Below are positions 1-64,000 of a DNA stretch of 64,000 nt, piece after piece (within the stretch, counting starts at the first letter, position 1; the number at the start of each line of letters is the position of its first letter). A program made the position numbers and the translations under genes. Location of the stretch: the NCBI GenBank assembly GCA_947259095.1, contig CAMYLA010000009.1, positions 62,001-126,000 of the forward strand. Reading direction: 5' to 3'. The stretch is from an uncultured Acidimicrobiaceae bacterium (GTDB lineage: Bacteria > Actinomycetota > Acidimicrobiia > Acidimicrobiales > SZUA-35). The notes below the pieces were generated by a model. It was not told the origin of the DNA. It saw only the letters and a program-made list of their open reading frames with translations, and did no database searches.

Positions 1-129
1 CAGCCCCTCGAGGCCCATGGCGATCAGCAGAAACGACGATCCCCAGATCAGGGAGATGGCGACGAACAGCGACCAGTCGACCGAGGTGAAGGCAGCGTCG
101 TCTGTCGGCCGGGTGGGAGGCGTCTTCAC
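1..129 (-). CDS. EamA/DMT-family transporter, N-terminal fragment (cut by window edge)
   Basis: Forty-three codons run in frame from a GTG at 129 to the left edge, so only the N-terminus is present. After a short polar start, a hydrophobic helix contains SLIWGSSFLLIAMGLEGL. The LIWGSSF.. pattern is characteristic of the first helix of EamA (drug/metabolite transporter) proteins, which export or import small metabolites across the inner membrane with ten helices in two repeats. No in-frame start lies just upstream of the GTG. The substrate cannot be predicted from this fragment. The gene is divergent from the acetyltransferase at 354. Confidence 0.6.
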   Translation of the reverse strand, partial: MKTPPTRPTDDAAFTSVDWSLFVAISLIWGSSFLLIAMGLEGL

Positions 130-353
130 CGTCGCAGTCTGCCACCCCGAGCCGTTTGGCCAACCGAGATTATTGCCGGGGACGTGGCCACGGGTACCAT
201 CTGTGGACGCGGGGCGACCGTCGATTCGACGCCGCCGTCCCTGCCGCCGTCGTTGGTGGACCGGAATGGAAGGGATGTCGGCACGGACATGGGCACGACC
301 GATCAGATCGGAACTCCCGTCAGGGTGCGGGGTCGGTCCTGAGCGGGCCCGGC

Positions 354-899
354 GTGCAGAAGTTCTCGACCACCGGGCTGATCGGCCGGCGGGTCCTGGC
401 GAACGACGTCGATTTCCTGGTCGAGCTCCACCAGTCGGGGAATGTGATGGCGCTGCACGGCGGTACCCGGTCTCCGGCCACAACCGAGCGCTTCATCGGT
501 TCCAACCTCGCCCACTGGGACCGGTTCCGATTCGGCCTCTATGTGATCTCGCCACGAGACGAACCGGACCGGCCGATCGGCCGGGCCGGTCTGCGATGGG
601 ACAGATCGGTCGACGGGGATCCGGTGGTCGACGTGTCGGCCGTCCTCACCGAGCCATCATGGGGCCAAGGTCTCGGCACCGAAGCCGTCCAAGCGGTCAC
701 GGCCATCGGACTGCACCTCGATCTCCCGCTGGCGGCTCGGACCGACGCGGCCCACAAGGTGGCCCGGCGGGTCCTGGAGAAGGTGGGCTACGCCCAGGAC
801 TCGGACTTCGAGCACGGCGGTCGAGCGTGGGTCAGGTACCGCTGGCCGAGTGACAGGCCATCACCGGGGAAGACCTCCCGAACCACCAGCCCCGAGTAG
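354..899 (+). CDS. GNAT-family N-acetyltransferase (RimJ/RimL-like)
   Basis: A 181-residue acetyltransferase that transfers acetyl from acetyl-CoA to an amine; the substrate is unknown. The acetyl-CoA pyrophosphate loop is visible as WGQGLGTEAV near residues 103-112 (Q/R-x-x-G-x-G/A pattern). The usual late strand/helix VLEKVGY lies near 140-146, and the early TTERFIGSNLAHW segment is typical of the RimJ/RimL-like branch. The frame is open further upstream to 156, but that extension is low-complexity and unlike the family, so the GTG at 354 is chosen. It stands alone and is divergent from the EamA gene. Confidence 0.75.
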   Translation: MQKFSTTGLIGRRVLANDVDFLVELHQSGNVMALHGGTRSPATTERFIGSNLAHWDRFRFGLYVISPRDEPDRPIGRAGLRWDRSVDGDPVVDVSAVLTEPSWGQGLGTEAVQAVTAIGLHLDLPLAARTDAAHKVARRVLEKVGYAQDSDFEHGGRAWVRYRWPSDRPSPGKTSRTTSPE

Positions 900-1023
900 C
901 GCCGACCGCGTCGTCGCTGTGACAAAGGACTCAGTATTCCCGGTCAAGGTTCCGAGATCCTCGGTCGAAGTTGTTTCTCGGACCGCAGGGCGGTCAGTTG
1001 GAAACGTCTGGACTGGAAATAGT

Positions 1024-1332
1024 TTGCACCTCCGAATCCCCTCAGCAGCACATGCCCCCTCAACCGATGGCACCTGCTTTCACCTCCCCGGCTGCACCTG
1101 CCGCCGACCGGCGATCGGCCGGGCCCTCGTCATCGCGGTGGCGCTGGAACTGTTCATGGGACTGGTGGCCATCTCCGCTGGCGCAGGGCTGATCGGTGTG
1201 GTCGCCTGCGCTTCGATGGCCGGTTGCATGTGGCTCTACGCCGTTGCCGAGATCGTCGCCTTCTACCGTGTCGGCCTGCCGGACCCCGATCCGACCGAAG
1301 CCGGCCCCGGGTCGCGACGGATCGGCAGCTGA
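1024..1332 (+). CDS. possible small membrane protein, unknown function
   Basis: The C-terminal half reads as two adjacent hydrophobic helices (ALVIAVALELFMGLVAISAG and GVVACASMAGCMWLYAVAEI) followed by a polar tail, which looks like a small inner-membrane protein. The start is unclear: the frame is open from 850, overlapping the acetyltransferase, and a TTG at 1024 is a compromise. A Cys-rich stretch precedes the helices. No family is recognised and no neighbour suggests a role. It could be non-coding sequence that happens to be open. Confidence 0.3.
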   Translation: MHLRIPSAAHAPSTDGTCFHLPGCTCRRPAIGRALVIAVALELFMGLVAISAGAGLIGVVACASMAGCMWLYAVAEIVAFYRVGLPDPDPTEAGPGSRRIGS

Positions 1333-1407
1333 ACCAGACAACATCTGGCCCCGGATCGGGCCCGCCGGGTAGTCTTGCGTCTCGCCGTACCGCAGGAGGA
1401 CCGACCC

Positions 1408-2115
1408 ATGTTCCCACCGCCCGCCACGGAGCGATCGAGGGCGATCGTCCTCGTCCATGGCGCCTGGGTCGGCGAGTGGTCGTGGTTCCCGATCCTGGCG
1501 ATCCTGGCCGCCTCGGGTCGACCGGTGCAGGCGGTGTCGCTGGCCGGCCACGGCACCCGACGGCACCAGGGAGGGCCCCACATCACCCTCGACCACCACG
1601 TCGAGGATCTCTGCGGCCTGGTCGAGACCTATGACCTGACCGACATCACGCTGGTGGGGCACAGCTATGGGGGCCGGGTCATCAGCCGGGCGTTCCCCCG
1701 GTTGGCCCCCCGCATCTCGTCGATGGTCTACCTCGACGCCCACGCCCCGGTTGCCCCGGACCCGGGCCAAACGCCGGAGCGCCAGGCCCTGGCCGAGGCC
1801 AACGGAGGCATGTTGCCATTCGCCGGCTACGACCCCGACCCCTCCTGGATCCGAGGCGAGGAGGCCGTGGCGTGGTTCCTGGCCAGGGTCGCACCCCAGT
1901 CGTTCGCCTGTCTGGCCGCGCCATGGCAGGTGGAACTCCCGACCGACCTGCCGAAGACCTACGTCTACGCCACCGGCGGCGAGGCCAGCAGGTTCACCCG
2001 GTACGCCGAGGTCACCCGTTTCGCCGACGACTGGCACCACCACGACATTCCGGGCCCCCATTTCCTGATGTTCAGCCATCCCGACGAGGTGGCGGAGATC
2101 ATCCTCGGCGCCTGA
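1408..2115 (+). CDS. alpha/beta hydrolase (esterase/salicylate-esterase-like)
   Basis: A 235-residue single-domain alpha/beta hydrolase. The oxyanion-hole motif VHGAW is near residues 16-20, the nucleophile elbow GHSYGG puts the catalytic Ser at 86, and the C-terminal GPHFLM gives His218. This matches the plant methyl-ketone/salicylate esterase-type branch common in soil bacteria, which hydrolyses small esters; the substrate is unknown. The ATG at 1408 is preferred over an upstream TTG at 1375 because it has a good ribosome site (caggagga, 8 nt upstream). The transhydrogenase gene follows 49 bp later on the same strand. Confidence 0.8.
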
Positions 2116-2164
2116 AACCATCCGGTCCCCCATCGGCGGGCGGCGCCATCCGAATCGAGCATCC

Positions 2165-3487
2165 ATGACCTGCTGCCATCTCAGCACCGACCAGACGATC
2201 GACGGCGACACCGCCTTCACGGTGGAGACGTCCGCCATCACCTTCGGCCCCGGCTGCCTGGCCGAGGCCGGCGACGTGGCCAGGGAGCTCGGCATCGCAC
2301 GGATCGCCCTGGTGACCGATCCGCTCCTCGCCGAATCGGATCATGTCGGCGTCGTCCTGGCATCGCTGCGGACGGCGGGCATCGATGTGGCCGTCTACGA
2401 CCAGGTCCGGATCGAACCGACCGATGTGTCGTTCCGGGCCGCAACCGACTTCGCCCGCCATGGCGACGTCGACGGTTTCATCTCCGTCGGCGGTGGGTCG
2501 GTCATCGACACCACCAAGGCGGCCAACCTCTACACGACCCACCCGGCCGACCTGCTGACCTACGTGAACGCTCCGATCGGCGAGGGGGCGGCGGTGCCCG
2601 GCCCGCTGAGGCCCCACATCGCCTGCCCCACCACATCGGGAACGGGGAGCGAGTGCACCGGGATCGCGGTGTTCGACCTCCTGGAGATGAAGGCCAAGAC
2701 CGGGATCGCCTCGAAGATGATCCGACCGACCCGGGCACTCATCGATCCGCTGGTCACCGCCTCGCTGCCTTCACCGGTGGTGGCGTCGAGCGGGTTCGAT
2801 GTCTTGAGCCACGCCCTGGAGTCCTATACCGCCCGGCCGTTCCGGCACCGGCCTCGGGCCGAGCCACCGGCGCAGCGTCCGTCGGGCCAGGGGGCCAACC
2901 CGTGGAGCGACCTGGGCTGCGCCGAGGCCCTGCGCCTTCTCGGCCTGTACCTGGAGCGTGCGGTCCACGATGCCGACGACACCGAGGCCCGCCATCAGGT
3001 GATGTGGGCCGCCACCCTGGCCGGCATCGCCTTCGGCAACGCCGGCTGCCACGCCCCCCACGGCATGTCCTATTCGGTGGCGGGCATGGTCCAGGACTTC
3101 CAACCGGACGGGTATCCCAGGAGCGAACCGATCGTGCCCCACGGCATGTCCGTCATCGTCAATTCGCCATCGGTTTTTCGAGCAACCGCCCCGGTCGATC
3201 CGCAACGCCACTTCCAGGCCGCCCGATGGTTGGGGGTCGATGCCGGCTCGGGGGCCGGCGAGGCGACAGACGCCGATGCCGGCGAGCTGCTGGCCGGCCG
3301 GATCATCGAGCTGATGCGGGCCACCGACATGCCGAACGGGCTGTCCGGTGTCGGCTACGGACCTGACGACATCGACTCGTTGACCGCCGGCTCGCTCCCT
3401 CAGCGGCGGCTGCTCGACAATGCCCCGATCAAGATCGACCGAGCAGCCCTGGTGGGGCTGTACCGGGACGCACTCTCCTACTGGTGA
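2165..3487 (+). CDS. hydroxyacid-oxoacid transhydrogenase (ADHFE1-type iron-containing alcohol dehydrogenase)
   Basis: A 440-residue group III (iron) alcohol dehydrogenase that aligns end to end, from memory, with animal ADHFE1. That enzyme oxidises 4-hydroxybutyrate to succinate semialdehyde while reducing 2-oxoglutarate to D-2-hydroxyglutarate, with a tightly bound cofactor. Visible motifs are [14 protein letters not shown] (about 109-122), the YVNAPIGEG segment specific to this subfamily, TTSGTGSE (156-163), and metal ligands in [13 protein letters not shown] (Asp212, His216) and the later His-rich [13 protein letters not shown]. The [13 protein letters not shown] insertion also matches this subfamily rather than simple butanol or glycerol dehydrogenases. 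Start at ATG 2165 without a clear ribosome site. It converges on the amidohydrolase with 15 bp between. Confidence 0.85.
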
Positions 3488-3502
3488 CCGTGGGCCTTCA
3501 GC

Positions 3503-5173
3503 TCAGCGACCGCCGCGGATGAGCCGGCCGGGCATGGCGCCGGTGTGCCGGCCGTTCTCGTAGGTCACCTCGCCACGATTGATCGTTGCGGTGTAACCGT
3601 GGGCTTTCTGGATGATGCGCTTGCCGCCGGCCGGCAGGTCGTGGACCATCTCGGGTGGGTCGAGGCGGAGGGCCTCGAAGTCGATCACGTTCAGGTCTGC
3701 CTTGTAGCCGGGTGCGACCACCCCTCGATCTTGCATGCCGTACAGCCTGGCGGTGTCCTGGGTCATCTTGTGGACAGTGAACTCCAACGGGAGCAGCGGC
3801 CCCCTGCTCCGATCCCTCGACATGTAGGCGAGCATGTAGGTCGGCACGCTGGCGTCGCACAGCACCCCGCAGTGGGCCCCACCGTCGGACAGGCCGAACA
3901 CCGAATTGTCGCGCTGCAGGGCCGCCCGCTGAGCATCGAGGTCGCCGGGGTAGGCCCCGACGAACACCAGGATCGGACGGCCTTCGGCCATCACATCCAT
4001 CAGCGCCTCCCGGACGTGGCAGCCTCTGGCCTCGGCGATCCCGGCGATCGACTCGGCCGAGGTCGGTTCGTAGCTCAGGTCTTCCGGCAGGGGGTACATC
4101 TTGTGCCAGGTCGACGTGAACGCCGTGGCTTCGGGGAACCGGGCCTTTCGTTGCTCGTCGGCCATGATCTTGGCCCGGAACTCCGGGTCCCGCAGCCGGC
4201 GGCGCTGCTCCTCGATCGGCAGGTCCCGAATCTCCCGGTAGCTGACGAACTGCTTCATGGGGTTGAGTGTGCCGTCCAGCGACAGCAGCAGCGAAGCGGG
4301 CCGAGCCCCCACCTGGGGCCGGATCTGCATGCCTTCCTTGTTGAGCCGGTCGGCCATCTCCCACAGCCCCTCTGCCGGATTGGCATTGACAAGGGCGGTC
4401 AACGGGCGACCGGTCTGGGTGGCGATGTGTTCGATCCAGGCCAACTCCTCCGGCTCCTGGAGATGGTCCGACACCAGTTCGATCGTGCCGTGGCCGGCGT
4501 CGCGCAGTGCCTCGCCGATGGCGATCAGCTCATCGGCGTTGGCGTTGGTCCCCGGAATGACCTCACCCTTGGCATCGCGATGACCGAAGAACCGGGAGGT
4601 GGAGAACCCCATGGCGCCGTCGGCCAGCGCCTGGCGGGTCAGGGCCGACATCCGGGCGATGTCATCGGCGGTGGCGTCGTCGTAGCAGCGCTCGCCCATC
4701 ACGTAGTGGCGGATGGCGACATGGCCGACCTGGGTGCCGATGTCGACCGAGTACGGGGTGTCGATGGCGTCGAGATATTCGCCGAAGCTCTCCCAGTTCC
4801 AGGGAATTCCTTCGCTGAGGGCCACGCCGGGGATGTCCTCGACACTTTCCATGATCTCGATCAGCGACTCCTCGGTGCCGGGACGGACCGGGGCGAACCC
4901 GACGCCGCAGTTGCCGGCAACCACGGTGGTGATGCCGTGCCAGCTGCTGGGCGTGACCTGTTTGTCCCAGCAGAACTGCCCGTCGAAATGGGTGTGGATG
5001 TCGACGAAGCCCGGGGTCAACAGTTGGCCGTCGGCATCGATCACCCGATGGGCTCTTCGGTCGATCGAGCCGACCTCGGTGATCACACCGTCATTGACGG
5101 CGACGTCGCCGGTGAAGGCTTCGGCGCCGGTCCCGTCGACGATCTCGGCTCCCGTGATGATCAGGTCGTCCAT
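3503..5173 (-). CDS. N-acyl-D-amino-acid deacylase-type amidohydrolase
   Basis: A 556-residue metal-dependent amidohydrolase of the D-aminoacylase/DAN family, which hydrolyses N-acyl-D-amino acids or related amides in the cytoplasm. It has the N-terminal beta-sandwich start, then the metal motif PGFVDIHTHFDGQ (His60 and His62), NCGVGF near 88-93 (the Cys position that binds zinc in D-aminoacylase), a conserved GLSDGGAHC around residue 424, and the C-terminal APGYKADLNVID that closes the sandwich. Length is normal for the family. A ribosome site (aaggggga) precedes the ATG. It follows betC by about 100 bp on the same strand, so it may be the third gene of that unit. The exact acyl substrate is unknown. 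Confidence 0.8.
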   Translation of the reverse strand: MDDLIITGAEIVDGTGAEAFTGDVAVNDGVITEVGSIDRRAHRVIDADGQLLTPGFVDIHTHFDGQFCWDKQVTPSSWHGITTVVAGNCGVGFAPVRPGTEESLIEIMESVEDIPGVALSEGIPWNWESFGEYLDAIDTPYSVDIGTQVGHVAIRHYVMGERCYDDATADDIARMSALTRQALADGAMGFSTSRFFGHRDAKGEVIPGTNANADELIAIGEALRDAGHGTIELVSDHLQEPEELAWIEHIATQTGRPLTALVNANPAEGLWEMADRLNKEGMQIRPQVGARPASLLLSLDGTLNPMKQFVSYREIRDLPIEEQRRRLRDPEFRAKIMADEQRKARFPEATAFTSTWHKMYPLPEDLSYEPTSAESIAGIAEARGCHVREALMDVMAEGRPILVFVGAYPGDLDAQRAALQRDNSVFGLSDGGAHCGVLCDASVPTYMLAYMSRDRSRGPLLPLEFTVHKMTQDTARLYGMQDRGVVAPGYKADLNVIDFEALRLDPPEMVHDLPAGGKRIIQKAHGYTATINRGEVTYENGRHTGAMPGRLIRGGR

Positions 5174-5272
5174 GGTGGTTCCCCCTTAGGGCCGGCTGGA
5201 TCGATCCTCGAAAGACGGCATCGGCGATTCCGGCCCGGAACGCAGAGATTACTGCGTCGCCGCGCCGACGAC

Positions 5273-6766
5273 CTAACGGGGCCCGGGGAGGCGCCGACCG
5301 GCCTCGACGACGTTCAGGTCGAGGTGGTTCCGCATGTACTGGGTGGAGGCGTCGGTCAGCGGCTGGTGGTCCCAGGGATGATACCGGCCCCGCCGCAAGG
5401 CCCGATCCACCGTCGCCCGAGCCCGCTGGCTGGCGAGCACCTCGGCGCGGAGGCGTTCGACATCCCACCGGCGGGCCACTTCAGCCTCGAGGTCGGGGGT
5501 CAGCGGGTACGAGCCGGCGATGTTGGTCAGCTCGTCGGGGTCGGTGGCCAGATCGTAGAGTTGGGGTGGATCGCTCTCGGACCAGATGTACTTCAGCTCG
5601 CCCCGCCTGACCATCAGGATCGGGGCCACCGCACCCTCACCGAGGTACTCGCCGTAGACGGTTCGTCCCCGATCGAGGCCGTCGGTCAGTGGCACCAGGC
5701 TGGCGCCGGCCATGGTTTCCTCCGGTTCGAGACCGGCCAGGTCGAGCAAGGTCGGTGCGATGTCGAGCAGGCTGGTGACGGTGTCGACGGTGCCCGGTCC
5801 GAATCGCCCCGGTGCCCGGATGATCAGCGGGACCCTGCTGGCCGGCTCGAAGAAGTTCATCTTGTACCACAGGCCCCGCTCCCCCAGCATGTCGCCGTGA
5901 TCGGCGGTGAAGATCACCACCGTGTCGCGGCCCAGCTCGGGCCGATCCAACAGGTCGAGCAGCTGGCCGACCAAGCCGTCGACATAGCTGGTGTTGGCCA
6001 GGTAGGCGTGGCGGGCGTCTCGGATCTGGTCCGCTGTCACCTCGGTGGTATCAGCGGCCATGAGTCGGATCAGCCGCTGGGAGTGCGGGTCGGGGTCGGT
6101 CGGCCTCGCCACCGTCGGGCCGGGGATCGCCTCGTCCTGGTAGAGATCCCAGTACTGGCGGCGGGCCACATAGGGGTCGTGGGGGTGGGTGAACGAGACG
6201 GTGACGAACCACGGTCGGGGATCGTCGGTCCTCGCCAGGTCCCGCAGCTTGCGGACCGCCCGGAACCCGACGTCGTCGTCGTAGTCGAGTTGGTTCGACG
6301 CCTCGGCGATCCCGGCACCGGTCACGCTGTCCATGTTGTGGAACCAACGGTCGAACCGGCCGTCGGGGTTCGTCCAGTCCGGGGTCCATCCGAAGTCGGC
6401 GGGATAGATGTCGGTCGTCAGGCGCTCCTCGAACCCGTGCAGCTGATCCGGTCCGACGAAGTGCATCTTGCCGATGAGTGACGTCTGGTAGCCGGCCGCT
6501 CGCAGGTGGTGGGCGAAGGTGGGAACCGCGGCCGGGAACTCGGCGGCGTTGTCGTAGGCACCGATCTCGGAGATCGGCCGGCCGCTCATCATGGCGAACC
6601 GGGCCGGGGCGCACAGCGGGCTGTTGCTGTAGGTGGCCCTGAACCGGACCCCCTCGGCCGCCAGCCTGTCCAGTGCCGGGGTGATGGCGTGGTCCAGCCA
6701 GCGGTCGGCCAGTTGGTCGACCATCACCAACAGGATGTTCGGCTGCCCGGGGGCGACGGCGGTCAA
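5273..6766 (-). CDS. betC: choline sulfatase
   Basis: A 497-residue type I sulfatase hydrolysing choline-O-sulfate to choline and sulfate. [10 protein letters not shown] opens the fold. SPLCAPAR carries the Cys52-x-Pro-x-Arg motif whose Cys becomes formylglycine. Choline-sulfatase hallmarks are present: [92 protein letters not shown] and the C-terminal WDHQPL...YMRNHLDL. The start is a TTG at 6766 that overlaps the betA stop as TTGA, which implies translational coupling; a longer frame reaching into betA is not the gene. Neither a formylglycine-generating enzyme nor a sulfate exporter is nearby. Confidence 0.93.
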
Positions 6767-8409
6767 CGGTCGGCCACCGGTAAGTGGTACGGGGCCCGAT
6801 CCGGGGCGAGCGGTTGGTTGCCGAGGATCAGGTCGGCCGCCTTCTCGGCGATCATCATCGTCGGCGCGTAGAGGTTGCCGTTGGTCACCACCGGCAACAC
6901 CGAGGCGTCGACCACCCGGAGCCGCTCGGTGCCTCGGACCCGCATCGAGTCCGGTTCGACCACCGCCATCGGATCGGTCCCCATCTTTGCGGTGCAGGAC
7001 GGGTGAAGGGCCGTCTCGGCATCCCTGGCCACCCAGTCCATGATCTCCCGATCCGTTTCCACCCCCGGGCCGGGCGAGATCTCGCCGCCGTCGAACCGGG
7101 CGAACGCCGGCTGGCCCAGGATCCGACGGGTGGTCCGCACCGCTTCGATCCACTCACGGCGGTCCTTGTCCGTCGACAGGTAGTTGAAGGTGATGTTCGG
7201 TTTCCGCCGGGGATCGGTGGAATCGATCTTCACGGTGCCCTTCGACTCCGAGTACATCGGGCCGACATGGACCTGGTAGCCGTGACCCTCGGTCGGGGCC
7301 GAGCCGTCGTAGCGGATGGCGATCGGCAGGAAGTGGAACATCAGGTTCGGGTACGGCTCGTCGGGGTTGCTCTTCACGAAAGCTCCGGCTTCGAAGTGGT
7401 TGGTCGCCGCCGGACCGCGGCGGAACAACCACTGGAGGCCGATCCACGGCGCCCGCCACTTCGCCAGATGGGGTTGCATCGACACCGGCTCAGTACAGGC
7501 GTGCTGGATGTAGACCTCGAGGTGGTCCTGCAGGTTCTCGCCGACCCCTGGCACGTCGGCCACCATTGCGATGTCGAGGCCCCGCAGGTGATCCGGCTCG
7601 CCGACGCCGGACAGTTGCAGCAGTTGCGGGGTGTTGAATGCGCCGCCGCACAGGATGATCTCCCCTCCCTTGGCCACCGTCGTGGTGCGGCCCCGGCGAT
7701 ACTCGACACCAACGGCACGGTTGGCTTCGAACACCACACGGTTGACCGTGGCCAGGGTCAGCAGGGTCAGGTTGTCCCGGTCGAGGATCGGGTGGAGATA
7801 GGCCCTGGCCGCGCTCTGGCGGCGACCTCGACGGACGTTCTTGTCGAATGCGGCGAAGCCCTCCTGCCGGTACCCGTTGACGTCGTCACTGCGGCGGAAG
7901 CCGGCCTGTTCGCCCGCCTCCAGCCAGGCCTGGAACAGCGGCGATGCGGCCGGGCCCCGCTCCAGTTCCAGTGGCCCCTCGCCGCCTCGCCAGTCATCGG
8001 CGCCGGCCAGGCAGGTTTCCATCCGCTTGAAGTACGGCAGGCAGTGGGCGTAGTCCCAGCGTTCCATCCCCGGCTCGGTGGCCCACTTCTCGTAGTCGGC
8101 CGGGTTGCCCCGCTGGAAGATCATGCCGTTGATGCTGGACGAGCCGCCGAGCACCTTGCCCCTGGCGTGGTAGACCCGCCGGCCCCCCATGTGAGGCTCC
8201 GGCTCGCTCTCGTAGCGCCAGTCGTACAGCCGGTTGCCGATCGGGTGGGCCAGCGCGGCCGGCATGTGGATGAACACGTCCCACCGGTAGTCCCGTCGGC
8301 CGGCCTCCAGCACCAGCACCCGGTTCGACCGGTCGGCGCTGAGCCGGTTGGCCAGGGCGCAGCCTGCCGATCCGCCGCCGACGATGATGTAGTCGTAGGC
8401 CGACACCAT
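6763..8409 (-). CDS. betA: choline dehydrogenase (GMC oxidoreductase)
   Basis: A 548-residue FAD-dependent GMC-family enzyme. In BetA it oxidises choline to betaine aldehyde and partly on to glycine betaine, feeding electrons to the respiratory chain. The Rossmann motif GGGSAG is at residues 11-16. [18 protein letters not shown] is the GMC signature 1, and [16 protein letters not shown] is signature 2. The C-terminal catalytic His lies in [14 protein letters not shown] near residue 468, with [17 protein letters not shown] at the end. An agggaggt ribosome site precedes the ATG. It is first in the unit, is coupled to betC by a 4-nt overlap, and fits use of choline-O-sulfate as osmoprotectant or S/C/N source. 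No betB is in the window. Confidence 0.88.
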
Positions 8410-8433
8410 GACCTCCCTGGCCCATCGGTTGCT

Positions 8434-8475
8434 CGGCCACCGGCCCTCCGGTGCCGGCCACCGGCCCTCCGGTGC
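8434..8475. repeat. two perfect tandem copies of a 21-bp unit
   Basis: Positions 8434-8454 and 8455-8475 are identical, each containing ggccaccggccctccggtgc. They sit in the gap between the divergent betA and L,D-transpeptidase genes, about 25 bp upstream of the betA start. Each copy contains a short inverted repeat (caccgg...ccggtg), so a hairpin or protein site is possible, but no function is shown. Confidence 0.8.
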
Positions 8476-8554
8476 GATCCGATGTCGTTTCGTCCACCCG
8501 GCCCTGGATGGCCGGTCGTGTCAAGCTACCCCAGGCGCTCTCGCCATCGCCTCG

Positions 8555-8606
8555 CCGCCGTCATCGGCCACCGTCATCGGCCGCCGTCATCGGCCGCCGT
8601 CATCGG
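8555..8606. repeat. four tandem copies of a 13-bp unit
   Basis: The unit ccgccgtcatcgg occurs at 8555-8567, 8581-8593 and 8594-8606, with a one-base variant (ccaccgtcatcgg) at 8568-8580. This array lies in the 326-bp divergent gap between betA and the L,D-transpeptidase gene, 130 bp before the latter. Direct repeats in a divergent promoter region could be regulator sites, or a slippage-prone minisatellite. No other feature was recognised in the gap. Confidence 0.8.
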
Positions 8607-8735
8607 TTCGTAACGAACCACGCCCCGGGGGTGGCCTCGATACCGCCGGAAACTAGGTTGTCGGTGGGACCGGCTGGAACCAAATCGGGGTCTGGCACGT
8701 CTACAAGAGCAGGAAACCGTGAAGGAGTGGGCCGG

Positions 8736-9908
8736 ATGAGGCTGCGAATCGTTGCAATCTTCGGGGCGATGGCAATGCTGGTCGGTGCCTGCTCTGGCGG
8801 CGACGCACCGGATGAGGCCGTCGCCGGCGGAGCCGACGAGGCCCGGCAAGCCGAAGGAACGCCCCCGGCGACGATCGACTCGGCAACCGGCACCGAGACA
8901 ACGACCGAGACCAACACCGACGGCGGCACCGAGACCGGGACCGACACCGACGATCCGCCTGGGGCCGATGGCGGCAACGACGGTGGAACCGACCAGGACA
9001 ACGGCGATGGCGGCGACGGGTCACAAGACGATGCCGAGGAGCCGGCCGAGCCGGACCCGGCACCGACCGGGCCGGTGCTGGTTCCCGTCACCGACGGAGA
9101 CTCGGGCGATGACGTGCTGGCGCTGCAGACCCGGCTGGACGAGCTCGGCTTCTCGCCCGGCACACCGGACGGGGACTACGGCCGGCGAACGCTGGCCGCG
9201 GTCGAGGCGTTCCAATCCCTGGCCGGCCTGGAGACGACCGGGATCGCCGATGCGGAGACCATCCGGGCCATCTCCCAGTACCGCTACGACGGGATGCTGG
9301 TCCGCAGGGGCGACGAGGGCACCGAGGTCGAGCAGCTGCAGCTCCGGTTGGGAGAGGGGCCGTTCGATCCGGGGGTGGTCGATGGGAAGTATGGGACGGC
9401 GACAACCCAGGCGGTATGGGCGCTGGAGAAGCTGGCCGGCATCCCGGTCGACGGCGACTGGGGCCCACTGGACGAGGACGCCTGGGAACGGCTCATGTCG
9501 GCCGAGATCGGCCGACCGGAGAAGGACCACGAGATGCGGTGGGTGGAGGTCGACCTGTCACAGCAGCTGATGAAGGTCTACGACCCGGCATCCTCGATTC
9601 CCACCCTGGTCAGCCACGCCTCGAGCGGCAGCGGCATCCCGTGGGAGAACGAGGATCACCGGGGGAGCTCGATCACACCCGTCGGAGACTTCGAGATCGA
9701 TCGACGCATCGACGGCTGGCGCGAATCCAGCCTCGACATCGGCCGGCTGTACAACCCGCTGTACTTCGTCGGGGGGATCGCCCTCCACGGCGCCGCCTCG
9801 GTACCGCTCTACCCGGCAAGCCACGGCTGCGTCCGGCTCCCGATGCACGTTGCCGAGTACCTGCCGGACGAACTGCCGAACGGCACCCCGGTCCATGTCG
9901 TGACCTGA
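8736..9908 (+). CDS. lipoprotein L,D-transpeptidase with two peptidoglycan-binding domains
   Basis: A 390-residue exported lipoprotein that probably cross-links or edits peptidoglycan stem peptides. A signal peptide ends in the lipobox LVGAC (about residues 16-20). A Thr/Asp/Gly/Glu-rich linker follows to about 118. Then come two PG_binding_1 repeats, each with the DG.YG signature (about 122-165 with DGDYGRRT, and 192-235 with DGKYGTAT). The C-terminal YkuD catalytic domain has HGAASVPLYPASHGCVRLP; the catalytic Cys is near 365. The ATG at 8736 is chosen because gaagga lies 9 nt upstream and it gives the signal peptide; the frame is open earlier. Monocistronic by spacing. The long acidic linker is typical of wall-spanning actinobacterial lipoproteins. 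Confidence 0.88.
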   Translation: MRLRIVAIFGAMAMLVGACSGGDAPDEAVAGGADEARQAEGTPPATIDSATGTETTTETNTDGGTETGTDTDDPPGADGGNDGGTDQDNGDGGDGSQDDAEEPAEPDPAPTGPVLVPVTDGDSGDDVLALQTRLDELGFSPGTPDGDYGRRTLAAVEAFQSLAGLETTGIADAETIRAISQYRYDGMLVRRGDEGTEVEQLQLRLGEGPFDPGVVDGKYGTATTQAVWALEKLAGIPVDGDWGPLDEDAWERLMSAEIGRPEKDHEMRWVEVDLSQQLMKVYDPASSIPTLVSHASSGSGIPWENEDHRGSSITPVGDFEIDRRIDGWRESSLDIGRLYNPLYFVGGIALHGAASVPLYPASHGCVRLPMHVAEYLPDELPNGTPVHVVT

Positions 9909-9944
9909 TCGACCGAACGGCTGGCTCCCGAAGGACCCGCCGCA

Positions 9945-9950
9945 TATCGT
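9945..9950 (+). promoter_or_regulatory. -10 box TATCGT, leaderless start of the SDR gene
   Basis: TATCGT ends 6 nt before the ATG at 9957 and no ribosome site is present, which is the layout of an actinobacterial leaderless promoter. No -35 element is obvious. Confidence 0.5.
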
Positions 9951-9956
9951 GCAGCC

Positions 9957-10742
9957 ATGACCGGATCCCAGGACAGATTCAACGACAAGGTGGTGATCGT
10001 CACCGGTGGCGCCGGCGGTATCGGCCGTGCTGCGGCCCTCCGGTTCGCCACCGAGGGCGCATCGATCGTCGTCGTCGACCTGCCGTCGGCCGGCCCCGAC
10101 CGGGTGGTGGGCGAGGTCGAGGCGCTCGGCGCCGCAGCGGTGGCGTTGGCGGCCGACGTGACCCGGTCCGACGAGGTCCAGGCCTACGTCAACGTCGCCG
10201 TCGAGACCTTCGGCGGGGTCGACGTGCTGTTCAACAACGCCGGCATCGAAGGGGTGGCCAGCCCGCTCGACCAGTATCCGGAACAGACCTTCGACGGGGT
10301 GATCGACGTCAACGTCAAAGGTGTCTGGCTCGGCATGAAACACAGCGTCGACGCCATGCGACAGCGCGGCGGTGGCGTCATCATCAACACCGCATCCATC
10401 GCCGGCCTCCGCGGCACGCCAGGCCTGATCGCCTACGGGGCCAGCAAACATGCGGTGATCGGCATGACCAAGACCGCAGCGGTGGAACTGGCGCCGGCCG
10501 GGATCCGGGTCAACGCGGTCTGCCCGGCCCCCATCGAGACCAGGATGATGCGATCCATCGAGGCCGGCATCAATCCCGAGGACCCCGAGGACGTGCACAA
10601 GGCGTTGAGCGAACGACTCCCGCTCGGCCGCTATGGCGAGCCGGAGGAGGTGGCATCGCTGGTGGCATTCCTCGCCTCCGCCGATGCGGCCTACATCACC
10701 GGCGGCATCTATCCGGTCGACGGCGGCAGTACCGCCCGCTGA
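9957..10742 (+). CDS. SDR-family oxidoreductase
   Basis: A 261-residue classical short-chain dehydrogenase/reductase using NAD(P). TGGAGGIG near 16-23 is the cofactor loop, NNAG lies near 92-95, and YGASK gives the catalytic Tyr/Lys near 160/164. The C-terminal GGIYPVDGGSTAR is the usual end. An acidic residue after the second strand (VVVVDLP) favours NAD. The substrate is unknown. It begins a run (SDR, Gfo/Idh, cupin, SDR) with short gaps or overlaps, which looks like a sugar- or alcohol-oxidation operon. Confidence 0.85.
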   Translation: MTGSQDRFNDKVVIVTGGAGGIGRAAALRFATEGASIVVVDLPSAGPDRVVGEVEALGAAAVALAADVTRSDEVQAYVNVAVETFGGVDVLFNNAGIEGVASPLDQYPEQTFDGVIDVNVKGVWLGMKHSVDAMRQRGGGVIINTASIAGLRGTPGLIAYGASKHAVIGMTKTAAVELAPAGIRVNAVCPAPIETRMMRSIEAGINPEDPEDVHKALSERLPLGRYGEPEEVASLVAFLASADAAYITGGIYPVDGGSTAR

Positions 10743-10780
10743 TCGCGGCGCGCGACCAGCATGACGACGAGGACAACGAG

Positions 10781-11794
10781 ATGACCATTCGAGTGGGGAT
10801 CCTCGGTGCGGCAGCCATCGCACCCCAGGCCATGATCGTTCCGGCCCGGGAGGTCGACGGTGTGGAGGTGGCGGCGGTGGCGGCACGGGATCGAGGCCGA
10901 GCCGAGGGCTTCGCCGCGGAACACGCCATCCCCGTTGTCGAGGCCGACTACCGCGCCCTGTGCCGTTCCGACCAGGTCGATGCCGTGTACGTGGCCCTGC
11001 CGGCCAGCCATCACCGAGACTGGTCCATCGAGGCTCTACGGGCGGGCAAGGACGTGTTGTGTGAGAAGCCGATCGCCCTGAACGCAGGCGAGGCGGCCGA
11101 GATGGTGGCGGTGGCGGCCGAGACCGATCGGCTCCTGATGGAGGCATTCCACTGGCGCTATCACCCGCTGGCGGCCAGGGTCAAGGAGCTGGTCGACACC
11201 CGTCTCGGTCGGCTGCAATCGGTGTCGGCGGTGTTCACCGTTGCCATCCCCGACCGGTCCAACATCCGTTACCAGCTCGACCTGGGTGGCGGCTCGTTGA
11301 TGGATCTCGGCTGCTATCCGCTGCAGTGGGTCCGCCATGTCGCCGGCGGAGAACCGACCGTGTTGGAGGCGACGGCGGTACAGGGACCGGCCGGCGTCGA
11401 CGTGTCCTTCACCGCCCGGTTACGTTTTGAATCCGGCCGCGGCCAGGCCGCCGATGGGCTCGGCGACGTCGAGGCCGAGATCCACTGCTCCATGGCCGAC
11501 GACGTTGGAATGGTCGCCACGCTGTCGGCGACGGGCTCGGACGGGAGACTCGACGTCGTCAATCCGTTGGCCCCGCAGCGGGGCAACAGCCTCACCCTGG
11601 AAACCGCCGATGGAGTCGAGACCGAGCGGATCGAGTCGGCCTCGACCTACCACCACCAACTGGTGGCGTTCCGGGATGCGATCACCACCCGGGTTGCGCC
11701 ACCGACCGGGGGAACCGACAGCATCGCCACCATGGCGGCGATCGACGCCTGCTACCGGGCGGCCGGGATGCGCCGGCGGGGAGATGGCCGATGA
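10781..11794 (+). CDS. Gfo/Idh/MocA-family oxidoreductase
   Basis: A 337-residue two-domain NAD(P)-dependent oxidoreductase. The N-terminal Rossmann fold starts with VGILGAAAIAP. The family signature CEKPIAL puts EKP near residues 95-97. The C-terminal sheet domain contains FHWRYHPL and DLGGGSLMDLGCYPLQW. The D-x-G-x-Y pattern replaces the D-x-G-x-H of inositol dehydrogenases and resembles dihydrodiol and xylose dehydrogenase members. Likely substrates are a sugar, a polyol or a trans-dihydrodiol. The ATG at 10781 lies 38 bp after the upstream SDR stop, and its own stop overlaps the next start as ATGA. Confidence 0.85.
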   Translation: MTIRVGILGAAAIAPQAMIVPAREVDGVEVAAVAARDRGRAEGFAAEHAIPVVEADYRALCRSDQVDAVYVALPASHHRDWSIEALRAGKDVLCEKPIALNAGEAAEMVAVAAETDRLLMEAFHWRYHPLAARVKELVDTRLGRLQSVSAVFTVAIPDRSNIRYQLDLGGGSLMDLGCYPLQWVRHVAGGEPTVLEATAVQGPAGVDVSFTARLRFESGRGQAADGLGDVEAEIHCSMADDVGMVATLSATGSDGRLDVVNPLAPQRGNSLTLETADGVETERIESASTYHHQLVAFRDAITTRVAPPTGGTDSIATMAAIDACYRAAGMRRRGDGR

Positions 11795-12306
11795 CCGGCC
11801 GTGATCCCGGACTCGACGACATCGCCGCCGATGAGGTCATCGAGCTGCTCGGGCTCGAACCACTGCCGGCCGAGGGCGGCATGTGGGCCCAGAGCTGGCT
11901 CGATCAGCACGGCACCGCCATCTACTTCCTACTCCGGCGATCGGACTTCTCGGCCTTCCACCGCCTGCAGGGCCCGGAACTGTGGCACCACTACTGCGGG
12001 GCTGCGGTGGACCTGGTCCTGCTGTCCGAAGACGGAGTCGTCGAGCATCTGGATCTCGGGCCCGACCTTCGCCGCGGGGGCCGCCCGATGGCGGTCGTAC
12101 CGCCCGGGACCTGGATGGGGGCCCGGACCACCGGGGCCTGGTCGCTGGTCGGCACCACGATGTCGCCGCCGTTCGACTGGTCGTCGTTCGAGCTCGGCTC
12201 CCGCCGGGAGCTGCTGCGACGATTCCCCGATGCCGCCGAGGCGATCCGGGCCCTGACCAGGGTCGAGCCGGACCGAGAACCCGATCAACGACCAGACCAG
12301 GAGTGA
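11791..12306 (+). CDS. cupin-fold protein (DUF985/cupin_5 family)
   Basis: A 171-residue single-domain cupin of the DUF985 type. Family motifs are visible: TAIYFLLRRSDFSAFHRL, then LWHHYCGAAVDL, and the late VVPPGTWMGART with GTTMSPPFDW. These proteins bind small molecules or act as epimerase-like enzymes; the function here is unknown. It overlaps the Gfo/Idh stop by ATGA, so the two are probably co-translated, and the SDR starts 8 bp after its stop. That points to sugar or polyol metabolism. Confidence 0.75.
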   Translation: MTGRDPGLDDIAADEVIELLGLEPLPAEGGMWAQSWLDQHGTAIYFLLRRSDFSAFHRLQGPELWHHYCGAAVDLVLLSEDGVVEHLDLGPDLRRGGRPMAVVPPGTWMGARTTGAWSLVGTTMSPPFDWSSFELGSRRELLRRFPDAAEAIRALTRVEPDREPDQRPDQE

Positions 12307-12313
12307 CGGCACG

Positions 12314-13093
12314 GTGAGCATCGAGATCGATCTCAGTGGCTCGGTGGCGGTGGTCACCGGCATCTCCGATGGTGGGCTGGGGGCCGGCATCGCCACCAGG
12401 CTGGCTCAGGCCGGAGCCGAGGTCGCGCTGCTGTACCGCAGTGCCGAGCAGGCCGCCACCGAGTTGGCCGAGAGGCTGTCGGCCAAAGACCCCGACCGGG
12501 ACCGACCCCTGGCTCGGGCCTACCGGGCCGACGTGACCGACCCCGGGCAGGTGTCGGCGGTGTTCGATCGGGTCCTGGCCGACTTCGGCAGGCTGGACAT
12601 CGTGGTCAACAACGCAGGTCTGCAGCCGGTCCGTATGTTGTCCGACATGTCGGTTGACGAGTGGCGGTCGGTGATCGACACCAACACCACCTCGACGTTC
12701 CTCTGCACCGCGGCAGGTGCGGAACGTATGGCCGAGGGCGGCTCGATCATCCATATCGCCTCCATCGAAGGCCATCGCATGGCCAGGGGCCACGCCCACT
12801 ACTGCGCATCGAAGGCGGCCATCCTGATGCACGCCAAGGCCGCAGCCGTCGAGCTGGCCGAGGGCGGCATCAGGGTCAACACGGTCAGCCCGGGCCTGAT
12901 CGATCGACCGGGCCTCCGTGGGGCCTGGCCGGAGGGGGTGGATCGTTGGAACCAGGCCGCACCGCTGCAGCGGCTCGGCTCGGCCACCGACATCGGCGAC
13001 GCCTGCGTGTTCCTGGCATCACCGCTGGCGTCGTGGATGACCGGGGCCGACCTCGTGGTCGACGGCGGGGTGTCGGCCTGCCCGAGCTGGTGA
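12314..13093 (+). CDS. SDR-family oxidoreductase
   Basis: A 259-residue short-chain dehydrogenase starting at GTG 12314. The cofactor loop is unusual: VTGISDGGLGAGIA rather than the common TGxxxGIG, with two extra residues between Gly positions. Downstream elements are normal: NNAG near 97, the catalytic YCASK near 162-166, and the C-terminal GADLVVDGGVSACPSW. LLYRSAEQA after the second strand has Arg and Ser, which suggests NADP preference. It is the last gene of the SDR/Gfo-Idh/cupin run. The substrate is unknown. Confidence 0.82.
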   Translation: MSIEIDLSGSVAVVTGISDGGLGAGIATRLAQAGAEVALLYRSAEQAATELAERLSAKDPDRDRPLARAYRADVTDPGQVSAVFDRVLADFGRLDIVVNNAGLQPVRMLSDMSVDEWRSVIDTNTTSTFLCTAAGAERMAEGGSIIHIASIEGHRMARGHAHYCASKAAILMHAKAAAVELAEGGIRVNTVSPGLIDRPGLRGAWPEGVDRWNQAAPLQRLGSATDIGDACVFLASPLASWMTGADLVVDGGVSACPSW

Positions 13094-13167
13094 GGGTCGA
13101 GCCTCTGGACGCAGGCTGAAGCCGGCTGCGGCGCCGGGGGCGCCGTGCACTGCGTGTCGCAGCTCCC

Positions 13168-13173
13168 TACCCT
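13168..13173 (+). promoter_or_regulatory. -10 box TACCCT, leaderless start
   Basis: TACCCT ends 8 nt before the ATG of the DUF3754 gene at 13182, with no ribosome site between, fitting a leaderless transcript. Confidence 0.5.
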
Positions 13174-13181
13174 GAACACCC

Positions 13182-14567
13182 ATGTCCGAACAGGAGCGTT
13201 TCGTGCCCCAACGGGTGGGGCCGTTGACAACCGAGTTGTGCCGGCTCCCCTGGGTCGACGATGAGGATGGGGCGAGGTTCCGGGCCTTTGTCCATCTCGT
13301 TGCCGCGCTCTATCACTACGAGTTCTACGGCCGGGAGCAGGCGCTGATCGAGGCATGGGAGCGGACCGCCCAGGACGGCGACGCAGCCGGGGCGGTGACC
13401 CAGGAGCTCACCGGTCTGCTCGATGCGGCCAACTACACCACGGTCACGATGGCCGAACTCGATGATGCGCTCAGCCGGGAGTCGTTGATTCCGCTCCGCC
13501 TCGAGGTCGACCTCGACGACTACGACGAGTTGCTGATGTACCGGCGAGGTAGCCGATCCGAGCGCGTCGACGTCCCGAAATGGAGAGGGTTGCGCTCCCA
13601 GGAGCGGACGATCACCGTCGACGAGCGGGTGGTGATCCATAGCCGGATCAAGCCGCAACAGTGGTTCGATGAACAAAAGATCGACCCGACCGACCGCAAC
13701 CTGGTCCCCGATCACGTGTCGCTGAAGCAGTTCCAGAATGTGCCCAGAGCCGACATCGAGATGTTGTTGCCGTCGGCCAAGGTGCGTTTCCGGGCCATCG
13801 ACACCCTCATGGTCGGCGTACCGGCGCTCGTCTCCGGAATCGTGGTGCTCACCACCAAGTTGCTGCCGACGCTTGGCCTCATCTTCATCCTCGTTGCCGC
13901 CTCGCTCGGACTCCGAGATGAGCAACCGGCCCTCGATCAGACGTCACTGGTGATCCTCCTGGGCGGCGCGATCACCCTGGGCGCCTTCGTGGTCCGACAG
14001 TGGTCGAAGCTGAAGAGCCGGCGATTGGCATATCTCAAGACACTCTCGGAGAACCTGTACTTCCGCACGCTGGGTGATGGTCCCGGTGTGCTCCACACGT
14101 TGCTGGCCTCGGCCGAGCAGCAGGAGATCGTGGAGGTCATCCTCGCCTACCGGTTCCTGCTGGCTGCGCCGGAGGGGCTCACCGCCGAGGCACTCGACGC
14201 TGCGGTGGAAGACTGGCTTCGGGGGGCGTGTCGCCGCGATGTCGACTTCGAGATCGACGATGCGGTCGACAAGCTCCGCCGTCTCGAGGTGGTCGATGGC
14301 AAGACGACACTTCGGGCGCTCCCGCTCCCCGACGCCCTGCGGAGGCTCGACGGCCGCTGGGACGATCTGTTCCAGCATCGGCGAACGGGATTCCCGGCCG
14401 CCGATGGCGCCCGGGGAGACGGATCGGACCATGGCGTCACGTTTGCATCGGGCCGCAGTCACAGTCTCCTCCGCCTCCGGCGGGTCGTCGATCATTTCGG
14501 CGGCCACCTCGGCGACCGTCTGCTCCGGCGGGAGGACGCCATCGGCGACGGTCCGGCCGGCGGCTGA
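13182..14567 (+). CDS. DUF3754 (TMEM143-like) membrane protein
   Basis: A 461-residue protein of the DUF3754 family, known in bacteria, plant plastids and mitochondria (TMEM143), with no established function. The family core is present: LKQFQNVPRADIEMLLPSAK near 190-205, then a hydrophobic hairpin from about 208 to 245 and another helix near 256-275, followed by RRLAYLKTLSENLYFRTLGD. The N-terminal half is soluble and helical. The last 50 or so residues are Gly/Arg-rich and unlike the family, perhaps an unconstrained tail. The start is supported by a leaderless promoter. It stands alone between two SDR genes. Confidence 0.75.
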   Translation: MSEQERFVPQRVGPLTTELCRLPWVDDEDGARFRAFVHLVAALYHYEFYGREQALIEAWERTAQDGDAAGAVTQELTGLLDAANYTTVTMAELDDALSRESLIPLRLEVDLDDYDELLMYRRGSRSERVDVPKWRGLRSQERTITVDERVVIHSRIKPQQWFDEQKIDPTDRNLVPDHVSLKQFQNVPRADIEMLLPSAKVRFRAIDTLMVGVPALVSGIVVLTTKLLPTLGLIFILVAASLGLRDEQPALDQTSLVILLGGAITLGAFVVRQWSKLKSRRLAYLKTLSENLYFRTLGDGPGVLHTLLASAEQQEIVEVILAYRFLLAAPEGLTAEALDAAVEDWLRGACRRDVDFEIDDAVDKLRRLEVVDGKTTLRALPLPDALRRLDGRWDDLFQHRRTGFPAADGARGDGSDHGVTFASGRSHSLLRLRRVVDHFGGHLGDRLLRREDAIGDGPAGG

Positions 14568-14821
14568 GCCCACCGCCGGCCCGGATCGGTGCCGCCACGC
14601 GCTCGGAGGTCGGGCGCACCCCGACCGGCGACCGGGGGATGGAACCGCCGATTGCGTACCCGATGCCGGGACGGGCCATCATCGACGACGGGTCGACGGG
14701 ACACTCGATCCGTGGGAAACCTCGGCTCACCGGAGCCGAGCAATGCAACAGCGGCCCAGCACCGGGCCGCAGCAGGGATCGGCCGGGCTCTGTCAACCGG
14801 CACGATCGATGAGGAGGAACC

Positions 14822-15619
14822 ATGGAACTGTCGGACAAGGTGGCGATCATCACCGGGGCCGGCTCCGGCATCGGTCGGGCCCTGGCCCAGGGGTTCGCCG
14901 CCGAAGGAGCACGGGCCGTCGTCTGCACCGACCTCGATGAGGCCAGTGCCGCGGAGACCGCAGCGATGATCGGCGAGGTGGCAACCTCGGCGGCACTCGA
15001 CGTCGGCGACGAGCGAGCGATCGAGCGGGTGACGACCGAGACCGAGGAAACGTTCGGATCGGTCGACGTGTTCGTGTCAAACGCCGGCTACGGGCTGCGG
15101 GGCGGGCTCGACCTGCCGACAGACGAGTGGGAACGGATGATGAACGTCCACACCTGGTCCCACCTCTCCGCCGCCAGGGCGGTGATCCCAGGCATGATCG
15201 AGCGGGGCGGCGGGTACCTGCTCAACACCGCATCGGCCGCCGGTCTGTTGACCCAGATCGACTCCGGGCCCTATGCGGTCTCGAAGCATGCTGCGGTCGC
15301 CTTCGCCGAGTGGGTGTCCATCAACTACGGCGAGGAGGGCATCGGGGTCTCGGTGCTGTGCCCCCAGGCGGTACGGACCAACATCCTCGGGCCCCGGGCC
15401 AAGGAGATGAGCTCCGACAGCAACGCCAGGCAGGCCGCAGGAGACGGCATCCTCGAAGCCGACGAGGTGGCCCAGGCCTGCATCGATGCCATCCGCGAGG
15501 AGCGGTTCCTGGTGCTCCCCCACCCCGAGGTGGCCACCTACTTTCAGCGCAAGGCCACCGACTACGATCGATGGCTCCGGGGTATGCGCCGCTTCCGCAG
15601 CCGCCTCGGCGGGAAATGA
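14822..15619 (+). CDS. SDR-family oxidoreductase
   Basis: A 265-residue short-chain dehydrogenase with TGAGSGIG at 12-19, SNAG near 89 (Ser replacing the first Asn of NNAG), and the catalytic YAVSK near 150-154. The end (YFQRKATDYDRWLRGMRRFRSRL) is an extended C-terminal helix seen in SDRs acting on larger lipophilic substrates. The ribosome site aggaggaacc is the strongest in the window. Its stop overlaps the thioesterase start as ATGA. An acyl-CoA or steroid-like substrate is an inference from the neighbour. Confidence 0.83.
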   Translation: MELSDKVAIITGAGSGIGRALAQGFAAEGARAVVCTDLDEASAAETAAMIGEVATSAALDVGDERAIERVTTETEETFGSVDVFVSNAGYGLRGGLDLPTDEWERMMNVHTWSHLSAARAVIPGMIERGGGYLLNTASAAGLLTQIDSGPYAVSKHAAVAFAEWVSINYGEEGIGVSVLCPQAVRTNILGPRAKEMSSDSNARQAAGDGILEADEVAQACIDAIREERFLVLPHPEVATYFQRKATDYDRWLRGMRRFRSRLGGK

Positions 15620-16119
15620 CCGTCGAGCAGAGCCCGAGGCCGCCACGATCGGGGCCGGGACTGCCGTCGGCGGGGGCGGTCGGGCCGGCCCCGGTGGAGC
15701 TCGAGCGCAGCGGCGTCGACCGCTGCTTCGGTTGCGGCGAAAAGAACGAAGGTGGCCTCCGGTTGCGGTTCGACCGTTACGACGACGGCACCGTGGAAAC
15801 CCGCCACCGGACCGCGGAGCACCACTGCGGGCTCGATGCGGTGGTCCACGGCGGCATCCAAGCCACCATCCTCGACGAGGTCATGGGGGTCGCAGCCCAA
15901 CTCTCGCTTCCAGACGGGTCGCCGGACCTGGCCTGCGTAACCGCCGAGATGCACCTTCGCTATCGCCGACCGGTCCCGATGGCAGGCGAGGTGATCGCCA
16001 GGGCCAGGGTCGACGGCATCGACGGCCTGGATCTGCACGTGACCGGTGCCATCGTCGACCCCGACGGAACGGCGCTCACCGAGGCCACATCACGGTGGCG
16101 TCAGCTGCGCATCGGCTGA
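15616..16119 (+). CDS. PaaI-type hotdog thioesterase
   Basis: A 167-residue hotdog-fold acyl-CoA thioesterase. RCFGCGEKNEGGLRLRFD is the Cys-containing lead-in typical of one PaaI-like branch. VVHGGIQATILDEVMG holds the HGG motif and the general-base Asp in the long helix. TAEMHLRYRRPVP completes the fold. It hydrolyses an acyl- or aryl-CoA ester, releasing CoA. The ATG at 15616 overlaps the SDR stop by 4 nt, so the pair is coupled. The first 35 residues before the fold are Pro-rich and possibly disordered. Confidence 0.82.
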   Translation: MTVEQSPRPPRSGPGLPSAGAVGPAPVELERSGVDRCFGCGEKNEGGLRLRFDRYDDGTVETRHRTAEHHCGLDAVVHGGIQATILDEVMGVAAQLSLPDGSPDLACVTAEMHLRYRRPVPMAGEVIARARVDGIDGLDLHVTGAIVDPDGTALTEATSRWRQLRIG

Positions 16120-16145
16120 ACGGCCGCCGACCGGAGCGATGCCGG

Positions 16146-17297
16146 TCACGGTGCGGCCAGCACATGCACCACACAGACCGCGCCGACCCCGACCATGTGG
16201 GCCAACCCGAGCCGGGCGCCGGGCTGCTGCCTCGCCCCGGCCTCACCCCGGAGCTGGCGGGCCACCTCGGCGATCTGACCGGTCCCGGTCGGGCCGATCG
16301 GGTGGCCCATCGCCAACAGACCGCCGGACGGACTCACGGCACAGCGGCCGCCGAGGTCGAACTGGCCGGACCGGACCAACGACGCCGCCTGGCCCGGGTC
16401 GCACAGTCCCAGGGCCTCGGTGTAGAGCAGTTCCTCGATGCTGAAGGCGTCGTGGACCTCCAGCACATCGAGTTCGGTCGGTGCCACGCCGGCCCGGTCG
16501 AAGGCCTCGGCTGCGGTCTCGGCGGTGAGGGCGGCGTCGATGCCGACCCCCGGGCCGTACAAGCGCTCGCTGCGGGTGGCCGACGCCAGGATCCGCACCG
16601 CTCGCGACCGGTCGACACCGAGCCGGGCGATGCCCTGCTGCGAAGCAACGATCACCGCCGCCGCCCCCTCACCGACCGGGCAGCACTGCAGTCTGGTCAG
16701 CGACCCGGAGATCGGTTCGGCCATGATCTCGGCCAGCGTGCGCTGCTTGCGGCGCTGGGCGTTCGGGTTGTCGGCGCCATTTCGGTGGTTCTTCAGCGCC
16801 ACCAACGCCACCTCCTCGGCCCCCACGCCATGGGCGTCCATGTACTCCGAAGCCAGCAGGGCGAAGTGGGTGAAGGGGGCGATCGTGCCCCCCTCGAGGT
16901 TCTTGATGCCGGCCTCGCCGGGGCCGACGGAGAGCCCACCCCGAGGTTTGTCAACCCCGAGGGCCAGGGCGATGTCGGTCTGTCCCGACGCCACGTCGAG
17001 TGCGGCCTGGGCCACCGCGGTCGACCCGGAGGCCGAGGCGTTCTCCACCTGGGCCATCGGGATGCCGGTCGAGCCGAGCCGGCTCAGCAGTATCCGGCTC
17101 GAGCCCATGCCGAGCAGCGCAGTGCCGGTGTACGCCGTTTCCACGTCGCTCCAGGCGATCCCGGCGTCCACCAGCGCCTCTCTCACCGCAGCCAGGCCCA
17201 GCGTCACGTAGGTGGTGTCGGTGCGGCGCTGGTAGGGGTGGAAGCCGATGCCGATCACGTAGACCGGGGTCTCGGCCAGGAGGTTCCGTCCCATCAT
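16146..17297 (-). CDS. thiolase-like protein (SCP-x/lipid-transfer type) with Ser in place of the nucleophilic Cys
   Basis: A 383-residue thiolase-superfamily protein of the type often labelled lipid-transfer protein, which normally works in CoA-ester C-C bond cleavage with a DUF35 partner. The family frame is clear: VYVIGIGFHPYQRR, the segment QVENASASGSTAVAQAAL, LEVHDAFSIEELL with the HDAF His, and GGLLAMGHPIGPTG with the GHP His. The residue aligned with the acyl-accepting Cys (normally ENACASG) is Ser88, encoded TCG. This may prevent classical thiolysis or mark a decarboxylating or structural partner. It is translated after the DUF35 gene with an ATGA overlap. Confidence 0.8.
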   Translation of the reverse strand: MMGRNLLAETPVYVIGIGFHPYQRRTDTTYVTLGLAAVREALVDAGIAWSDVETAYTGTALLGMGSSRILLSRLGSTGIPMAQVENASASGSTAVAQAALDVASGQTDIALALGVDKPRGGLSVGPGEAGIKNLEGGTIAPFTHFALLASEYMDAHGVGAEEVALVALKNHRNGADNPNAQRRKQRTLAEIMAEPISGSLTRLQCCPVGEGAAAVIVASQQGIARLGVDRSRAVRILASATRSERLYGPGVGIDAALTAETAAEAFDRAGVAPTELDVLEVHDAFSIEELLYTEALGLCDPGQAASLVRSGQFDLGGRCAVSPSGGLLAMGHPIGPTGTGQIAEVARQLRGEAGARQQPGARLGLAHMVGVGAVCVVHVLAAP

Positions 17298-17722
17298 CGG
17301 CCTCCCCGGTCAGCCGGTCCTTCGACCAGCCGGAACGCCAGGTCGACGACCTCGGTCCCTTCCTCGTCGGTCTCCCAGGGCACGAGCACCCCGACCACCC
17401 GGGCGCCGACCCGGGCCTCGGAGATGTCGCCGTCGAGTCGTCCCTTGAGGACGGGACCGTCGTCGAGCACGATCGTGGCCACCGTGAACGGCGTCTCCGG
17501 TCGGGGGTTGTGGTGGCGATGGACGGTGACGACGGCGCCGATCGTGCCGGACGCCGAAAGCGGGATCGGTTCCAGCTGCTCTGCGTCGGCCCCACATTGC
17601 TCACAGCCGTAGGGGTCTGGGGGAAAGGCGGTCCGACGACAGCGCAGGCAGCGGTGGCCGACGATCGACGGTGGATCGTCGAGCTGGACAAGCTGCGGAT
17701 ATCGGGCTCGAACGGTGGCCAC
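17294..17722 (-). CDS. DUF35 zinc-ribbon/OB-fold protein, thiolase partner
   Basis: A 142-residue two-part protein. A rubredoxin-like zinc ribbon has GHRCLRCRRTAFPPDPYGCEQCG at 22-44 with two CxxC pairs. An OB-fold DUF35 domain follows (ASGTIGAVVTVHR, PFTVATIVLDDGP, GARVVGVLVPW). In steroid side-chain degradation and related pathways such proteins bind a thiolase and complete its active site or CoA binding. Its stop overlaps the thiolase start by 4 nt, which supports a complex. The GTG start at 17722 is set by a TACCGT box 6 nt upstream, consistent with a leaderless mRNA. Confidence 0.85.
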   Translation of the reverse strand: MATVRARYPQLVQLDDPPSIVGHRCLRCRRTAFPPDPYGCEQCGADAEQLEPIPLSASGTIGAVVTVHRHHNPRPETPFTVATIVLDDGPVLKGRLDGDISEARVGARVVGVLVPWETDEEGTEVVDLAFRLVEGPADRGGR

Positions 17723-17728
17723 CGGACA

Positions 17729-17734
17729 ACGGTA
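17729..17734 (-). promoter_or_regulatory. -10 box TACCGT, leaderless start of DUF35-thiolase pair
   Basis: On the minus strand TACCGT is followed by 6 nt and then the GTG start at 17722. There is no ribosome site. Confidence 0.45.
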
Positions 17735-17838
17735 GCCAAGCCGGGCCGGTGCAGTCGATCCTCCGGCCCGTGCCCCTTCGGTCGCACGACCCAGCCAGGG
17801 GCGATTGCACGGGGAGGCGGACCGGTCACCGGGGTGGC

Positions 17839-17844
17839 TACTGT
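17839..17844 (+). promoter_or_regulatory. -10 box TACTGT, leaderless start of molybdopterin oxidoreductase
   Basis: TACTGT ends 6 nt before the ATG at 17851. It is divergent from the DUF35 promoter about 105 bp away. Confidence 0.5.
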
Positions 17845-17850
17845 GCGGCT

Positions 17851-19932
17851 ATGGCGCCGACCTCCGATGTCCGCATCACCTGCACCCACGACTGCCCGGA
17901 TGCCTGCTCGGCCTGGATCACCGTCGAGCAGGGACGGGCGGTGGCGATCCGGGCCGATGATCGACATCCGGTGACCGGCCGTCACCTGTGCTCCAAGGTC
18001 GACCGATATCTGGAACGGGTCTACGACCCGAAACGGCTGACCACACCGCTGCGCCGCACCGGGCCGAAAGGTGTTGCGGCCTTCGAGGCCGTCGGTTGGG
18101 ACGAAGCGCTCGACGTCATCATCGATCGGTGGACCGGGATCGTCGACACGTCCGGCCCTGAGGCCATCCTGCCCTACTCCTACCTGGGAAACATGGGAGC
18201 GTTGTCGGCGTTCGGCCCCACCTTCGGGTTGTTCAACCGGTTGGGGGCCAGTCGCCTCCACCGGGCCATCTGTGGTGGTCAGGCTCTGGCCATCAACGCT
18301 GCGCTCGGCCCGGTCCAGGCCGACCCCGAGGAGGTGGTGCACGCCGAGCTGATCATCTGCTGGGGCATCGACGTGGTGTCGACCTCGATCCACACCTGGG
18401 ATCTGATCCGCAACGCCCGCCGCAACGGTGCCCGGCTGGCGGTGATCGACCCCTATCGATCGGCAACCGCAAAACGGGCCGATGTGCATCTCGCACCCCA
18501 TCCCGGCACCGACGGCGCCCTGGCGCTGGGTCTGGCACACCTGCTCATCGCCGAGGACCTGATCGATCGGGCCTATGTGGACGACAACACATCGGGATTC
18601 GAGCAGTTCGCAACCGAGGTCGCCCCCTGGACACCGGACCGGGTGGCGGCGACGACAGGGCTCGAGCCGGACCAGATCGTGGATCTGGCCAGAGCCTACG
18701 GTCGAGCCGAACCGGCGGCGATCAGGTTCGGGGTCGGGATGCAGCGGGCCGCCGGTTCCGGCATGGCGGTTCGGGCCATCCAGTGCCTGCCGGCGCTGGC
18801 CGGCCACTGGCGCCATCGTGGCGGGGGCATCGTCAACGCCAGGACCATGCCGCTGCTCGGGTTCGAGAAGTTGTGGGGCGACGACCCGAGCGGTCGCCCC
18901 GGAGATGAGGGACCGAGATCGTTCAACATGGTCCAGCTCGGCCGGGCCCTGACCGACCCCGACCTCGATCCTCCGGTTCGTTCCCTGTTCGTGTGGAACG
19001 CCAACCCGGCGGTCATCGCCGGCGACCAGAACCGGCTCCTCGAGGGGCTGGCCAGGGACGACCTGTTCACCGTCGTCCACGACCTCTTCCTGACAGACAC
19101 CGCCCGCTACGCCGACATCGTGCTGCCGGCTCCGTCGATGATCGAGCACGACGACCTGGTCGGGTCGTGGGGCTTCAACTACGTGTCGCTCAACCGGGCC
19201 GCCATCGCCCCGCTCGGGCAGGCCAAGCCAAACAGCGAGGTGGCCCGTCTGCTGGCCGCTCGACTCGGCTTCGAGGAAGAGATCTTCACCATGTCGGATC
19301 GGGAGCTGATCGAACACTGCCTCGAAGGATCCCCGGCCGAAGCCCAGGGGGCGTCGCTGTCGCGGCTGGCCGAGGAGGGATTCGTCCGCCTCGTTCATCC
19401 CGGCGGACCGGTCCCCCACGCCGAGGGCGGTTTCGGTGGGTCCGATGAGGGCCGCTTCGAGTTCCGCTCACAAACCTTCGACGAGGCGTTCGGGCTCGGG
19501 CCACTGCCCCGGTTCATCGAGCCGAGCGAGAGCCCGTCGTCCCAGCCGGCGCTGGCCCGGCGGTTCCCCCTGCGGTTGTTGACCCTGAAGCGGGCCCATT
19601 CGATCAACTCGTCCTACGGCGATCTCCCGGTCCTGCGGGGCGCTGAACCGATCCTGCAGATCGAGATCAACCCCGATGACGCCACGGGCCGGGGAATTGC
19701 CGACGGTTCGCCGGTGGCGGCGTTCAATGACCGGGGGCGGGTCGAGGGAACTGCCATGCTCACCGATGCGGTGGCCCCCGGCGTCGTGGTGGTGCCGTTC
19801 GGGCGCTGGCTCGATGGCGGCCAGGGGGCCAACGCCCTGACCCGGGACCAGCTCGGCGACATCGGCGGCGGCCCGACGTTCTGCGATGCGCTGGTCGAGG
19901 TGGCGGCCATCGACGAACCCCCCGCTCGCTGA
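17851..19932 (+). CDS. molybdopterin oxidoreductase, [4Fe-4S]-containing, no partner subunits
   Basis: A 693-residue DMSO-reductase-superfamily enzyme with bis-MGD cofactor. The N-terminal cluster motif is CTHDCPDAC (Cys11, 15, 19) with the fourth Cys in GRHLCSK near 47. AICGGQAL is at the metal-binding region. The middle domains have LIICWGIDVVST, the pterin-binding GVGMQRAAGSGMAVRAI, FVWNANPAVIAGDQ and YADIVLPAPSMIEHDD. The C-terminal domain reads LKRAHSINSSYGDLPVL...IEINPDDATGRGIADGSPV. No Tat signal is seen, so it is probably cytoplasmic. No electron-transfer subunit or chaperone lies next to it. The substrate is unknown; a formate-dehydrogenase-like or hydroxylase-type reaction is possible. 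Confidence 0.85.
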   Translation: MAPTSDVRITCTHDCPDACSAWITVEQGRAVAIRADDRHPVTGRHLCSKVDRYLERVYDPKRLTTPLRRTGPKGVAAFEAVGWDEALDVIIDRWTGIVDTSGPEAILPYSYLGNMGALSAFGPTFGLFNRLGASRLHRAICGGQALAINAALGPVQADPEEVVHAELIICWGIDVVSTSIHTWDLIRNARRNGARLAVIDPYRSATAKRADVHLAPHPGTDGALALGLAHLLIAEDLIDRAYVDDNTSGFEQFATEVAPWTPDRVAATTGLEPDQIVDLARAYGRAEPAAIRFGVGMQRAAGSGMAVRAIQCLPALAGHWRHRGGGIVNARTMPLLGFEKLWGDDPSGRPGDEGPRSFNMVQLGRALTDPDLDPPVRSLFVWNANPAVIAGDQNRLLEGLARDDLFTVVHDLFLTDTARYADIVLPAPSMIEHDDLVGSWGFNYVSLNRAAIAPLGQAKPNSEVARLLAARLGFEEEIFTMSDRELIEHCLEGSPAEAQGASLSRLAEEGFVRLVHPGGPVPHAEGGFGGSDEGRFEFRSQTFDEAFGLGPLPRFIEPSESPSSQPALARRFPLRLLTLKRAHSINSSYGDLPVLRGAEPILQIEINPDDATGRGIADGSPVAAFNDRGRVEGTAMLTDAVAPGVVVVPFGRWLDGGQGANALTRDQLGDIGGGPTFCDALVEVAAIDEPPAR

Positions 19933-20003
19933 GAGCTTTGCCGACGACCGGGCCCCGGTCGTTGAATGCCACCACGCTGTGGCGACCCCGGGCCGGGTGG
20001 AAC

Positions 20004-20009
20004 TAGCGT
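20004..20009 (+). promoter_or_regulatory. -10 box TAGCGT, leaderless start
   Basis: TAGCGT ends 6 nt before the ATG at 20016 of the serine hydrolase gene, with no ribosome site. Confidence 0.5.
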
Positions 20010-20015
20010 CGGGTC

Positions 20016-21158
20016 ATGGCAGAGATCCACGGAACAGCGGAACCACGTTTCGATCGGCTTTCGGAGCTGGTGTCGGCGTCGATCGACAGCGGCGATGACG
20101 TCGGGGCCTCGGTCTCGGTCACCGTCGAAGGCGAAACGGTTGTCGACATCTGGGGAGGCTGGACCGACGAGGACAGGACCACGCCGTGGCAGGCCGACAC
20201 GATCACCAACGTCTGGTCCACCACCAAGACGATGACCAGCCTCTCGGCGCTGATCCTGGTCGAACGGGGCGAGCTCGATCCCGACGCCACGGTTGCCACC
20301 TACTGGCCCGAGTTCGCGGCAAACGGCAAGGAGGCGATCACCGTCAAGCAGCTGATGAGCCACACCTCGGGAGTATCGGGATGGGCCCAGCCGGTGCAGG
20401 TCGATGACCTCTATGACTGGGACAAGTCGACGTCGATGCTGGCGGCCCAGGAACCGTGGTGGGAGCCGGGCACGGCCTCGGGCTATCACGCCCTCAACCA
20501 GGGCCATCTCGTCGGTGAGGTCATTCGCAGGATCACCGGCAAGCAGCTCGGCCGGTTCTTCGCAGACGAGGTGGCAAAGCCGCTCGACGTCGACTTCCAT
20601 ATCGGCCTCGACCCCAGCGAGTTCGATCGGGTGTCCAACGTGATCCCACCCCCGCCGTTGCCGTTCGATCTCGAATCGATGGACATGGAGAGCCCGGCCA
20701 TCAAGACGATGACCGGTCCGGCCCCGACCGCCGAGACCGCCTGGACCTCGGCGTGGCGGCAGGCCGACATCGGGGCCGCCAACGGTCACGGCAATGCCCG
20801 TTCGGTGGCAAGGGCCCAGGCAGTGGTGGCCAACGGCGGTGAGGTCGACGGCGTGCGGCTGCTCTCACCTGCCACCATCGCCCGGATCTTCGAGGTCCAG
20901 GCCGACGGCATCGACGTGGTGCTTGGCGAGCACCTCCGGTTCGGTATCGGCTACGGCCTCAAGTCCACGACGTCGCCCTACCTCCCGGACGGCAACGTCT
21001 GCTTCTGGGGTGGTTGGGGCGGTTCGGCGATCATCGTCGACACCGACCGTCGGGTGACCTTCGCCTACATGATGAACCGCATGGGCGAAGGGGTGCTCGG
21101 CGATGAGCGGGCGGTCAACCTGTTCCAAGCGACCTACGACGGGCTCGGCCCGGCGTAG
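20016..21158 (+). CDS. beta-lactamase-fold serine hydrolase (class C/EstB-like)
   Basis: A 380-residue serine hydrolase related to class C beta-lactamases and EstB-type esterases. The nucleophile motif S-x-x-K is STTK at residues 68-71, in NVWSTTKTMTSLSAL. LMSHTSGVSGW follows near 113-123, and the Tyr motif is YHALN near 157. The C-terminal CFWGGWGGSAIIVDTDRRV replaces the KTG strand. No signal peptide is seen, so it is probably an intracellular esterase or lipase rather than a resistance lactamase. Its last 44 nt overlap the end of the convergent MFS gene. Confidence 0.85.
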   Translation: MAEIHGTAEPRFDRLSELVSASIDSGDDVGASVSVTVEGETVVDIWGGWTDEDRTTPWQADTITNVWSTTKTMTSLSALILVERGELDPDATVATYWPEFAANGKEAITVKQLMSHTSGVSGWAQPVQVDDLYDWDKSTSMLAAQEPWWEPGTASGYHALNQGHLVGEVIRRITGKQLGRFFADEVAKPLDVDFHIGLDPSEFDRVSNVIPPPPLPFDLESMDMESPAIKTMTGPAPTAETAWTSAWRQADIGAANGHGNARSVARAQAVVANGGEVDGVRLLSPATIARIFEVQADGIDVVLGEHLRFGIGYGLKSTTSPYLPDGNVCFWGGWGGSAIIVDTDRRVTFAYMMNRMGEGVLGDERAVNLFQATYDGLGPA

Positions 21159-22647
21159 CCCCGACCTGATCCGGCCCCGCGGTTCGGGGCGCCATCGGGG
21201 CCGGTTCCGGCGAGCCGATGGTCAGCCCCAGCCCCACCATGGCCAAGACGGCCGAGATCCGGAAGGTCCACCGCCAGCCTGCAACGAACGCGTCACCGGC
21301 CGCTACCGAGTCGGAGATGTCGCTGAGGGGGATGTCGAAACCGCGACCGACCATGACGCCGACCACCACCGCCGAGGCCAGCGCCTGCCCGGTGACGTTG
21401 CCCATGTTGCGGATCAGGTTGGTGAAGGCGCCGATCACCCCGTGGCGACTGGGCGGCACCGAACCCATGATCGTGCTGTTGTTTGGCACGTTCCACAGCC
21501 CCATGGAGATGCCGGTGAGGAACAACACCGCCATCACCAACTGGAGTGGGGTGTCGGCGCTCATCAGAGAAAGTGACAGGGCCATGGCGCCATAGAGCAC
21601 AAAACCGATCCCGGAGAACAGGCGACTACCGAACCGGTCGGACAGCCGACCCGATGTCTGAGCGGCCAACCCCATGCCAAGGGCGTTGAGGAACAGCACA
21701 CCGCCGGCCGCTGCGGCCTCCATCGATCGAAGGCTGATCAGGAAGACCGGGGCCAGGAAGAACACGAACGTCGATCCCATGAACCCGGCCAGCCGGGCCC
21801 CGACCGCCATCGAGAACACCCGATTGCGGAACAACGACAGTTCCAACATCGGTTCGTCGGTCCGCAGCTCCCAGCGGACCCAGGCCACGAACAGCACCAC
21901 CACCGCCGCCAGCCCGGCCACCAGGACGGGCGAGGTCCAGGACAGCCCAAGCGGGTTGTTGATGGTCAGGACCAGCAACACCACCATCAACGCCGACAGG
22001 ACGGCCCCACCCCAGTCGAACCCCACGTCACGGCGATCGAGCCGGGGGCTGACCCGTTCCTCGTCGAGGATCACCAAGCCGGCCACGATGGCGATGGAGA
22101 TCGGAATGAGCAGCAGCAGGAACATGGCCTGCCACGGCAGCACCTGAAGGATCAGCCCGCCCAGGATCGGGCCGGACGCCGCCCCGATGGCCACTGCGGT
22201 GGTCTGGCTGCCGATGGCCTTGCCCCGTTCATGGGGCGGGAAGACCGCGACCACCATGGCGGTGCCCACCGACTGACCCATGGCGCTGCCGACCGACATC
22301 AGGACCCTGGCCGCGATCAGCAGGCCGAAGGTCGGGGCCAGCGCCACCGACAGCGAACCGAGACCGAACAGTGTCATACCAAGCAAATGCATGCGCCGCC
22401 GACCGACCATGTCGGCCACCCGTCCCATCGGCAACATCAACGAGCTGATGGTCAACGACTGGGCGATCACCACCCAGGCCACCGACCGAAGGCTGATGTC
22501 GAACTCGTCGGCGATCGACGGCAGGGCCACGAAGACCATGCTCATGGCCGACACGTTGGTGACGAAGGCGATCCCGATGGCGGCGAAGGCCGGCCACTTC
22601 CCCTCGAACCGGTCCTCGTCGGTCGTCGGGTCGATCTCGGTGGTCAA
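21115..22647 (-). CDS. MFS transporter, DHA2 (EmrB/QacA) type, 14 helices
   Basis: A 510-residue drug:H+ antiporter-2-type exporter. Motif A appears as GRVADMVGRRRMHLLGM after the second helix. Motif C-like GAASGPILGGLILQVLPWQAMF lies in helix 5. Enough hydrophobic segments are present for 14 helices, and a charged segment (DEERVSPRLDRRDVGF) sits between helices 6 and 7. A TTG at 22647 is the likely start, 7 bp after the SDR stop. It is the last gene of a P450-SDR-MFS run, so it may export or import the compound they modify. Its 3' end overlaps the convergent hydrolase gene. Confidence 0.85.
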   Translation of the reverse strand: MTTEIDPTTDEDRFEGKWPAFAAIGIAFVTNVSAMSMVFVALPSIADEFDISLRSVAWVVIAQSLTISSLMLPMGRVADMVGRRRMHLLGMTLFGLGSLSVALAPTFGLLIAARVLMSVGSAMGQSVGTAMVVAVFPPHERGKAIGSQTTAVAIGAASGPILGGLILQVLPWQAMFLLLLIPISIAIVAGLVILDEERVSPRLDRRDVGFDWGGAVLSALMVVLLVLTINNPLGLSWTSPVLVAGLAAVVVLFVAWVRWELRTDEPMLELSLFRNRVFSMAVGARLAGFMGSTFVFFLAPVFLISLRSMEAAAAGGVLFLNALGMGLAAQTSGRLSDRFGSRLFSGIGFVLYGAMALSLSLMSADTPLQLVMAVLFLTGISMGLWNVPNNSTIMGSVPPSRHGVIGAFTNLIRNMGNVTGQALASAVVVGVMVGRGFDIPLSDISDSVAAGDAFVAGWRWTFRISAVLAMVGLGLTIGSPEPAPMAPRTAGPDQVGATPGRARRRSLGTG

Positions 22648-22654
22648 GGGTCGG

Positions 22655-23488
22655 TCAGCGGGCGTCGGTCAGCGAACGGCTGTCGTTCATGGCGTCGAGC
22701 TGATTCTGGATGGCCTTGGTCCACCGAGGGTGGGTGAGAATCCAGAACTCGTCGGATCCGATGGCCTCCAGCACCAGCCGGCCGACCTCGTCCGGATCCA
22801 TGCCCTTCTCCAGCACCGCCTGGATGCTGCTGGCCACCTTGCCGGACGTCTTGCCGTCGCGCTTCGGTTTTGCCTGGCCGGGGCGGAATTCCACGGAGTG
22901 CCTGCTGATGTTGGTGTTGATCGGTCCGGGGCACAGGACCGAGGCGGTGATCGCACTGTTGCGGCCCCGGAGGTCTCTGGCCAGGGTTGCCATCAGGGCC
23001 ACCACGCCGTGCTTGGCCACGTTGTAGGCCCCCATCATCGGACCGGCCATCAGTCCGGCCATCGAGGAGGTGGCGTTGATGTGACCCTCGCCCTGCTCCT
23101 CGATGAGGGGCAGGAACACGTTGACCCCGTAGATCGGGCCCCACAGGTCAACGTCGATGATCCACTTCCAGTCGTCGAGCTTCATCTTGTGGGTTGCGGT
23201 CGGGATACCGATCCCGGCGTTGTTGCACAAGACGTTGACCCCGCCGAAGGAGTCGACCGCCAGGTCGGCCAAGGCCTCGATCTGGTCGAGCTGGGAGACA
23301 TCGCACGATCGGCCGACCACGTCGGCCCCTGCGTTGCGCAGCTCGTCTTGCACTGCGGCCAGCGCCGCGGTGTCGAGGTCGCCGATGACCAGCTTCATAC
23401 CGGCCCCGGCGAAGGCCCGGGCCATGCCGAGGCCGATCCCGCTGGCGCCACCGGTGATCACGGCCACCCGATCCTGCAGTTCCTTCAT
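22655..23488 (-). CDS. SDR-family oxidoreductase
   Basis: A 277-residue short-chain dehydrogenase. TGGASGIG is at 12-19, DLD after the second strand suggests NAD, NNAG lies near 90, and YNVAK near 156-160 is the active site. The C-terminal extension (EFWILTHPRWTKAIQNQLDAM) is shared with actinobacterial SDRs next to P450s. The start is supported by a GGGAG ribosome site inside a 5-codon mini-ORF that overlaps it. It lies 49 bp after the P450 gene and 7 bp before the MFS gene. Confidence 0.85.
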   Translation of the reverse strand: MKELQDRVAVITGGASGIGLGMARAFAGAGMKLVIGDLDTAALAAVQDELRNAGADVVGRSCDVSQLDQIEALADLAVDSFGGVNVLCNNAGIGIPTATHKMKLDDWKWIIDVDLWGPIYGVNVFLPLIEEQGEGHINATSSMAGLMAGPMMGAYNVAKHGVVALMATLARDLRGRNSAITASVLCPGPINTNISRHSVEFRPGQAKPKRDGKTSGKVASSIQAVLEKGMDPDEVGRLVLEAIGSDEFWILTHPRWTKAIQNQLDAMNDSRSLTDAR

Positions 23489-23502
23489 GTTGGCTCCCTC
23501 AT
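23485..23502 (-). promoter_or_regulatory. 5-codon mini-ORF (MREPT) carrying the SDR ribosome site
   Basis: On the minus strand ATGAGGGAGCCAACATGA encodes M-R-E-P-T-stop. Its stop overlaps the SDR start codon as ATGA, and its second and third codons form the GGGAG ribosome site. A very similar module is triplicated at 50927-50971 before another SDR gene. It may simply be a ribosome site that contains an ATG. Confidence 0.4.
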
Positions 23503-23537
23503 GGGCTGCTCGCCCGTTCGGCCGAACCGGACCGGAC

Positions 23538-24857
23538 TCATCGGCCGAACCGGACCGGCGCCTCGTTGTAGGCGCCGACGTGGAGATCGGTGAGCCACAC
23601 CGGCTCGGCGGCCCGTTCCAGGCGGGTCAGGATGTCGGTTTCGGCCAGGGCGGCGAATGCGGCCCGTAGCTCCCACTTGGCCAGGTTGGCCCCGAGGCAG
23701 AAATGGGCGCCGTGGCCGAAGCCGAGGTGTTCGTTTGGGGATCTCGAGATGTCGAAGTGGTATGGCCGATCGAAGACGCGAGGATCACGGTTCGCCGCGC
23801 CATACCAAAGACCGACATGGTCGCCGGCCTCGATCGTTTCGCCGTGGAGCTCGACATCGGCAGTGGCGGTTCTGGCGAATTGGATCACCGGCGTGGTCCA
23901 CCGCACCACCTCGTCAACCGCCGTCTCGACCAGCCGTCCCGGTTCGTCCCGGAGCCGATCGACCTGATCCTGGTGGTCGACGAACGCCAGTATGCCCCTG
24001 CTCAGGGCGTTGCGGGTGGTCTCGTTGCCGGCTGCGATGAGCAGCTTGAGGTAGCCGTGGAGCTGCTGGTCGGTGAGGGGCCGACCGTCGAGCTCGGCTT
24101 GCACCACCACGGTCGCCAGGTCGTCGGTCGGGGTCGACCGCTTGGTCTCGATCAACCGGTCGACGTAGTCGTGGAACTCACGGTGCAGGCGCTTGCGCAT
24201 CGACCGCCGGTCCTCACCGGGCCGGGCGAACCGCATCGAGTCGACGTCGAACAGGGCGTCGGTCCAGCGGTGGATCTCGGCCCAGTCGCCGGGATCGAGG
24301 CCGAGCATGGAGCCGATGGTCATCAGCGGCAGGGCCACCGAGTACTCGTGCACCAGGTCGACGGTCTCCCCCGCCTGCAATCGCTGCCGGAACTCGGCGG
24401 TCAGAAGCCGGGCGTTGGCTGCCAGCTCGCTCTCCATGGCCCGGCACCGGGCCGGGGTGAAGTGTCGGGCGGTGAGCAGCCGAAACTCGGTGTGCTTCGG
24501 GGCATCGAAGAACACCATGTCCTCGGGCTCATCGATGTCCCAGCCGTACAACTCGGCCCTTCTCCGCCGGCCTGCGGCATAGCGGGCGTCGATGTCGAGG
24601 CTCTTGAGCCGAAGCCGGCCACCGCCGTTCACGAAGCGGCGGGCGTCCGAGCCGATCGCCTTCACGTCGGCGTGACGGGTGACGGCCCAGAACGGTGCGA
24701 TGCCCGGCCGGTCGTACCAGTAGCAGGGGGCGGTCTCCCGCAACAGGTCCCACTGGGCCCAGGGGTAACCGGCGGCTTCGTAGTCGGCGATGGTGTGGAT
24801 GTCGATGGCATCGAGTTCGAGGCCGTCGACGGTCGAGGCTCTGAGATCTGCGCCCAA
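23538..24857 (-). CDS. cytochrome P450
   Basis: A 439-residue soluble bacterial P450 monooxygenase. The I-helix oxygen-binding motif is AAGNETTR, the K-helix ExxR is in TAVDEVVRW, and the heme-ligand loop is FGHGAHFCLG with the Cys near residue 387. The ANRDPRVF and FDISRSPNEHLGFGHG context is that of actinobacterial fatty-acid/steroid-type P450s. The start is TTG at 24857 with gaggag 6 nt upstream. No ferredoxin or reductase gene is adjacent. It begins a P450-SDR-MFS unit, and a second P450 ends 195 bp upstream. The substrate is unknown. Confidence 0.88.
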   Translation of the reverse strand: MGADLRASTVDGLELDAIDIHTIADYEAAGYPWAQWDLLRETAPCYWYDRPGIAPFWAVTRHADVKAIGSDARRFVNGGGRLRLKSLDIDARYAAGRRRRAELYGWDIDEPEDMVFFDAPKHTEFRLLTARHFTPARCRAMESELAANARLLTAEFRQRLQAGETVDLVHEYSVALPLMTIGSMLGLDPGDWAEIHRWTDALFDVDSMRFARPGEDRRSMRKRLHREFHDYVDRLIETKRSTPTDDLATVVVQAELDGRPLTDQQLHGYLKLLIAAGNETTRNALSRGILAFVDHQDQVDRLRDEPGRLVETAVDEVVRWTTPVIQFARTATADVELHGETIEAGDHVGLWYGAANRDPRVFDRPYHFDISRSPNEHLGFGHGAHFCLGANLAKWELRAAFAALAETDILTRLERAAEPVWLTDLHVGAYNEAPVRFGR

Positions 24858-25052
24858 TGGATACTCCTCGGGAAGCGGGCGGACCGAGCCCCCGCCGATC
24901 GATCGGGCGACGCGGACCGCTCTTGTCGGCGAGGCTAGCCCGCTTCGGTCACGGGGTAGAAGTTGGTGGCGGGCCTGGGCGGCATCGTCCTCGGCCTCGA
25001 CATCGGCGTCGGGGCGTGGAACCGGACGGCCGGGGCAGTCGATCGGGTCTGG

Positions 25053-26315
25053 TCAACCCAGGCGGGGCCCGGGGCGGAAGCGGATCGGCAGTGCGGTCGG
25101 CCCGAAAATGAAGTTGGAGCCCATCCACTTCGCCTCGCCGTCCGATTCGAGCCCGGGCAGTCTGGTGAGCATCTCCTGCAACAAGGCCTCGATCTCGATC
25201 CTGGCCAGGTGGGCGCCAAGGCAGAAATGGGGGCCACCGCCCCCGAAGGCCACGTGAGGGTTCTTGCTCCTGGTCAGGTCCAGCCGATCGGGTTCGACCA
25301 CGCAGTCCGGGTCGCGGTTGGCCGACCCGTAGTACATGACCACCTTGTCGCCGGCTGCGATCTCCCGCGAGCCGAGGCGTGTGTCCACCGTGGCGGTCCG
25401 GCGCATGTAGATGACCGGACTGACCCAGCGCAGCAGTTCTTCGATGGCCGGACCCAGCAGTGAACCGGCCCCGGCGGCCGACGCCGCCGATGGTGAACCG
25501 GCCCCGGCGGTCAGGGCGGCCAGCTGGTCCGGGTGCTGGAACAGGGCATGGAAGCCCCCGCCGACCAGATTCCTGGTGGTGTCGCCCCCGGCGTCGACCA
25601 ACAGCAGGAACCAGAGGAAGAAGTCGATCTCGTCTATCGGTTGGTCGTCGATGAAGCCGTTGGCCAGCATCGACGCCAGGTCGTCGGCCGGAGCGGACCG
25701 CTTGGCGGCGTAGACCTGTTGTGCGTAGGCCAACATCTCGCCGAACGCCACACCCCGCTGCTCGGCGCTCACCACCTCCTCGCTGGAGTGCAGGGCCTCG
25801 GTGTGGCGGTAGAGGTCCCGGCCGTCTGCAAGCGGGATCCCCAGGACATCGGCGATCACGAAGCTCGGCATCTCGCCCGCCAGATCGGTGACCAGATCAC
25901 AGGACCCCCGCTCCACCACCTCGTCGACGATCCCGGTGGCCAGCTCGGCGATCCGTGGCCGAAGCGCCGCGGCGGCCCGGGGGGTGAACTCACGGCTGAC
26001 CAGTCGCCGCATCCTGGTGTGGACCGGTGGGTCGGTCATCAACATCATCACATGATCACCGAACGCCGAGCCGGTGCCGCCGGGCTCGGGATCGTGGAGC
26101 ATGATCGTCGGTGAAGAAGAGAACGTCCGCGGGTCACGACCCACCGCTCGAACATCCTCGTAGCGGGTCACCGCCCAGAATCCGGGTCCGCCGGGCTCGG
26201 GATGGCGGTGGACCGGATCGTTGGCCCGGAGCCAGGCGAACTGATCGTGGGGTTGGCCGCCGGCGAAGTTGGCGACCGACAGCAGGTCGATATGGGGCTG
26301 GTCGGGGCTGCTCAA
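25053..26315 (-). CDS. cytochrome P450
   Basis: A 420-residue P450 with VDAGGDTTRN in the I helix, ELLRW for ExxR, and FGGGGPHFCLGAHLAR for the heme ligand (Cys near 365). The region ANRDPDCVVEPDRLDLTRSKNPHVAF resembles CYP125/CYP142-like and other steroid/lipid P450s, but the substrate is not assignable. The TTG at 26315 overlaps the stop of the PhyH gene as TTGA, so the two are coupled; a longer frame into the PhyH gene is not used. An Ala/Gly-rich insert (AGAGSPSAASAAGAGS) between the I and K helices is unusual. Confidence 0.87.
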   Translation of the reverse strand: MSSPDQPHIDLLSVANFAGGQPHDQFAWLRANDPVHRHPEPGGPGFWAVTRYEDVRAVGRDPRTFSSSPTIMLHDPEPGGTGSAFGDHVMMLMTDPPVHTRMRRLVSREFTPRAAAALRPRIAELATGIVDEVVERGSCDLVTDLAGEMPSFVIADVLGIPLADGRDLYRHTEALHSSEEVVSAEQRGVAFGEMLAYAQQVYAAKRSAPADDLASMLANGFIDDQPIDEIDFFLWFLLLVDAGGDTTRNLVGGGFHALFQHPDQLAALTAGAGSPSAASAAGAGSLLGPAIEELLRWVSPVIYMRRTATVDTRLGSREIAAGDKVVMYYGSANRDPDCVVEPDRLDLTRSKNPHVAFGGGGPHFCLGAHLARIEIEALLQEMLTRLPGLESDGEAKWMGSNFIFGPTALPIRFRPGPRLG

Positions 26316-27364
26316 CGGTGGCCTCCGGCTGCGGTGATCGTCTCGGTTGCCGGCGGGCGGGGCCAGACGATCGGGAACCGATCCGATGCCTCCAGCGGGT
26401 CGCCCTCGGCCAGCCCGATGGTGTCGCGGAACGGCTCGGGCGACGACCGGCGCCGGTGGTACCGGCAACCGTCGCAGGCGTAGCGCACCGATGCCGCCCG
26501 CCGCCTGGCCGACGTCGACACATTGCCGGCCGAGCCGTGCACGGTCGACCAGTGGTGGATGATCACGTCGCCAGGTTCGGCCTCGATGTACACCAGGTCG
26601 TGGTCGTCGGCCGAGATCGGTGGCAGATCGTCGAGGCCGTCGAAGTCGAGCCCGTCCCGTTCGGGGAAGGTGCCGCGCTCGGTCACGAAGTCGCTCGGTT
26701 TGAACGTCTGGTCCCATCGGTGGGAACCGAGCACGTAGCCCATCGGCCCGTTGTCGGCCGACACCCGATCAACCGGCACCCAACACACCGCAACGTCACC
26801 ACCGTCGACCAGGAAGTAGGGCTCGTCCTGGTGGAACGGCGTCCGGATCCGGGAGCCGGCATCTTTCAGGAAGAGCTGGTCGGAGTAGAAATTCACCTTG
26901 GCGGTCCCGGTCAGGTCGGCCACGATCGCCGGGAGCGGGCCGTGCAGGTTGTGTCGCCGCATCCCCGGATGCCAGAAGGCGGCATCGGTTTCCACGATGC
27001 TGCGGCCGGCCAGCGCCCCGTCGGGCTCACCATCGATCGCCAGATCGGCGTCGGGCCGGGCCCGCCGCAGGCCGTTTGCCAGCGCCACCATATCGACCCG
27101 GATCCCGTCGGTGCTGGCCCCGGTGACCGACCGTTGGTCCATCGCCCTCTCGTTCCGCCGATCGAACACATCGTCGAGCTGGGCCTCCAGGTAGGCGACC
27201 CAGGGCTGGGGATAGACGCCCGCCAGCCGGACCACCCCGTCGCGCTCGAAGGCCATCCGTTCCTCGTCGGTCACCGCCCGTCGCGGTGATCCGTCGGCCG
27301 GTGGCGACGGGTCGGGGGAGGCGGTGGTCGCCCGGCTGTCGGGTTCCGGTGGGATCGGCTCCAT
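26312..27364 (-). CDS. phytanoyl-CoA dioxygenase (PhyH) family Fe(II)/2-oxoglutarate oxygenase
   Basis: A 350-residue non-heme iron oxygenase of the PhyH family, which hydroxylates an organic substrate with O2 and 2-oxoglutarate. The iron facial triad is visible: FHQDEPYF gives His178 and Asp180, and VHGSAGN gives His276. Arg294 in ASVRY is a candidate 2-oxoglutarate anchor. A Pro/Ser-rich 30-residue N-terminus precedes the fold. Ribosome site aaggaagg. It sits between acyl-CoA dehydrogenase (23 bp) and P450 (TTGA overlap), which argues for joint oxidation of one hydrophobic compound. Confidence 0.85.
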   Translation of the reverse strand: MEPIPPEPDSRATTASPDPSPPADGSPRRAVTDEERMAFERDGVVRLAGVYPQPWVAYLEAQLDDVFDRRNERAMDQRSVTGASTDGIRVDMVALANGLRRARPDADLAIDGEPDGALAGRSIVETDAAFWHPGMRRHNLHGPLPAIVADLTGTAKVNFYSDQLFLKDAGSRIRTPFHQDEPYFLVDGGDVAVCWVPVDRVSADNGPMGYVLGSHRWDQTFKPSDFVTERGTFPERDGLDFDGLDDLPPISADDHDLVYIEAEPGDVIIHHWSTVHGSAGNVSTSARRRAASVRYACDGCRYHRRRSSPEPFRDTIGLAEGDPLEASDRFPIVWPRPPATETITAAGGHR

Positions 27365-27387
27365 GGTGTCCTTCCTTCGCTCGTCGG

Positions 27388-28518
27388 TCAGAGGGTTCCG
27401 CTCACCAGTTCCAGGCGGCCCCTGGCGATGTTGCAGGCCAGCACATCGCTGGCCCCTTCGGCCAGCCGGAGGCTACGGACCCGCCGATGGATCGATTCCA
27501 GGGGATGCCCGACGGTCAGGGCCTGCCCGCCGATGGTCTGTACGGCGGCGTCCACCACCTCACCGACGGTTTCGGTTGCCAGGTACTTGGCCATCATGAT
27601 CTCGTTGATTGCCCGTTCACCTTGGGCCGCCCCGGCATCGACGATCCGGGCGGCGCGGTACACCGAGCTGCGGGCGGCGAAGGTCTTGATCCGCATCTGG
27701 CCGTAGCGCAGCCGGTGCCGTTCCGCGTCACCGAGCGGGCTGCCGCCGCGATGGGGTGCGGCGAGGTACCGCTCGACCTGTTCGACCACATTGGCGGCCA
27801 GGCCGAGACAGGTTGCAGCGATGGCCATACGAACGCCTCCGACCTGCGCCATGGCCCGGCCCATCCCCTTGCCCGGCGTGCCGACGACGTTGGTCACCGG
27901 GACCCGGACGTTGCGGAAGGCGAACGCGGCGTGATGGCTGCCGTCCAGCGATTCGAACCGCCTGGTGATCTCCACCCCTGCGGCGTCGGCGTCGATGACC
28001 ACCATGGCCGGGCCCAGTCCATCGACCTCGATCAGGGTATTGACGAAATCGGCGTCCCCGCCGCCGGTCACATACGACTTCTCGCCGTTGACGATCAGGT
28101 TGCCGCCGTCGACGACGGCCCAGGTGTGGCGCTCGGCCTCGGCCGGTTCGGTGAACCCGAACGCACCCTGCTTCCTCCCCGCCAGCAGCGGTTCCAGGTA
28201 CCGGGATCGCAGCGGTTCGTCGACCGAGGCCAGCAGTCCGGGGGCGGGGGCGAAGATGCCGGGCAGATGGATCACGTCGTGGCCGGCCAGCGCCTCGCGG
28301 ACCACCACCAGCGCCAGCGCCCCGGCGCTCGGTGCGCCGTCGAGCGAGGTCAGCGTGAGCGGCCGGATCCCGGCTGCGGTCGACGCTTCGACGACCAGGG
28401 CGGTCAGTTCCCGACGATCGATGTCGGTGCGGTCTCGCAGCTCGGTCAGCGGTCCGGCGGCCAGGCCGATCGCCGCTCGCCGCAGTTCCACGAGCTCCGG
28501 AGGCAAGGATTCTGGCAT
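27388..28518 (-). CDS. acyl-CoA dehydrogenase
   Basis: A 376-residue flavoprotein of the acyl-CoA dehydrogenase family, introducing a double bond alpha-beta to the CoA thioester. The FAD/substrate signature is GAFGFTEPAEAERHTW. The mid-domain has VNGEKSYVTGGGDADF. The C-terminal region has QTIGGQALTVGHPLESIHRRVRSLRLAEGASDV, where the usual catalytic Glu loop of short-chain members (YEGT) reads AEGAS. The N-terminus is short and diverged. The ATG at 28518 starts 1 bp after the sulfatase stop; an earlier ATG at 28575 would overlap that gene. Confidence 0.8.
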   Translation of the reverse strand: MPESLPPELVELRRAAIGLAAGPLTELRDRTDIDRRELTALVVEASTAAGIRPLTLTSLDGAPSAGALALVVVREALAGHDVIHLPGIFAPAPGLLASVDEPLRSRYLEPLLAGRKQGAFGFTEPAEAERHTWAVVDGGNLIVNGEKSYVTGGGDADFVNTLIEVDGLGPAMVVIDADAAGVEITRRFESLDGSHHAAFAFRNVRVPVTNVVGTPGKGMGRAMAQVGGVRMAIAATCLGLAANVVEQVERYLAAPHRGGSPLGDAERHRLRYGQMRIKTFAARSSVYRAARIVDAGAAQGERAINEIMMAKYLATETVGEVVDAAVQTIGGQALTVGHPLESIHRRVRSLRLAEGASDVLACNIARGRLELVSGTL

Positions 28519-28519
28519 C

Positions 28520-30021
28520 TCAGTGGGCGACCAGCGGGGTGCCCTTGGCGTCGTCCGCGGTCTCGATGACCGCATCGGTCAGCTGCTCGATCAGCTCGGC
28601 CCGCCGGGCGGGGTCGGATCGGCCGAGATGATGCAGCTCGTCCGGATCGCTTTCGAGATCGTAGAGCTGGTCCTCCCCGTTGTCGTGCCTGGTGTACTTG
28701 GAGGACCCGCTGACCAGCGTCCTGGTCCTGGCCACCGAGGCCCGGGACGCCGCCAAGGTGTGGGGCAGGTCGTCCTCGATGAGCAGGTGCCGGCGGACCG
28801 ACGCCGTCGGATCGTCGAGAACCGGCACCAGGCTCGTGCCCTGCATGCCCTCATAGGGGGTGAGCCCGCCCAGCTCCAGCAGGGTCTGGGCCACGTCCAC
28901 ACTGCCGACCAGGCCCTGGCTGCGACCGGCGGCGCGGCGGGGATCGACGATCACCATCGGCACCTGCAACGTGCCCTTGAAGTGCATGCGGCCCTTCAAC
29001 ATGAGGCCGTGGTCGCCCATCATGTCGCCGTGGTCGGAGGTGAAGACCACGATCGTGTCCCTGGTCTGGTCCAGGCGGTCGATGGCGGCCATGATCCGGC
29101 CGATCCGGTCGTCGACCATCTCGATCATGCCGTAGGTGGCGGCGATGGCGGCCCGCACCAGGTCGTGGTCGCCGGCCACGCCGCATGGCATGACCCAGAA
29201 TCGTTGCTGGGACGGGTGGATCCGGCTCAACCGCCGCAGGTACTCGGGGGCATCGGTCAGCGGATCGTCGATCGTGGCCGGCAGCGTCATGTCGGCCGGG
29301 TCGTGACGGTCGAACCACTCCCCCGGTGGGCACATCGGATGATGGGGGTCTGGGAACGATGCCCAGGCCAGCCACGGCTCGTCCGCCGCTGCCGCCTCCT
29401 CGATGAAGGCGATGGTCCGGTCGGCGACGAAGGCGGTGGAGTGGAGATCCGGGTCGTAGGGGGCCTGGTAGATCTGCCACCAGCTGTCGTTGCGGTGTTT
29501 GGCCGGCGAGTCACCGTCGTAGGGCACGACGAGATCCTCGTAGCGGCCACCTCGGTCGAGGGCCCAGTGGAGGTGATGGCCGGTGATCCGTGACCCGTGA
29601 TCGATGGCCAATTCCACCTGATCGCGATGGGTGCCGAGCTCCGCGACGGCGGTGTCGCCAGGACCGAGTTCCGGCTCATGCCGTGCTGCAGATGGGACTT
29701 CCCGAACAGGCCGGTGCGATAGCCGGCGTCGCGGAACTGGCGGACGTGGGTGTTCGCCCCCCACTCCAGCGACCGATCGTTGAAGATGACCCCGTGGACC
29801 GACGGCATGCGGCCGGTCATGAGCGTCGACCGGTTCGGCATGCAGATCGGGTTGGACACCCAGGCGTTGTCGAACACGGTGCCCCTGGCGGCCAGCGCAT
29901 CGAGGTTGGGGGTCCGCACCACCTCGTTCCCGCCGAAGCCGGCATGATCGGCCCGCTGTTGATCGGTGATCAGGAACAGGACGTTCGGACTGTTGCTGTG
30001 CTGGTCGTGCTGCTCACTCAT
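28520..30021 (-). pseudogene. type I sulfatase, frameshifted
   Basis: A sulfatase gene split by one frameshift. The first part, from the ATG at 30021, has PNVLFLITDQQRADHAG, the formylglycine motif PICMPNRSTLMTGR (Cys60), and GLFGKSHLQHGM. The remainder continues in another frame with EPELGPGDTAVAEL, SDHGDMMGDHGLMLKGRMHF and the C-terminal QLYDLESDPDELHHL. The switch lies near 29670-29680. Adding one base there would restore about 501 codons, a normal length. It is either a recent pseudogene or a sequencing error. It heads a run with acyl-CoA dehydrogenase, PhyH and P450 genes, suggesting a sulfated substrate. A ggaagga ribosome site precedes the start. Confidence 0.8.
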
Positions 30022-30214
30022 CGACCCATCCTTCCATAGCCGGACGCCGGGTCGCCTCCCGGGCGGTCGACGAGGCAGACCAGTAGGGTCTGGCCGGTGA
30101 CAGAGAAGAACTGGGCCGGGAACCACACCTTCGCCGCCGACCGGCTCCCCCGACCCGGACCTGTAGCGGTCGGCCCGTTGGCCGGAACCGGGCGGAAGCA
30201 CTTAGCTGGGGTTC

Positions 30215-31405
30215 GTGGACAACACCGACCGATCCCAGGACCTGCTGGCCGACCATCCGACCGGACCACTGGTCGGCCTACGGATTCTCGACGTCACCCA
30301 CGCCGCTGCCGGCCCCTTCGCCGCCATGCTGCTGGCCGATCTTGGAGCCGAGGTGATCAAGGTCGAGCCGAAGGCCGGCGAGTTCACCCGCTACAGCCGG
30401 CCTCACCTCGATGACGGCACCGGGCCATACGGCGGCCGGTTCGCGGCCCGGAACCGGAACAAGAAGGGCATCGCCCTCGATCTCACCGACGCGGCCGATC
30501 GGGCCACCTTCCTCGACCTGGTGGACGGCTCGGACGCATTGATCGAGAACATGCGGGCCGGGGTACTGGACCGACTGGGCGTTGGCTGGGATGTGGTCAG
30601 CGAACGCAATCCCCGACTGGTCTACGCCGCCATCCGAGGTTTCGGCGACCCCAGGACCGGACGGAGCCCCTATGCCGACTGGCCGGCGTTCGACATCATC
30701 GCCCAGGCGATGGGCGGGCTGGTGTCGATGACCGGAGCCGACGCCGAGCACCCGATGCGGGCCGGGCCGCTCATCGGCGACATCTTCCCTGCGACCCTGG
30801 CTGCGCTTGGTCTGGTGTCGGCCGTACTCCACGCCAAGGCCACCGGGGAGGGCCAATTCCTCGACGTGGCCATGGTCGATGCGGTGATGGCGATGTGCGC
30901 CACCTCCCAGAGCATGTGGGACTACCAGGGCAGACCGTATGAGCCGTCGGGGAACCGCAGCGCCGAGGCGGTGCCGTTCGATGTCTACGAGACCGCCGAT
31001 GGGCACTGCGCCATCGCCGCCCCGGTGGACGGCCATTGGCAGACGCTGTGCAGGATCATGGACCGAACCGAACTGATCGACGACCCGCGGCTCGATACCA
31101 CGATGAAGCGGGCCGAGCACCGTCACCTCGTCGACCGGGCGGTCGGGGACTGGGTTGGCCGCCGGACAACGGCCGAACTGATGGAACTGCTCGGTGGACG
31201 GGTCCCGGTTGGCCCGGTCATGGGACCCAGAGAATGGGCGGACGACCCCCACGTGGCCGGTCGCAACATGCTGATCGAGGTGCCCCACCCCCACCACCGG
31301 CCGACCGTCGAGCTCGGCCACCCGATCAAGCTGACCAGGACACCGGCCAACGTCTACCGCCGGCCGCCCGTGCTCGACGAGCACGGACCCGAGCTACGGG
31401 GCTGA
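30215..31405 (+). CDS. CoA-transferase family III (CaiB/BaiF)
   Basis: A 396-residue family III CoA-transferase that moves CoA between carboxylic acids by a ternary mechanism. LRILDVTHAAAGPFAAMLLADLGAEVIKVEP is the N-terminal family core. NKKGIALDLTD and VYAAIRGFG follow. The catalytic Asp is most likely Asp160 in WPAFDIIAQAMGG, and LVSMTGADAEHPMRAG continues the fold. The GTG at 30215 is the likely start. It is divergent from the sulfatase operon, so it could activate an acid released by that pathway. Substrates are unknown. Confidence 0.88.
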   Translation: MDNTDRSQDLLADHPTGPLVGLRILDVTHAAAGPFAAMLLADLGAEVIKVEPKAGEFTRYSRPHLDDGTGPYGGRFAARNRNKKGIALDLTDAADRATFLDLVDGSDALIENMRAGVLDRLGVGWDVVSERNPRLVYAAIRGFGDPRTGRSPYADWPAFDIIAQAMGGLVSMTGADAEHPMRAGPLIGDIFPATLAALGLVSAVLHAKATGEGQFLDVAMVDAVMAMCATSQSMWDYQGRPYEPSGNRSAEAVPFDVYETADGHCAIAAPVDGHWQTLCRIMDRTELIDDPRLDTTMKRAEHRHLVDRAVGDWVGRRTTAELMELLGGRVPVGPVMGPREWADDPHVAGRNMLIEVPHPHHRPTVELGHPIKLTRTPANVYRRPPVLDEHGPELRG

Positions 31406-31520
31406 CCGACCGGGCTCGGGCTCGGGAACCCGCGGCCGGGCCTCACCGTTGCAGGACAACAAACAACTGCCACGGAATAGACTCGATCGCCAGGCAGGAC
31501 CGACCCCCACGAAGGCCACG

Positions 31521-32051
31521 ATGACCCCGACGATCGCCCAACTCCTGGCCGAGTACGACCAGGCCCTGTCCTACACCGACCAGCTGTGGACCGACCTCAC
31601 CGCCGAGGAGCTGCGGTGGCGGCCCGATGAGAACGCCAGCGCCATCGGCTGGCACCTCGGCCACCAACCGGCGGTGGCCCACTACCTGGTCCGGAACCTG
31701 ACCGCAGCCGAGCCCAGCCTCGATGCCGAGCTCGATGCGCTGATGGACTCGGCAACCGCAGAGCCGGATCGGGGCGACCTGCCGGACCGGGGCCGGCTGC
31801 AGGACTACCGGGCTGGGGTGGCCGAACGACTCCGCTTCCACATCGCCAACATCGACGCCGGCAAGGTCGGCGCACCGGCCCAGCTCCGGATCGTCGCGGT
31901 GACCCTGCTGGTGGCCACCATCAACCACGAGTACCAGCACGACAAGTGGATCGGGGAGGTCCGAACCGGAGCCCACGGCCGGGACCTCCCCGACCTGCCA
32001 ACGTCTGAGCTGCTGCAGATGATCGACGGGTACAACGTGGTGGCCATCTGA
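31521..32051 (+). CDS. DinB-like four-helix metal-binding protein
   Basis: A 176-residue DinB/YfiT-fold protein. The metal-binding His pattern is visible as WHLGHQPAVAHYL near 43-55 and NHEYQHDKW near 133-141. Members include thiol-dependent S-transferases (mycothiol or bacillithiol type) and proteins of unknown role. WRPDENASAIGWHLGHQ matches the family's W.P......i..ilwHl pattern. Ribosome site gaagg. It stands alone between the CoA-transferase and the RidA-like gene. A mycothiol-transferase role is plausible in an actinobacterium but not shown. Confidence 0.7.
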   Translation: MTPTIAQLLAEYDQALSYTDQLWTDLTAEELRWRPDENASAIGWHLGHQPAVAHYLVRNLTAAEPSLDAELDALMDSATAEPDRGDLPDRGRLQDYRAGVAERLRFHIANIDAGKVGAPAQLRIVAVTLLVATINHEYQHDKWIGEVRTGAHGRDLPDLPTSELLQMIDGYNVVAI

Positions 32052-32137
32052 GCACCGGTGCGGCGCTCGCCGGTGGCCGGTGTCGGCACCGCAGCCGGGG
32101 CTCGGCGCTTGGCGGCTCGCCGGCCGGGCGGCCTCAC

Positions 32138-32143
32138 TACACT
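32138..32143 (+). promoter_or_regulatory. -10 box TACACT, leaderless start
   Basis: TACACT ends 7 nt before the ATG at 32151 of the RidA-like gene, with no ribosome site. Confidence 0.5.
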
Positions 32144-32150
32144 CGGGGTC

Positions 32151-32618
32151 ATGAGCCACGAACAGCGCCTGGCCGATACCGGCATCGTCCTCCCCGACGG
32201 CTACCCACCGGCGGGCCTGTACGTCCCGGCGGTCCGCTCGGGGAATCTGCTCCATGTCGGAGGGCACGGGCCGGTTCGAAGCGACGGCACCAGGATCACC
32301 GGCAAGGTCGGGGGCGATGTCGACCTGGAGACCGGCCAGGAGGCGGCCCGGCTGACCGGGCTGCAGATGCTGCGGTCGATCAAGGCCGAGCTGGGGTCGT
32401 TGGACCGGGTGGCCCGGGTGGTCAAGGTGTTCGGCATGGTCAACTGTGCCCCGGGGTTCAATCAGACCCCGGCGGTCATCAACGGCTGCTCGCAGCTGTT
32501 CCACGACGTCTTCGGCGAGGCGGGGATTCACACCAGATCTGCTGTTGGCATGGCTGAGCTGCCGTTCGACATCTCGGTCGAGATCGAGGCCATCGTCGAG
32601 GTCACGCCGGACGGCTGA
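32151..32618 (+). CDS. RidA/YjgF-family protein, long form
   Basis: A 155-residue YjgF/YER057c/UK114-family protein, which deaminates reactive enamine/imine intermediates in some members. VRSGNLLHVGGHGPVRSDG opens the fold. The end HTRSAVGMAELPFDISVEIEAIV contains the conserved Arg followed by the L-P-x..VEIE strand that forms the substrate pocket. It is about 25 residues longer than canonical RidA because of an N-terminal lead, as in the RutC-like branch. The start is fixed by the TACACT box. Confidence 0.8.
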   Translation: MSHEQRLADTGIVLPDGYPPAGLYVPAVRSGNLLHVGGHGPVRSDGTRITGKVGGDVDLETGQEAARLTGLQMLRSIKAELGSLDRVARVVKVFGMVNCAPGFNQTPAVINGCSQLFHDVFGEAGIHTRSAVGMAELPFDISVEIEAIVEVTPDG

Positions 32619-32720
32619 CCACCGCCGATCGGCCCATCCCAGTTCGCGCCGAAAGAGCAGGTGACACTACGATCGGCACATGCCGGCCGGTTGGCGGCAG
32701 CAGTCGAAAGGAACGTCGTT

Positions 32721-33905
32721 ATGGGTGAGGTCGTGATCGTGGAAGCCGGGCGTTCGCCGGTCGGCAAGCGCAACGGCTCGTTGGCCGGGGCCCATCCGGC
32801 CGACGTGTTGGGGCCGGTGATGATGGAGGTCGTCAAGCGGGCCGGGATCGCCTCCAGCGACGTCGACCAGGTGGTCGGCGGTTGCATCAACAAGGTCGGG
32901 GCTCAGGCCATGAACATCACCCGCACCGCCTGGTTGAGCCACGGCGGGGCCGAGGAGGTGGCGGCAACCACCATCGACGCCCAATGCGGTTCGTCCCAGC
33001 AGGCGGTGAACATGGCCCATGCGCTGATCGCCTCCGGTGCCGAGGACGTGGTGCTGGCCTGCGGCGTGGAGGCGATGAGCATCCTGCCGATCGGTTCCGA
33101 CGCCGTTGCCGGGGCCAAGGCCGGCTTCGGCAAGCCGGTCAGCCGTAGCTACTTCGAGCACTACGAGTTCACCAGCCAGTTCGAGGGCTCGGAGCGGATC
33201 GCCGACGCCTACGGCATCTCCCGCAACGACACCGACGGCTTCGGTCTCCGGTCCCAGGAGCGGGCCGCCCAGGCCGTCGCCGAGGGTCGGTTCGAAACCC
33301 AGATCATCCCGATCGAGGCGCCGGTGCTCGACGCCGACGGCAACAAGACCGAAGACAAGATCACCGTCACCAAGGACGAGATCCCACGCGACACCAGCCT
33401 GGAACTCCTGGCCGGGCTGAAGCCGGTGGCCAGGGAGGACGGCGTCCACACTGCGGGATCGTCGTCCCAGATCGCCGACGGGGCCGCGGCAGTGCTGATG
33501 ATGAGCGCAGCGAAGGCGGCCGAACTCGGCTGCACCCCCATGGCCCGGGTGTTGCAGACCGCACTGGTCGGCTGCGACCCCGTGCTGATGCTGGAGGGCC
33601 CGATCCCGGCCACCAGGCGTGTCCTGGAACGTCAGGGCCTGACCGTCGACGACATCGATGTCTTCGAGATAAACGAAGCCTTCGCCTCGGTGGTCTTGGC
33701 TTGGGAAAAGGAACTCGGCCCCGACATGGACCGGGTCAACCCCAATGGCGGTGCCATTTCCCTCGGCCACCCGTTGGGGGCCACCGGCTGCTTCCTGACT
33801 ACCAAAGCCGTACACGAGCTGGTGCGAACCGGGGGCAGGTACGGCGTGGTGACCATGTGCTGTGGTGGCGGACTGGGTACGGGCACCCTCATCGAGAGGA
33901 TCTGA
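32721..33905 (+). CDS. acetyl-CoA C-acyltransferase (thiolase II type)
   Basis: A 394-residue canonical thiolase with a complete catalytic set. The nucleophile is Cys89 in DAQCGSSQQAV. NEAFASV carries the Asn, GHPLGATG the His, and MCCGGGLGTG near 379-388 the second Cys. It catalyses the last step of beta-oxidation or the Claisen condensation in reverse. SYFEHYEFTSQFEGSERIADAY is typical of actinobacterial steroid/fatty-acid thiolases of the FadA5/FadA6 kind. Ribosome site aaagga. It stands alone, followed by a decayed MOSC fragment. Confidence 0.9.
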   Translation: MGEVVIVEAGRSPVGKRNGSLAGAHPADVLGPVMMEVVKRAGIASSDVDQVVGGCINKVGAQAMNITRTAWLSHGGAEEVAATTIDAQCGSSQQAVNMAHALIASGAEDVVLACGVEAMSILPIGSDAVAGAKAGFGKPVSRSYFEHYEFTSQFEGSERIADAYGISRNDTDGFGLRSQERAAQAVAEGRFETQIIPIEAPVLDADGNKTEDKITVTKDEIPRDTSLELLAGLKPVAREDGVHTAGSSSQIADGAAAVLMMSAAKAAELGCTPMARVLQTALVGCDPVLMLEGPIPATRRVLERQGLTVDDIDVFEINEAFASVVLAWEKELGPDMDRVNPNGGAISLGHPLGATGCFLTTKAVHELVRTGGRYGVVTMCCGGGLGTGTLIERI

Positions 33906-33908
33906 GCC

Positions 33909-34145
33909 TCAGGCTCGGTTCGGGTCCCGAGGCTGAAACAGCACCGGGTCACCAACCGCAATCGTTCCCGAGGTCAGGATCCGGCAGACCGAGCCGGCTC
34001 GACGCCGCAATGCGATGCGGGCGCCGTCTCCGATGACGTCATCGAGCAGCTTGCAGGAAGGCTGCTCGCTGGTGCGATACGAATTGCGACGACTTCCATA
34101 CTCAGGACCATACATCAACATCGTTGTAGATGCAGCTACCTTCAT
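33909..34145 (-). pseudogene. MOSC-domain C-terminal remnant
   Basis: A 78-codon frame whose last 50 residues look like the end of a MOSC domain: PSCKLLDDVIGDGARIAL followed by RRAGSVCRILTSGTIAVGD. The Cys, the R-x-G..RIL..G.I..GD pattern and the position at the C-terminus fit. MOSC domains handle sulfur/molybdenum-cofactor chemistry. The N-terminal two-thirds of a normal MOSC protein is missing, and upstream sequence turns AT-richer and non-coding, so this is probably a truncated relic. The first 25 residues of the frame are unlikely to be native. Confidence 0.5.
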
Positions 34146-34477
34146 ATTGAAGAAATCTCTCAGCAGATGGTTCGTTCTTTTGGGCCTTTACAGCTGGAAC
34201 GGACATCACTAAGGTTCGCCTTGGCTTCCTTTGAATTTGGTTGGCTGCCGGCGTGCTAGGTGCCAGCAACTGCGGACTCTTTCGGTGGGGCCGAGCAGAA
34301 ACCACCTCCATGGTCCGCCGATCTTGGAGAGACAACCCGTCGCCACAGCCTCGGAGCCCGATCGATCGCCGCCATCGTTCGGAACAGCTTCCGAGCGTAT
34401 GCAACAACGAACCAGAGTAACGGTGCCGGGACGAATGCCGGGCGGTGAACTAGCGGACAGGCGAAGGAGCCGTTACG
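34146..34477. other. non-coding, AT-richer intergenic segment
   Basis: The stretch from about 34060 to 34330 is clearly AT-richer than its surroundings (for example catattgaagaaatctctc). No frame here shows a recognisable protein. It separates the MOSC remnant from the BON-OmpA-BMP gene and must hold that gene's promoter; I cannot place a -10 box confidently. The composition suggests a junction left by insertion or deletion. Confidence 0.5.
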
Positions 34478-37400
34478 TTGACCGATGACAACGACCAGAT
34501 GTGGTACCCGCAAGAGGACCCGGACGGACAACTGTCCCAGCTCGTCGCCCACCGCGACCAGCTCATCGTGGCCCTCCGGGAAACCGACGACCCGAACCTG
34601 AGGTCGGATCTGGCTTTTCAGCTCCGGGCGGTGACCGACCGCATCGAGGAGTTGACCTGGTCATTGGCCGACCAGCCTGAGCAACACAGCCAACCGGCCG
34701 AGCCCGAGCCGACGGCCGAACAGGCGAGCCCCGGCATCGAGGTCCAGCTCGGCGACCCGGATCTGTCGGCCGACGAGCAGGCCGTTCTGGATCGGCTCGA
34801 CTTCGAGGACCCCGGGCCCGACGGCCTCGGGTTCGGCGATAACGGGCTCGACGATCACGACGTCGACGGCCCCCAGGTCGAGGGGCACGATCTCCAGGGC
34901 CACGAACTCCAGGAGCACGATCTCCAGGGGCACGATGCCCCTGGCTACGGCGACCCCCGGGCCGAGACCGACGGCCTGCTCGATCTCGAGTGGACCGGCG
35001 ACGAGCAACACCCTCACGCCCGGACGACCTCCGAGCAGCCCGCCGGCAGCGTGGCGCCGCCCGAGCCCGCTCCCGCCGATCTGTGGCCGGCCGACCCCAC
35101 TGCCGCCGAGCAGCCGTGGGGACAGGGGTGGGACGGGTCACCGGCGGGCCGGGAATGGCAGGATGGGTCACCGACCGAGACCAGGCAGATGGAACAGCCA
35201 CCGGCCGACCCGGACTGGTCCGAGGAGCCACCCCTCGGACAACCATGGCCCAACCCTGCGCCGGTCGATGCGGTGAGCGATCAGCCGGGCGCCGGGGGCC
35301 GGGCCTGGCCGGAGCAGCATCGACCGGACCAGAGCTGGCACGAACCGGCACCTGGCCATGAGCCGGATGATGCGAGCCACCGGTCGCCGGACGCCGACCA
35401 CCAGCCACTCCACGAACGAACCATGCAGCACCGTGACGTCGACAGCCGAGGCATCGACGAGTCCTCCGGCCCGGCGCCGCAGGCCGACGTGCCCGGCGAC
35501 GAACGACACATCGACCGCTCGGACCAAGATCGGACCGGGCACGACCATTGGTACGAGCCGGCACCGGATCAGCAGGCGATCGTCGACCGTCCCTACGCCT
35601 GGCCGGACCCGGTTCAAGAGCCACCCCAGCAGCCCTTCACCTCGAACGGCCCCTCGATTGGTGGTCAGCCCCCCGCCTCCATGGCCGATCGACCGCTCGA
35701 CGCGTCAGCAGACCCACCGCAGGATCCGCAGTTCGGTTCGCCCCAGGATCCGCAGTTCGGTTCGGTGGGGAGTGGCTACCGCCCCTCGATGATCTCACGG
35801 CCAATACCGGGGTCATCGGTGCCGAGACCGTACCGACCTCCGATCGAGGGTCGTCCCCGTCGGGCTGCGGCCAACGGGCCACGGCCCGACCGGGGCAGAG
35901 CCGACCGGGCGACGGCACCGCTGAACGAGCCCCAGGACGGCTCCCCTGTTCGCGATGGGTTCGTGAGACCCTCCGGCCCCGTCCTGGCGGTGGTCGGGAT
36001 CAGCCTGGCACTGCTGGCGGGCGTTCTCTGGTTCGGGGATGCCGGTCGCTCAACCAGCACCGCCAACGAGGCCGTCGCACCGGCCGGCCCCGAGGTCGCC
36101 TCCGAGAGCGGTCCGGACGCCGAGGTTGTGGCCGGGGTGAATACAGCGATTCAGGATCTCGGCCTGCCCGGCGTGGTGGCCGATGTCCGGGACGGGGTCA
36201 TCCACGTCGCCGGGCCGGTGCCGACCCAGGCCGACTACGACGCCGTGGCCGCCGCAGTGGGCGCCGCGGCCGCGACCTACCCGGTGGATCTCTCGGCTCT
36301 GGTGGTCATGGGTGACGAGGCGGGAACCGCCGAGGATGCCGCCCCGGTATCGACTGCAGATCGGCCGGAGGCCCTCCAGAACGAACTGGATCGCATCCTG
36401 GCCGCCACGCCGCTGATCTTCAACCCGGGAGAGGCGGCGCTGACCGAACTCCATCAGCGGATCCTCAACAACGCGGTGATCTCACTCCAGGCCTACCCGG
36501 GTTTCAACCTGACGGTCGCCGGCTACACCGACGACACCGGTGACGACGCCCAGAACCGCCAGTTGTCCCTGAGTCGGGCCGAGAACGTTCGGGCCTATCT
36601 CGTCGCCCAGGGCCTGCCAGAAGGGGCGTTCCAGGTCGAAGCCAGGGGTGAGGACACCTCGAGTGGTTCGGCCGGCCTGGCCGGACTCGAACGCCGAGTG
36701 GAGTTCGAGGTGACCGGTGCCGGTGCGCTGCCGGCCGGAAACCAGGACGCCATCAGGGTGGCCATCGTCGCCCCCAGCGCCAGCAACGATCTCGCCTTCA
36801 CCCAGAGCATGGTCGATGCCGTGAACCTCATCGCCTCGGAACGTCCGATCGAACTGGCGGTGACCGACAACACCTTCGTCCCCGAGGAGGCCGCCGCTGC
36901 GGTGCGAGGCTACGCCGAGCAAGGCTTCAACCTGGTCATCGCCCACGGCTCGCAGTTCGGAGCGGCGCTGCTCGACATCGCCCCCCAATTTCCCGCCACC
37001 ACATTCGCCTGGGGAACCGCCAGCGACACCTTCGGGCTGCCGAACGTCTATGCCTATGACGCCGCGGCCCAGGAGGGTGGCTACGTCCTGGGGGCCCTGG
37101 CCTCCGGGCTCAGCAACAGTAAGGTCGTCGGTGTGGTGGGGCCGATCGAGGTCGGCGACGCGGCCCAGTACGTGAACGGCTTCGATGCCGGTGCCAAGGC
37201 CGAGAACCCGTCCACCAATGTGCTGGTGAGCTACATCGGCTCGTTCTCCGACATCGGCCTGGCGTCCGAAGCAGCCAAGGCCCACCAGAGCGGCGGGGCT
37301 GATGTCATGACCGGTTCGGCCCAGATGGTGGTCGGAGCCATCGCCGCCGCCGAACAGCAGGGAACGCTGTGGTTCGGCACGCAGGCCAACCAGGCCCCAC

Positions 37401-37636
37401 TGGCTCCCAGCATCGTCGTTGCGTCCCAGGTCTACCACTGGGAGGTCGCCATCCGACCGATCATCGCCGACATCGAAGCGGGGACCATCGCCGGCAAGTC
37501 CTACACCGCCAACCTGGCCAACGGCGGCCTCGTCATCGAATACAACCCCGAGTACCCACTGGCCCCCGAGGCCCGGCAACGGGCAGACGAGCTCAGCGCC
37601 GCCATCGCCAACGGTTCCATCACCCCGCCGCAATAG
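34478..37636 (+). CDS. TM-BON-OmpA-BMP fusion: peptidoglycan-anchored ligand-binding protein
   Basis: A 1052-residue protein with parts not known to me in one chain. Residues 1 to about 500 are disordered, Pro/Asp/Gln/His-rich and presumably cytoplasmic. About 501-521 is one membrane helix (GPVLAVVGISLALLAGVLWF). About 545-610 resembles a BON domain (VVADVRDGVIHVAGPVPTQ). About 636-730 is an OmpA C-terminal domain with the peptidoglycan-binding GYTDDTGDDAQNRQLSLSRA. From about 759 to the end is a BMP/PnrA-type binding domain (IRVAIVAPSASNDLAFTQSM, then VVGVVGPIEVGDAAQYVNGF). TM-BON-OmpA matches mycobacterial ArfA/OmpATb; BMP proteins bind nucleosides or signals. It starts at TTG with aaggag 8 nt upstream. 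No ABC transporter genes adjoin. A role in wall-anchored sensing or capture is inferred. Confidence 0.8.
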   Translation: MTDDNDQMWYPQEDPDGQLSQLVAHRDQLIVALRETDDPNLRSDLAFQLRAVTDRIEELTWSLADQPEQHSQPAEPEPTAEQASPGIEVQLGDPDLSADEQAVLDRLDFEDPGPDGLGFGDNGLDDHDVDGPQVEGHDLQGHELQEHDLQGHDAPGYGDPRAETDGLLDLEWTGDEQHPHARTTSEQPAGSVAPPEPAPADLWPADPTAAEQPWGQGWDGSPAGREWQDGSPTETRQMEQPPADPDWSEEPPLGQPWPNPAPVDAVSDQPGAGGRAWPEQHRPDQSWHEPAPGHEPDDASHRSPDADHQPLHERTMQHRDVDSRGIDESSGPAPQADVPGDERHIDRSDQDRTGHDHWYEPAPDQQAIVDRPYAWPDPVQEPPQQPFTSNGPSIGGQPPASMADRPLDASADPPQDPQFGSPQDPQFGSVGSGYRPSMISRPIPGSSVPRPYRPPIEGRPRRAAANGPRPDRGRADRATAPLNEPQDGSPVRDGFVRPSGPVLAVVGISLALLAGVLWFGDAGRSTSTANEAVAPAGPEVASESGPDAEVVAGVNTAIQDLGLPGVVADVRDGVIHVAGPVPTQADYDAVAAAVGAAAATYPVDLSALVVMGDEAGTAEDAAPVSTADRPEALQNELDRILAATPLIFNPGEAALTELHQRILNNAVISLQAYPGFNLTVAGYTDDTGDDAQNRQLSLSRAENVRAYLVAQGLPEGAFQVEARGEDTSSGSAGLAGLERRVEFEVTGAGALPAGNQDAIRVAIVAPSASNDLAFTQSMVDAVNLIASERPIELAVTDNTFVPEEAAAAVRGYAEQGFNLVIAHGSQFGAALLDIAPQFPATTFAWGTASDTFGLPNVYAYDAAAQEGGYVLGALASGLSNSKVVGVVGPIEVGDAAQYVNGFDAGAKAENPSTNVLVSYIGSFSDIGLASEAAKAHQSGGADVMTGSAQMVVGAIAAAEQQGTLWFGTQANQAPLAPSIVVASQVYHWEVAIRPIIADIEAGTIAGKSYTANLANGGLVIEYNPEYPLAPEARQRADELSAAIANGSITPPQ
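35720..35764 (+). repeat. 24-bp tandem repeat inside the disordered region of the fusion protein
   Basis: A 21-bp identical segment occurs at 35720-35740 and 35744-35764, encoding two QDPQFGS units. A second, looser repeat at about 34885-34945 encodes GHDLQGHELQEHDLQGHD. Both lie in the cytoplasmic low-complexity tail and look like slippage-type expansions. Confidence 0.75.
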
Positions 37637-37760
37637 GTCGCGAGGCCGAAGGTCGGGAGCCGGCGGCCGGGGCGGCGGGGGTTCCAGGCACCGGCGATGG
37701 GCTGGGGCTTTCTCCCTCCGACCATGGACACAGAGACCGGGAAGCCGTATCGTGATGTGC

Positions 37761-37842
37761 ACGAGGTTGGAGCGGTACGCCCGTGCGGCGGGGTAGGGCA
37801 CAGCAATGTGTCAACCCTTTGGGCGAACCGCTCCAACCTCAT
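37761..37842. repeat. near-perfect 22-bp inverted repeat with 38-bp spacer
   Basis: The arms at 37761-37782 and 37821-37842 are inverted copies with 20 of 22 positions matching, including a perfect 14-bp core (gaggttggagcggt and its complement). It lies in the 414-bp gap (37637-38050) between the convergent ends of the fusion gene and the HTH regulator. It could be a bidirectional terminator, a regulator site or a small mobile relic. No convincing gene is seen in the gap; short open frames across it resemble nothing. Confidence 0.6.
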
Positions 37843-38050
37843 CCAGCTGGTCAGGCGCTCGCCGTCGCCGTACGGCAGATCCAGCGAACGTCCTGACTTC
37901 TGCCTGCAAGTCAACAACGCCGACCAGGCGCTGTCCACCCTGATGCGCAGTAATGTGGAGTAGCGCCGTCACCTCTCGACCACGGTCGACCGGATGACGA
38001 CGTCGGTTCGGTCCAGCCGTTCGATACCCGCCGGCTCGCGGCCTCGATCC

Positions 38051-39346
38051 TCAGGGGTGATCCGAGTGGCGCTCGAGGGCATCGAAGATCGCCTGTTCGG
38101 TCTCGGCCAGTCCCTCCTGAGCGGTGTCAACGCTGGTCGGGACCCAGTTCTGATCCACCGGCTGAGCACCGGCCCGTCGGCCGACACCGACCACCCAGGT
38201 CGTCGAAGGCCTGGCCACGATCCGGAACGGCACCTTCGGGTCGAACCAGTGGGCCGACACCAACGTCGGCCCGGTGAAGGTCACTTCGCGGTGCCACCGG
38301 CCTCGGCGGAACACAACCTGACCATCGCCTTCTTCGTCGTGGAGGTGGACCCACATCGGGCCCCGCCAGAATGGTGGTAGTGCCACCGAGCCCGAGCCGT
38401 GGCCCGATCGCAATTCGAGGACGGTGAGGCGGCCCTCGGCGCCGAGTGTGTGATCAAGCGCGATCGGCAGGACCGGGTCGTGCGGCTGGCCGACGTCGGT
38501 CTCGAACCGGCGCAAGGTGTCGCGGCCGACCTCGATCTCGGTCCGGTGGAAGAGACGCTCGGCCGTTGCCATGAGGGAAAGCCCCCTGGCCCGCCGCAGA
38601 CGGGCGAACCGGGTTCGCTCCACGATGTCGATCCCCTCCGGCTCCAGGGGCCACCGCTTGGGGATGGGCCGCTCCGAAGGTGGTCGATCGGAGTGCCTCA
38701 TGTAACTCGACACCGCCTGGGGGGCGGCGGCTGCGAGATCGAGGGCCTCGGGAGCACCGGCCGAGAGCTTCGACGCCAGGTTGGAGCTGAACAAGTCCAT
38801 GAACGGACCATCGGCGGTACTCCGGCTGAACATGGAGATGGCGTCGACGATCGATGCGCCGGGAATGGTCCTCGGAAGTTCTCCATAACCAAAGTCGGCC
38901 CAACCCGGCTCGGAGAGGTGTATCACGACCGGCGAGTCGGCGATCGATGCACCGACGGTCACGAACAAGCCGTTCGGCCCGACGTCGAAATCGGCCTCGA
39001 GGCGGGCCACCCCCCACTCCCCCTCCAACGACACCTCGGTGGCTGGGCTCCGGAGCCACAGCCACACCGGCCGTGAACGTCCGGGGAAGACCTTGCTCCA
39101 GACCCGCCCGGGATCGAGTCCCTGCGGTGTGCTCATCCCCCAGAGCAGACCTTCGAGGGTCTGTTCGCCCTTGAGCGCCTCGTCGAGGTCTGCCATTTCG
39201 ATCGAAATGGCTCTGGTCCCCCGCTCCCAGTTCGAGAGCGCGCTGGGACGAACGTTGAGCCGCTCGGCCACCTCTTGCTGGGTCAGACCCAAGACTTCGG
39301 TTCGCCACCAACGAAGGACGTCGCCGGTCGAACGCCACGGAACCAT
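38051..39346 (-). CDS. XRE-family regulator with two helix-turn-helix segments
   Basis: A 431-residue DNA-binding protein. The N-terminal HTH_3 domain is clear: LGLTQQEVAERLNVRPSALSNWERG near 20-44. A second, diverged HTH-like stretch (RLRRARGLSLMATAERLFH...TLRRFETDVG) occurs in the C-terminal half. Between and after them are sheet-rich segments (VWLWLRSPATEVSLEG, PMWVHLHDEEGDGQVVFRRG) that may bind a ligand; no family is recognised. The second ATG at 39346 is chosen because TATGTT ends 7 nt before it. It lies 87 bp downstream of ATP-grasp gene 1 on the same strand, so it is the likely regulator of the ligase island. Confidence 0.7.
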   Translation of the reverse strand: MVPWRSTGDVLRWWRTEVLGLTQQEVAERLNVRPSALSNWERGTRAISIEMADLDEALKGEQTLEGLLWGMSTPQGLDPGRVWSKVFPGRSRPVWLWLRSPATEVSLEGEWGVARLEADFDVGPNGLFVTVGASIADSPVVIHLSEPGWADFGYGELPRTIPGASIVDAISMFSRSTADGPFMDLFSSNLASKLSAGAPEALDLAAAAPQAVSSYMRHSDRPPSERPIPKRWPLEPEGIDIVERTRFARLRRARGLSLMATAERLFHRTEIEVGRDTLRRFETDVGQPHDPVLPIALDHTLGAEGRLTVLELRSGHGSGSVALPPFWRGPMWVHLHDEEGDGQVVFRRGRWHREVTFTGPTLVSAHWFDPKVPFRIVARPSTTWVVGVGRRAGAQPVDQNWVPTSVDTAQEGLAETEQAIFDALERHSDHP

Positions 39347-39353
39347 TGTGTCC

Positions 39354-39359
39354 AACATA
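39354..39359 (-). promoter_or_regulatory. -10 box TATGTT, leaderless start of XRE regulator
   Basis: On the minus strand TATGTT is followed by 7 nt and the ATG at 39346. This argues against the ATG 12 nt further upstream, which overlaps the box. Confidence 0.45.
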
Positions 39360-39433
39360 GTCGCTCGGACCGGGCCGTACCCTGCCTACGGCTCGGAGTG
39401 GCCAAAGATTATGGACCGTGACCGGGTCGCCGC

Positions 39434-40654
39434 TCAGCTTGCGAAGACCCGGACCCGACGCCCGACATCGTCCAGGAGGTCACGCAGGGCGTCGAAGTCC
39501 TGGTGGCGGGCTCGCAGCCAGGCGTTGGCCATGTACCCGGCCTCGACCGGCTGGGTCGCGGTGCCGACGGAGGGGAGATGAAAATCGATGATGTTTCCGC
39601 CATAGTCGTGGCGAACGCCGTCGAGGCCCTCGTAGTGGGTGATGTGGCCGTCCTGGTTCGGCCGCATGGCGATCATCCCGGCGCTGAACCGGCGAGAGGC
39701 CCGGCGATCGGTGTGGCCGTTGACCAGGAGTTGAGCCCACTCGCGGTACATGTCGAGATCGTTGCCCGCCGAGTAGAGATCCCACATCGACACCCCGGGC
39801 GGCCGGCAACCGATCTCGGAGAACTTCAGACCTCTCGGCCCGAAGAACCACTCCATATGGGTGGCGGAGGTGCCGATGTCGAGCGCGGCCAGCACCCGGC
39901 GGCCCATCTCCTTGACCTCGTCGTATCGGTCGGCCTCGGCCTGATTGGTCGTGATGATCTGGGGCGAGATCCAACGGGTGCGCATCGCCTCCAGAACCCC
40001 CGGGTAGTAGTGGGAGACGAACTCGTGCCGCACCTCACCGCCGGCGGTGAGGGTGTCCCAGAAACCTTCGTGACCTTCGATGAACTCCTCGATGGCCACC
40101 GATCGGCCCCCCTCGACCCCGGCCTGGCGGAGGGCCTCGTCGAGTTGCCCCCGATCGTCGACCCGGTGGGTTCCCGATGCCCCCGCACCGTCTCGAGGTT
40201 TGACGATCAACGGGTAGCCGATCCGGTCGGCGAAGGTCGCCGCCTCGTCCATCGAGGAGGCGCCGGTCGATTGGGCGGTGGGAATCCCGGCCTCGGCCAA
40301 CACCTCCTTCATCGCCGGTTTGTCCCGGCACAGCCAGGCGGTCCTGGCCGAGGTACCGGGAATGGTGCACTGTTCCCGGACGTGGGCTGCGGCCATGATG
40401 TGGGCCTCGACGGTCACCTCCAGCCGGTCGACCCACTCCCGGGCCTGGACCCGGCGAACCGCATCGAGTAGCGCAGCTTCGTCGACCACCGAGCCGATCT
40501 GCTCATAGCCGGAAAGCCGGCCCTTCAGATCGTCGTCGAGGGCGTCGACGTGGCTCTCACCGATGCCGGTCACCCGGGCCCCGACCTCGACAAGAGCCCG
40601 GACGAACTCACGCTGGTTCCTGGGAAACGATGGTTCGACGAACAGTACGTGCAT
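39434..40654 (-). CDS. ATP-grasp ligase 1
   Basis: A 406-residue ATP-grasp enzyme joining a carboxylate to an amine (or thiol) through an acyl-phosphate. HVLFVEPSFPRNQREFVRAL forms the preATP-grasp lobe. RIGYPLIVKPRDGAGASGTHRV carries the ATP-binding Lys and Gly-rich loop, VAIEEFIEGHEGFWD the hinge acid residues, and THMEWFF...FSEIGCRPPG the Mg-binding Glu and Arg. It is a paralogue of the ligases at 40810 and 42075, sharing HMEWF and E-x-x-x-R-x-P-G. A ggagg ribosome site is 7 nt from the ATG; an ATG 60 nt upstream is not preferred. It is transcribed divergently from ligase 2 and followed by the XRE gene. Confidence 0.83.
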   Translation of the reverse strand: MHVLFVEPSFPRNQREFVRALVEVGARVTGIGESHVDALDDDLKGRLSGYEQIGSVVDEAALLDAVRRVQAREWVDRLEVTVEAHIMAAAHVREQCTIPGTSARTAWLCRDKPAMKEVLAEAGIPTAQSTGASSMDEAATFADRIGYPLIVKPRDGAGASGTHRVDDRGQLDEALRQAGVEGGRSVAIEEFIEGHEGFWDTLTAGGEVRHEFVSHYYPGVLEAMRTRWISPQIITTNQAEADRYDEVKEMGRRVLAALDIGTSATHMEWFFGPRGLKFSEIGCRPPGVSMWDLYSAGNDLDMYREWAQLLVNGHTDRRASRRFSAGMIAMRPNQDGHITHYEGLDGVRHDYGGNIIDFHLPSVGTATQPVEAGYMANAWLRARHQDFDALRDLLDDVGRRVRVFAS

Positions 40655-40765
40655 GTCCACGCCTCCAGCATGCGTTCTGGGAGATCCGCCGGTCGGCACC
40701 GGAGCGGTGTGCAACGCAGGATGGCTGCGAAGCTAGCAGTTCTCGCCCCTGCCGACGAGTGCTCC

Positions 40766-40771
40766 TATCAT
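40766..40771 (+). promoter_or_regulatory. -10 box TATCAT of the rightward ligase operon
   Basis: TATCAT ends 6 nt before an ATG at 40778, the start of an 11-codon leader ORF. The arrangement is leaderless and identical in spacing to other starts in the window. The divergent gap between ligases 1 and 2 is only about 155 bp. Confidence 0.5.
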
Positions 40772-40777
40772 GCAGCC

Positions 40778-40813
40778 ATGTCGTTCCCGGCCAGCGGTCC
40801 TCGTCCGCGATGA
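40778..40813 (+). CDS. 11-codon leader ORF (MSFPASGPRPR) coupled to ATP-grasp ligase 2
   Basis: An ATG placed 6 nt after the TATCAT box opens the frame M-S-F-P-A-S-G-P-R-P-R-stop. Its TGA overlaps the ligase 2 ATG at 40810 as ATGA, so translation of the ligase may depend on termination of the leader. The peptide ends in Arg-Pro-Arg. It could be a regulatory leader peptide, a substrate peptide, or simply the 5' end of a leaderless mRNA. Confidence 0.4.
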   Translation: MSFPASGPRPR

Positions 40814-42078
40814 CTTCGGTCGTGCTGGCGGCACCGTACGGCCTCGACAGCACGATGCGGTTCGTCTCCGCTGCGGCCTCGCTTCCCGGTGTCGATCTTG
40901 GCGTGATCTCCCACGAGCCGGCCGAGGCCTTCCTGGCCCGGCTCGATGCCGACCAGCGCAGCCGGGTGAAGAGTTTCGCCCAGGTTGGCAATGTCATCGA
41001 TCCCGATCAGTTGGAGGTCGGGGTCCGCCGCGTTGTCGACGGTCTCGGCGGCAGGGTCGACGCCCTCGACGGCATTCTCGAACCGCTGCAGGAATCCCTG
41101 GCCGAGGTCCGCCAGCGGCTCGGCATCCGGGGGATGGACCGGGCCGAGGCTCGACGATTCCGGGACAAGGCCCATATGAAGGAGACGCTCCGGGCCGCCG
41201 GGTTGCCCTGTGCCAGACACTGCCTGGCCCGGAACGAAGCGGAGGCCATGGCCTTCGCCGACCAGGTCCTGCCGATCGTGGCCAAGCCACCGGCCGGTGC
41301 CGGCGCCATCGACACCTTCCGCATCGATGAGCGACATCAGCTCGAGGGCTGGTGTCGAGCCACTCCCCCGACCGCGGATCGGCCGCTCCTGCTCGAGGAG
41401 TTCATCGAGGGTGACGAGTTCTCCTTCGACTCGGTGACCGTGGGCGGCGAGCACCGATTCCACTCCATCTCCAGGTACGCCCCGACACCGCTGCAGGTGA
41501 TGCGGACACCGTGGATCCAGTGGACGGTCCTGCTCCCCAGAGACATCGACGGACCGGAGTTCGCAGACATCGGCGAGGCCGGACCGGCAGCGCTGCGAGC
41601 ACTCGGCATGGTCACCGGCATCTCCCATATGGAGTGGTTCCGGCGGGCCGATGGGTCGATCGCCATCTCGGAGGTTGCGGCCCGGCCACCGGGCGCCCAG
41701 ATCACCAGCCTGATCTCCTACGCCCACGACCACGACTTCTACCGGGCCTGGGCCCAGCTGGCAGCGTTCGGCACCTTCGATCGCCCGACCCGACGTTACG
41801 CCGCCGGTGCCGCCTACCTGCGGGGTCAGGGCGAGGGCCGGGTGCTGGCGGTGGCGGGCATCGACGAGATCCGCGACGAGCTCGGCCCACTCGTGGTGGA
41901 GTCCAGGTTGCCGCAGCCCGGCCAGGCCAAGGCCTCGGGCTATGAGGGTGAGGGTTACGTCATCCTTCGCCACCCCGAAACGGAGGTGGTGGCCGACGGC
42001 CTGGAGCGGCTGGTGTCGCGCCTGGCCGTTCACCTCGACGGTGCCGGCCCTGACGGGGACCGGGGTGCGAGCCGGTGA
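40810..42078 (+). CDS. ATP-grasp ligase 2
   Basis: A 422-residue ATP-grasp ligase. The N-terminal lobe starts with TSVVLAAPYGLDSTMRFVSAA. LPIVAKPPAGAGAIDTFRI carries the ATP-binding Lys, LLLEEFIEGDEFSFDSV the hinge and acidic residues, and SHMEWFRRADGSIAISEVAARPPG the Mg-binding motif. The Gly-rich loop is slightly degraded compared with ligases 1 and 3. It probably forms an amide or ester bond with an amino acid. It is the first full gene of the rightward operon, overlaps the leader ORF upstream (ATGA), and is coupled to ligase 3 by GTGA. Confidence 0.8.
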   Translation: MTSVVLAAPYGLDSTMRFVSAAASLPGVDLGVISHEPAEAFLARLDADQRSRVKSFAQVGNVIDPDQLEVGVRRVVDGLGGRVDALDGILEPLQESLAEVRQRLGIRGMDRAEARRFRDKAHMKETLRAAGLPCARHCLARNEAEAMAFADQVLPIVAKPPAGAGAIDTFRIDERHQLEGWCRATPPTADRPLLLEEFIEGDEFSFDSVTVGGEHRFHSISRYAPTPLQVMRTPWIQWTVLLPRDIDGPEFADIGEAGPAALRALGMVTGISHMEWFRRADGSIAISEVAARPPGAQITSLISYAHDHDFYRAWAQLAAFGTFDRPTRRYAAGAAYLRGQGEGRVLAVAGIDEIRDELGPLVVESRLPQPGQAKASGYEGEGYVILRHPETEVVADGLERLVSRLAVHLDGAGPDGDRGASR

Positions 42079-43301
42079 GAGTGTTGATGTTGTCGCCCGG
42101 CTTTCCGGCCGACATGCCGTTCTTCACCCGGGCGCTGGCCCGGCAGGGGGCGGAGGTGATCGGCGTCGGCGACCAGCCGCAGTCCGAGCTCGCCGGTGAG
42201 GTGGCGGAAGCCCTCGCCGCCTATCTGCACCTGCCGGAGCTGTGGAACGAGGACCGGACCATCGATGAGACGGCGGGCTGGCTGGAGCAGCGGGGCCTGC
42301 ACGTCGACCGGGTCGAGTGCCTCTGGGAGCCGGGGGTGGTCCTGGCGGCCAAACTCCGAGCCCGCCTTGGCCTGCCGGGGCTGTCGGTGGAACAGGCCGT
42401 TGCCTTCCGGGACAAGGAGACGATGAAACAGGTGCTGGACCGGGCCGGCATCCGGACCCCCCATCACTACCGGGCCGCCACCAGGGTCGAGGTGTGGTCT
42501 GCAGCCGAACGGGTCGGGTACCCGCTGGTGGTCAAGCCGATCGATGGTGCCGGTTCGGCCGACACCCACACCGCAGCCGGGCCGGACGAGCTGGACCGGG
42601 TGCTGTCGGCGGTGCAACATGTTGCCCAGGTGTCGGTCGAGGAGTACATAGACGGCGAGGAGTACACCTACGACACCGTTTGCGCCGATGGGCGGGTCTT
42701 GTTCGAGAACGTGTGCTGGTACCGGCCGAAACCGCTGGTGACCAGGCTCAACCCCTGGATCAGCCAGACCGCGATCTGCCTGGCCGACCTCGGGACCGAG
42801 GAGATCTCGGTCGGCGTCGACCTGGGCCGGCGGGTGCTCAACGCACTGGGGTTCGAGACCGGCTTCACCCACATGGAGTGGTTCCGAAACGCGGCCGGCG
42901 AGGCCGTGTTCGGCGAGATCGGCGCCCGATCGCCGGGCGGGCGACTCCCCCACGGCATGAACTTCACCGCCGACATCGACGTGTTCGACGCCTGGGCCGA
43001 GGCGGTCTGCCACCGGCGACTGTCGCAGGACACCGCCAAGCGCTACAACGCAGCGTTGATCTTCAAGCGGGCCGAGGGCGAAGGCGATCGGATCTCCCGG
43101 GTCGACGGGCTCGAGCCGCTGCTGGCCCGGTACGGTCCGTTCCTTCCCGTCATCGACCTGGTCCCCGTCGGTCAGCCACGCCGTGATTGGCGGCAAGTGG
43201 TCACCGGTGACGGCTGGCTGGTCGCTCGCCACCCCGATCTGGCCACCACGATCCACATCGCCGACCGCATCGCGGCCGAGGTTCGCATGGTGGCGGAGTG
43301 A
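42075..43301 (+). CDS. ATP-grasp ligase 3
   Basis: A 408-residue paralogue of ligases 1 and 2. RVLMLSPGFPADMPFFTRALARQGAEVIGVG forms the preATP lobe. RVGYPLVVKPIDGAGSADTHTA holds the ATP-binding Lys and loop, VSVEEYIDGEEYTYDTV the hinge, and THMEWFRNAAGEAVFGEIGARSPGG the metal site. GTG start at 42075, overlapping ligase 2's stop. Three adjacent paralogues suggest successive additions of different building blocks, one bond per enzyme. The S51/esterase fusion starts 31 bp downstream. Confidence 0.82.
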   Translation: MRVLMLSPGFPADMPFFTRALARQGAEVIGVGDQPQSELAGEVAEALAAYLHLPELWNEDRTIDETAGWLEQRGLHVDRVECLWEPGVVLAAKLRARLGLPGLSVEQAVAFRDKETMKQVLDRAGIRTPHHYRAATRVEVWSAAERVGYPLVVKPIDGAGSADTHTAAGPDELDRVLSAVQHVAQVSVEEYIDGEEYTYDTVCADGRVLFENVCWYRPKPLVTRLNPWISQTAICLADLGTEEISVGVDLGRRVLNALGFETGFTHMEWFRNAAGEAVFGEIGARSPGGRLPHGMNFTADIDVFDAWAEAVCHRRLSQDTAKRYNAALIFKRAEGEGDRISRVDGLEPLLARYGPFLPVIDLVPVGQPRRDWRQVVTGDGWLVARHPDLATTIHIADRIAAEVRMVAE

Positions 43302-43332
43302 GCGGGCAATCGTCTACCGGGTATCGGTCACG

Positions 43333-45561
43333 GTGAGCACCGTCAACCCGCCGATCGTGCTGCTCGGCCCCCAGCGTCGGCAACAGACGGTGGCCAAGGC
43401 CATCGCCGACCTCGGGCTGAGCGGACCGCTGGCCACGATCACTGCGGGCTGGGAGGAGCGGGAGCGGGAGGACGCCGAGTTGTCCCTGGACCTGGGGGGC
43501 AGGACCCGGAACCTCGGTCTGTTTCCCCGAGCCGAGGAGGTGTTCGCCGAGGACCCGGCGGTCCAGACCGCGGTTGCCGACCTCCAGGACCAGCGGCGAC
43601 GGCTGCGAGACCTCTACCGGCTTCGGCTGGGACCGCAACTCCAGGTCTGTCGAACGTTGCTGCGCCGAACCGATCCGGCCCGGCCCGACGATCTGCACGG
43701 CCCCGAGATCGACAGCGCCATCGAGGCGGTCCGAGCCCTGGACCGGCATCACCACGACCGGGTGGCCGAGCTGGAAGCGGCGTCCAGCCGACGGCTGGCG
43801 GAGGCCGAACGACCGTCGCTTTGCCGACATCGAGCCGAGCTGGCGGCCATCCTGGCCGACGCCGAAGGGCTGCTGGTGGCGGGGGGCAACGTCGCCACGC
43901 TGCTCACGCTCCTGCGGCTGTTCGACATCCCGTCGCTGGCCGCAGGCAAACCGGTGGTGGCCTGGTCGGGTGGTGCCATGGTGGTTTGCGAGCGGGTGGT
44001 CCTGTTCCACGACAGCCCGCCCCAGGGCGGGGGCGATGCCGAGCTCTACGGCCCGGGGCTGGGTCTGGCCCGGGGAGTGATCCCGCTCCCCCACGCCAGG
44101 CACCGGCTGCAACTCAACGATCCCCACCGGGTGGCGCTGTTCGCCAGACGGTTCGCCCCCGACCTCTGCGTCGCCCTCGACTACGGCGGACACATCGACG
44201 AGGCCCGACCGGACGCCGGCGCCGACAACGAGCGGGGCCCAGGCGGGGAATCGCCGGTCCGGGGGGTCGGTTGGCGCCCGGCCGGCGCCGCCTCGATCCT
44301 GGCCGTCGACGGTCGGATCGTCGGCCCATCATCGCTGGAGACCAGACTCGGGCCGCCGGGTCGGCCCGGGCCGGCCCCGGTCGCAGGACGGTCCGAGGCC
44401 GGCAGGGCCCCGGCCGCCCGGGACCCGACGATGGTCATCGACCGGCTCCGGGAGGCGGCGCAGCATGGAGACGGTGCGGTCGATGCCGCCATTGCCTCGA
44501 TGGAGGTACCGGTCGTCGGTGACGGCTGGGCGCTGCTCATCTACCGGGGACCGGCCGAGGTGGTCAGATTCCAGCATTGGCTGTCGGGACTCCCCTCAGC
44601 CCCGCCATTCGAACGACTCCCGGGTACCGACCTGTGGACGTTGGAGATCCAGATCCAGGACCGGGCCAGGATCGAGTACAAACTGGAAGTCGTTCGTGGA
44701 CCCCATCGCGAACTGATCCGGGACCCGCTCAATCCAGCGGTGGCCAACGACCCGTTCGGGGGGAACTCGGTGGTGCAGGCCATCGGCTACACCACACCAC
44801 CGTGGACCATGGAGCAGGACAGCACCCGCCGGGGCACCATCCACCGTGCGGCGCTGGCCAGCACTGCATACGGCGAGACGCGTCCCTACTCGCTCTACCT
44901 CCCTGCCCGGTTCCGGACCACCCGGCGTTATCCGTTGCTGATCGTCCACGACGGGCTCGACTACCTGCACTACGCCAACCTCGTCCCGGTTCTGGACAAC
45001 CTCATCCATCGGCTGGAGATCCCGCCGCTGGTGGCGGCACTCATCCCCTCGAACGACCGGACGACCGAGTACGTGGCCGACGAGCGCCATGCCCGTTTCA
45101 TCGTCGAAGATCTCCTCCCCGGCCTCGAGCGGGAGTTGCCGCTGCTCGACGATCCAGCTGACCGTGCCCTGGTGGGAGCCAGCCTTGGCGCGGTGGCGGC
45201 GCTCCACACCGCCTGGTCGAACCCCGGCAGCTTCGGCAAACTGTTGCTGCAATCGGGCTCCTTCGCCTTCACCGACATCGGCGACCACGACCTGGGGCCG
45301 ATCTTCGATCCGGTCGTGGCGTTCGTGAACCGGTTCCGCACCGATCCGGGGCGTCCGGCCGATCGGATCTTCCTCTCGGCCGGCATCTACGAATCGCTGA
45401 TCTACTTCAACCGATCCCTGTTGCCGGTGTTCCAATCGACCGGGGCCGAGGTTCGCCTCGTGGAGGCCCAGGATGGCCACAATTGGCAGAACTGGCGGGA
45501 CCAGCTCCGCGAGGGCCTGACCTGGTTGTTCCCCGGGCCACTGGCGATGGACTACGAGTAG
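43333..45561 (+). CDS. fusion of peptidase S51/type-1 GATase-like domain with an Fes-like esterase
   Basis: A 742-residue protein of two enzymes. Residues 1-300 resemble the peptidase E/cyanophycinase (S51) fold: IVLLGPQRR, ATITAGWEERE and LLVAGGNVATLL, with the nucleophile elbow AWSGGAMVV (Ser212) and a helical insert at about 80-165. A Gly/Pro/Arg-rich linker covers about 300-360. Residues 400-480 look like an early-set/CBM48-type domain (FERLPGTDLWTLEI). From about 490 is an esterase D/enterochelin-esterase domain with ALVGASLGAVAAL (Ser617) and late DGHNWQNW His. It could cleave or release the ligase product: peptidase for isoaspartyl-type or N-terminal bonds, esterase for ester bonds. 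GTG start. Confidence 0.78.
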   Translation: MSTVNPPIVLLGPQRRQQTVAKAIADLGLSGPLATITAGWEEREREDAELSLDLGGRTRNLGLFPRAEEVFAEDPAVQTAVADLQDQRRRLRDLYRLRLGPQLQVCRTLLRRTDPARPDDLHGPEIDSAIEAVRALDRHHHDRVAELEAASSRRLAEAERPSLCRHRAELAAILADAEGLLVAGGNVATLLTLLRLFDIPSLAAGKPVVAWSGGAMVVCERVVLFHDSPPQGGGDAELYGPGLGLARGVIPLPHARHRLQLNDPHRVALFARRFAPDLCVALDYGGHIDEARPDAGADNERGPGGESPVRGVGWRPAGAASILAVDGRIVGPSSLETRLGPPGRPGPAPVAGRSEAGRAPAARDPTMVIDRLREAAQHGDGAVDAAIASMEVPVVGDGWALLIYRGPAEVVRFQHWLSGLPSAPPFERLPGTDLWTLEIQIQDRARIEYKLEVVRGPHRELIRDPLNPAVANDPFGGNSVVQAIGYTTPPWTMEQDSTRRGTIHRAALASTAYGETRPYSLYLPARFRTTRRYPLLIVHDGLDYLHYANLVPVLDNLIHRLEIPPLVAALIPSNDRTTEYVADERHARFIVEDLLPGLERELPLLDDPADRALVGASLGAVAALHTAWSNPGSFGKLLLQSGSFAFTDIGDHDLGPIFDPVVAFVNRFRTDPGRPADRIFLSAGIYESLIYFNRSLLPVFQSTGAEVRLVEAQDGHNWQNWRDQLREGLTWLFPGPLAMDYE

Positions 45562-45572
45562 CCTTGGCCGCC

Positions 45573-46823
45573 ATGGGTACACCTGTGACGAGAAGGATCG
45601 GCCTCTCCCTCGGGGCCGACATCTGCTGGCCGAAGTGTTTCGAGGACCTCGTCGCCCGCTGGGACCCGACCCTGGAGATCGGTGACGAGACGGTCAGGTT
45701 CGAGGTGGAGCGGGTCACCATCGAACCGTTCGACCTCCGCCAGCCGGTGGCCTACGACGTGGTGATCGACCGCTTGACCCACTGGCACGCCAACACCCGG
45801 GAGTGGATCAAGAAGGCGATCCTGCTCGACGACCTCTACGTGTTCAACAATCCCTGGTCGGTGCAGTCGATGGAGAAGCAGACGACCTACTGCGCCATGA
45901 TGCGCCTCGGGCTGCCCATCCCCGAGACGTGGATGGTGCCGCCCAAGGAATACGACTCGGTGCCGGACCTGGAGCCGACGTTGCAGCGCTACGCCAACCT
46001 GTTCGACCTCGAGCCGATCGGCGACGGGATCGGCTACCCGCTGTTCATGAAGCCATACGACGGCGGCGGCTGGGTCGGGGTTTCCAAGGTGGACAGCGCA
46101 GGCGAGCTCCGGGCCGCGTACGAGACCAGCGGAAAGTTCCTGATGCACCTGCAGCAAGGGGTGGCCCCCTACGAGGACTTCGTCCGCTGCGTCGGGGTCG
46201 GGCCCCAGCTGCGGGTGGTCTCCTACGACCCGGATGCACCCCTTCACGGCCGCTACACCAACCGGTTCGATCATCTGCCGGACGACGACATGGCCCGGCT
46301 GCGGGCCACCACGCTGACGATCAACACCTTCTTCGGGTGGGACTTCAACTCCTGTGAGTGCCTCGGCCAGGGCGGCACCTGGTACCCGATCGACTTCGCC
46401 AACCCCTGCCCCGACTCCCAGATCACCTCGCTCAACCGGCACTTCCCCTGGTTGGTGCTGGCCAAGCTCCGGTGGTCGATGTTCTGCGCCGCCACCGGCC
46501 GCCCGTTCCGCAAGAACCTCGACTGGCAGCCGTTTCTCGACATCGCAGACACCGACGCCGACCAGGCCGACAAGCTGGCGGCCTACGGTCGGCTGGCCGA
46601 GGAACACTTCGAGACCGAGGCCTTCGAGCGGTTCTGCCGTGACCATCTGGAACCGCTGGAGGAGGTCGCCTTCGAGTACTTCGCAAGCGACGACGCCAAG
46701 GCCGCAGTCAGGCAGAAGGTCACCGCCATGTACCCTCCCCATGAGGTGGATGAGTTCACCGAACGCTTCTGGGCGTCGATCCAACAGTGGCGCAACGAAG
46801 AGTCCCCGGTGGCCAACCGATGA
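45573..46823 (+). CDS. ATP-grasp ligase 4 (distinct subfamily)
   Basis: A 416-residue ATP-grasp protein unlike the other three. RRIGLSLGADICWPKCFEDL starts the N-terminal lobe. GIGYPLFMKPYDGGGWVGVSKV carries the ATP-binding Lys and Gly loop, and FLMHLQQGVAPYEDFVRCVGVG the hinge region. TWYPIDFANPCPDSQITSL supplies Asp and Asn for Mg. A helical C-terminal tail follows. Genes of this type are often found beside esterase and amidoligase genes. It starts 11 bp after the fusion gene. Its TGA overlaps the first of three mini-ORFs (ATGA) that lead to the esterase. Confidence 0.8.
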   Translation: MGTPVTRRIGLSLGADICWPKCFEDLVARWDPTLEIGDETVRFEVERVTIEPFDLRQPVAYDVVIDRLTHWHANTREWIKKAILLDDLYVFNNPWSVQSMEKQTTYCAMMRLGLPIPETWMVPPKEYDSVPDLEPTLQRYANLFDLEPIGDGIGYPLFMKPYDGGGWVGVSKVDSAGELRAAYETSGKFLMHLQQGVAPYEDFVRCVGVGPQLRVVSYDPDAPLHGRYTNRFDHLPDDDMARLRATTLTINTFFGWDFNSCECLGQGGTWYPIDFANPCPDSQITSLNRHFPWLVLAKLRWSMFCAATGRPFRKNLDWQPFLDIADTDADQADKLAAYGRLAEEHFETEAFERFCRDHLEPLEEVAFEYFASDDAKAAVRQKVTAMYPPHEVDEFTERFWASIQQWRNEESPVANR

Positions 46824-46913
46824 CCCCGCCGACCGGCACCACGGCAGAACGGCGCCAATGAGCACAACGGCAGAACGGCGCCGATGAGCACCGCGACGGA
46901 ACGGCGCCAATGA
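46820..46913 (+). promoter_or_regulatory. staircase of three coupled mini-ORFs with a 26-bp tandem repeat
   Basis: Between ligase 4 and the esterase are three tiny frames chained by ATGA overlaps. MTPPTGTTAERRQ is at 46820-46861, MSTTAERRR at 46858-46887 and MSTATERRQ at 46884-46913, and the last stop overlaps the esterase ATG at 46910. The start codons at 46858, 46884 and 46910 are exactly 26 nt apart because a 26-bp segment is tandemly repeated. As 26 is not a multiple of 3, each copy begins a new frame. It may be a reinitiation ladder or a slippage duplication of the start region. Confidence 0.6.
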
Positions 46914-47647
46914 GCAAGTTCTCGCAACGATGGTGGTCGCCACGGGTGGGCCGCGAGGTGAACGTGGTTCGCTGGGGCGAGATCGGTCGACCGGTGCTGC
47001 TGTTCCCGACCGCGGCCGGCGACGCCGAGGAGGTGGAGCGGATGCTGATGATCGAGGCGTTGTCGCCGCTGCTGGAGGCGGGCCGGCTCAAGCTCTACTC
47101 GGTCGATTCTGTTCCCGGCCAGATGTGGTTGAACGAGAGCAACCAACAGCCGGCCGCCACCGCCATCCAGGCCGGCTTCGACCGCTTCATCGTCGACGAG
47201 TTGATCCCGGCCATACACACCGACTGCGGCGGCCCGGCCGACATCGTGGCCGCAGGGGCGTCGATCGGGGCCTTCAACGCCTTGGCTGCGATCTGTCGCC
47301 ACCCGGAACTGATCTCCGCTGCGATCTGCATGTCGGGAACCTACGACCTGTCGGACTTCCTCGAAGGTGACGTTGACGAGAACTGGTACCTGGCCTCACC
47401 GCTGCACTTCGTGCCGAACCTTCCCGAAGGCCACAGGAACCTGGACGATCTGCGGCGGCGGTTCGTGCTGCTGGCGCACGGAACCGGCCGTTGGGAGAGC
47501 CCGGAGCAGTCGTGGCGGGTGGCCGAGTGCCTGGGGGCCAGGGCCGTTCCCAATCGGGTCGACGAGTGGGGCCCGGAGTGGGACCACGACTGGCCGACCT
47601 GGCGTCGGATGTTACCCCAGTACCTCGACGAGCTGCTCCCGACCTGA
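46910..47647 (+). CDS. esterase (esterase D/enterochelin-esterase-like)
   Basis: A 245-residue alpha/beta hydrolase, single domain. PVLLFPTAAGDAEEVER is the oxyanion region, AAGASIGAFNALAAI the nucleophile elbow (Ser118), and HGTGRWESPEQSW then WDHDWPTWRRM provides the catalytic His226. The SKFSQRWWSPRVGREVNVVRWGE start is typical of the group found beside ATP-grasp genes. It may release an ester-linked intermediate or detoxify the product. It is translated at the end of the mini-ORF ladder, and a hairpin follows. Confidence 0.82.
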   Translation: MSKFSQRWWSPRVGREVNVVRWGEIGRPVLLFPTAAGDAEEVERMLMIEALSPLLEAGRLKLYSVDSVPGQMWLNESNQQPAATAIQAGFDRFIVDELIPAIHTDCGGPADIVAAGASIGAFNALAAICRHPELISAAICMSGTYDLSDFLEGDVDENWYLASPLHFVPNLPEGHRNLDDLRRRFVLLAHGTGRWESPEQSWRVAECLGARAVPNRVDEWGPEWDHDWPTWRRMLPQYLDELLPT

Positions 47648-47655
47648 GCTGAGCC

Positions 47656-47677
47656 GGCAACGGCGGGCGGCGTTGCC
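47656..47677. terminator. candidate bidirectional terminator hairpin
   Basis: ggcaacg and cgttgcc form a 7-bp stem with an 8-nt loop in the 47-bp gap between the convergent esterase and GCS2 genes. There is no T-run, so its terminator role is tentative. Confidence 0.4.
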
Positions 47678-47694
47678 ATGCCTGGTCCCGGGCC

Positions 47695-48825
47695 TCAGCG
47701 GGCGACGGTCTCCTCGATCAAGAAGTCCACCACGAGCTTCAAGGCCTCATCGGCCTCCGCCCCTTCGGTCATCGCCTTCTCGTACACCGCGAGTTGCCGG
47801 TGGGCGCTGGTGCCGGTCTCGACGATCGACCGGGCGCCACGCAACTCGTCGAGGCATCGCAGCTGACGGGCGCCGGGCGCCAGCAGTTCGATCAGCTCGT
47901 CGAGCAGGTCGTTGAAGGGCACGATGGTCCCGAGCCCAAAATCGATGAGCCCGGCATCGGTGCCGTAGCGCTGGGCCCGCCAACGATTCTCCTGCACCAG
48001 CATGTTCGAATAGTGGCGCCACCGCTGGTTTGTGCGCTTCAGATCCCACAGCATCCACAGCACGCTCTGGAACAGCGCAGCCAGGGTTGCACCGTGGGCG
48101 GCGGTGGTGCAGACGTCGGCGATCCGCATCTCCAGGGTCGGGAACCGGCACGACGGTCGCAGGTCCCACCACAGCTTGCTGCCGTCCTCGAGCACCCCGG
48201 CCCTGGACAGCACGTCGACATGCCGCTGGTACTCGGCCCACGATGCGAAGTTCTCCGGCAAACCGGTCCGGGGCATCTCGTCGAACACCGACAACCGGTA
48301 CGACTTGAGCCCGGTGTGGTTGCCGTGCCAGAACGGCGACGAGGTCGACAGGGCCAAGATGTGGGGCAGGAAGTAGCTGGCCTGGTTCATCAGATCGACC
48401 CGCAGTTCGTCATCGTCGATCCCGACGTGGACGTGCATGCCGCAGATGAGCAGCCGTCTGGCCACCGCCTGATGATCGCGGGCCAGGGTCTCGTAGCGTT
48501 CCTTGCGGGTCGGCAGCTGGCTCAGCCACTGGGCGATGGGGTGGGTCGAAGCGGCGATGATCGCATAGCCGAATTCGCCGGCGACGTCGGCCAGGGCGGC
48601 CCGCAGTTCGAGAATCTCGGTGGCCGCCTCCGCCACCGACGCACACTTGGTGGTGCCGATCTCGAGCTGCGACTGGAGAAACTCGGTCGTCATCCGACCA
48701 TCGGTTGCGGCCTCGCCCCGCTCCAACAACTCCTCCGGCGGCTCGATCACCAGATCCCGGGTTGCCCGGTCCACCAGGAGGTATTCCTCTTCGATCCCGA
48801 TGGTGAACGACGGTGTCGTGGCCAT
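47695..48825 (-). CDS. carboxylate-amine ligase, GCS2/YbdK family
   Basis: A 376-residue GCS2-type ligase (glutamate-cysteine ligase 2, COG2170) with the fold of gamma-glutamylcysteine synthetase. SFTIGIEEEYLLVD has the Mg-binding Glu cluster near residues 10-14, CGMHVHVGID gives the metal/ATP His residues, SSPFWHGNHTGLKSYR the substrate loop, and LEMRIADV the late Glu/Arg. It forms an amide bond from a carboxylate (often Glu) and an amine using ATP. Ribosome site gggaggc. It converges on the ligase operon, extending the amidoligase island to five ATP-dependent ligases. In actinobacteria with mycothiol, ordinary glutathione synthesis is unlikely. Confidence 0.87.
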   Translation of the reverse strand: MATTPSFTIGIEEEYLLVDRATRDLVIEPPEELLERGEAATDGRMTTEFLQSQLEIGTTKCASVAEAATEILELRAALADVAGEFGYAIIAASTHPIAQWLSQLPTRKERYETLARDHQAVARRLLICGMHVHVGIDDDELRVDLMNQASYFLPHILALSTSSPFWHGNHTGLKSYRLSVFDEMPRTGLPENFASWAEYQRHVDVLSRAGVLEDGSKLWWDLRPSCRFPTLEMRIADVCTTAAHGATLAALFQSVLWMLWDLKRTNQRWRHYSNMLVQENRWRAQRYGTDAGLIDFGLGTIVPFNDLLDELIELLAPGARQLRCLDELRGARSIVETGTSAHRQLAVYEKAMTEGAEADEALKLVVDFLIEETVAR

Positions 48826-48993
48826 GCGTGCCTCCCGAACTCAGGGTGTCGCGACGTTAGCATCCGGTCCGCAACCCCAGCCATCCCTCCCCGACCCCGA
48901 CCCCTCGCCGACGGTCGAATGGAGCCGACCGGCCGAGTGGGGTAGAACATATGGTGCAAGCAGCGACCGAAACCAGGATGTCGAGGGGGATGT

Positions 48994-49506
48994 ATGGCTG
49001 TCGAGAAGTTCGCCGTCGAGGCGAGTCACATCATGATGTTCGCCAGGGCCGTCGGCGATCCGAATCCGCTGTACCACGACGAGGACTACGCAAAGGGCAC
49101 CGAGGCCGGTGGCATCATCGCCCCGCCGACCTTCGCCCAGGCCAGCGCCCAGTTCGATCCCGAGTACCGGCTCCGACCGAAGGTCGGTGAACCGTGGATG
49201 GGATCGGGCAAGGAGGCCACCGGCATCAAGCCGAAAGAACCAGGCCAATCGGGCGACGACGCCCCGGTGGGGATGGGGGCTCGGGGTCTGCATGCCGAGC
49301 AGCATTTTGAGTACCACCGCCCGATGCGGCCCGGTGATGTGCTGACCGCAACGGTCAAGCCGGGCGAGAGCTGGGAGAAGCAGTCGAAGAGGGCGGGCAC
49401 CTTGAAGTTCTCGGAGACGATCACCGAGTATCGCGATCAGCATGGCGAGTTGGTCGTCACCGCCCGAGGCGTCGGCGTGACCACCGAGAAGGCCGTCGAG
49501 GGCTGA
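48994..49506 (+). CDS. FAS1-like/MaoC N-terminal hotdog dehydratase subunit
   Basis: A 170-residue hotdog protein of the FAS1-like dehydratase (HadA/ChsH1-like) kind, normally the non-catalytic or partner half of an enoyl-CoA hydratase heterodimer. FAVEASHIMMFARAVGDPNPLYHDEDYA is the lead segment. GGIIAPPTFAQAS and GMGARGLHAEQHFEYHRPMRPGD continue the fold, where an HGE..F pattern is expected. Gtcgaggggga before the ATG serves as ribosome site. The catalytic MaoC partner starts 13 bp after its stop, so they very likely form one enzyme in acyl-CoA metabolism. Confidence 0.82.
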   Translation: MAVEKFAVEASHIMMFARAVGDPNPLYHDEDYAKGTEAGGIIAPPTFAQASAQFDPEYRLRPKVGEPWMGSGKEATGIKPKEPGQSGDDAPVGMGARGLHAEQHFEYHRPMRPGDVLTATVKPGESWEKQSKRAGTLKFSETITEYRDQHGELVVTARGVGVTTEKAVEG

Positions 49507-49519
49507 GGGGAGACACAGG

Positions 49520-49942
49520 ATGGCACTGAGCGCAGCAACGATCAAGGTCGGCGACACCCACTCCGAGGTGCTGGTGGAAGACCTGAAACGCACCCAACTG
49601 GTCCAGTACGCCGGAGCATCCGGCGACTACAACCCGGTCCACACAGACGAGAAGTTCGTGACCGAGATCGCCGGTTATCCGACCGTGTTCGCCCACGGCA
49701 TGTTGACCATGGGGATGACCGGGACCCTCCTCACCAACTACGTCGGGGACGCCAGGCTGACCAAGTACGGGGTTCGATTCGTCAACCAGGTCTGGCCCGG
49801 CGACACGCTCACCGGCACCGCCGAGGTGACGGCGGTCCGGGAGCAAGACGGTGAGCACCTGGTCGACCTGTCGATCACCACGGTGAACCAGGACGACGTC
49901 GCGGTGCTCACCGGCACGGCCACCGCCCGCATCGACCCGTAG
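49520..49942 (+). CDS. MaoC-like (R)-enoyl-CoA hydratase subunit
   Basis: A 140-residue MaoC hotdog protein with the hydratase-2 motif: YAGASGDYNPVHTDEKF gives the catalytic Asp and His, and FAHGMLTMGMTG follows. VRFVNQVWPGDTLTG completes the fold. It hydrates a 2-enoyl-CoA to the (R)-3-hydroxyacyl-CoA together with the preceding gene product. The convergent SDR at 49981 resembles (R)-3-hydroxyacyl-CoA dehydrogenases and could take the product. Ribosome site ggggag. Confidence 0.85.
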   Translation: MALSAATIKVGDTHSEVLVEDLKRTQLVQYAGASGDYNPVHTDEKFVTEIAGYPTVFAHGMLTMGMTGTLLTNYVGDARLTKYGVRFVNQVWPGDTLTGTAEVTAVREQDGEHLVDLSITTVNQDDVAVLTGTATARIDP

Positions 49943-49980
49943 CAGCGGCGCCGATCAGGACAGGTCGCCGGTCGGCGGCC

Positions 49981-50913
49981 TCAGCCCCGGGGCATCTCTT
50001 CGACACCGGTGACCTTCAGCGACCTCGTCTTGACGTGGTCCGTCTCCCAGCTGCCGACGGTGGCTTCGAGGTCGTCGATCTCCCAGCGGCCGTCGGTCGA
50101 GGCGACATCGATCCTGGTCCACTCGAGGTAGCGCGCCACCTCGTCGCCCCCGACCCAGTACACCTGCCCGGTGGCCCGGCACTCTGCTGTGCACAACCAG
50201 GCCACCAGGGGCGAGATGTTGGCCGGATCCCACTTGTCGAAGCTGCCGTCCTCCGGGGCGCCGATCCGCTCCCCCAGTCCGGGGGTGGCAAGCGTCATCC
50301 TGGTCCTTGCCGATGGGGCGATGGCGTTGACCCGGACCCCGTACCGGCCCAATTCCTGGGCGGCGATGACCGAGAGGGTGGCGATGCCCGACTTCGCCGC
50401 CCCGTAGTTGGACTGCCCCGGGTTGGAGTGCAGTCCCGAGGTCGACGAGGTGTTGACGATGGAGGCCTGCACCGTCTCGCCGGCTTTCGCCCGCTCCCGC
50501 CAGTAGGCGCCGGCGTGACGCATCATCAGCCAGCTGCCCTTCAGGTGTACTGCGATGACCGAGTCGAATTCGTCCTCGGTCATGTTGACCAGCATGCGGT
50601 CACGGAGGATGCCGGCGTTGTTCACCACGCCGTGGATGTCGCCGAAGGTTTCTATCGCGGTGTTGACGATCCGCTGGGCTCCTTCCCAGTCGGCAACCGA
50701 GTCACCGTTGGCCACCGCCGAGCCCCCGGCGGCGACGATCTCGTCGACGACGTCCTGGGCCGGACCGGTGCTGCGCCCGGTGCCGTCCTGCTCACCGCCA
50801 AGATCGTTGACCACCACACTGGCGCCTTCGGCGGCCAGGAGCAGCGCATGCTCCCGCCCGACCCCCCTGCCCGCCCCGGTGACAACAACAACCCGTCCGT
50901 CAAGATGACCCAT
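49981..50913 (-). CDS. SDR, (R)-3-hydroxyacyl-CoA dehydrogenase-like
   Basis: A 310-residue SDR resembling the dehydrogenase part of peroxisomal multifunctional enzyme 2. VVVTGAGRGVGREHALLLAAEGASVVVNDLGG with its insert for NAD is characteristic. NNAGILRDRMLVNMTEDEFDSVI, SSTSGLHSNPGQSNYGAAKSG (Tyr near 170) and the C-terminal extension agree. It probably oxidises an (R)-3-hydroxyacyl-CoA after the MaoC pair on the opposite strand. It is last in the leftward run ACAD-thiolase-nitroreductase-SDR. The leader contains three copies of a 15-bp start-site-like module. Confidence 0.85.
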   Translation of the reverse strand: MGHLDGRVVVVTGAGRGVGREHALLLAAEGASVVVNDLGGEQDGTGRSTGPAQDVVDEIVAAGGSAVANGDSVADWEGAQRIVNTAIETFGDIHGVVNNAGILRDRMLVNMTEDEFDSVIAVHLKGSWLMMRHAGAYWRERAKAGETVQASIVNTSSTSGLHSNPGQSNYGAAKSGIATLSVIAAQELGRYGVRVNAIAPSARTRMTLATPGLGERIGAPEDGSFDKWDPANISPLVAWLCTAECRATGQVYWVGGDEVARYLEWTRIDVASTDGRWEIDDLEATVGSWETDHVKTRSLKVTGVEEMPRG

Positions 50914-50926
50914 TTCTCGCTCCTAC

Positions 50927-50971
50927 CTCTGTCATGGTTGGCTCTCTCATGGATGCCTCCCTCATGGATGC
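50927..50971 (-). repeat. three tandem 15-bp copies of a start-site-like module in the SDR leader
   Basis: Units at 50957-50971, 50942-50956 and 50927-50941, read on the minus strand, are GCATCCATGAGGGAG, GCATCCATGAGAGAG and CCAACCATGACAGAG. Because the period is 15 they stay in frame and open a 21-codon frame (50965 to 50900) beginning MREASMREPTMTEVG, whose end overlaps the SDR start. The second unit nearly equals the single module before the SDR at 23488. Confidence 0.6.
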
Positions 50972-50994
50972 GCTGCGAAACTCGCCCGTCGGTC

Positions 50995-51672
50995 TCAGCC
51001 GTCGTAGCCGACGTAGGTGACGATCTGCTCGGTCGGCCGCCGCTCGGACTCCACATTGTTGGCCGGGAACCCGTCGGCCGGGTAACCCATGGCCACGGTG
51101 ATCACGATGATCTCGTCTTCGGGGATGTTGGCGTGTTCCCGCACCACCGAGGATTGGCTGATGCCCTGCCCGTTGATGACCGAGCCGATGCCGCGGTCCC
51201 AGGCGGCGAGGACCATGCCGTAGATGAACTGTCCCAGGTCGAGGTAGGCCACCGTGCTGTGGGCCAGGACCCGATCGATGGTGCCGACCACCGACACCGG
51301 GGCCTCGAACTGGCGGAACCCCCGCATGGCCCAGTCGGTCCGGCGCTCCTTGTCATCCCAGGGGATGCCCATGGCCTCGAAGAGCTGACCGGCCACCCCC
51401 TTCTGCCGTTCCCGGTGGACCCCGGTGTAGCCACCGTGGCTGCTGATCTCCCGGTCCGGTGCGGCCCCGGCCATCATCTTGGCGGTGTTGCCGTTGCGGA
51501 TCCGCTCCAGCGGGTCGCCGGTGACCACGTGCACGTGCCACGGCTGGGAGTTCATCGACGATGGCGCCTGCTTGGCCACCGAGATGATCTCGTTCATGAT
51601 GTCTTTTGGGATCGATTCGGGCTTGTAGCCCCTGATGCTGCGCCGCTCGTTTGCGATCTTCTCGTAGTCCAC
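50995..51672 (-). CDS. nitroreductase-family flavoprotein
   Basis: A 225-residue FMN-dependent nitroreductase-fold protein. RRSIRGYKPESIPKDIM is the FMN-phosphate Arg region, APSSMNSQPWHVHVVTG the family signature, and GQFIYGMVLAAWDRGIGS and VAMGYPADGFPANN complete the fold. It reduces nitro compounds, quinones or an enone. GTG start at 51672, 10 bp after the thiolase stop, so it belongs to the acyl-CoA operon. It may act on an unsaturated intermediate. Confidence 0.85.
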   Translation of the reverse strand: MDYEKIANERRSIRGYKPESIPKDIMNEIISVAKQAPSSMNSQPWHVHVVTGDPLERIRNGNTAKMMAGAAPDREISSHGGYTGVHRERQKGVAGQLFEAMGIPWDDKERRTDWAMRGFRQFEAPVSVVGTIDRVLAHSTVAYLDLGQFIYGMVLAAWDRGIGSVINGQGISQSSVVREHANIPEDEIIVITVAMGYPADGFPANNVESERRPTEQIVTYVGYDG

Positions 51673-51682
51673 GGGGCTTCGG

Positions 51683-52882
51683 CTACCCCAGTTCGGGGCC
51701 GACGATGGCGGCGAAGCTCACGCAGTCTCCTGGCCGGCCGCCGAGGTTGTGGGTCAGACCCAGGGTCTTGCCTTCGTCGATCGAGCGGATCCGCCGTTCT
51801 TCCGGCGCCTCACCCCGCAGCTGGAGCCAGCACTCGAACAGCATCCGCAGCCCGGAGGCGCCGATCGGGTGGCCGAAACTCTTGAGCCCGCCGTCGGGGT
51901 TGACCGGCAGGTCGCCGTCGAGGTCGAAGGTCCCGGCCAGGACCTCCTTCCACCCCATGCCACGTTCGGCGAAGCCGAGATCCTCCATGAGTACCAGCTC
52001 GGTCGGGGTGAAGCAGTCGTGGACTTCGGCCATGGCGAGCTCGGCCCGGGGATCGGTGACCCCGGCCTGCTCGTAGGCGTCCTCGGCGCAGCGGACCACC
52101 TCGTTGAAGGTGGTGTAGTCGTAGTCGGAGTCCATCGGACCGGCGCCGGGGCCGGCGCTGAAGGCAAGGGCTTTCACATACAGCGGCTTGTCGGTGTAGT
52201 TGTGGGCGTCCTCGGCCCGGCACAGGATCGCCGCCGCCGAGCCGTCGCTGACCCCGGAGCAGTCGAAGATCCCGAGCTGGCCGGCCACCAGCGGTGCGTT
52301 GCAGATCGTGTCCTGCCCGACCTCCTTGCGGAACTGGGCTCTTGGATTGCGGGCGCCGTTGTAGTGGTTCTTCCAGGCGATACGGCCCATGACGTCCTTC
52401 AGCTCATCGCCGTCGACCCCGTACTTGGCGGCGTAGGCGGGGGCCAACAACGAGAACGCGGCCGGGGCGGTGATCTGGGCCTTGGTGCCATCGTCGGGGA
52501 TCTGCACACCGGTCAGGCCGGACATGCCGTTGTCCTTGAGTTTCTCGACCCCGATCGCCATCACAACGTCGTAGGCCCCGCAGGCCACGGCGTAGGCGGC
52601 GTTGCGGAACGCCTCGGAGCCGGTGGCACACATGTTCTCCACCCTGGTGACCGGCTTGTAATCGATCTTCAGCGGCTTGGCCAGGGTCAGCCCGGACGTG
52701 CCGGAGCCGGAGGTGCCGAACCAGAACGCGTCGACCTCGGCCTGCTCGATGCCCGCCGACTGGTAGGCCTCGGTTGCGGCATCGATCAACATGTCGTCGA
52801 CCGACCGGTCCCAGTGCTCGCCGAAGGGGGTGCACCCCATGCCGACGATCGCCACTCGATCCTTGATTCCCCGTGATGCCAT
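51683..52882 (-). CDS. thiolase (SCP-x/lipid-transfer type, intact Cys)
   Basis: A 399-residue thiolase. RVENMCATGSEAFRNAAYA gives the nucleophile Cys85. VHDCFTPTELVLMEDLG has HDCF, and GGLKSFGHPIGASGLRM has GHP. THNLGGRPGDCVSFAAIVG is the C-terminal active-site strand. FWFGTSGSGTSGLTLAKPLKIDYKPVT is typical of actinobacterial acetyl-CoA acetyltransferase-like members. It probably cleaves a 3-ketoacyl-CoA. ATG at 52882 with aaggag upstream. It is in one run with acyl-CoA dehydrogenase and SDR. Contrast with the Ser-bearing relative at 16146. Confidence 0.87.
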   Translation of the reverse strand: MASRGIKDRVAIVGMGCTPFGEHWDRSVDDMLIDAATEAYQSAGIEQAEVDAFWFGTSGSGTSGLTLAKPLKIDYKPVTRVENMCATGSEAFRNAAYAVACGAYDVVMAIGVEKLKDNGMSGLTGVQIPDDGTKAQITAPAAFSLLAPAYAAKYGVDGDELKDVMGRIAWKNHYNGARNPRAQFRKEVGQDTICNAPLVAGQLGIFDCSGVSDGSAAAILCRAEDAHNYTDKPLYVKALAFSAGPGAGPMDSDYDYTTFNEVVRCAEDAYEQAGVTDPRAELAMAEVHDCFTPTELVLMEDLGFAERGMGWKEVLAGTFDLDGDLPVNPDGGLKSFGHPIGASGLRMLFECWLQLRGEAPEERRIRSIDEGKTLGLTHNLGGRPGDCVSFAAIVGPELG

Positions 52883-53032
52883 GACTTCGCTCCTTCCGGC
52901 GCCAGCTGCCCTCCCGGTCAGTCTTGCATCTCTCGCTGCGCCCAACCAGCTACGCGCTGGCCGGCCAGGCGAGGCGAACAGCGACCGGCAGGTGGCTGCG
53001 ACCGGCGGGCTCTGCGCCCCGCCGGTTCTCGC

Positions 53033-54319
53033 TCAGCCGCTCTGGGTGCCGACCACCAGGTCCCGGAACGGCAGGTCCTTGTCGACCGACGGCTCCCTCG
53101 GCAGGCCGAGTACCCGCTCCCCGATGATGTTGCGCTGGATCTCGTTGGTGCCACCGGCGATGCCGCTGGAGAAGGTGGTCAGCGCCTCCTTGGCCCACAC
53201 GCCGCCACCGGAACGGCCGTCACCTGCCGCCGGGTCGACCGACTCAGCGGCCTCGGCGTCCGAGCCGGTCACGACCCACGCCGCCGCAGCGGGGCCGACG
53301 ATGGCCAGCGACAGGTCCCGGTAGGCAGCGGCGATCCGGGAACCGGCCAGCTTGCCAAGCGACCCGCCGGGACCCGGGGTCTTGCCCGCTTCCGCCTCGG
53401 CCCGCGTCCTCATGGCCATCAGGCTCTGGCACACCTCGGCGGCGTACAGCTCCATCAGCCGCTGCCGGATCAGCGGATCCTCGATCCGATCCCGCAGGCG
53501 AGCCTCGTCGATCAGCTTGTCGGTCCGCTCGTGGAGGACGCCGCCCTTCTGACCGGTGCCGATGGCAACCCGTTCATACATCAGCATGGCGGTGGCCAGA
53601 CGCCAGCCCTCGTTGAGCGGGCCGATCTGATGATCGACCGGGATCCGCACGTCGGTGAAGAAGACCTCGTTGAATCGCATCCCACCGTCGATCTGATGGA
53701 TGGGCCGGATCTCCACACCGGGGGCGTTCATGTCGATGATGAACATGGTGATGCCCCGGTGTTTCGGTTGATCGGGATCGGTCCTGGCAATCACGATGCC
53801 CCGGTCGCAGAGGTGGGCGCTGGTGGTCCACACCTTCTGCCCGTTCAGGAGCCACTCGTCGCCGTCGCGCACGGCCCGACTCTGGAGACTGGCGACATCC
53901 GATCCCGCCCCCGGCTCCGAGAACATCTGGCACCACACCTCGTCGCCCCGGATCACCTTGGCCTGGTAGGCGGCCCGCTGCTCCACCGTTCCATACTCGT
54001 TCAGCATGGGCAGGCACATGCCCTGGCTGATGCCGAGCATGGCGGTCATGCGGGGAAAGCGGGCCGCCTCCTCCCGCCAGATCGCCTCGTGTTCGGCGGT
54101 CAACCCCTGCCCGCCGTACTCGACCGGGTAGGCCAGCCCGGCCAGGCCGGCGTCGAACAGTTCGGCTTGGAACGCCCTGGCCTCGGCCATCGCCACACTG
54201 CCCCGAGGGTCTTCGACGCCGGCTCCCGGCTCGTCGCCGGCGTTCTCGGTGAGGAAGGTCACGCACCGAGTTCGGAATCGGGCCAGATCACCGGCCCCGT
54301 TGTGGGTCTGCTGTTCCAT
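53033..54319 (-). CDS. acyl-CoA dehydrogenase
   Basis: A 428-residue acyl-CoA dehydrogenase of the large actinobacterial type. CQMFSEPGAGSDVASLQSRA is the FAD/substrate signature 1. DEWLLNGQKVWTTSAHLCDRG follows. The C-terminal signature is FSSGIAGGTNEIQRNIIGERVLGLP; the catalytic Glu of other members corresponds to the GGTNEIQ region. AYPVEYGGQGLTAEHEAIWREE is typical of FadE-like members. A gaggag ribosome site precedes the ATG. It begins the run ACAD-thiolase-nitroreductase-SDR, giving the dehydrogenation step. Confidence 0.88.
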   Translation of the reverse strand: MEQQTHNGAGDLARFRTRCVTFLTENAGDEPGAGVEDPRGSVAMAEARAFQAELFDAGLAGLAYPVEYGGQGLTAEHEAIWREEAARFPRMTAMLGISQGMCLPMLNEYGTVEQRAAYQAKVIRGDEVWCQMFSEPGAGSDVASLQSRAVRDGDEWLLNGQKVWTTSAHLCDRGIVIARTDPDQPKHRGITMFIIDMNAPGVEIRPIHQIDGGMRFNEVFFTDVRIPVDHQIGPLNEGWRLATAMLMYERVAIGTGQKGGVLHERTDKLIDEARLRDRIEDPLIRQRLMELYAAEVCQSLMAMRTRAEAEAGKTPGPGGSLGKLAGSRIAAAYRDLSLAIVGPAAAAWVVTGSDAEAAESVDPAAGDGRSGGGVWAKEALTTFSSGIAGGTNEIQRNIIGERVLGLPREPSVDKDLPFRDLVVGTQSG

Positions 54320-54343
54320 GAACGCTCCTCGATCTGTCGTTGG

Positions 54344-54646
54344 TCAGGTGATGGCGAAGGCCGGAAGGACGTCTTCGACCAGGTGCCGGCCCGAGGTCCG
54401 GGCCTGGTCGCGGTCGGCCCCGGCGCTGGAACCGACCAACGCGAACACCACACGATCAGCGGATCGGGCCCCGGCGGTGACCACCTTCGGTCCGGTAGCC
54501 GCAACCTCCACCGCAACCCGAGGATCGTCGTCTCGTCGCCAGGCCATGCGGCTGGCCTCCGGCGTGTCGGCCAACCGCAGGGTCACCTGCTCCGCCCGCC
54601 GGGCCGCCGCTCGCGGCGACGAGGTCATGATGGTCCACAGTTTCAT
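54344..54646 (-). pseudogene. luciferase-like (LLM) flavin/F420 oxidoreductase with large internal deletion
   Basis: A 100-codon frame joining two separated parts of an LLM-class oxidoreductase. The start MKLWTIMTSSPRAAARRAEQ resembles the first 20 residues of the family. The next residues, LADTPEASRMAW then VAVEVAATGPKVV and AGARSADRVVFALVG, match a segment that normally lies some 150 residues further on. The TIM-barrel middle is absent and the end is short, so it cannot fold as an LLM enzyme. The frame stayed open across the deletion. It sits 24 bp upstream of the acyl-CoA dehydrogenase start. Confidence 0.6.
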
Positions 54647-54778
54647 GGGTACTCCCTGGGCGGGCTCACCCGAGCCGCCATGAACATCTTCGCCCCAACG
54701 AGCCGTCGTCGACAATCGGTTGGTGTCGCCACTTCCCGCCCCGGCGTCATGCGGCCGCGGCGGGGTCGTGGTAACCGC

Positions 54779-55390
54779 TCAGGAACGATCGGATCGGCCG
54801 GGCCCGGGCGGGCGCCTGGTCTCCGCCGGAACGCCGAGCTCGTCGAGCCGGGCCGCCACGCCGAGGCGAACCCGATCGACGGCCTCGAGTGGCGGATCGG
54901 CCGGGCCGGTCTCGGCCCAGGCCGCGACCTCCCCGGCCAGCCGCTCGAGGTCCACGGCAACGGCGAGCAGTGGGACCGCAAGCCGCTCCTCGTGTTCCAG
55001 CGATCGTCGCTCCTCATAGCCGGCCAGAAGCCCGGCCTCGTTCACCCCGGCGGCGACCAGGCGGGCCAGATCGGCGGTGCGGGCATCGGCATAGGGCTCG
55101 CCCGGCGGCTTGGCCAGGCCCTGGGGCGTCAGGCTTCGGTCGCAGGTCACGCCATGGCGGGACAGCACCCTTGAGGCGTGACCGATGGCAGCGTCGAGCC
55201 GCCGCATCGCCTCGATCACCGAACCGACACGTACCGGATCCGGCTGTGCCAGGCGGACCAGCGCCGACCGGAGGGTCCAGTCTCCCTGGTGGGGAGCCTC
55301 GCCGTAGTTCAGCAATGACCGGACGGGGTCCACCTCCTCGGCCTCGTGGTGGCGTTCGGCCAGCAGTCGCCCCAGCTCTTTCGGATCCAT
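54779..55390 (-). CDS. hypothetical helical protein
   Basis: A 203-residue, Arg/Glu/Leu-rich, probably all-helical cytoplasmic protein with no family I recognise. Segments such as VRVGSVIEAMRRLDAAIGHASRVL and LLAVAVDLERLAGEVAAWAE read as amphipathic helices. No membrane segment or signal is present. The ATG at 55390 is preferred over one at 55399 because a TACCAT box ends 7 nt before it. Its last residues are Pro/Arg-rich. The neighbours (LLM remnant, divergent LprG-like gene) give no functional hint. Confidence 0.55.
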   Translation of the reverse strand: MDPKELGRLLAERHHEAEEVDPVRSLLNYGEAPHQGDWTLRSALVRLAQPDPVRVGSVIEAMRRLDAAIGHASRVLSRHGVTCDRSLTPQGLAKPPGEPYADARTADLARLVAAGVNEAGLLAGYEERRSLEHEERLAVPLLAVAVDLERLAGEVAAWAETGPADPPLEAVDRVRLGVAARLDELGVPAETRRPPGPGRSDRS

Positions 55391-55397
55391 CCCGCTC

Positions 55398-55403
55398 ATG
55401 GTA
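55398..55403 (-). promoter_or_regulatory. -10 box TACCAT, leaderless start
   Basis: On the minus strand TACCAT is followed by 7 nt and the ATG at 55390 of the hypothetical gene. The alternative ATG at 55399 lies within the box. Confidence 0.45.
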
Positions 55404-55603
55404 GGGACAACCGATCACCGGCGGGTTCAGACACGATCAGACACCGCGAGGCGATCGGTAGCCAACTCGGCATCATGGGATTCTCCGGGGCGGCCGGCGG
55501 GTGGCGGCCGTGGTGACCACGACCGAGACGAACCGCCGCAACACCATCATGACGCTCCGGTTTCGCCGACCGGCGGTGCGGGCGCGCCGTGCGGGACTTG
55601 CCG

Positions 55604-55609
55604 TACCAT
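55604..55609 (+). promoter_or_regulatory. -10 box TACCAT, leaderless start of LprG-like gene
   Basis: TACCAT ends 6 nt before the ATG at 55616, with no ribosome site. This supports 55616 over an in-frame start 27 nt upstream. Confidence 0.5.
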
Positions 55610-55615
55610 CACCCA

Positions 55616-56389
55616 ATGGTATGGCCCCGTGGTTGGCTGATCGTCTCGATCGCCGTCGTCATTGTGTTGGCTGCGTGCAGCGAATCGTCCACGTCCGGCG
55701 AGGAAGGTGGGGCCGAGCGCCAAGCCGACGAGATCGTGGCCGACGCCGCAGTCGCCATGGCCGACGTCGAGTCGGCGGCCTTCACCATCGAGCAGACCGG
55801 TGCCACGATCTTCATCGACGATGGGGGCCAGCTGGGGTTTCTGTCGGCCGTCGGTCGCTACGCCGGCCCGTCGTCGGCCGAAGCGATCCTGGATGTCACG
55901 GCCCGTGGTTTCACGACGCAGGTCGGTGCGAAGGCGATCGCCGGCACCGTGTGGTTCACCAACCCCTTGACCGGTGCCTGGGCCGAAGCCCCGGACGGTT
56001 TCACATTCGATCTCGCAACCGTTTTTGATGAACAACTTGGTTTCCCGGCACTTCTGAGCGAGGCGACGGCAACGGCCGAACTCGTCGACGATGAGGCCGA
56101 CGACGGCGATGGGGACGGCGATGGGGACGGCGATGCCGCCGGCGACGGCCTCGATTCTGCCCACCACGTCCGAGCGGCGGTGACCGCCGAGCGTGTGGCG
56201 GTGCTGACCGGCGGGCTGATCACCGAGGGGACCGACGTCGAGGTGTGGATCGACATGGACACGAACCGGGTCATCGAGGCCCGCTTCGATCTGCCCGTCG
56301 ATGACGCCACCAGCAGCTGGCGAATGACGGTCGGCGACTATGACGAGGAGGTCGTCATCGAACCTCCCGAACTCGACGCCGAAGGCTGA
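55616..56389 (+). CDS. LppX/LprAFG-family lipoprotein (LprG-like)
   Basis: A 257-residue exported lipoprotein. The signal peptide ends in the lipobox VLAAC (Cys near 19). VADAAVAMADVESAAFTIEQTG begins the LppX_LprAFG fold, which binds acylated lipids in a hydrophobic cavity. GFTTQVGAKAIAGTVWFTNPLTGAW and VEVWIDMDTNRVIEARF follow. An Asp/Gly run (DGDGDGDGDGD) encoded by tandem gacggcgatggg repeats near 56100-56135 interrupts the fold. It is followed 1 bp later by a P55-like MFS gene, as in the mycobacterial lprG-p55 operon that moves triacylglycerols and other lipids to the envelope. Confidence 0.75.
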   Translation: MVWPRGWLIVSIAVVIVLAACSESSTSGEEGGAERQADEIVADAAVAMADVESAAFTIEQTGATIFIDDGGQLGFLSAVGRYAGPSSAEAILDVTARGFTTQVGAKAIAGTVWFTNPLTGAWAEAPDGFTFDLATVFDEQLGFPALLSEATATAELVDDEADDGDGDGDGDGDAAGDGLDSAHHVRAAVTAERVAVLTGGLITEGTDVEVWIDMDTNRVIEARFDLPVDDATSSWRMTVGDYDEEVVIEPPELDAEG

Positions 56390-56390
56390 G

Positions 56391-57899
56391 GTGGCCGATC
56401 GGCGCCCCTCCCCCCGTTCGGTGATGGCGGTCGTCGCCTTCGGCGTGTTCGTTGCCGCAGACGATCTGATGGTGGTGGCGACGATGCTGCGGCCGATCAT
56501 CAACGACTTCGAGCTGGTGATTCCCGACGACCTCGACGATGCCGCGTGGATCGTCAACGTCTATCTCATCGCCTACATCGCGGTCATGCCGGTGGCCGGG
56601 CAACTCAGCGACGCCATCGGCCGCCGAGCCGTCTTCATGGGCTCGCTCCTGCTCTTCATCGCAGGCTCGCTGGTGGTGCCGGCCGCCGACAGCCTGGCGG
56701 TCCTGCTGGCGGGACGGGTTCTGACCGCACTGGGGGGCGGTGCGCTGGTTCCGGTGGCGTTTGCGGTTGCCGGAGACCTCTACTCCGGTCGGAGCCGGGC
56801 CAGAGCGCTCGGCTTGTTGGGGGCGGTCGAGACGATCGGCTGGGTTTGGGGGCCGCTGTACGGCGCCATCCTGGTGCGGTTCCTGTCCTGGCGCTGGCAG
56901 TTTCACCTGAACATCCCCCTTGCGTTGTTCGGAATGGCGATCGGGTGGCGGGTTCTCGAACCCACTCGCCGAGCCGGAAGACACATCGACTGGCTCGGTG
57001 CGGCCCTGTTGACCGTCGGGCTGGTCACGTTGAACCTGGCGCTGCTGGGCGAGGCCAAGATCCAGACCGTGACCGGGCTCGAGGAATTGGCCGACAATGC
57101 CGGGGGCGGTCTTGGGACCCGGTGGCTGTACCCGGTGGCCGCCGTGGCTCTCTGGCTCTTCGTCTGGTGGGAGCGGCAAGCCAGGGAGCCGCTCATCGGG
57201 CCGGAGCTTGTCAGGCGCAAACCGGTGATCGCCGCCCTGGTGGTCAACGGTCTGGTCGGCTGCGGCCTGGTCATCGCCCTGGTCAACGTCCCGTTGTTCG
57301 TCAACATCGTCGAGGGCTCGGTGGCGCGGAGCGCAGTGCTGTCGGGATGGTTGCTCACCGCGCTGACCGTGGCCATGGCCATCACCTCCTACCTGGGCGG
57401 GGTGGCGGCCGGCCGACTCGGTCATCGCTCCCCCACCGTCGTCGGCCTGGCCTTGGGAGCGGGCGGCCTCGTGCTGATGGGCTCGATCTGGGCACCAGAG
57501 ACGGCACCGGTGGTGATGGCCTTGCAGTTGGCTCTCGTCGGTGCCGGGATCGGTCTGGTCTTCGCCCCGACCAACACCGTCGTGGTCGATGGCGCCACCG
57601 ACGACCGCCGGGGAGCTGCAGCCGGCCTGGTCATCGTGGCCAGACTCATCGGATTCAGCGCCGGTCTGGCCGCTCTGACGGCGTGGGGCCTGCGCCGCTA
57701 CGACGAGCTGCGAGGCGAGGTCGAGCTCCCTCCGCTCGACGATCCTGGCTACACCGACGCCCTGGCCGACGCCACCATCGCCGTCTCCACATCAGCTCTG
57801 GCCGAGACGTTCGTCGGAGCCGGCATCGCGTTGGTCGCCGCCGTCGCCGTTGTGTCGTTGCTGGCCAGGAACAGCTCCGATTCGCTCCCCACCAAGTGA
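56391..57899 (+). CDS. MFS transporter, P55 (Rv1410c)-like
   Basis: A 502-residue DHA2-type MFS transporter, closer to mycobacterial P55 than to drug pumps. AAWIVNVYLIAYIAVMPVAG and QLSDAIGRRAVFMGSLLL (motif A) are early. GGALVPVAFAVAGDLYSG and GLLGAVETIGWVWGPLYGA match P55's helix 4-5 region, and GLVIVARLIGFSAGLAALTA and WGLRRYDEL match its C-terminal region. P55 exports lipids with its lipoprotein partner LprG. The GTG at 56391 begins 1 bp after the lipoprotein stop. The frame is open upstream inside that gene but is not used. Confidence 0.85.
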   Translation: MADRRPSPRSVMAVVAFGVFVAADDLMVVATMLRPIINDFELVIPDDLDDAAWIVNVYLIAYIAVMPVAGQLSDAIGRRAVFMGSLLLFIAGSLVVPAADSLAVLLAGRVLTALGGGALVPVAFAVAGDLYSGRSRARALGLLGAVETIGWVWGPLYGAILVRFLSWRWQFHLNIPLALFGMAIGWRVLEPTRRAGRHIDWLGAALLTVGLVTLNLALLGEAKIQTVTGLEELADNAGGGLGTRWLYPVAAVALWLFVWWERQAREPLIGPELVRRKPVIAALVVNGLVGCGLVIALVNVPLFVNIVEGSVARSAVLSGWLLTALTVAMAITSYLGGVAAGRLGHRSPTVVGLALGAGGLVLMGSIWAPETAPVVMALQLALVGAGIGLVFAPTNTVVVDGATDDRRGAAAGLVIVARLIGFSAGLAALTAWGLRRYDELRGEVELPPLDDPGYTDALADATIAVSTSALAETFVGAGIALVAAVAVVSLLARNSSDSLPTK

Positions 57900-57998
57900 C
57901 GCCCGGGGTTCTCCTCTCCGGTCGAGCCGATGGCATGCTCAATGCAGCGGCGGAGGGTCGGTCAACCGACCGACCTCGCCCGACGAAAGGCCGTTCCG

Positions 57999-58562
57999 AT
58001 GATCGAAACCCCGGCATACCTCGTCGTCAGCACCAGCGGCAAGGTCGAGTTGCGTGCCTATTCGCCGTACATCGTCGCCGAGGTGGACGTCCAGGCCACG
58101 AACCTCCGCCGGGCTGCGGAGGCGGGCTTCAGACCCCTGGCGGGATATATCTTCGGCGGCAACGTCCCCCAGGACAAAATCGCCATGACGGCGCCGGTGA
58201 CCGCCGAGGCCAAGGGCGAGAAGATCTCGATGACCGCGCCGGTGACATCGTCGGTCGATGCCGACGGCACCTACACGGTCCGGTTCTCGATGCCGGCAAA
58301 GTGGACCATGGACACGTTGCCGACACCGAAGAACCCCGGGGTGCGGCTGGTCGAGGTGGATGCCCATCATGTGCTGGCGATCAAATACCGCGGCCAAAGC
58401 GACGCGAAACGCATGGCGTCGGGGGCAGAACAGCTGCTGCGCCATGCCGCCGAGAACGGCTTCAGCCCGGAAGGTGAGCCGACCTGGGCCGGGTACAGCG
58501 CTCCCTATGTGCCCGTGCCGCTCCGGAAGTGGGAGATGCTGCTCCAGGTTCGCCGACCATGA
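57999..58562 (+). CDS. SOUL-family heme-binding-like protein
   Basis: A 187-residue SOUL/HEBP domain protein. IETPAYLVVSTSGKVELRAYSPYIVAEV starts the fold. AGYIFGGNVPQDKIAMTAPV with its repeat KISMTAPVTSS is the family hallmark. RFSMPAKWTMDTLPTPKNP and the closing YSAPYVPVPLRKWEMLL agree. Members bind heme or tetrapyrroles in animals; the role in bacteria is unclear. A gaaagg ribosome site precedes the ATG. It follows the P55-like gene by about 100 bp and could share its transcript. Confidence 0.87.
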   Translation: MIETPAYLVVSTSGKVELRAYSPYIVAEVDVQATNLRRAAEAGFRPLAGYIFGGNVPQDKIAMTAPVTAEAKGEKISMTAPVTSSVDADGTYTVRFSMPAKWTMDTLPTPKNPGVRLVEVDAHHVLAIKYRGQSDAKRMASGAEQLLRHAAENGFSPEGEPTWAGYSAPYVPVPLRKWEMLLQVRRP

Positions 58563-58626
58563 GAACCGGGGACCGATCGTCGACTCGGGCTCCCCGGACG
58601 CAATGGCCCTCGTGGCCCAGGCCGGC

Positions 58627-59556
58627 CTATGCCAGGCTTGCGGCCCCGACCTGGACGGCACCGTAGATGGCCACCAGCGGCACGGCCATGCGCCAGTCGT
58701 AGCGTCGGGACCGGGCAACGACCACCGTGGCCAGGAGCACGCCGACCGCCACCAGGGTGGTGCCGGCGTGGACGGCGGAGGAGACCGATGAGCTGAAGAT
58801 GGCGGGGCCGATCCCGACCGAGAGGGTGGCATCGACGAACGATGACCCGAAGATGTCGCCAATCGCCATGGACGACGCACCGCGACGGATGGCGGTCCAG
58901 TCCACAAACAGTTCCGGAAGCGACGTGCCGATCGCGAGCGCAGCGAAGCTCCCGACGAATTCGGGGATACCAAGCGTCTCGGCGATTCTGAGGAACGACT
59001 CGACGATGGCCACGGCCAGGACGCCGACGAGGGCCAGCCAGCCGATGGTGGAAACCACTCGGCGCCTGAGACGGCCACCGGGGTCCGACAGCTTCGGCCG
59101 TTCCCGGAGCTCGCCCTGCCCGAGAAGAGCGGTACCGGCAAGCCACAGGCCGATGAGGACGAGCCCATCCACGTGGGAGAACTGGCCGTCGTCGACGACC
59201 AGTCGAACCACCACCACCGAGAACACCGTTGTGGTTCCAACCGCGATGACGAAGTTTCGATTCGTGGTGATCTGCCCTCGGGCCAGGCAGAGCAGTCCGA
59301 GGGTCAGCGTGACCTGGGTGAGGACAGAACCCATGGAATCGCCGAGGTTCACGTCTCCGTGGCCGGTTGCCGAGGCCACGATCGAGTTGGCGATCTCAGG
59401 GAGGTCGGTGCCGATGGCCATGACCGTCAGTCCGACAACCGCGGGAGGGATCTTCATGTGTTCCGCAATCCCGATGGCCGAGGTGACCGCCCGCCCACTG
59501 GCGAAGGCGGTGCCGACGATACCGATCAGCATGATCAGCAACCAGACCGCGATCAT
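58627..59556 (-). CDS. Na+/Ca2+ exchanger family protein
   Basis: A 309-residue cation/Ca2+ exchanger of the NCX/YrbG type with about ten helices. The two inverted alpha-repeats are visible as VMAIGTDLPEIANSIVASA and LAIGTSLPELFVDWTAI, each with the ion-binding GT-x-LPE motif, followed by GDSMGS and GDIFGSSFVDA. It exchanges Na+ or H+ for Ca2+ across the inner membrane. The ATG at 59556 is likely; a GTG 6 nt upstream is possible. Convergent with the SOUL gene and downstream of the universal stress protein gene. Confidence 0.85.
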   Translation of the reverse strand: MIAVWLLIMLIGIVGTAFASGRAVTSAIGIAEHMKIPPAVVGLTVMAIGTDLPEIANSIVASATGHGDVNLGDSMGSVLTQVTLTLGLLCLARGQITTNRNFVIAVGTTTVFSVVVVRLVVDDGQFSHVDGLVLIGLWLAGTALLGQGELRERPKLSDPGGRLRRRVVSTIGWLALVGVLAVAIVESFLRIAETLGIPEFVGSFAALAIGTSLPELFVDWTAIRRGASSMAIGDIFGSSFVDATLSVGIGPAIFSSSVSSAVHAGTTLVAVGVLLATVVVARSRRYDWRMAVPLVAIYGAVQVGAASLA

Positions 59557-59624
59557 GGCCCGCACCGGATCATGAGCCCAGCTGCCGTGCCTGGGCCCGT
59601 TGGCCGTGCATACATGGCGCAGGC

Positions 59625-60455
59625 TCAGTCTTCGGGCGGTGGCGGGCGATGAACGAAGACCGGGCAGTCGGCGTGACGGACCACGTCCATGGTCACACTG
59701 TCGGAGGTCAGCCGGTTGAGGCCCGAGCGGCCATGGGTCGACATGGCGATCAGCGAGGCATTGCACCGTCGCCCGAGGTCGGCGATCTCCCGGGCCGGGT
59801 CATGCCCGTGGACCACGTCGTGCCGGGTGCTCTCACCGGTCACCGATGCCACTGCGGCGGCCAGGTCGGCCAGTCCGGCCGTGCCGGCCGACAGGTCCGT
59901 CTCGGACGACGGGCTGGTCGCTGCCCGATCGCGATCCGACTCGCTGACCGTGACCAGCTGCGCCTCGACACTGATGGCCTTGGCCAGCTGCGCTGCAGGC
60001 CGGACCACGGTCTCGCCGAACCGGGAGCCTCCAACGGCGATCAACATCGGTCCGGTCGGCCACTCGGCACCGGTGCCAACCCCGGGACCGAGCATGATCA
60101 TCGGGCTTCCCACCAGCCGGAGAACCTCTTCTGCGTGGTTGGGGACGAGTCCGGCACTACGTCCCCTGCCCCAGGTACCCATCACGATCAGGGTGTTTTC
60201 GACCCGATCGAATTCACTGGCGATGTCCTCGGCAACGCCGGAGGACATGGAGCGGATGTCGACCTTCGGGCGGCTTTGCAGGCTCGCCACCTGCCGCCCG
60301 ATGATGTGCTCCACCCCCGAGGTGATCTGCCCCGGCTCGATCAGGGTCAGGGCCTGGAGCTCGCAGCGGAAAAGCCCGGCCAGCCGCTCGCCGATCCGCA
60401 GCGCCTCGCTCGCCAGGCCGCTGCCGTTGATCGGCACGAGGACTCGCCTGAACAT
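59625..60455 (-). CDS. universal stress protein with two UspA domains
   Basis: A 276-residue tandem UspA protein. The first domain starts RRVLVPINGSGLASEALRIGERL and has TLIVMGTWGRGRSAGLV; the second starts GPMLIAVGGSRFGETVVRPA and ends SLIAMSTHGRSGLNRLTSDSV with CPVFVHRP. The second keeps the ATP-binding G-x2-G-x9-G(S/T) pattern; the first is diverged (GTWGRGRSAGLVPNHAEEV). Members bind ATP or cAMP and respond to hypoxia or starvation. Ribosome site ggaagga. Confidence 0.87.
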   Translation of the reverse strand: MFRRVLVPINGSGLASEALRIGERLAGLFRCELQALTLIEPGQITSGVEHIIGRQVASLQSRPKVDIRSMSSGVAEDIASEFDRVENTLIVMGTWGRGRSAGLVPNHAEEVLRLVGSPMIMLGPGVGTGAEWPTGPMLIAVGGSRFGETVVRPAAQLAKAISVEAQLVTVSESDRDRAATSPSSETDLSAGTAGLADLAAAVASVTGESTRHDVVHGHDPAREIADLGRRCNASLIAMSTHGRSGLNRLTSDSVTMDVVRHADCPVFVHRPPPPED

Positions 60456-60579
60456 GTTGTCCTTCCGATCTCCCGGAACACCGGCTGCTTCCCGGATCCG
60501 AGGCTCTCCTGCCCCAATCGTTCGGGAGCGCGAACGATTTCCCTAGAGGCAAACGTCCCCTGCCCCGAATCGTCGACGG

Positions 60580-61038
60580 TCAGGCCCGGAACAACGACCT
60601 CCGGGCGAAGAAGAGCGTGAGGAGGATGATCGTGGCGACCACAATGGACAGGACGACCTCGATTGCCAACGTCCCTTGAGCGAAGAATTCGCTGATGAAG
60701 TCGAAGAGCCCAAGGCCCAGGAGCAGGACGTAGCCTGTCCGCTCGTTCTTGAACTGGAGTCGTGCCGAGATTGCGAAGAGCACGCCGACGGCGGAGCCGA
60801 CCACCATCAGTGGAACATGATGGATGACGACCGAGTCACGTATGCCACCCAGGTCGACGGCGAAGGCGTACGTCACAAAGAGGTGCTGGACAACCTTCTC
60901 GACCGACAGGACCAGCAGCAGAATCTTGGCCGGCGAACGTTTTGTGGACGTCCCGATGCTCGGATCCGTCCCACGGCGTTCAGAACGGTGGTCGGCCGAC
61001 CCGGTTGCCCCGATGGGGCCTTCGCAAGGGAGAGGCAT
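60580..61038 (-). CDS. small four-helix membrane protein, unknown function
   Basis: A 152-residue protein with a polar 37-residue N-terminus and four hydrophobic segments (ILLLVLSVEKVVQHLFVTYAF; VPLMVVGSAVGVLFAISA; GYVLLLGLGLFDFISEFF; AIEVVLSIVVATIILLTLFF). Charged residues within the first helix (Glu, Lys, His) could be functional. No family recognised. It follows another small membrane protein gene by 12 bp on the same strand, so both are probably co-transcribed. Confidence 0.6.
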   Translation of the reverse strand: MPLPCEGPIGATGSADHRSERRGTDPSIGTSTKRSPAKILLLVLSVEKVVQHLFVTYAFAVDLGGIRDSVVIHHVPLMVVGSAVGVLFAISARLQFKNERTGYVLLLGLGLFDFISEFFAQGTLAIEVVLSIVVATIILLTLFFARRSLFRA

Positions 61039-61050
61039 TCGTGGCTGCCC

Positions 61051-61257
61051 TCAGGATCGGATGGCCTTCGGCCCCCGCAGCACTCGGGCCGGCAGGGCGA
61101 GGACGGCACCGACCAGATCGAGCAAGGCCTTCATCGAGATGCCGACCAGCCGGAGGGGCAGGCTCACGAGCCAGACGATGGGATACAGGATCAGGGCCAG
61201 CAGGGCAAGGGGCCAGGCGACGATGAGGAGCACCAACCAGAGCAAGAACGTCAGCAT
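61051..61257 (-). CDS. small membrane protein, unknown function
   Basis: A 68-residue protein that is almost entirely hydrophobic: FLLWLVLLIVAWPLALLALI and LYPIVWLVSLPLRLVGISMK, then an amphipathic segment and a basic tail. It resembles small membrane proteins seen throughout actinobacteria with no assigned role. It precedes the four-helix protein by 12 bp. Confidence 0.55.
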   Translation of the reverse strand: MLTFLLWLVLLIVAWPLALLALILYPIVWLVSLPLRLVGISMKALLDLVGAVLALPARVLRGPKAIRS

Positions 61258-61630
61258 GTCGTTTTCGGGTTCCTTCCCACTCGGCAGCCCGGCTGCTGCT
61301 CGATCGGTCGTGCCGCAGCGCCGGATCTCAACCTAGGGGTGACATAGGCGCCGAACCAGAGTCCGAAGTCCCCAGGCGATCGCCGGCGGCCGACCCGGCT
61401 GGGACGCCAAACCGTAGCCGGGCGGAGGTGGTCTTCGACACGGCCCACTCGGGATGACGAGCCAGGATCGCCCACTCCTCCTCGGTCGGTCGCCCGTCCT
61501 TGTTCACCGAAATCAAGGGCTTCGACGAGGAGGCCAGAATCCGGCAATTGCACGGCCCGGACGACGACAAGATCGTCTACTGGAAATCGCTCGCCACCGC
61601 CTGACCGATCTTCTGGTCGGCCGTCGAGGA
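61258..61630. other. 373-bp gap without a confident gene
   Basis: A short minus-strand frame (61328-61570, TTG start) contains GRPTEEEWAILARHPEWAV, which faintly recalls an HD-GYP segment, but it is stopped 9 nt upstream and lacks any other motif. Nothing else is recognised. It may be a gene relic or the promoter region of the small membrane pair. Confidence 0.35.
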
Positions 61631-62518
61631 TCAGCGTTTCCGGTTGCGAACGTCTTCGGCGGTAGCGGCCACGCAGTAGGCCGGCTGGCGAATGAGGGCC
61701 ACGGGCGTCGTGACCGCCCAGCGCTCGACCAGCCCCGCCACCGCAGCACCGGCGGCCAGGACCAGCCCACCGAACACCGCATCGAGCCAGTAGTGGTTCG
61801 CCGTGACCACCACGGCGAACAGTGTGACGATCGGATAGGCCATAGCGGCAACTCGCACCCACCGACCAGGGCGGCGGGACAGCACGACGGCGGCGCACCA
61901 GAGGCTCCAGGCGATATGCAGGCTCGGCACCGCAGCGTACTGATTCGAAACGGACTCCATGGCCTGGGAGTCGAACGTCCACAGGCCACCAACCTCGGCG
62001 ATCGTGTCGACCAGTGCGGGGCCCGCACAGGCACCATAGGCGCCACAGTCGGCCAACAAGCGGGGCGGCATCACCGGGAACAGGCTGAACCCGACGATGC
62101 CCAGCGCCGTTGTTGCGGCGAGCGTGTTGCGCCAGCGCCGGTATTGGTCTGGAAGCTTCAGGAACAGCCAGGCCAGCGTCGCTCCCGTGACGATGAAGTG
62201 GAACGTGCCGTAGAAGACGTTGAGTGACCAGATGAACGGCCGCCAGCCAAGGAAGAAGGTTTGGAGCTCCGTCTCGAAGAAGAGCCCGACCGATCGCTCC
62301 ATGGCAATGATGGTGTGGGCGTTGTCATAGGCAACCGACGGCGAAACGAAAGCCGAGCCGAACCTGTTCCGGGTCGCCGAGTAGGCCAGGTAGAACACGC
62401 CGATGAAGGCCAGTTCGGCGGCGACCCGACGGGCCCGGGTCCGCGGCCGGCCGCCCCCACCTACTGGGAGATCAGCACCTCTGATTTCGTGGGATGCGTG
62501 GAGCGACGTGGGAACCAT
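61631..62518 (-). CDS. PAP2-superfamily membrane phosphatase/transferase
   Basis: A 295-residue integral membrane enzyme of the PAP2_3 group, related to inositol-phosphoceramide synthase-like and phosphatidic-acid phosphatase proteins. VPSLHIAWSLWCAAVVL contains the C2 P-S-L-H motif, and ANHYWLDAVFGGLVLA the C3 His-x3-Asp motif. Six hydrophobic segments are evident. It removes or transfers a phosphate or phospho-alcohol group on a lipid, with the active site facing outside. The ATG at 62518 is preferred to a TTG 6 nt upstream. Divergent from the secreted EEP-family gene. Confidence 0.83.
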   Translation of the reverse strand: MVPTSLHASHEIRGADLPVGGGGRPRTRARRVAAELAFIGVFYLAYSATRNRFGSAFVSPSVAYDNAHTIIAMERSVGLFFETELQTFFLGWRPFIWSLNVFYGTFHFIVTGATLAWLFLKLPDQYRRWRNTLAATTALGIVGFSLFPVMPPRLLADCGAYGACAGPALVDTIAEVGGLWTFDSQAMESVSNQYAAVPSLHIAWSLWCAAVVLSRRPGRWVRVAAMAYPIVTLFAVVVTANHYWLDAVFGGLVLAAGAAVAGLVERWAVTTPVALIRQPAYCVAATAEDVRNRKR

Positions 62519-62829
62519 GGCCAAAGAGGTGGAATCTACGATTCGATTGTAGCTGGCATGTGGTCGCAGATCCCGGTCATCATGGTACCCGTCTCCACCG
62601 TGGGGACCGTCCGAGCAGCCACTTCGCGCCCGACGCCGGTCCCCGGTTCAGCCGTGGAACCGTCGAATCAACCATTCCGGACAGCCCGGATACCCCATGA
62701 CCAGGAAGAACGAGCGGACCAGGTGGGCGACGCTGGGAGGTACCTCAGCACGGATAGGCAAGAATCTTCTTGCGATCTGAACGAGCTGCTGATAGAAACC
62801 TCTTCTCGGCGGACCCAGGAGGGGCAAGA
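62519..62829. other. 311-bp divergent intergenic region
   Basis: It must hold the promoters of the PAP2 gene (leftward) and the EEP-family gene (rightward). TAGATT lies near 62535 on the minus strand, 14 nt before the PAP2 ATG, and is a possible -10 box. A 16-bp palindrome is annotated separately. No gene is seen. Confidence 0.5.
62758..62773. promoter_or_regulatory. 16-bp palindrome, candidate operator
   Basis: GCAAGAAtcTTCTTGC has perfect 7-bp arms and a 2-nt centre. It lies about 57 bp upstream of the EEP-family start codon, where a dimeric regulator could act. The local sequence is AT-richer than usual here. Confidence 0.4.
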
Positions 62830-64000
62830 ATGCGGCGGAGCATCATCGCGGTTGTAACAGGGCTGTTCTTACTTTTGGGGGTGGTGGCAGCGCCGGCCGA
62901 GGCCGACGGTCACCGCGCCGGCAACCCGAACGTGATGACGCAGAACCTTTACGTCGGGGCCGACCTGTTCAGGTTGTTCGACCCGAATGTCAGTCCGCTG
63001 GACATCCTGGCGACGATCCAGCAGACGAACTTCGAGGAGCGAGCCGCAACCATCGCCCGGAAGATCGACAACAGGAACCCCGACCTCATCGGGCTGCAGG
63101 AGGTCTCCGACCTCAGCGTGACGTTCCAGACCCCCACCGGACAGGACGGCGCGTTGGAGTGCAACCGGCTCGAGCCAGGCCCACCGGTGCCGGGCCTTCC
63201 GAATTTCGATTATCTCGGGATCCTGCTCGACGCCCTGAGCGATGTCGGGGAGCACTACGTCGTGCCCTCGGACGGGAAAACCGAGGCGATCGCCACGAAC
63301 GCCCAGGTCTCGCTCCCGTTCGACGTCGAGACTCCTGACGGCGGGACCATCCCCGTCTGTGGGAACCTGGTCGATCGCGACGTGATCCTGGCCCGAGTCG
63401 ACGACGACGTCTCGACGTCCAATCCCCAGAGCGGCAACTTCGCGGTCAACTTGACGGTGCCGCTGCCCAAGCCGTTGCCGGTGGTCGAGTTCACTCGCGG
63501 CTGGACGACGATCGAAGCAACGGTTCGAGGAGCGACGTTCATCTTCGCCAACACCCACCTGGAGGTGGCGCCTGAGGAGGGCGGCCTGTGTCCACCACTT
63601 CCGCCGCCCGACGGCTTTCCGTGCCAGATCCTCCAGGCCCAGGAGCTGGTCGGCAAGGTGCTGACCGATACGTCCTTGCCAACGATCCTGGTCGGCGACT
63701 TCAACGCCGAGCCCGGGACTCCCGCCTACAACATCATCGCCGGTGCTGGATTCGCCGATGCCTGGGACATCCGCCTGCTGGGCATCCTTCAGCAGGAGAA
63801 CACCTGCTGCCAGGACGAAGAGCTGATGAACAAGTTCTCTGCGCTCAGTCAGCGCATCGACATCATCTTCATCCGGGTCGACGGCAAGGCGGGGTCGCTG
63901 TCGACGGTCGTCTTCGACCGGTTCTGGGAGAAGACACCCTCGGGGTTGTGGCCATCTGATCACGCAGGGGTCATCGCTCGGCTCTTCTATGGGGATCGCT
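62830..64000 (+). CDS. secreted endonuclease/exonuclease/phosphatase-family protein (cut by window edge)
   Basis: The first 390 codons of a gene that runs off the right edge. A signal peptide (SIIAVVTGLFLLLGVVAAPAEA) is followed by NVMTQNLYVGADLF, the EEP opening. The catalytic motifs are all present: LIGLQEVSDL, FANTHLEVAP, LVGDFNAEPGTPAY, QRIDIIFIRVDG and GLWPSDHAGVIARLF. It hydrolyses a phosphodiester outside the cytoplasm, for example DNA, sphingomyelin or a phosphoinositide; the substrate is unknown. A strong ribosome site (ggagggg) precedes the ATG. A C-terminal tail may continue beyond the window. Confidence 0.85.
   Translation, partial: MRRSIIAVVTGLFLLLGVVAAPAEADGHRAGNPNVMTQNLYVGADLFRLFDPNVSPLDILATIQQTNFEERAATIARKIDNRNPDLIGLQEVSDLSVTFQTPTGQDGALECNRLEPGPPVPGLPNFDYLGILLDALSDVGEHYVVPSDGKTEAIATNAQVSLPFDVETPDGGTIPVCGNLVDRDVILARVDDDVSTSNPQSGNFAVNLTVPLPKPLPVVEFTRGWTTIEATVRGATFIFANTHLEVAPEEGGLCPPLPPPDGFPCQILQAQELVGKVLTDTSLPTILVGDFNAEPGTPAYNIIAGAGFADAWDIRLLGILQQENTCCQDEELMNKFSALSQRIDIIFIRVDGKAGSLSTVVFDRFWEKTPSGLWPSDHAGVIARLFYGDR

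Follow-up and report, generated by a model that had tools for sequence, protein, structure and literature searches.

An island of ATP-grasp ligases and esterases in an Acidimicrobiia-type genome and its recurrent linkage to glycogen synthase genes

What does a compact group of ATP-grasp ligases and esterases make when its gene order is kept in distant bacteria and a glycogen synthase gene often lies beside it? The DNA analysed here (the window, 64,000 nucleotides) belongs to an Acidimicrobiia-type metagenome-assembled genome (G000), in which the island lies on contig C9. A genome scan with F, one of the island proteins, as query returned at least 435 relatives; the counts given below as shares of "the best 80" refer to the best 80 of these at least 435 loci, and locus counts were redone by tblastn.

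Layout and borders of the island

The eight open reading frames of the preliminary description are all present at 38051-48825 and have coding-type GC3. The island itself has the layout <B C> D> E1-E2> F> G> and occupies 39434-47647:

38051 to 39358, minus strand: A, XRE-type double-HTH gene, outside the island (found in 0/80 island loci)
39434 to 40654, minus strand: B, L-amino acid ligase-type ATP-grasp protein, 406 aa (Pfam ATP-grasp, PDB profile, clade)
40655 to 40809, no strand: divergent B/C intergenic region, 155 bp
40810 to 42078, plus strand: C, L-amino acid ligase-type ATP-grasp protein (Pfam, PDB profile, clade)
42075 to 43301, plus strand: D, L-amino acid ligase-type ATP-grasp protein, 408 aa (Pfam, PDB profile, clade)
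43321 to 45561, plus strand: fused gene E (E1 and E2)
43321 to 44220 (end approximate), plus strand: E1, S51-like peptidase domain at the N-terminal end of gene E (PF03575)
44431 to 45561 (start approximate), plus strand: E2, N-terminal E-set-like domain and CE1/enterochelin-esterase-type serine esterase (Pfam, PDB)
45585 to 46823, plus strand: F, orphan Ddl-like ATP-grasp enzyme, 412 aa (Pfam matches of homologues, motif residues)
46910 to 47647, plus strand: G, alpha/beta-hydrolase esterase, 245 aa (Pfam Esterase)
47695 to 48825, minus strand: H, GCS2/YbdK-type carboxylate-amine ligase, optional neighbour (Pfam, NCBIfam)

The gene starts of B and C (40654 and 40810) were set from homologue alignments; with these starts the 155-bp divergent gap reported earlier is exact, and of the overlapping genes reported with it the 4-bp overlap of C and D stands while the others vanish. 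Gaps between genes inside B-G do not exceed 155 bp. A promoter and terminator scan of 37900-49000 found no sigma-70-like promoter site, and fewer terminators than in its shuffles; inspection of the repeats in the B/C gap, made without a control, found nothing operator-like. Opposite-strand families c6, c9 and c24 lie at the sites of the D, G and E genes and were judged to be antisense reading frames.

The two flanking genes fall outside the conserved core. The double HTH ascribed to A is seen (Pfam HTH_3, 43.6 bits; HTH_31 in two stretches); control of the island by A is not supported, as the gene occurs in 0/80 of the best 80 loci, a few of them cut off near B, and was found in neither L184 nor L185. 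Within the genus and family its homologues lie elsewhere. H was rightly called a GCS2 enzyme (Pfam GCS2, 201 bits; it passes NCBIfam NF010039 with 505.6 against a cut-off of 371), but it had to be rejected as a core gene: among the loci seen, the window and L037 are the two in which it adjoins the island, L037 being 1/80 of the best 80; L184 and L185 do not have it, and L035 ends too soon after G to be scored. In 12 of the best 80 loci the island is followed by a GCS2 gene of another type.

Ligases and hydrolases

B, C and D are ATP-grasp proteins by Pfam (B, CPSase_L_D2, 42.4 bits; C, ATP-grasp_3, 24.3 bits, cut-off 23.2; D, ATP-grasp_4, 29.8 bits, cut-off 27). A profile of 12 B/C/D proteins found its best PDB match in the L-amino acid ligase 4wd3 (E 7e-37), presumably RizA, with further matches to 3vot (E 3.9e-25) and BacD (E 3e-21). 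The three proteins form separate clades in the tree (SH-aLRT 100 for the B clade), and the Lys of a KPxxGAG-type motif and the Glu and Arg of an ExxxRxPG-type motif, which we take to serve in ATP and metal binding, are kept in 53/53 B, 47/47 C and 46/46 D sequences. Judged by kinship to characterised L-amino acid ligases and by these kept residues, all three belong to the L-amino acid ligase type.

F has a single Pfam match, to Dala_Dala_lig_C, which at 20.0 bits stays below the cut-off of 24 and spans 37-38 residues; no full-length Ddl match above cut-off was obtained, the best NCBIfam model reaching 24 bits with a cut-off of 262, and by these models F does not qualify as a D-Ala-D-Ala ligase. 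F is placed in the ATP-grasp superfamily because 26/31 of its homologues match Dala_Dala_lig_C at E <= 0.1 and because the K of KPY, the E of FNSCE and the D and N of IDFAN are kept in 91/91 sequences; for these positions we infer nucleotide- and metal-binding roles. Three L-amino acid ligase-type enzymes together with F suit the earlier suggestion that amide bonds are formed stepwise, without ribosome or NRPS.

Gene E carries the S51-esterase fusion described earlier: Peptidase_S51 scores 23.0 bits in the over-long reading frame and 25.3 bits (cut-off 23.9) in the E1 domain alone, and Pfam Esterase scores 68.0 bits. In relatives E1 is mostly a separate gene directly before E2, with fusions in L035 and L037; PF03575 is matched in 21/21 aligned members at E <= 0.1, and the Ser of the WSxGAM motif is present in the window and in 56/62 sequences overall, with Ala in 4 and Gly in 1. 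The S51 family also includes cyanophycinase, and the match of E1 to it suits joint control of carbon and nitrogen storage, in which the ligases would make a cyanophycin-like reserve, E1 would degrade it, and glgA and glgC would make glycogen in parallel; GlgC in 25 of the best 80 loci and other glucan genes nearby agree with such an arrangement. We consider it improbable: matches of B, C and D to cyanophycin synthetase models are partial, at 15.8-47.2 bits where the cut-offs are 850 and 877, the three proteins are too short to include the Mur-ligase half of that enzyme, the E1 Ser is not strictly kept, and two esterases are left unexplained.

Of 23 E2 members, 23 match Pfam Esterase and 21 Enterochelin_N at E <= 0.1; among PDB entries E2 matches Fes (2b20) best, and also CE1 esterases that carry N-terminal modules. 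G is a Pfam Esterase protein (33.6 bits), and the catalytic Ser and His are kept in 80/80 E2 and 77/77 G sequences; by domain and by these two residues E2 and G are CE1/enterochelin-type esterases. The N-terminal domain of E2 resembles the N-termini of GlgB/GlgX, presumably the proteins behind the CBM48-type profile, in a weak hhalign match (E 3e-4, probability 39%, 66 columns); as controls, four stretches against the GlgB/GlgX profile gave 0.19-0.35 and the E2 domain against three controls 0.02-0.10. Pfam found CBM_48 in 1/23 and CBM_20 in 2/23 E2 members.

Nearness of B, C and D to L-amino acid ligases and of E2 to Fes would also suit a small soluble amide-linked metabolite, dipeptide-like as made by BacD or RizA and possibly an osmolyte, thiol or antibiotic, with E2 and G releasing the product or protecting the producer, as the esterases of siderophore systems do, and with GlgA, where present, glucosylating the product or being a co-regulated neighbour only. 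This reading, less likely than not, gains from the recurrent GCS2 genes and from ABC-2 transporter genes beside an E2-G-F trio in some other Actinomycetota (both parts in L160 and L167, the membrane part in L164, the ATPase part in L163), which restrict the earlier statement that no exporter is encoded to the window. It loses from the window core, where neither an exporter nor a carrier nor a resistance gene could be recognised, and from a GlgA with glycogen-synthase motifs whose linkage tracks B, C and D.

Conservation, movement and the glycogen synthase gene

The best 80 loci carry seven phylum names. Within them E2 is present in 71, G in 69, E1 in 61, B in 50, D in 45 and C in 44; adjoining pairs are F-G in 67/69, E2-F in 60/71, E1-E2 in 61/61 and C-D in 30/41, and B, C, D, E2 and F occur all together in 36 loci, those with a phylum name falling under five. 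The order of the island genes is kept far outside the window's class. Homologues scattered singly and without order, the pattern that the preliminary description had named as speaking against a system, were looked for and are not what is seen; its ligase and hydrolase system is co-conserved, with B, C and D as clades of their own, while its HTH control found no support, its GCS2 ligase is optional and the glycogen synthase was overlooked.

Within the window's genus 5/12 genomes carry the island, with F identities of 70-78%, and for this reason contamination of the genome bin (7.1) is an unlikely source. Nine further proteins from the flanks of the window were compared with the surroundings of the island in four genus kin, and not one has a close match there, which indicates that the island moves on its own. 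A phage, plasmid or defence origin was rejected: F has no match in phages or plasmids at E <= 1e-10 and B none in plasmids at E <= 1e-30, and PADLOC anti-phage models match none of B-H, a weak HTH match of A (20.8 bits) being the only one.

GlgA, absent from the preliminary account, is found in 47 of the best 80 loci, and its recurrence changes the likely chemistry of the island. It tracks the three ligases, occurring in 45/59 of the best-80 loci with B/C/D versus 2/21 without, and, among full 21-kb loci, in 22/29 versus 0/6. It adjoins B on the same strand in 32/39 cases, with gaps between matches of -15 to 112 bp; the layout <B <glgA C> is seen in 20 of the best 80 relatives, whereas the B/C gap of the window holds nothing. 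The K and GG of KTGGL and the R, QK, E, G and Q positions are kept in 48/48 island GlgA sequences. Any glucan gene occurs in 54 of the best 80 loci and two or more kinds in 23; GDE_C, GH57, GT3 and GH77 in this count, like the ABC genes, are clusters of reading frames with one Pfam-scanned member each. In G013 an F-G-GlgA run is accompanied by GlgC, and GlgA there belongs to the class's own canonical clade, a separate link.

Other observations count against a coupling to glucan. GlgA is missing from 14/59 of the best-80 loci with B/C/D, and in island GlgA the residue before DW varies (31 N, 17 H), as does the one after it (34 H, 14 Q). Adjacent glgA was found neither in the window nor in its four island-bearing genus kin nor in L026-L033, eight class loci with E2-F-G, several of these contigs being short. 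GT5 matches of G000 lie only on contigs C32 and C34, not on C9, and the locus does not qualify as a classical glycogen operon; the island-bearing kin have GlgA elsewhere in the genome. As GlgA is present in 6/7 genus members without the island, co-occurrence is uninformative within the genus.

A cluster B-G that is self-contained, makes a metabolite, was once inserted beside glgA and then spread with it would need no functional link to glycogen. The independent movement of the island and its completeness in the window without glgA are in line with this; the glgA-B pair, however, survives large rearrangements, and a GlgA of another clade is linked in G013, and we regard such a history as quite unlikely.

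A possible pathway and its likeness to known systems

Our tentative preference, short of an even chance, goes to a pathway of non-ribosomal amide ligases that is transferable, is coupled to the metabolism of alpha-glucan (glycogen) and perhaps aminoacylates or primes a glucan or glucoside. The coupling is proposed because of the conserved order, the tracking of B/C/D by GlgA, the GlgA-B pairing, the GlgA motifs, the G013 locus and the likeness of the E2 domain. By family kinship, B, C and D would each turn a carboxylate into an acyl-phosphate and couple it to an amine, yielding a short aminoacyl or dipeptidyl unit, and F may carry out a further, unusual ligation. Gene linkage suggests that this unit would be carried on, prime, or be joined to an ADP-glucose-derived glucan or glucoside from GlgA; in the window's genus a separate glycogen locus of the cell might supply the glucosyl step. 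From their families, E2, with its CBM48-like N-terminal domain, and G would cut or transfer ester bonds on the conjugate, and E1 would trim its peptide part. A more specific version, with amino acids or short non-ribosomal peptides held covalently on glycogen or an alpha-glucan primer, attached by dedicated ATP-grasp ligases and removed by CBM48-like esterases, seems unlikely. As a caveat, linkage alone is no demonstration of chemistry, the CBM48-like match is weak and the E1 Ser is missing in 6/62 sequences.

Seven components, encoded by six genes in the window, are kept together under the names Acidimicrobiia, Planctomycetota, Myxococcota and others; this joint retention, with catalytic residues strongly kept in most of the enzymes, leads us to expect a useful function, and no pathway that explains it was found. 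The pairing with glycogen synthase raises a testable question, whether bacterial glycogen, or a glucoside derived from its precursor, bears amino acids, and the identity of the product would help to annotate F and E1, for which no assigned substrate was found, in hundreds of genomes. The more specific version, if true, would mean that bacteria have their own equivalent of protein-primed or decorated glycogen, spread over several phyla as a transferable island. To our knowledge, the classical glycogen pathway has no place for four ATP-grasp ligases and two esterases. The terms 'ATP-grasp' and 'esterase' are absent from the consulted parts of a review from 2024 on alpha-glucan enzymes of prokaryotes (PMC11046441), and the literature searched, to which the amidoligase survey of Iyer et al. 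(2009) did not belong, contained no description of the island.

Several known systems share parts with the island. Bacterial glycogen genes (glgA, glgC, glgB) are represented among the best 80 loci by GT5-type GlgA in 47, GlgC in 25 and GlgB in 1. H is a plain member of the YbdK/GCS2 carboxylate-amine ligases (1r8g, 1tt4), here an optional partner found beside the island in two loci only. The amidoligase systems that Iyer et al. in 2009 reportedly delineated by comparative genomics are alike in that hydrolases and peptidases cluster there with ligases of the ATP-grasp and GCS2 types. Fes and CE1 esterases (2b20, 7b5v, 6rzn) are of the same family as E2 and likewise have an N-terminal domain followed by a serine esterase; they sit with siderophore or xylan genes, whereas E2 sits with ATP-grasp ligases and glycogen synthase. 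The L-amino acid ligases (4wd3; BL00235, 3vot; BacD, 3wnz) are nearest to B, C and D by profile, similar in length and alike in ATP-grasp motifs; in contrast to them, the island combines three fixed paralogues, each in its own clade, with F, two esterases and often GlgA.

Genes and layout of the island

The island formed by genes B to G (39434-47647) is a conserved, transferable unit whose catalytic-type residues are kept. It comprises three ATP-grasp ligases of the L-amino acid ligase type (B, C and D), gene E, in which a Peptidase S51-like domain (E1) is fused to a CE1/enterochelin-type esterase (E2), an orphan Ddl-like ATP-grasp protein (F) and a second esterase (G); an XRE-type double-HTH gene (A) and a GCS2 ligase gene (H) flank it. 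The eight open reading frames of the preliminary description are present, with coding-type base composition and the domains named there. With gene starts set by alignment to homologues, the divergent gap between B and C spans 40655-40809, exactly the 155 bp described, and of the overlapping genes described only the 4-bp overlap of C and D persists. The scanned flanks of the window hold other gene kinds (thiolases, acyl-CoA dehydrogenases, MaoC, SDR, MFS and others), and no tRNA was found in the 64-kb window. A 1,052-aa open reading frame (34478-37636) unusually combines matches to an OmpA domain and to a substrate-binding domain of the Bmp/PnrA-like kind; at 21115-26717, one SDR and one MFS gene adjoin two cytochrome P450 genes.

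Within the class (Acidimicrobiia), gene E has matches, weak ones included, in 16 of 247 genomes, and the twelve neighbourhoods fetched show two modules: E2-F-G, in that order at eight loci (L026-L033; L028 is cut at its end), and B, C and D with an E2-type gene (L023-L025). A further locus (L034) carries E2, G and F with a GCS2 gene. With a threshold of E <= 1e-30, 11 of the 247 genomes have F and 4 have B, each of these four with three matches, the paralogues B, C and D; three of the four also have F (hypergeometric P 2.6e-4, kinship ignored).

An alignment of F matched at least 588 stretches in 84,980 species genomes, at least 435 of them encoding a relative, and the best 80 of these relatives define the island loci analysed. 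Their phylum labels, which may err since nearly all are MAGs, are Planctomycetota (28), Myxococcota (12), Pseudomonadota (12), Acidobacteriota (9), Actinomycetota (5), Gemmatimonadota (2), Eiseniibacteriota (1) and no phylum (11). Two loci (L035 and L037, on contigs also held by the genus genomes G429 and G430) are genus kin of the window, and L045 is family kin. By tblastn, F (the query) was found at 80 loci, E2 at 71, G at 69, E1 at 61, B at 50, glycogen synthase (GlgA) at 47, D at 45, C at 44, GlgC at 25, a second type of GCS2 gene at 12, and H and GlgB at one each; A was found at none of the 80, many of which are cut by contig ends (35 exceed 21 kb). Adjacency on the same strand holds for E1-E2 at 61/61 loci (fused forms included), F-G at 67/69, E2-F at 60/71, GlgA-B at 32/39 and C-D at 30/41; in 30 of 38 cases B is encoded on the strand opposite to C, and B, C, D, E2 and F occur together at 36 of the 80 loci. 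The commonest layout (20/80) is <B <glgA C> D> E1> E2> F> G>; that of the window, <B C> D> E1> E2> F> G>, is found among the best 80 only at the two genus loci, where E1 and E2 are fused.

The second-type GCS2 gene follows G at L045, L050, L059, L066, L080, L085, L087, L092, L093, L096, L109 and L114, and the one member scanned (L096) has CBS domains. Since H belongs to another GCS2 subfamily, the island has probably acquired GCS2 genes on more than one occasion. At L091 a long open reading frame that has no Pfam match (10822-14406) follows F at the expected place of G; its family, also present at L090 and L075, measures about 1,070-1,270 aa as called, with an over-long start.

Elsewhere in the Actinomycetota, 14 genomes of a 198-genome phylum sample carry F relatives with 38-46% identity, and the 11 loci fetched from these comprise six E2-G-F trios, one F-G pair, three solitary F genes and L158 (genome G316, another class), which unites B, C, D, E1, E2, G and F. 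With its F 46% identical to that of the window, L158 would represent a version of the island that is older or distant. Genes for ABC-2 transporters adjoin the E2-G-F trio (both parts at L160 and L167, the membrane part at L164, the ATPase part at L163), and this combination is possibly a smaller, export-linked version.

Spread of the island

In a tree of 28 loci, hand-picked from those with all three ligases, B, C and D each occupy one side of a branch (SH-aLRT 100); as separate clades, they indicate a triplet older than its spread. In the F tree (50 of 91 F proteins), window F groups with those of L037 and L035 (98, starred) inside a ten-row set (100, starred) otherwise Planctomycetota-titled or unlabelled, apart from the E2-F-G type of the class and from the L045/L050/L066 type. 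This position suggests transfer, with the MAG labels as a caveat.

The distribution in the window's genus is patchy: among draft genomes 81-98% complete, five of twelve carry the island (G000, the source of the window, G429, G430, G431 and G434), as does G447 in the family. Two of these (G431, G434) have the gene order of the window and lack A and H. Eleven flank proteins of the window were compared with four genus loci; H has a match in L037 (81%) and a CoA-transferase a weak one there (29%), and the others had no match at the four loci. The site of the island is therefore not the same in these genomes, and B-G travels as one block. Homologues of A occur in 5 of 40 other relatives, with a second one in G000; the five stretches fetched around A homologues held no island genes, and G430 has both A and F, on separate contigs.

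Positional tie to glycogen synthase

The B/C/D module has a strong positional tie to glycogen synthase. Among the best 80 loci, GlgA is present at 45 of 59 with any of B, C or D versus 2 of 21 without them, and at loci longer than 21 kb the counts are 22/29 versus 0/6. By a rough estimate of one or two GlgA per 5-Mb genome, chance would place fewer than one in 80 windows of 21 kb, a comparison affected by the non-independence of the loci. When GlgA, GlgC, GlgB and the open reading frame clusters of GDE_C, GH57, GH77 and GT3 are counted, 54 of the 80 loci carry at least one glucan gene, and 28 carry one that is not GlgA. The three class loci with B, C and D all contain glycogen synthase (Glyco_transf_5 in L023 and L024, by sequence in L025); L024 and L025 share the single-strand order GlgA-B-E2, and L023 has GlgC and GlgA inside the surrounding island and GlgB, named from sequence, farther out.

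The residues K, GG and L of the KTGGL motif, together with DW, R, QKG, EP, GL and Q, are conserved in 48 of 48 island GlgA proteins; around DW the preceding residue is N (31) or H (17), the following one H (34) or Q (14). On a quick tree of 48 of the 50 island proteins (the two left out are short) and 18 from the class sample, the label must switch four times between GlgAs of the island and the others, and starred branches force three or more of these switches. The GlgA of G013 falls inside the canonical clade of the class (99, starred; one sample row is the same gene), those of L024 and L025 pair with class GlgA (96, starred), twelve myxobacterial-type GlgAs form a clade (98, starred), and the remainder fall in several groups. 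These placements make more than one linkage event likely, in a tree that includes one very long row (L135) and cannot separate gain from loss. Directly upstream of glgA at L076, L080, L085, L093, L109 and L114 (mostly Myxococcota) lies one gene family, whose single scanned member (L109) matches N-formylglutamate amidohydrolase.

Enzyme families and proposed pathway

The nearest proteins of known structure to B, C and D are L-amino acid ligases; the kinship of F to Ddl is weak. F was the weakest domain call (Dala_Dala_lig_C, 20.0 bits against a cut-off of 24), and is secured by matches to this model in 26 of 31 homologues and by lysine, glutamate, aspartate and asparagine positions kept in 91 of 91 sequences. 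E1 matches S51 in 21 of 21 members, although the Ser is conserved in 56 of 62 sequences and not in all; Ser and His are kept in all 80 E2 and all 77 G sequences. Among PDB entries E2 matches Fes best, then feruloyl esterases and CE1 proteins that carry N-terminal modules; an alignment of its N-domain to the N-termini of GlgB/GlgX (E 3e-4, probability 39%, against 0.19-0.35 for four controls with the same profile) hints weakly at a glucan-facing domain.

Amide synthesis would proceed stepwise, E2 and G would cut or transfer ester bonds, and the pathway partner may be a glucan or glucoside. We tentatively regard such a glucan-coupled pathway as the most likely reading. GlgA is present in all five genus carriers of the island, yet also in six of seven genus genomes without it, and in G000 glgA, identified by search, lies in an apparent glgP-glgX-glgA-glgC-glgB locus whose other gene names are putative. 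A soluble metabolite is the second most likely reading, not far behind. A literature search (titles listed, plus passages located by term in PMC4431377, PMC8939145 and PMC11046441) gave no description of the island. Since it covered few subscription journals and did not extend to the 2009 survey of amidoligases, the likeliest place for a mention, the island is new only provisionally.
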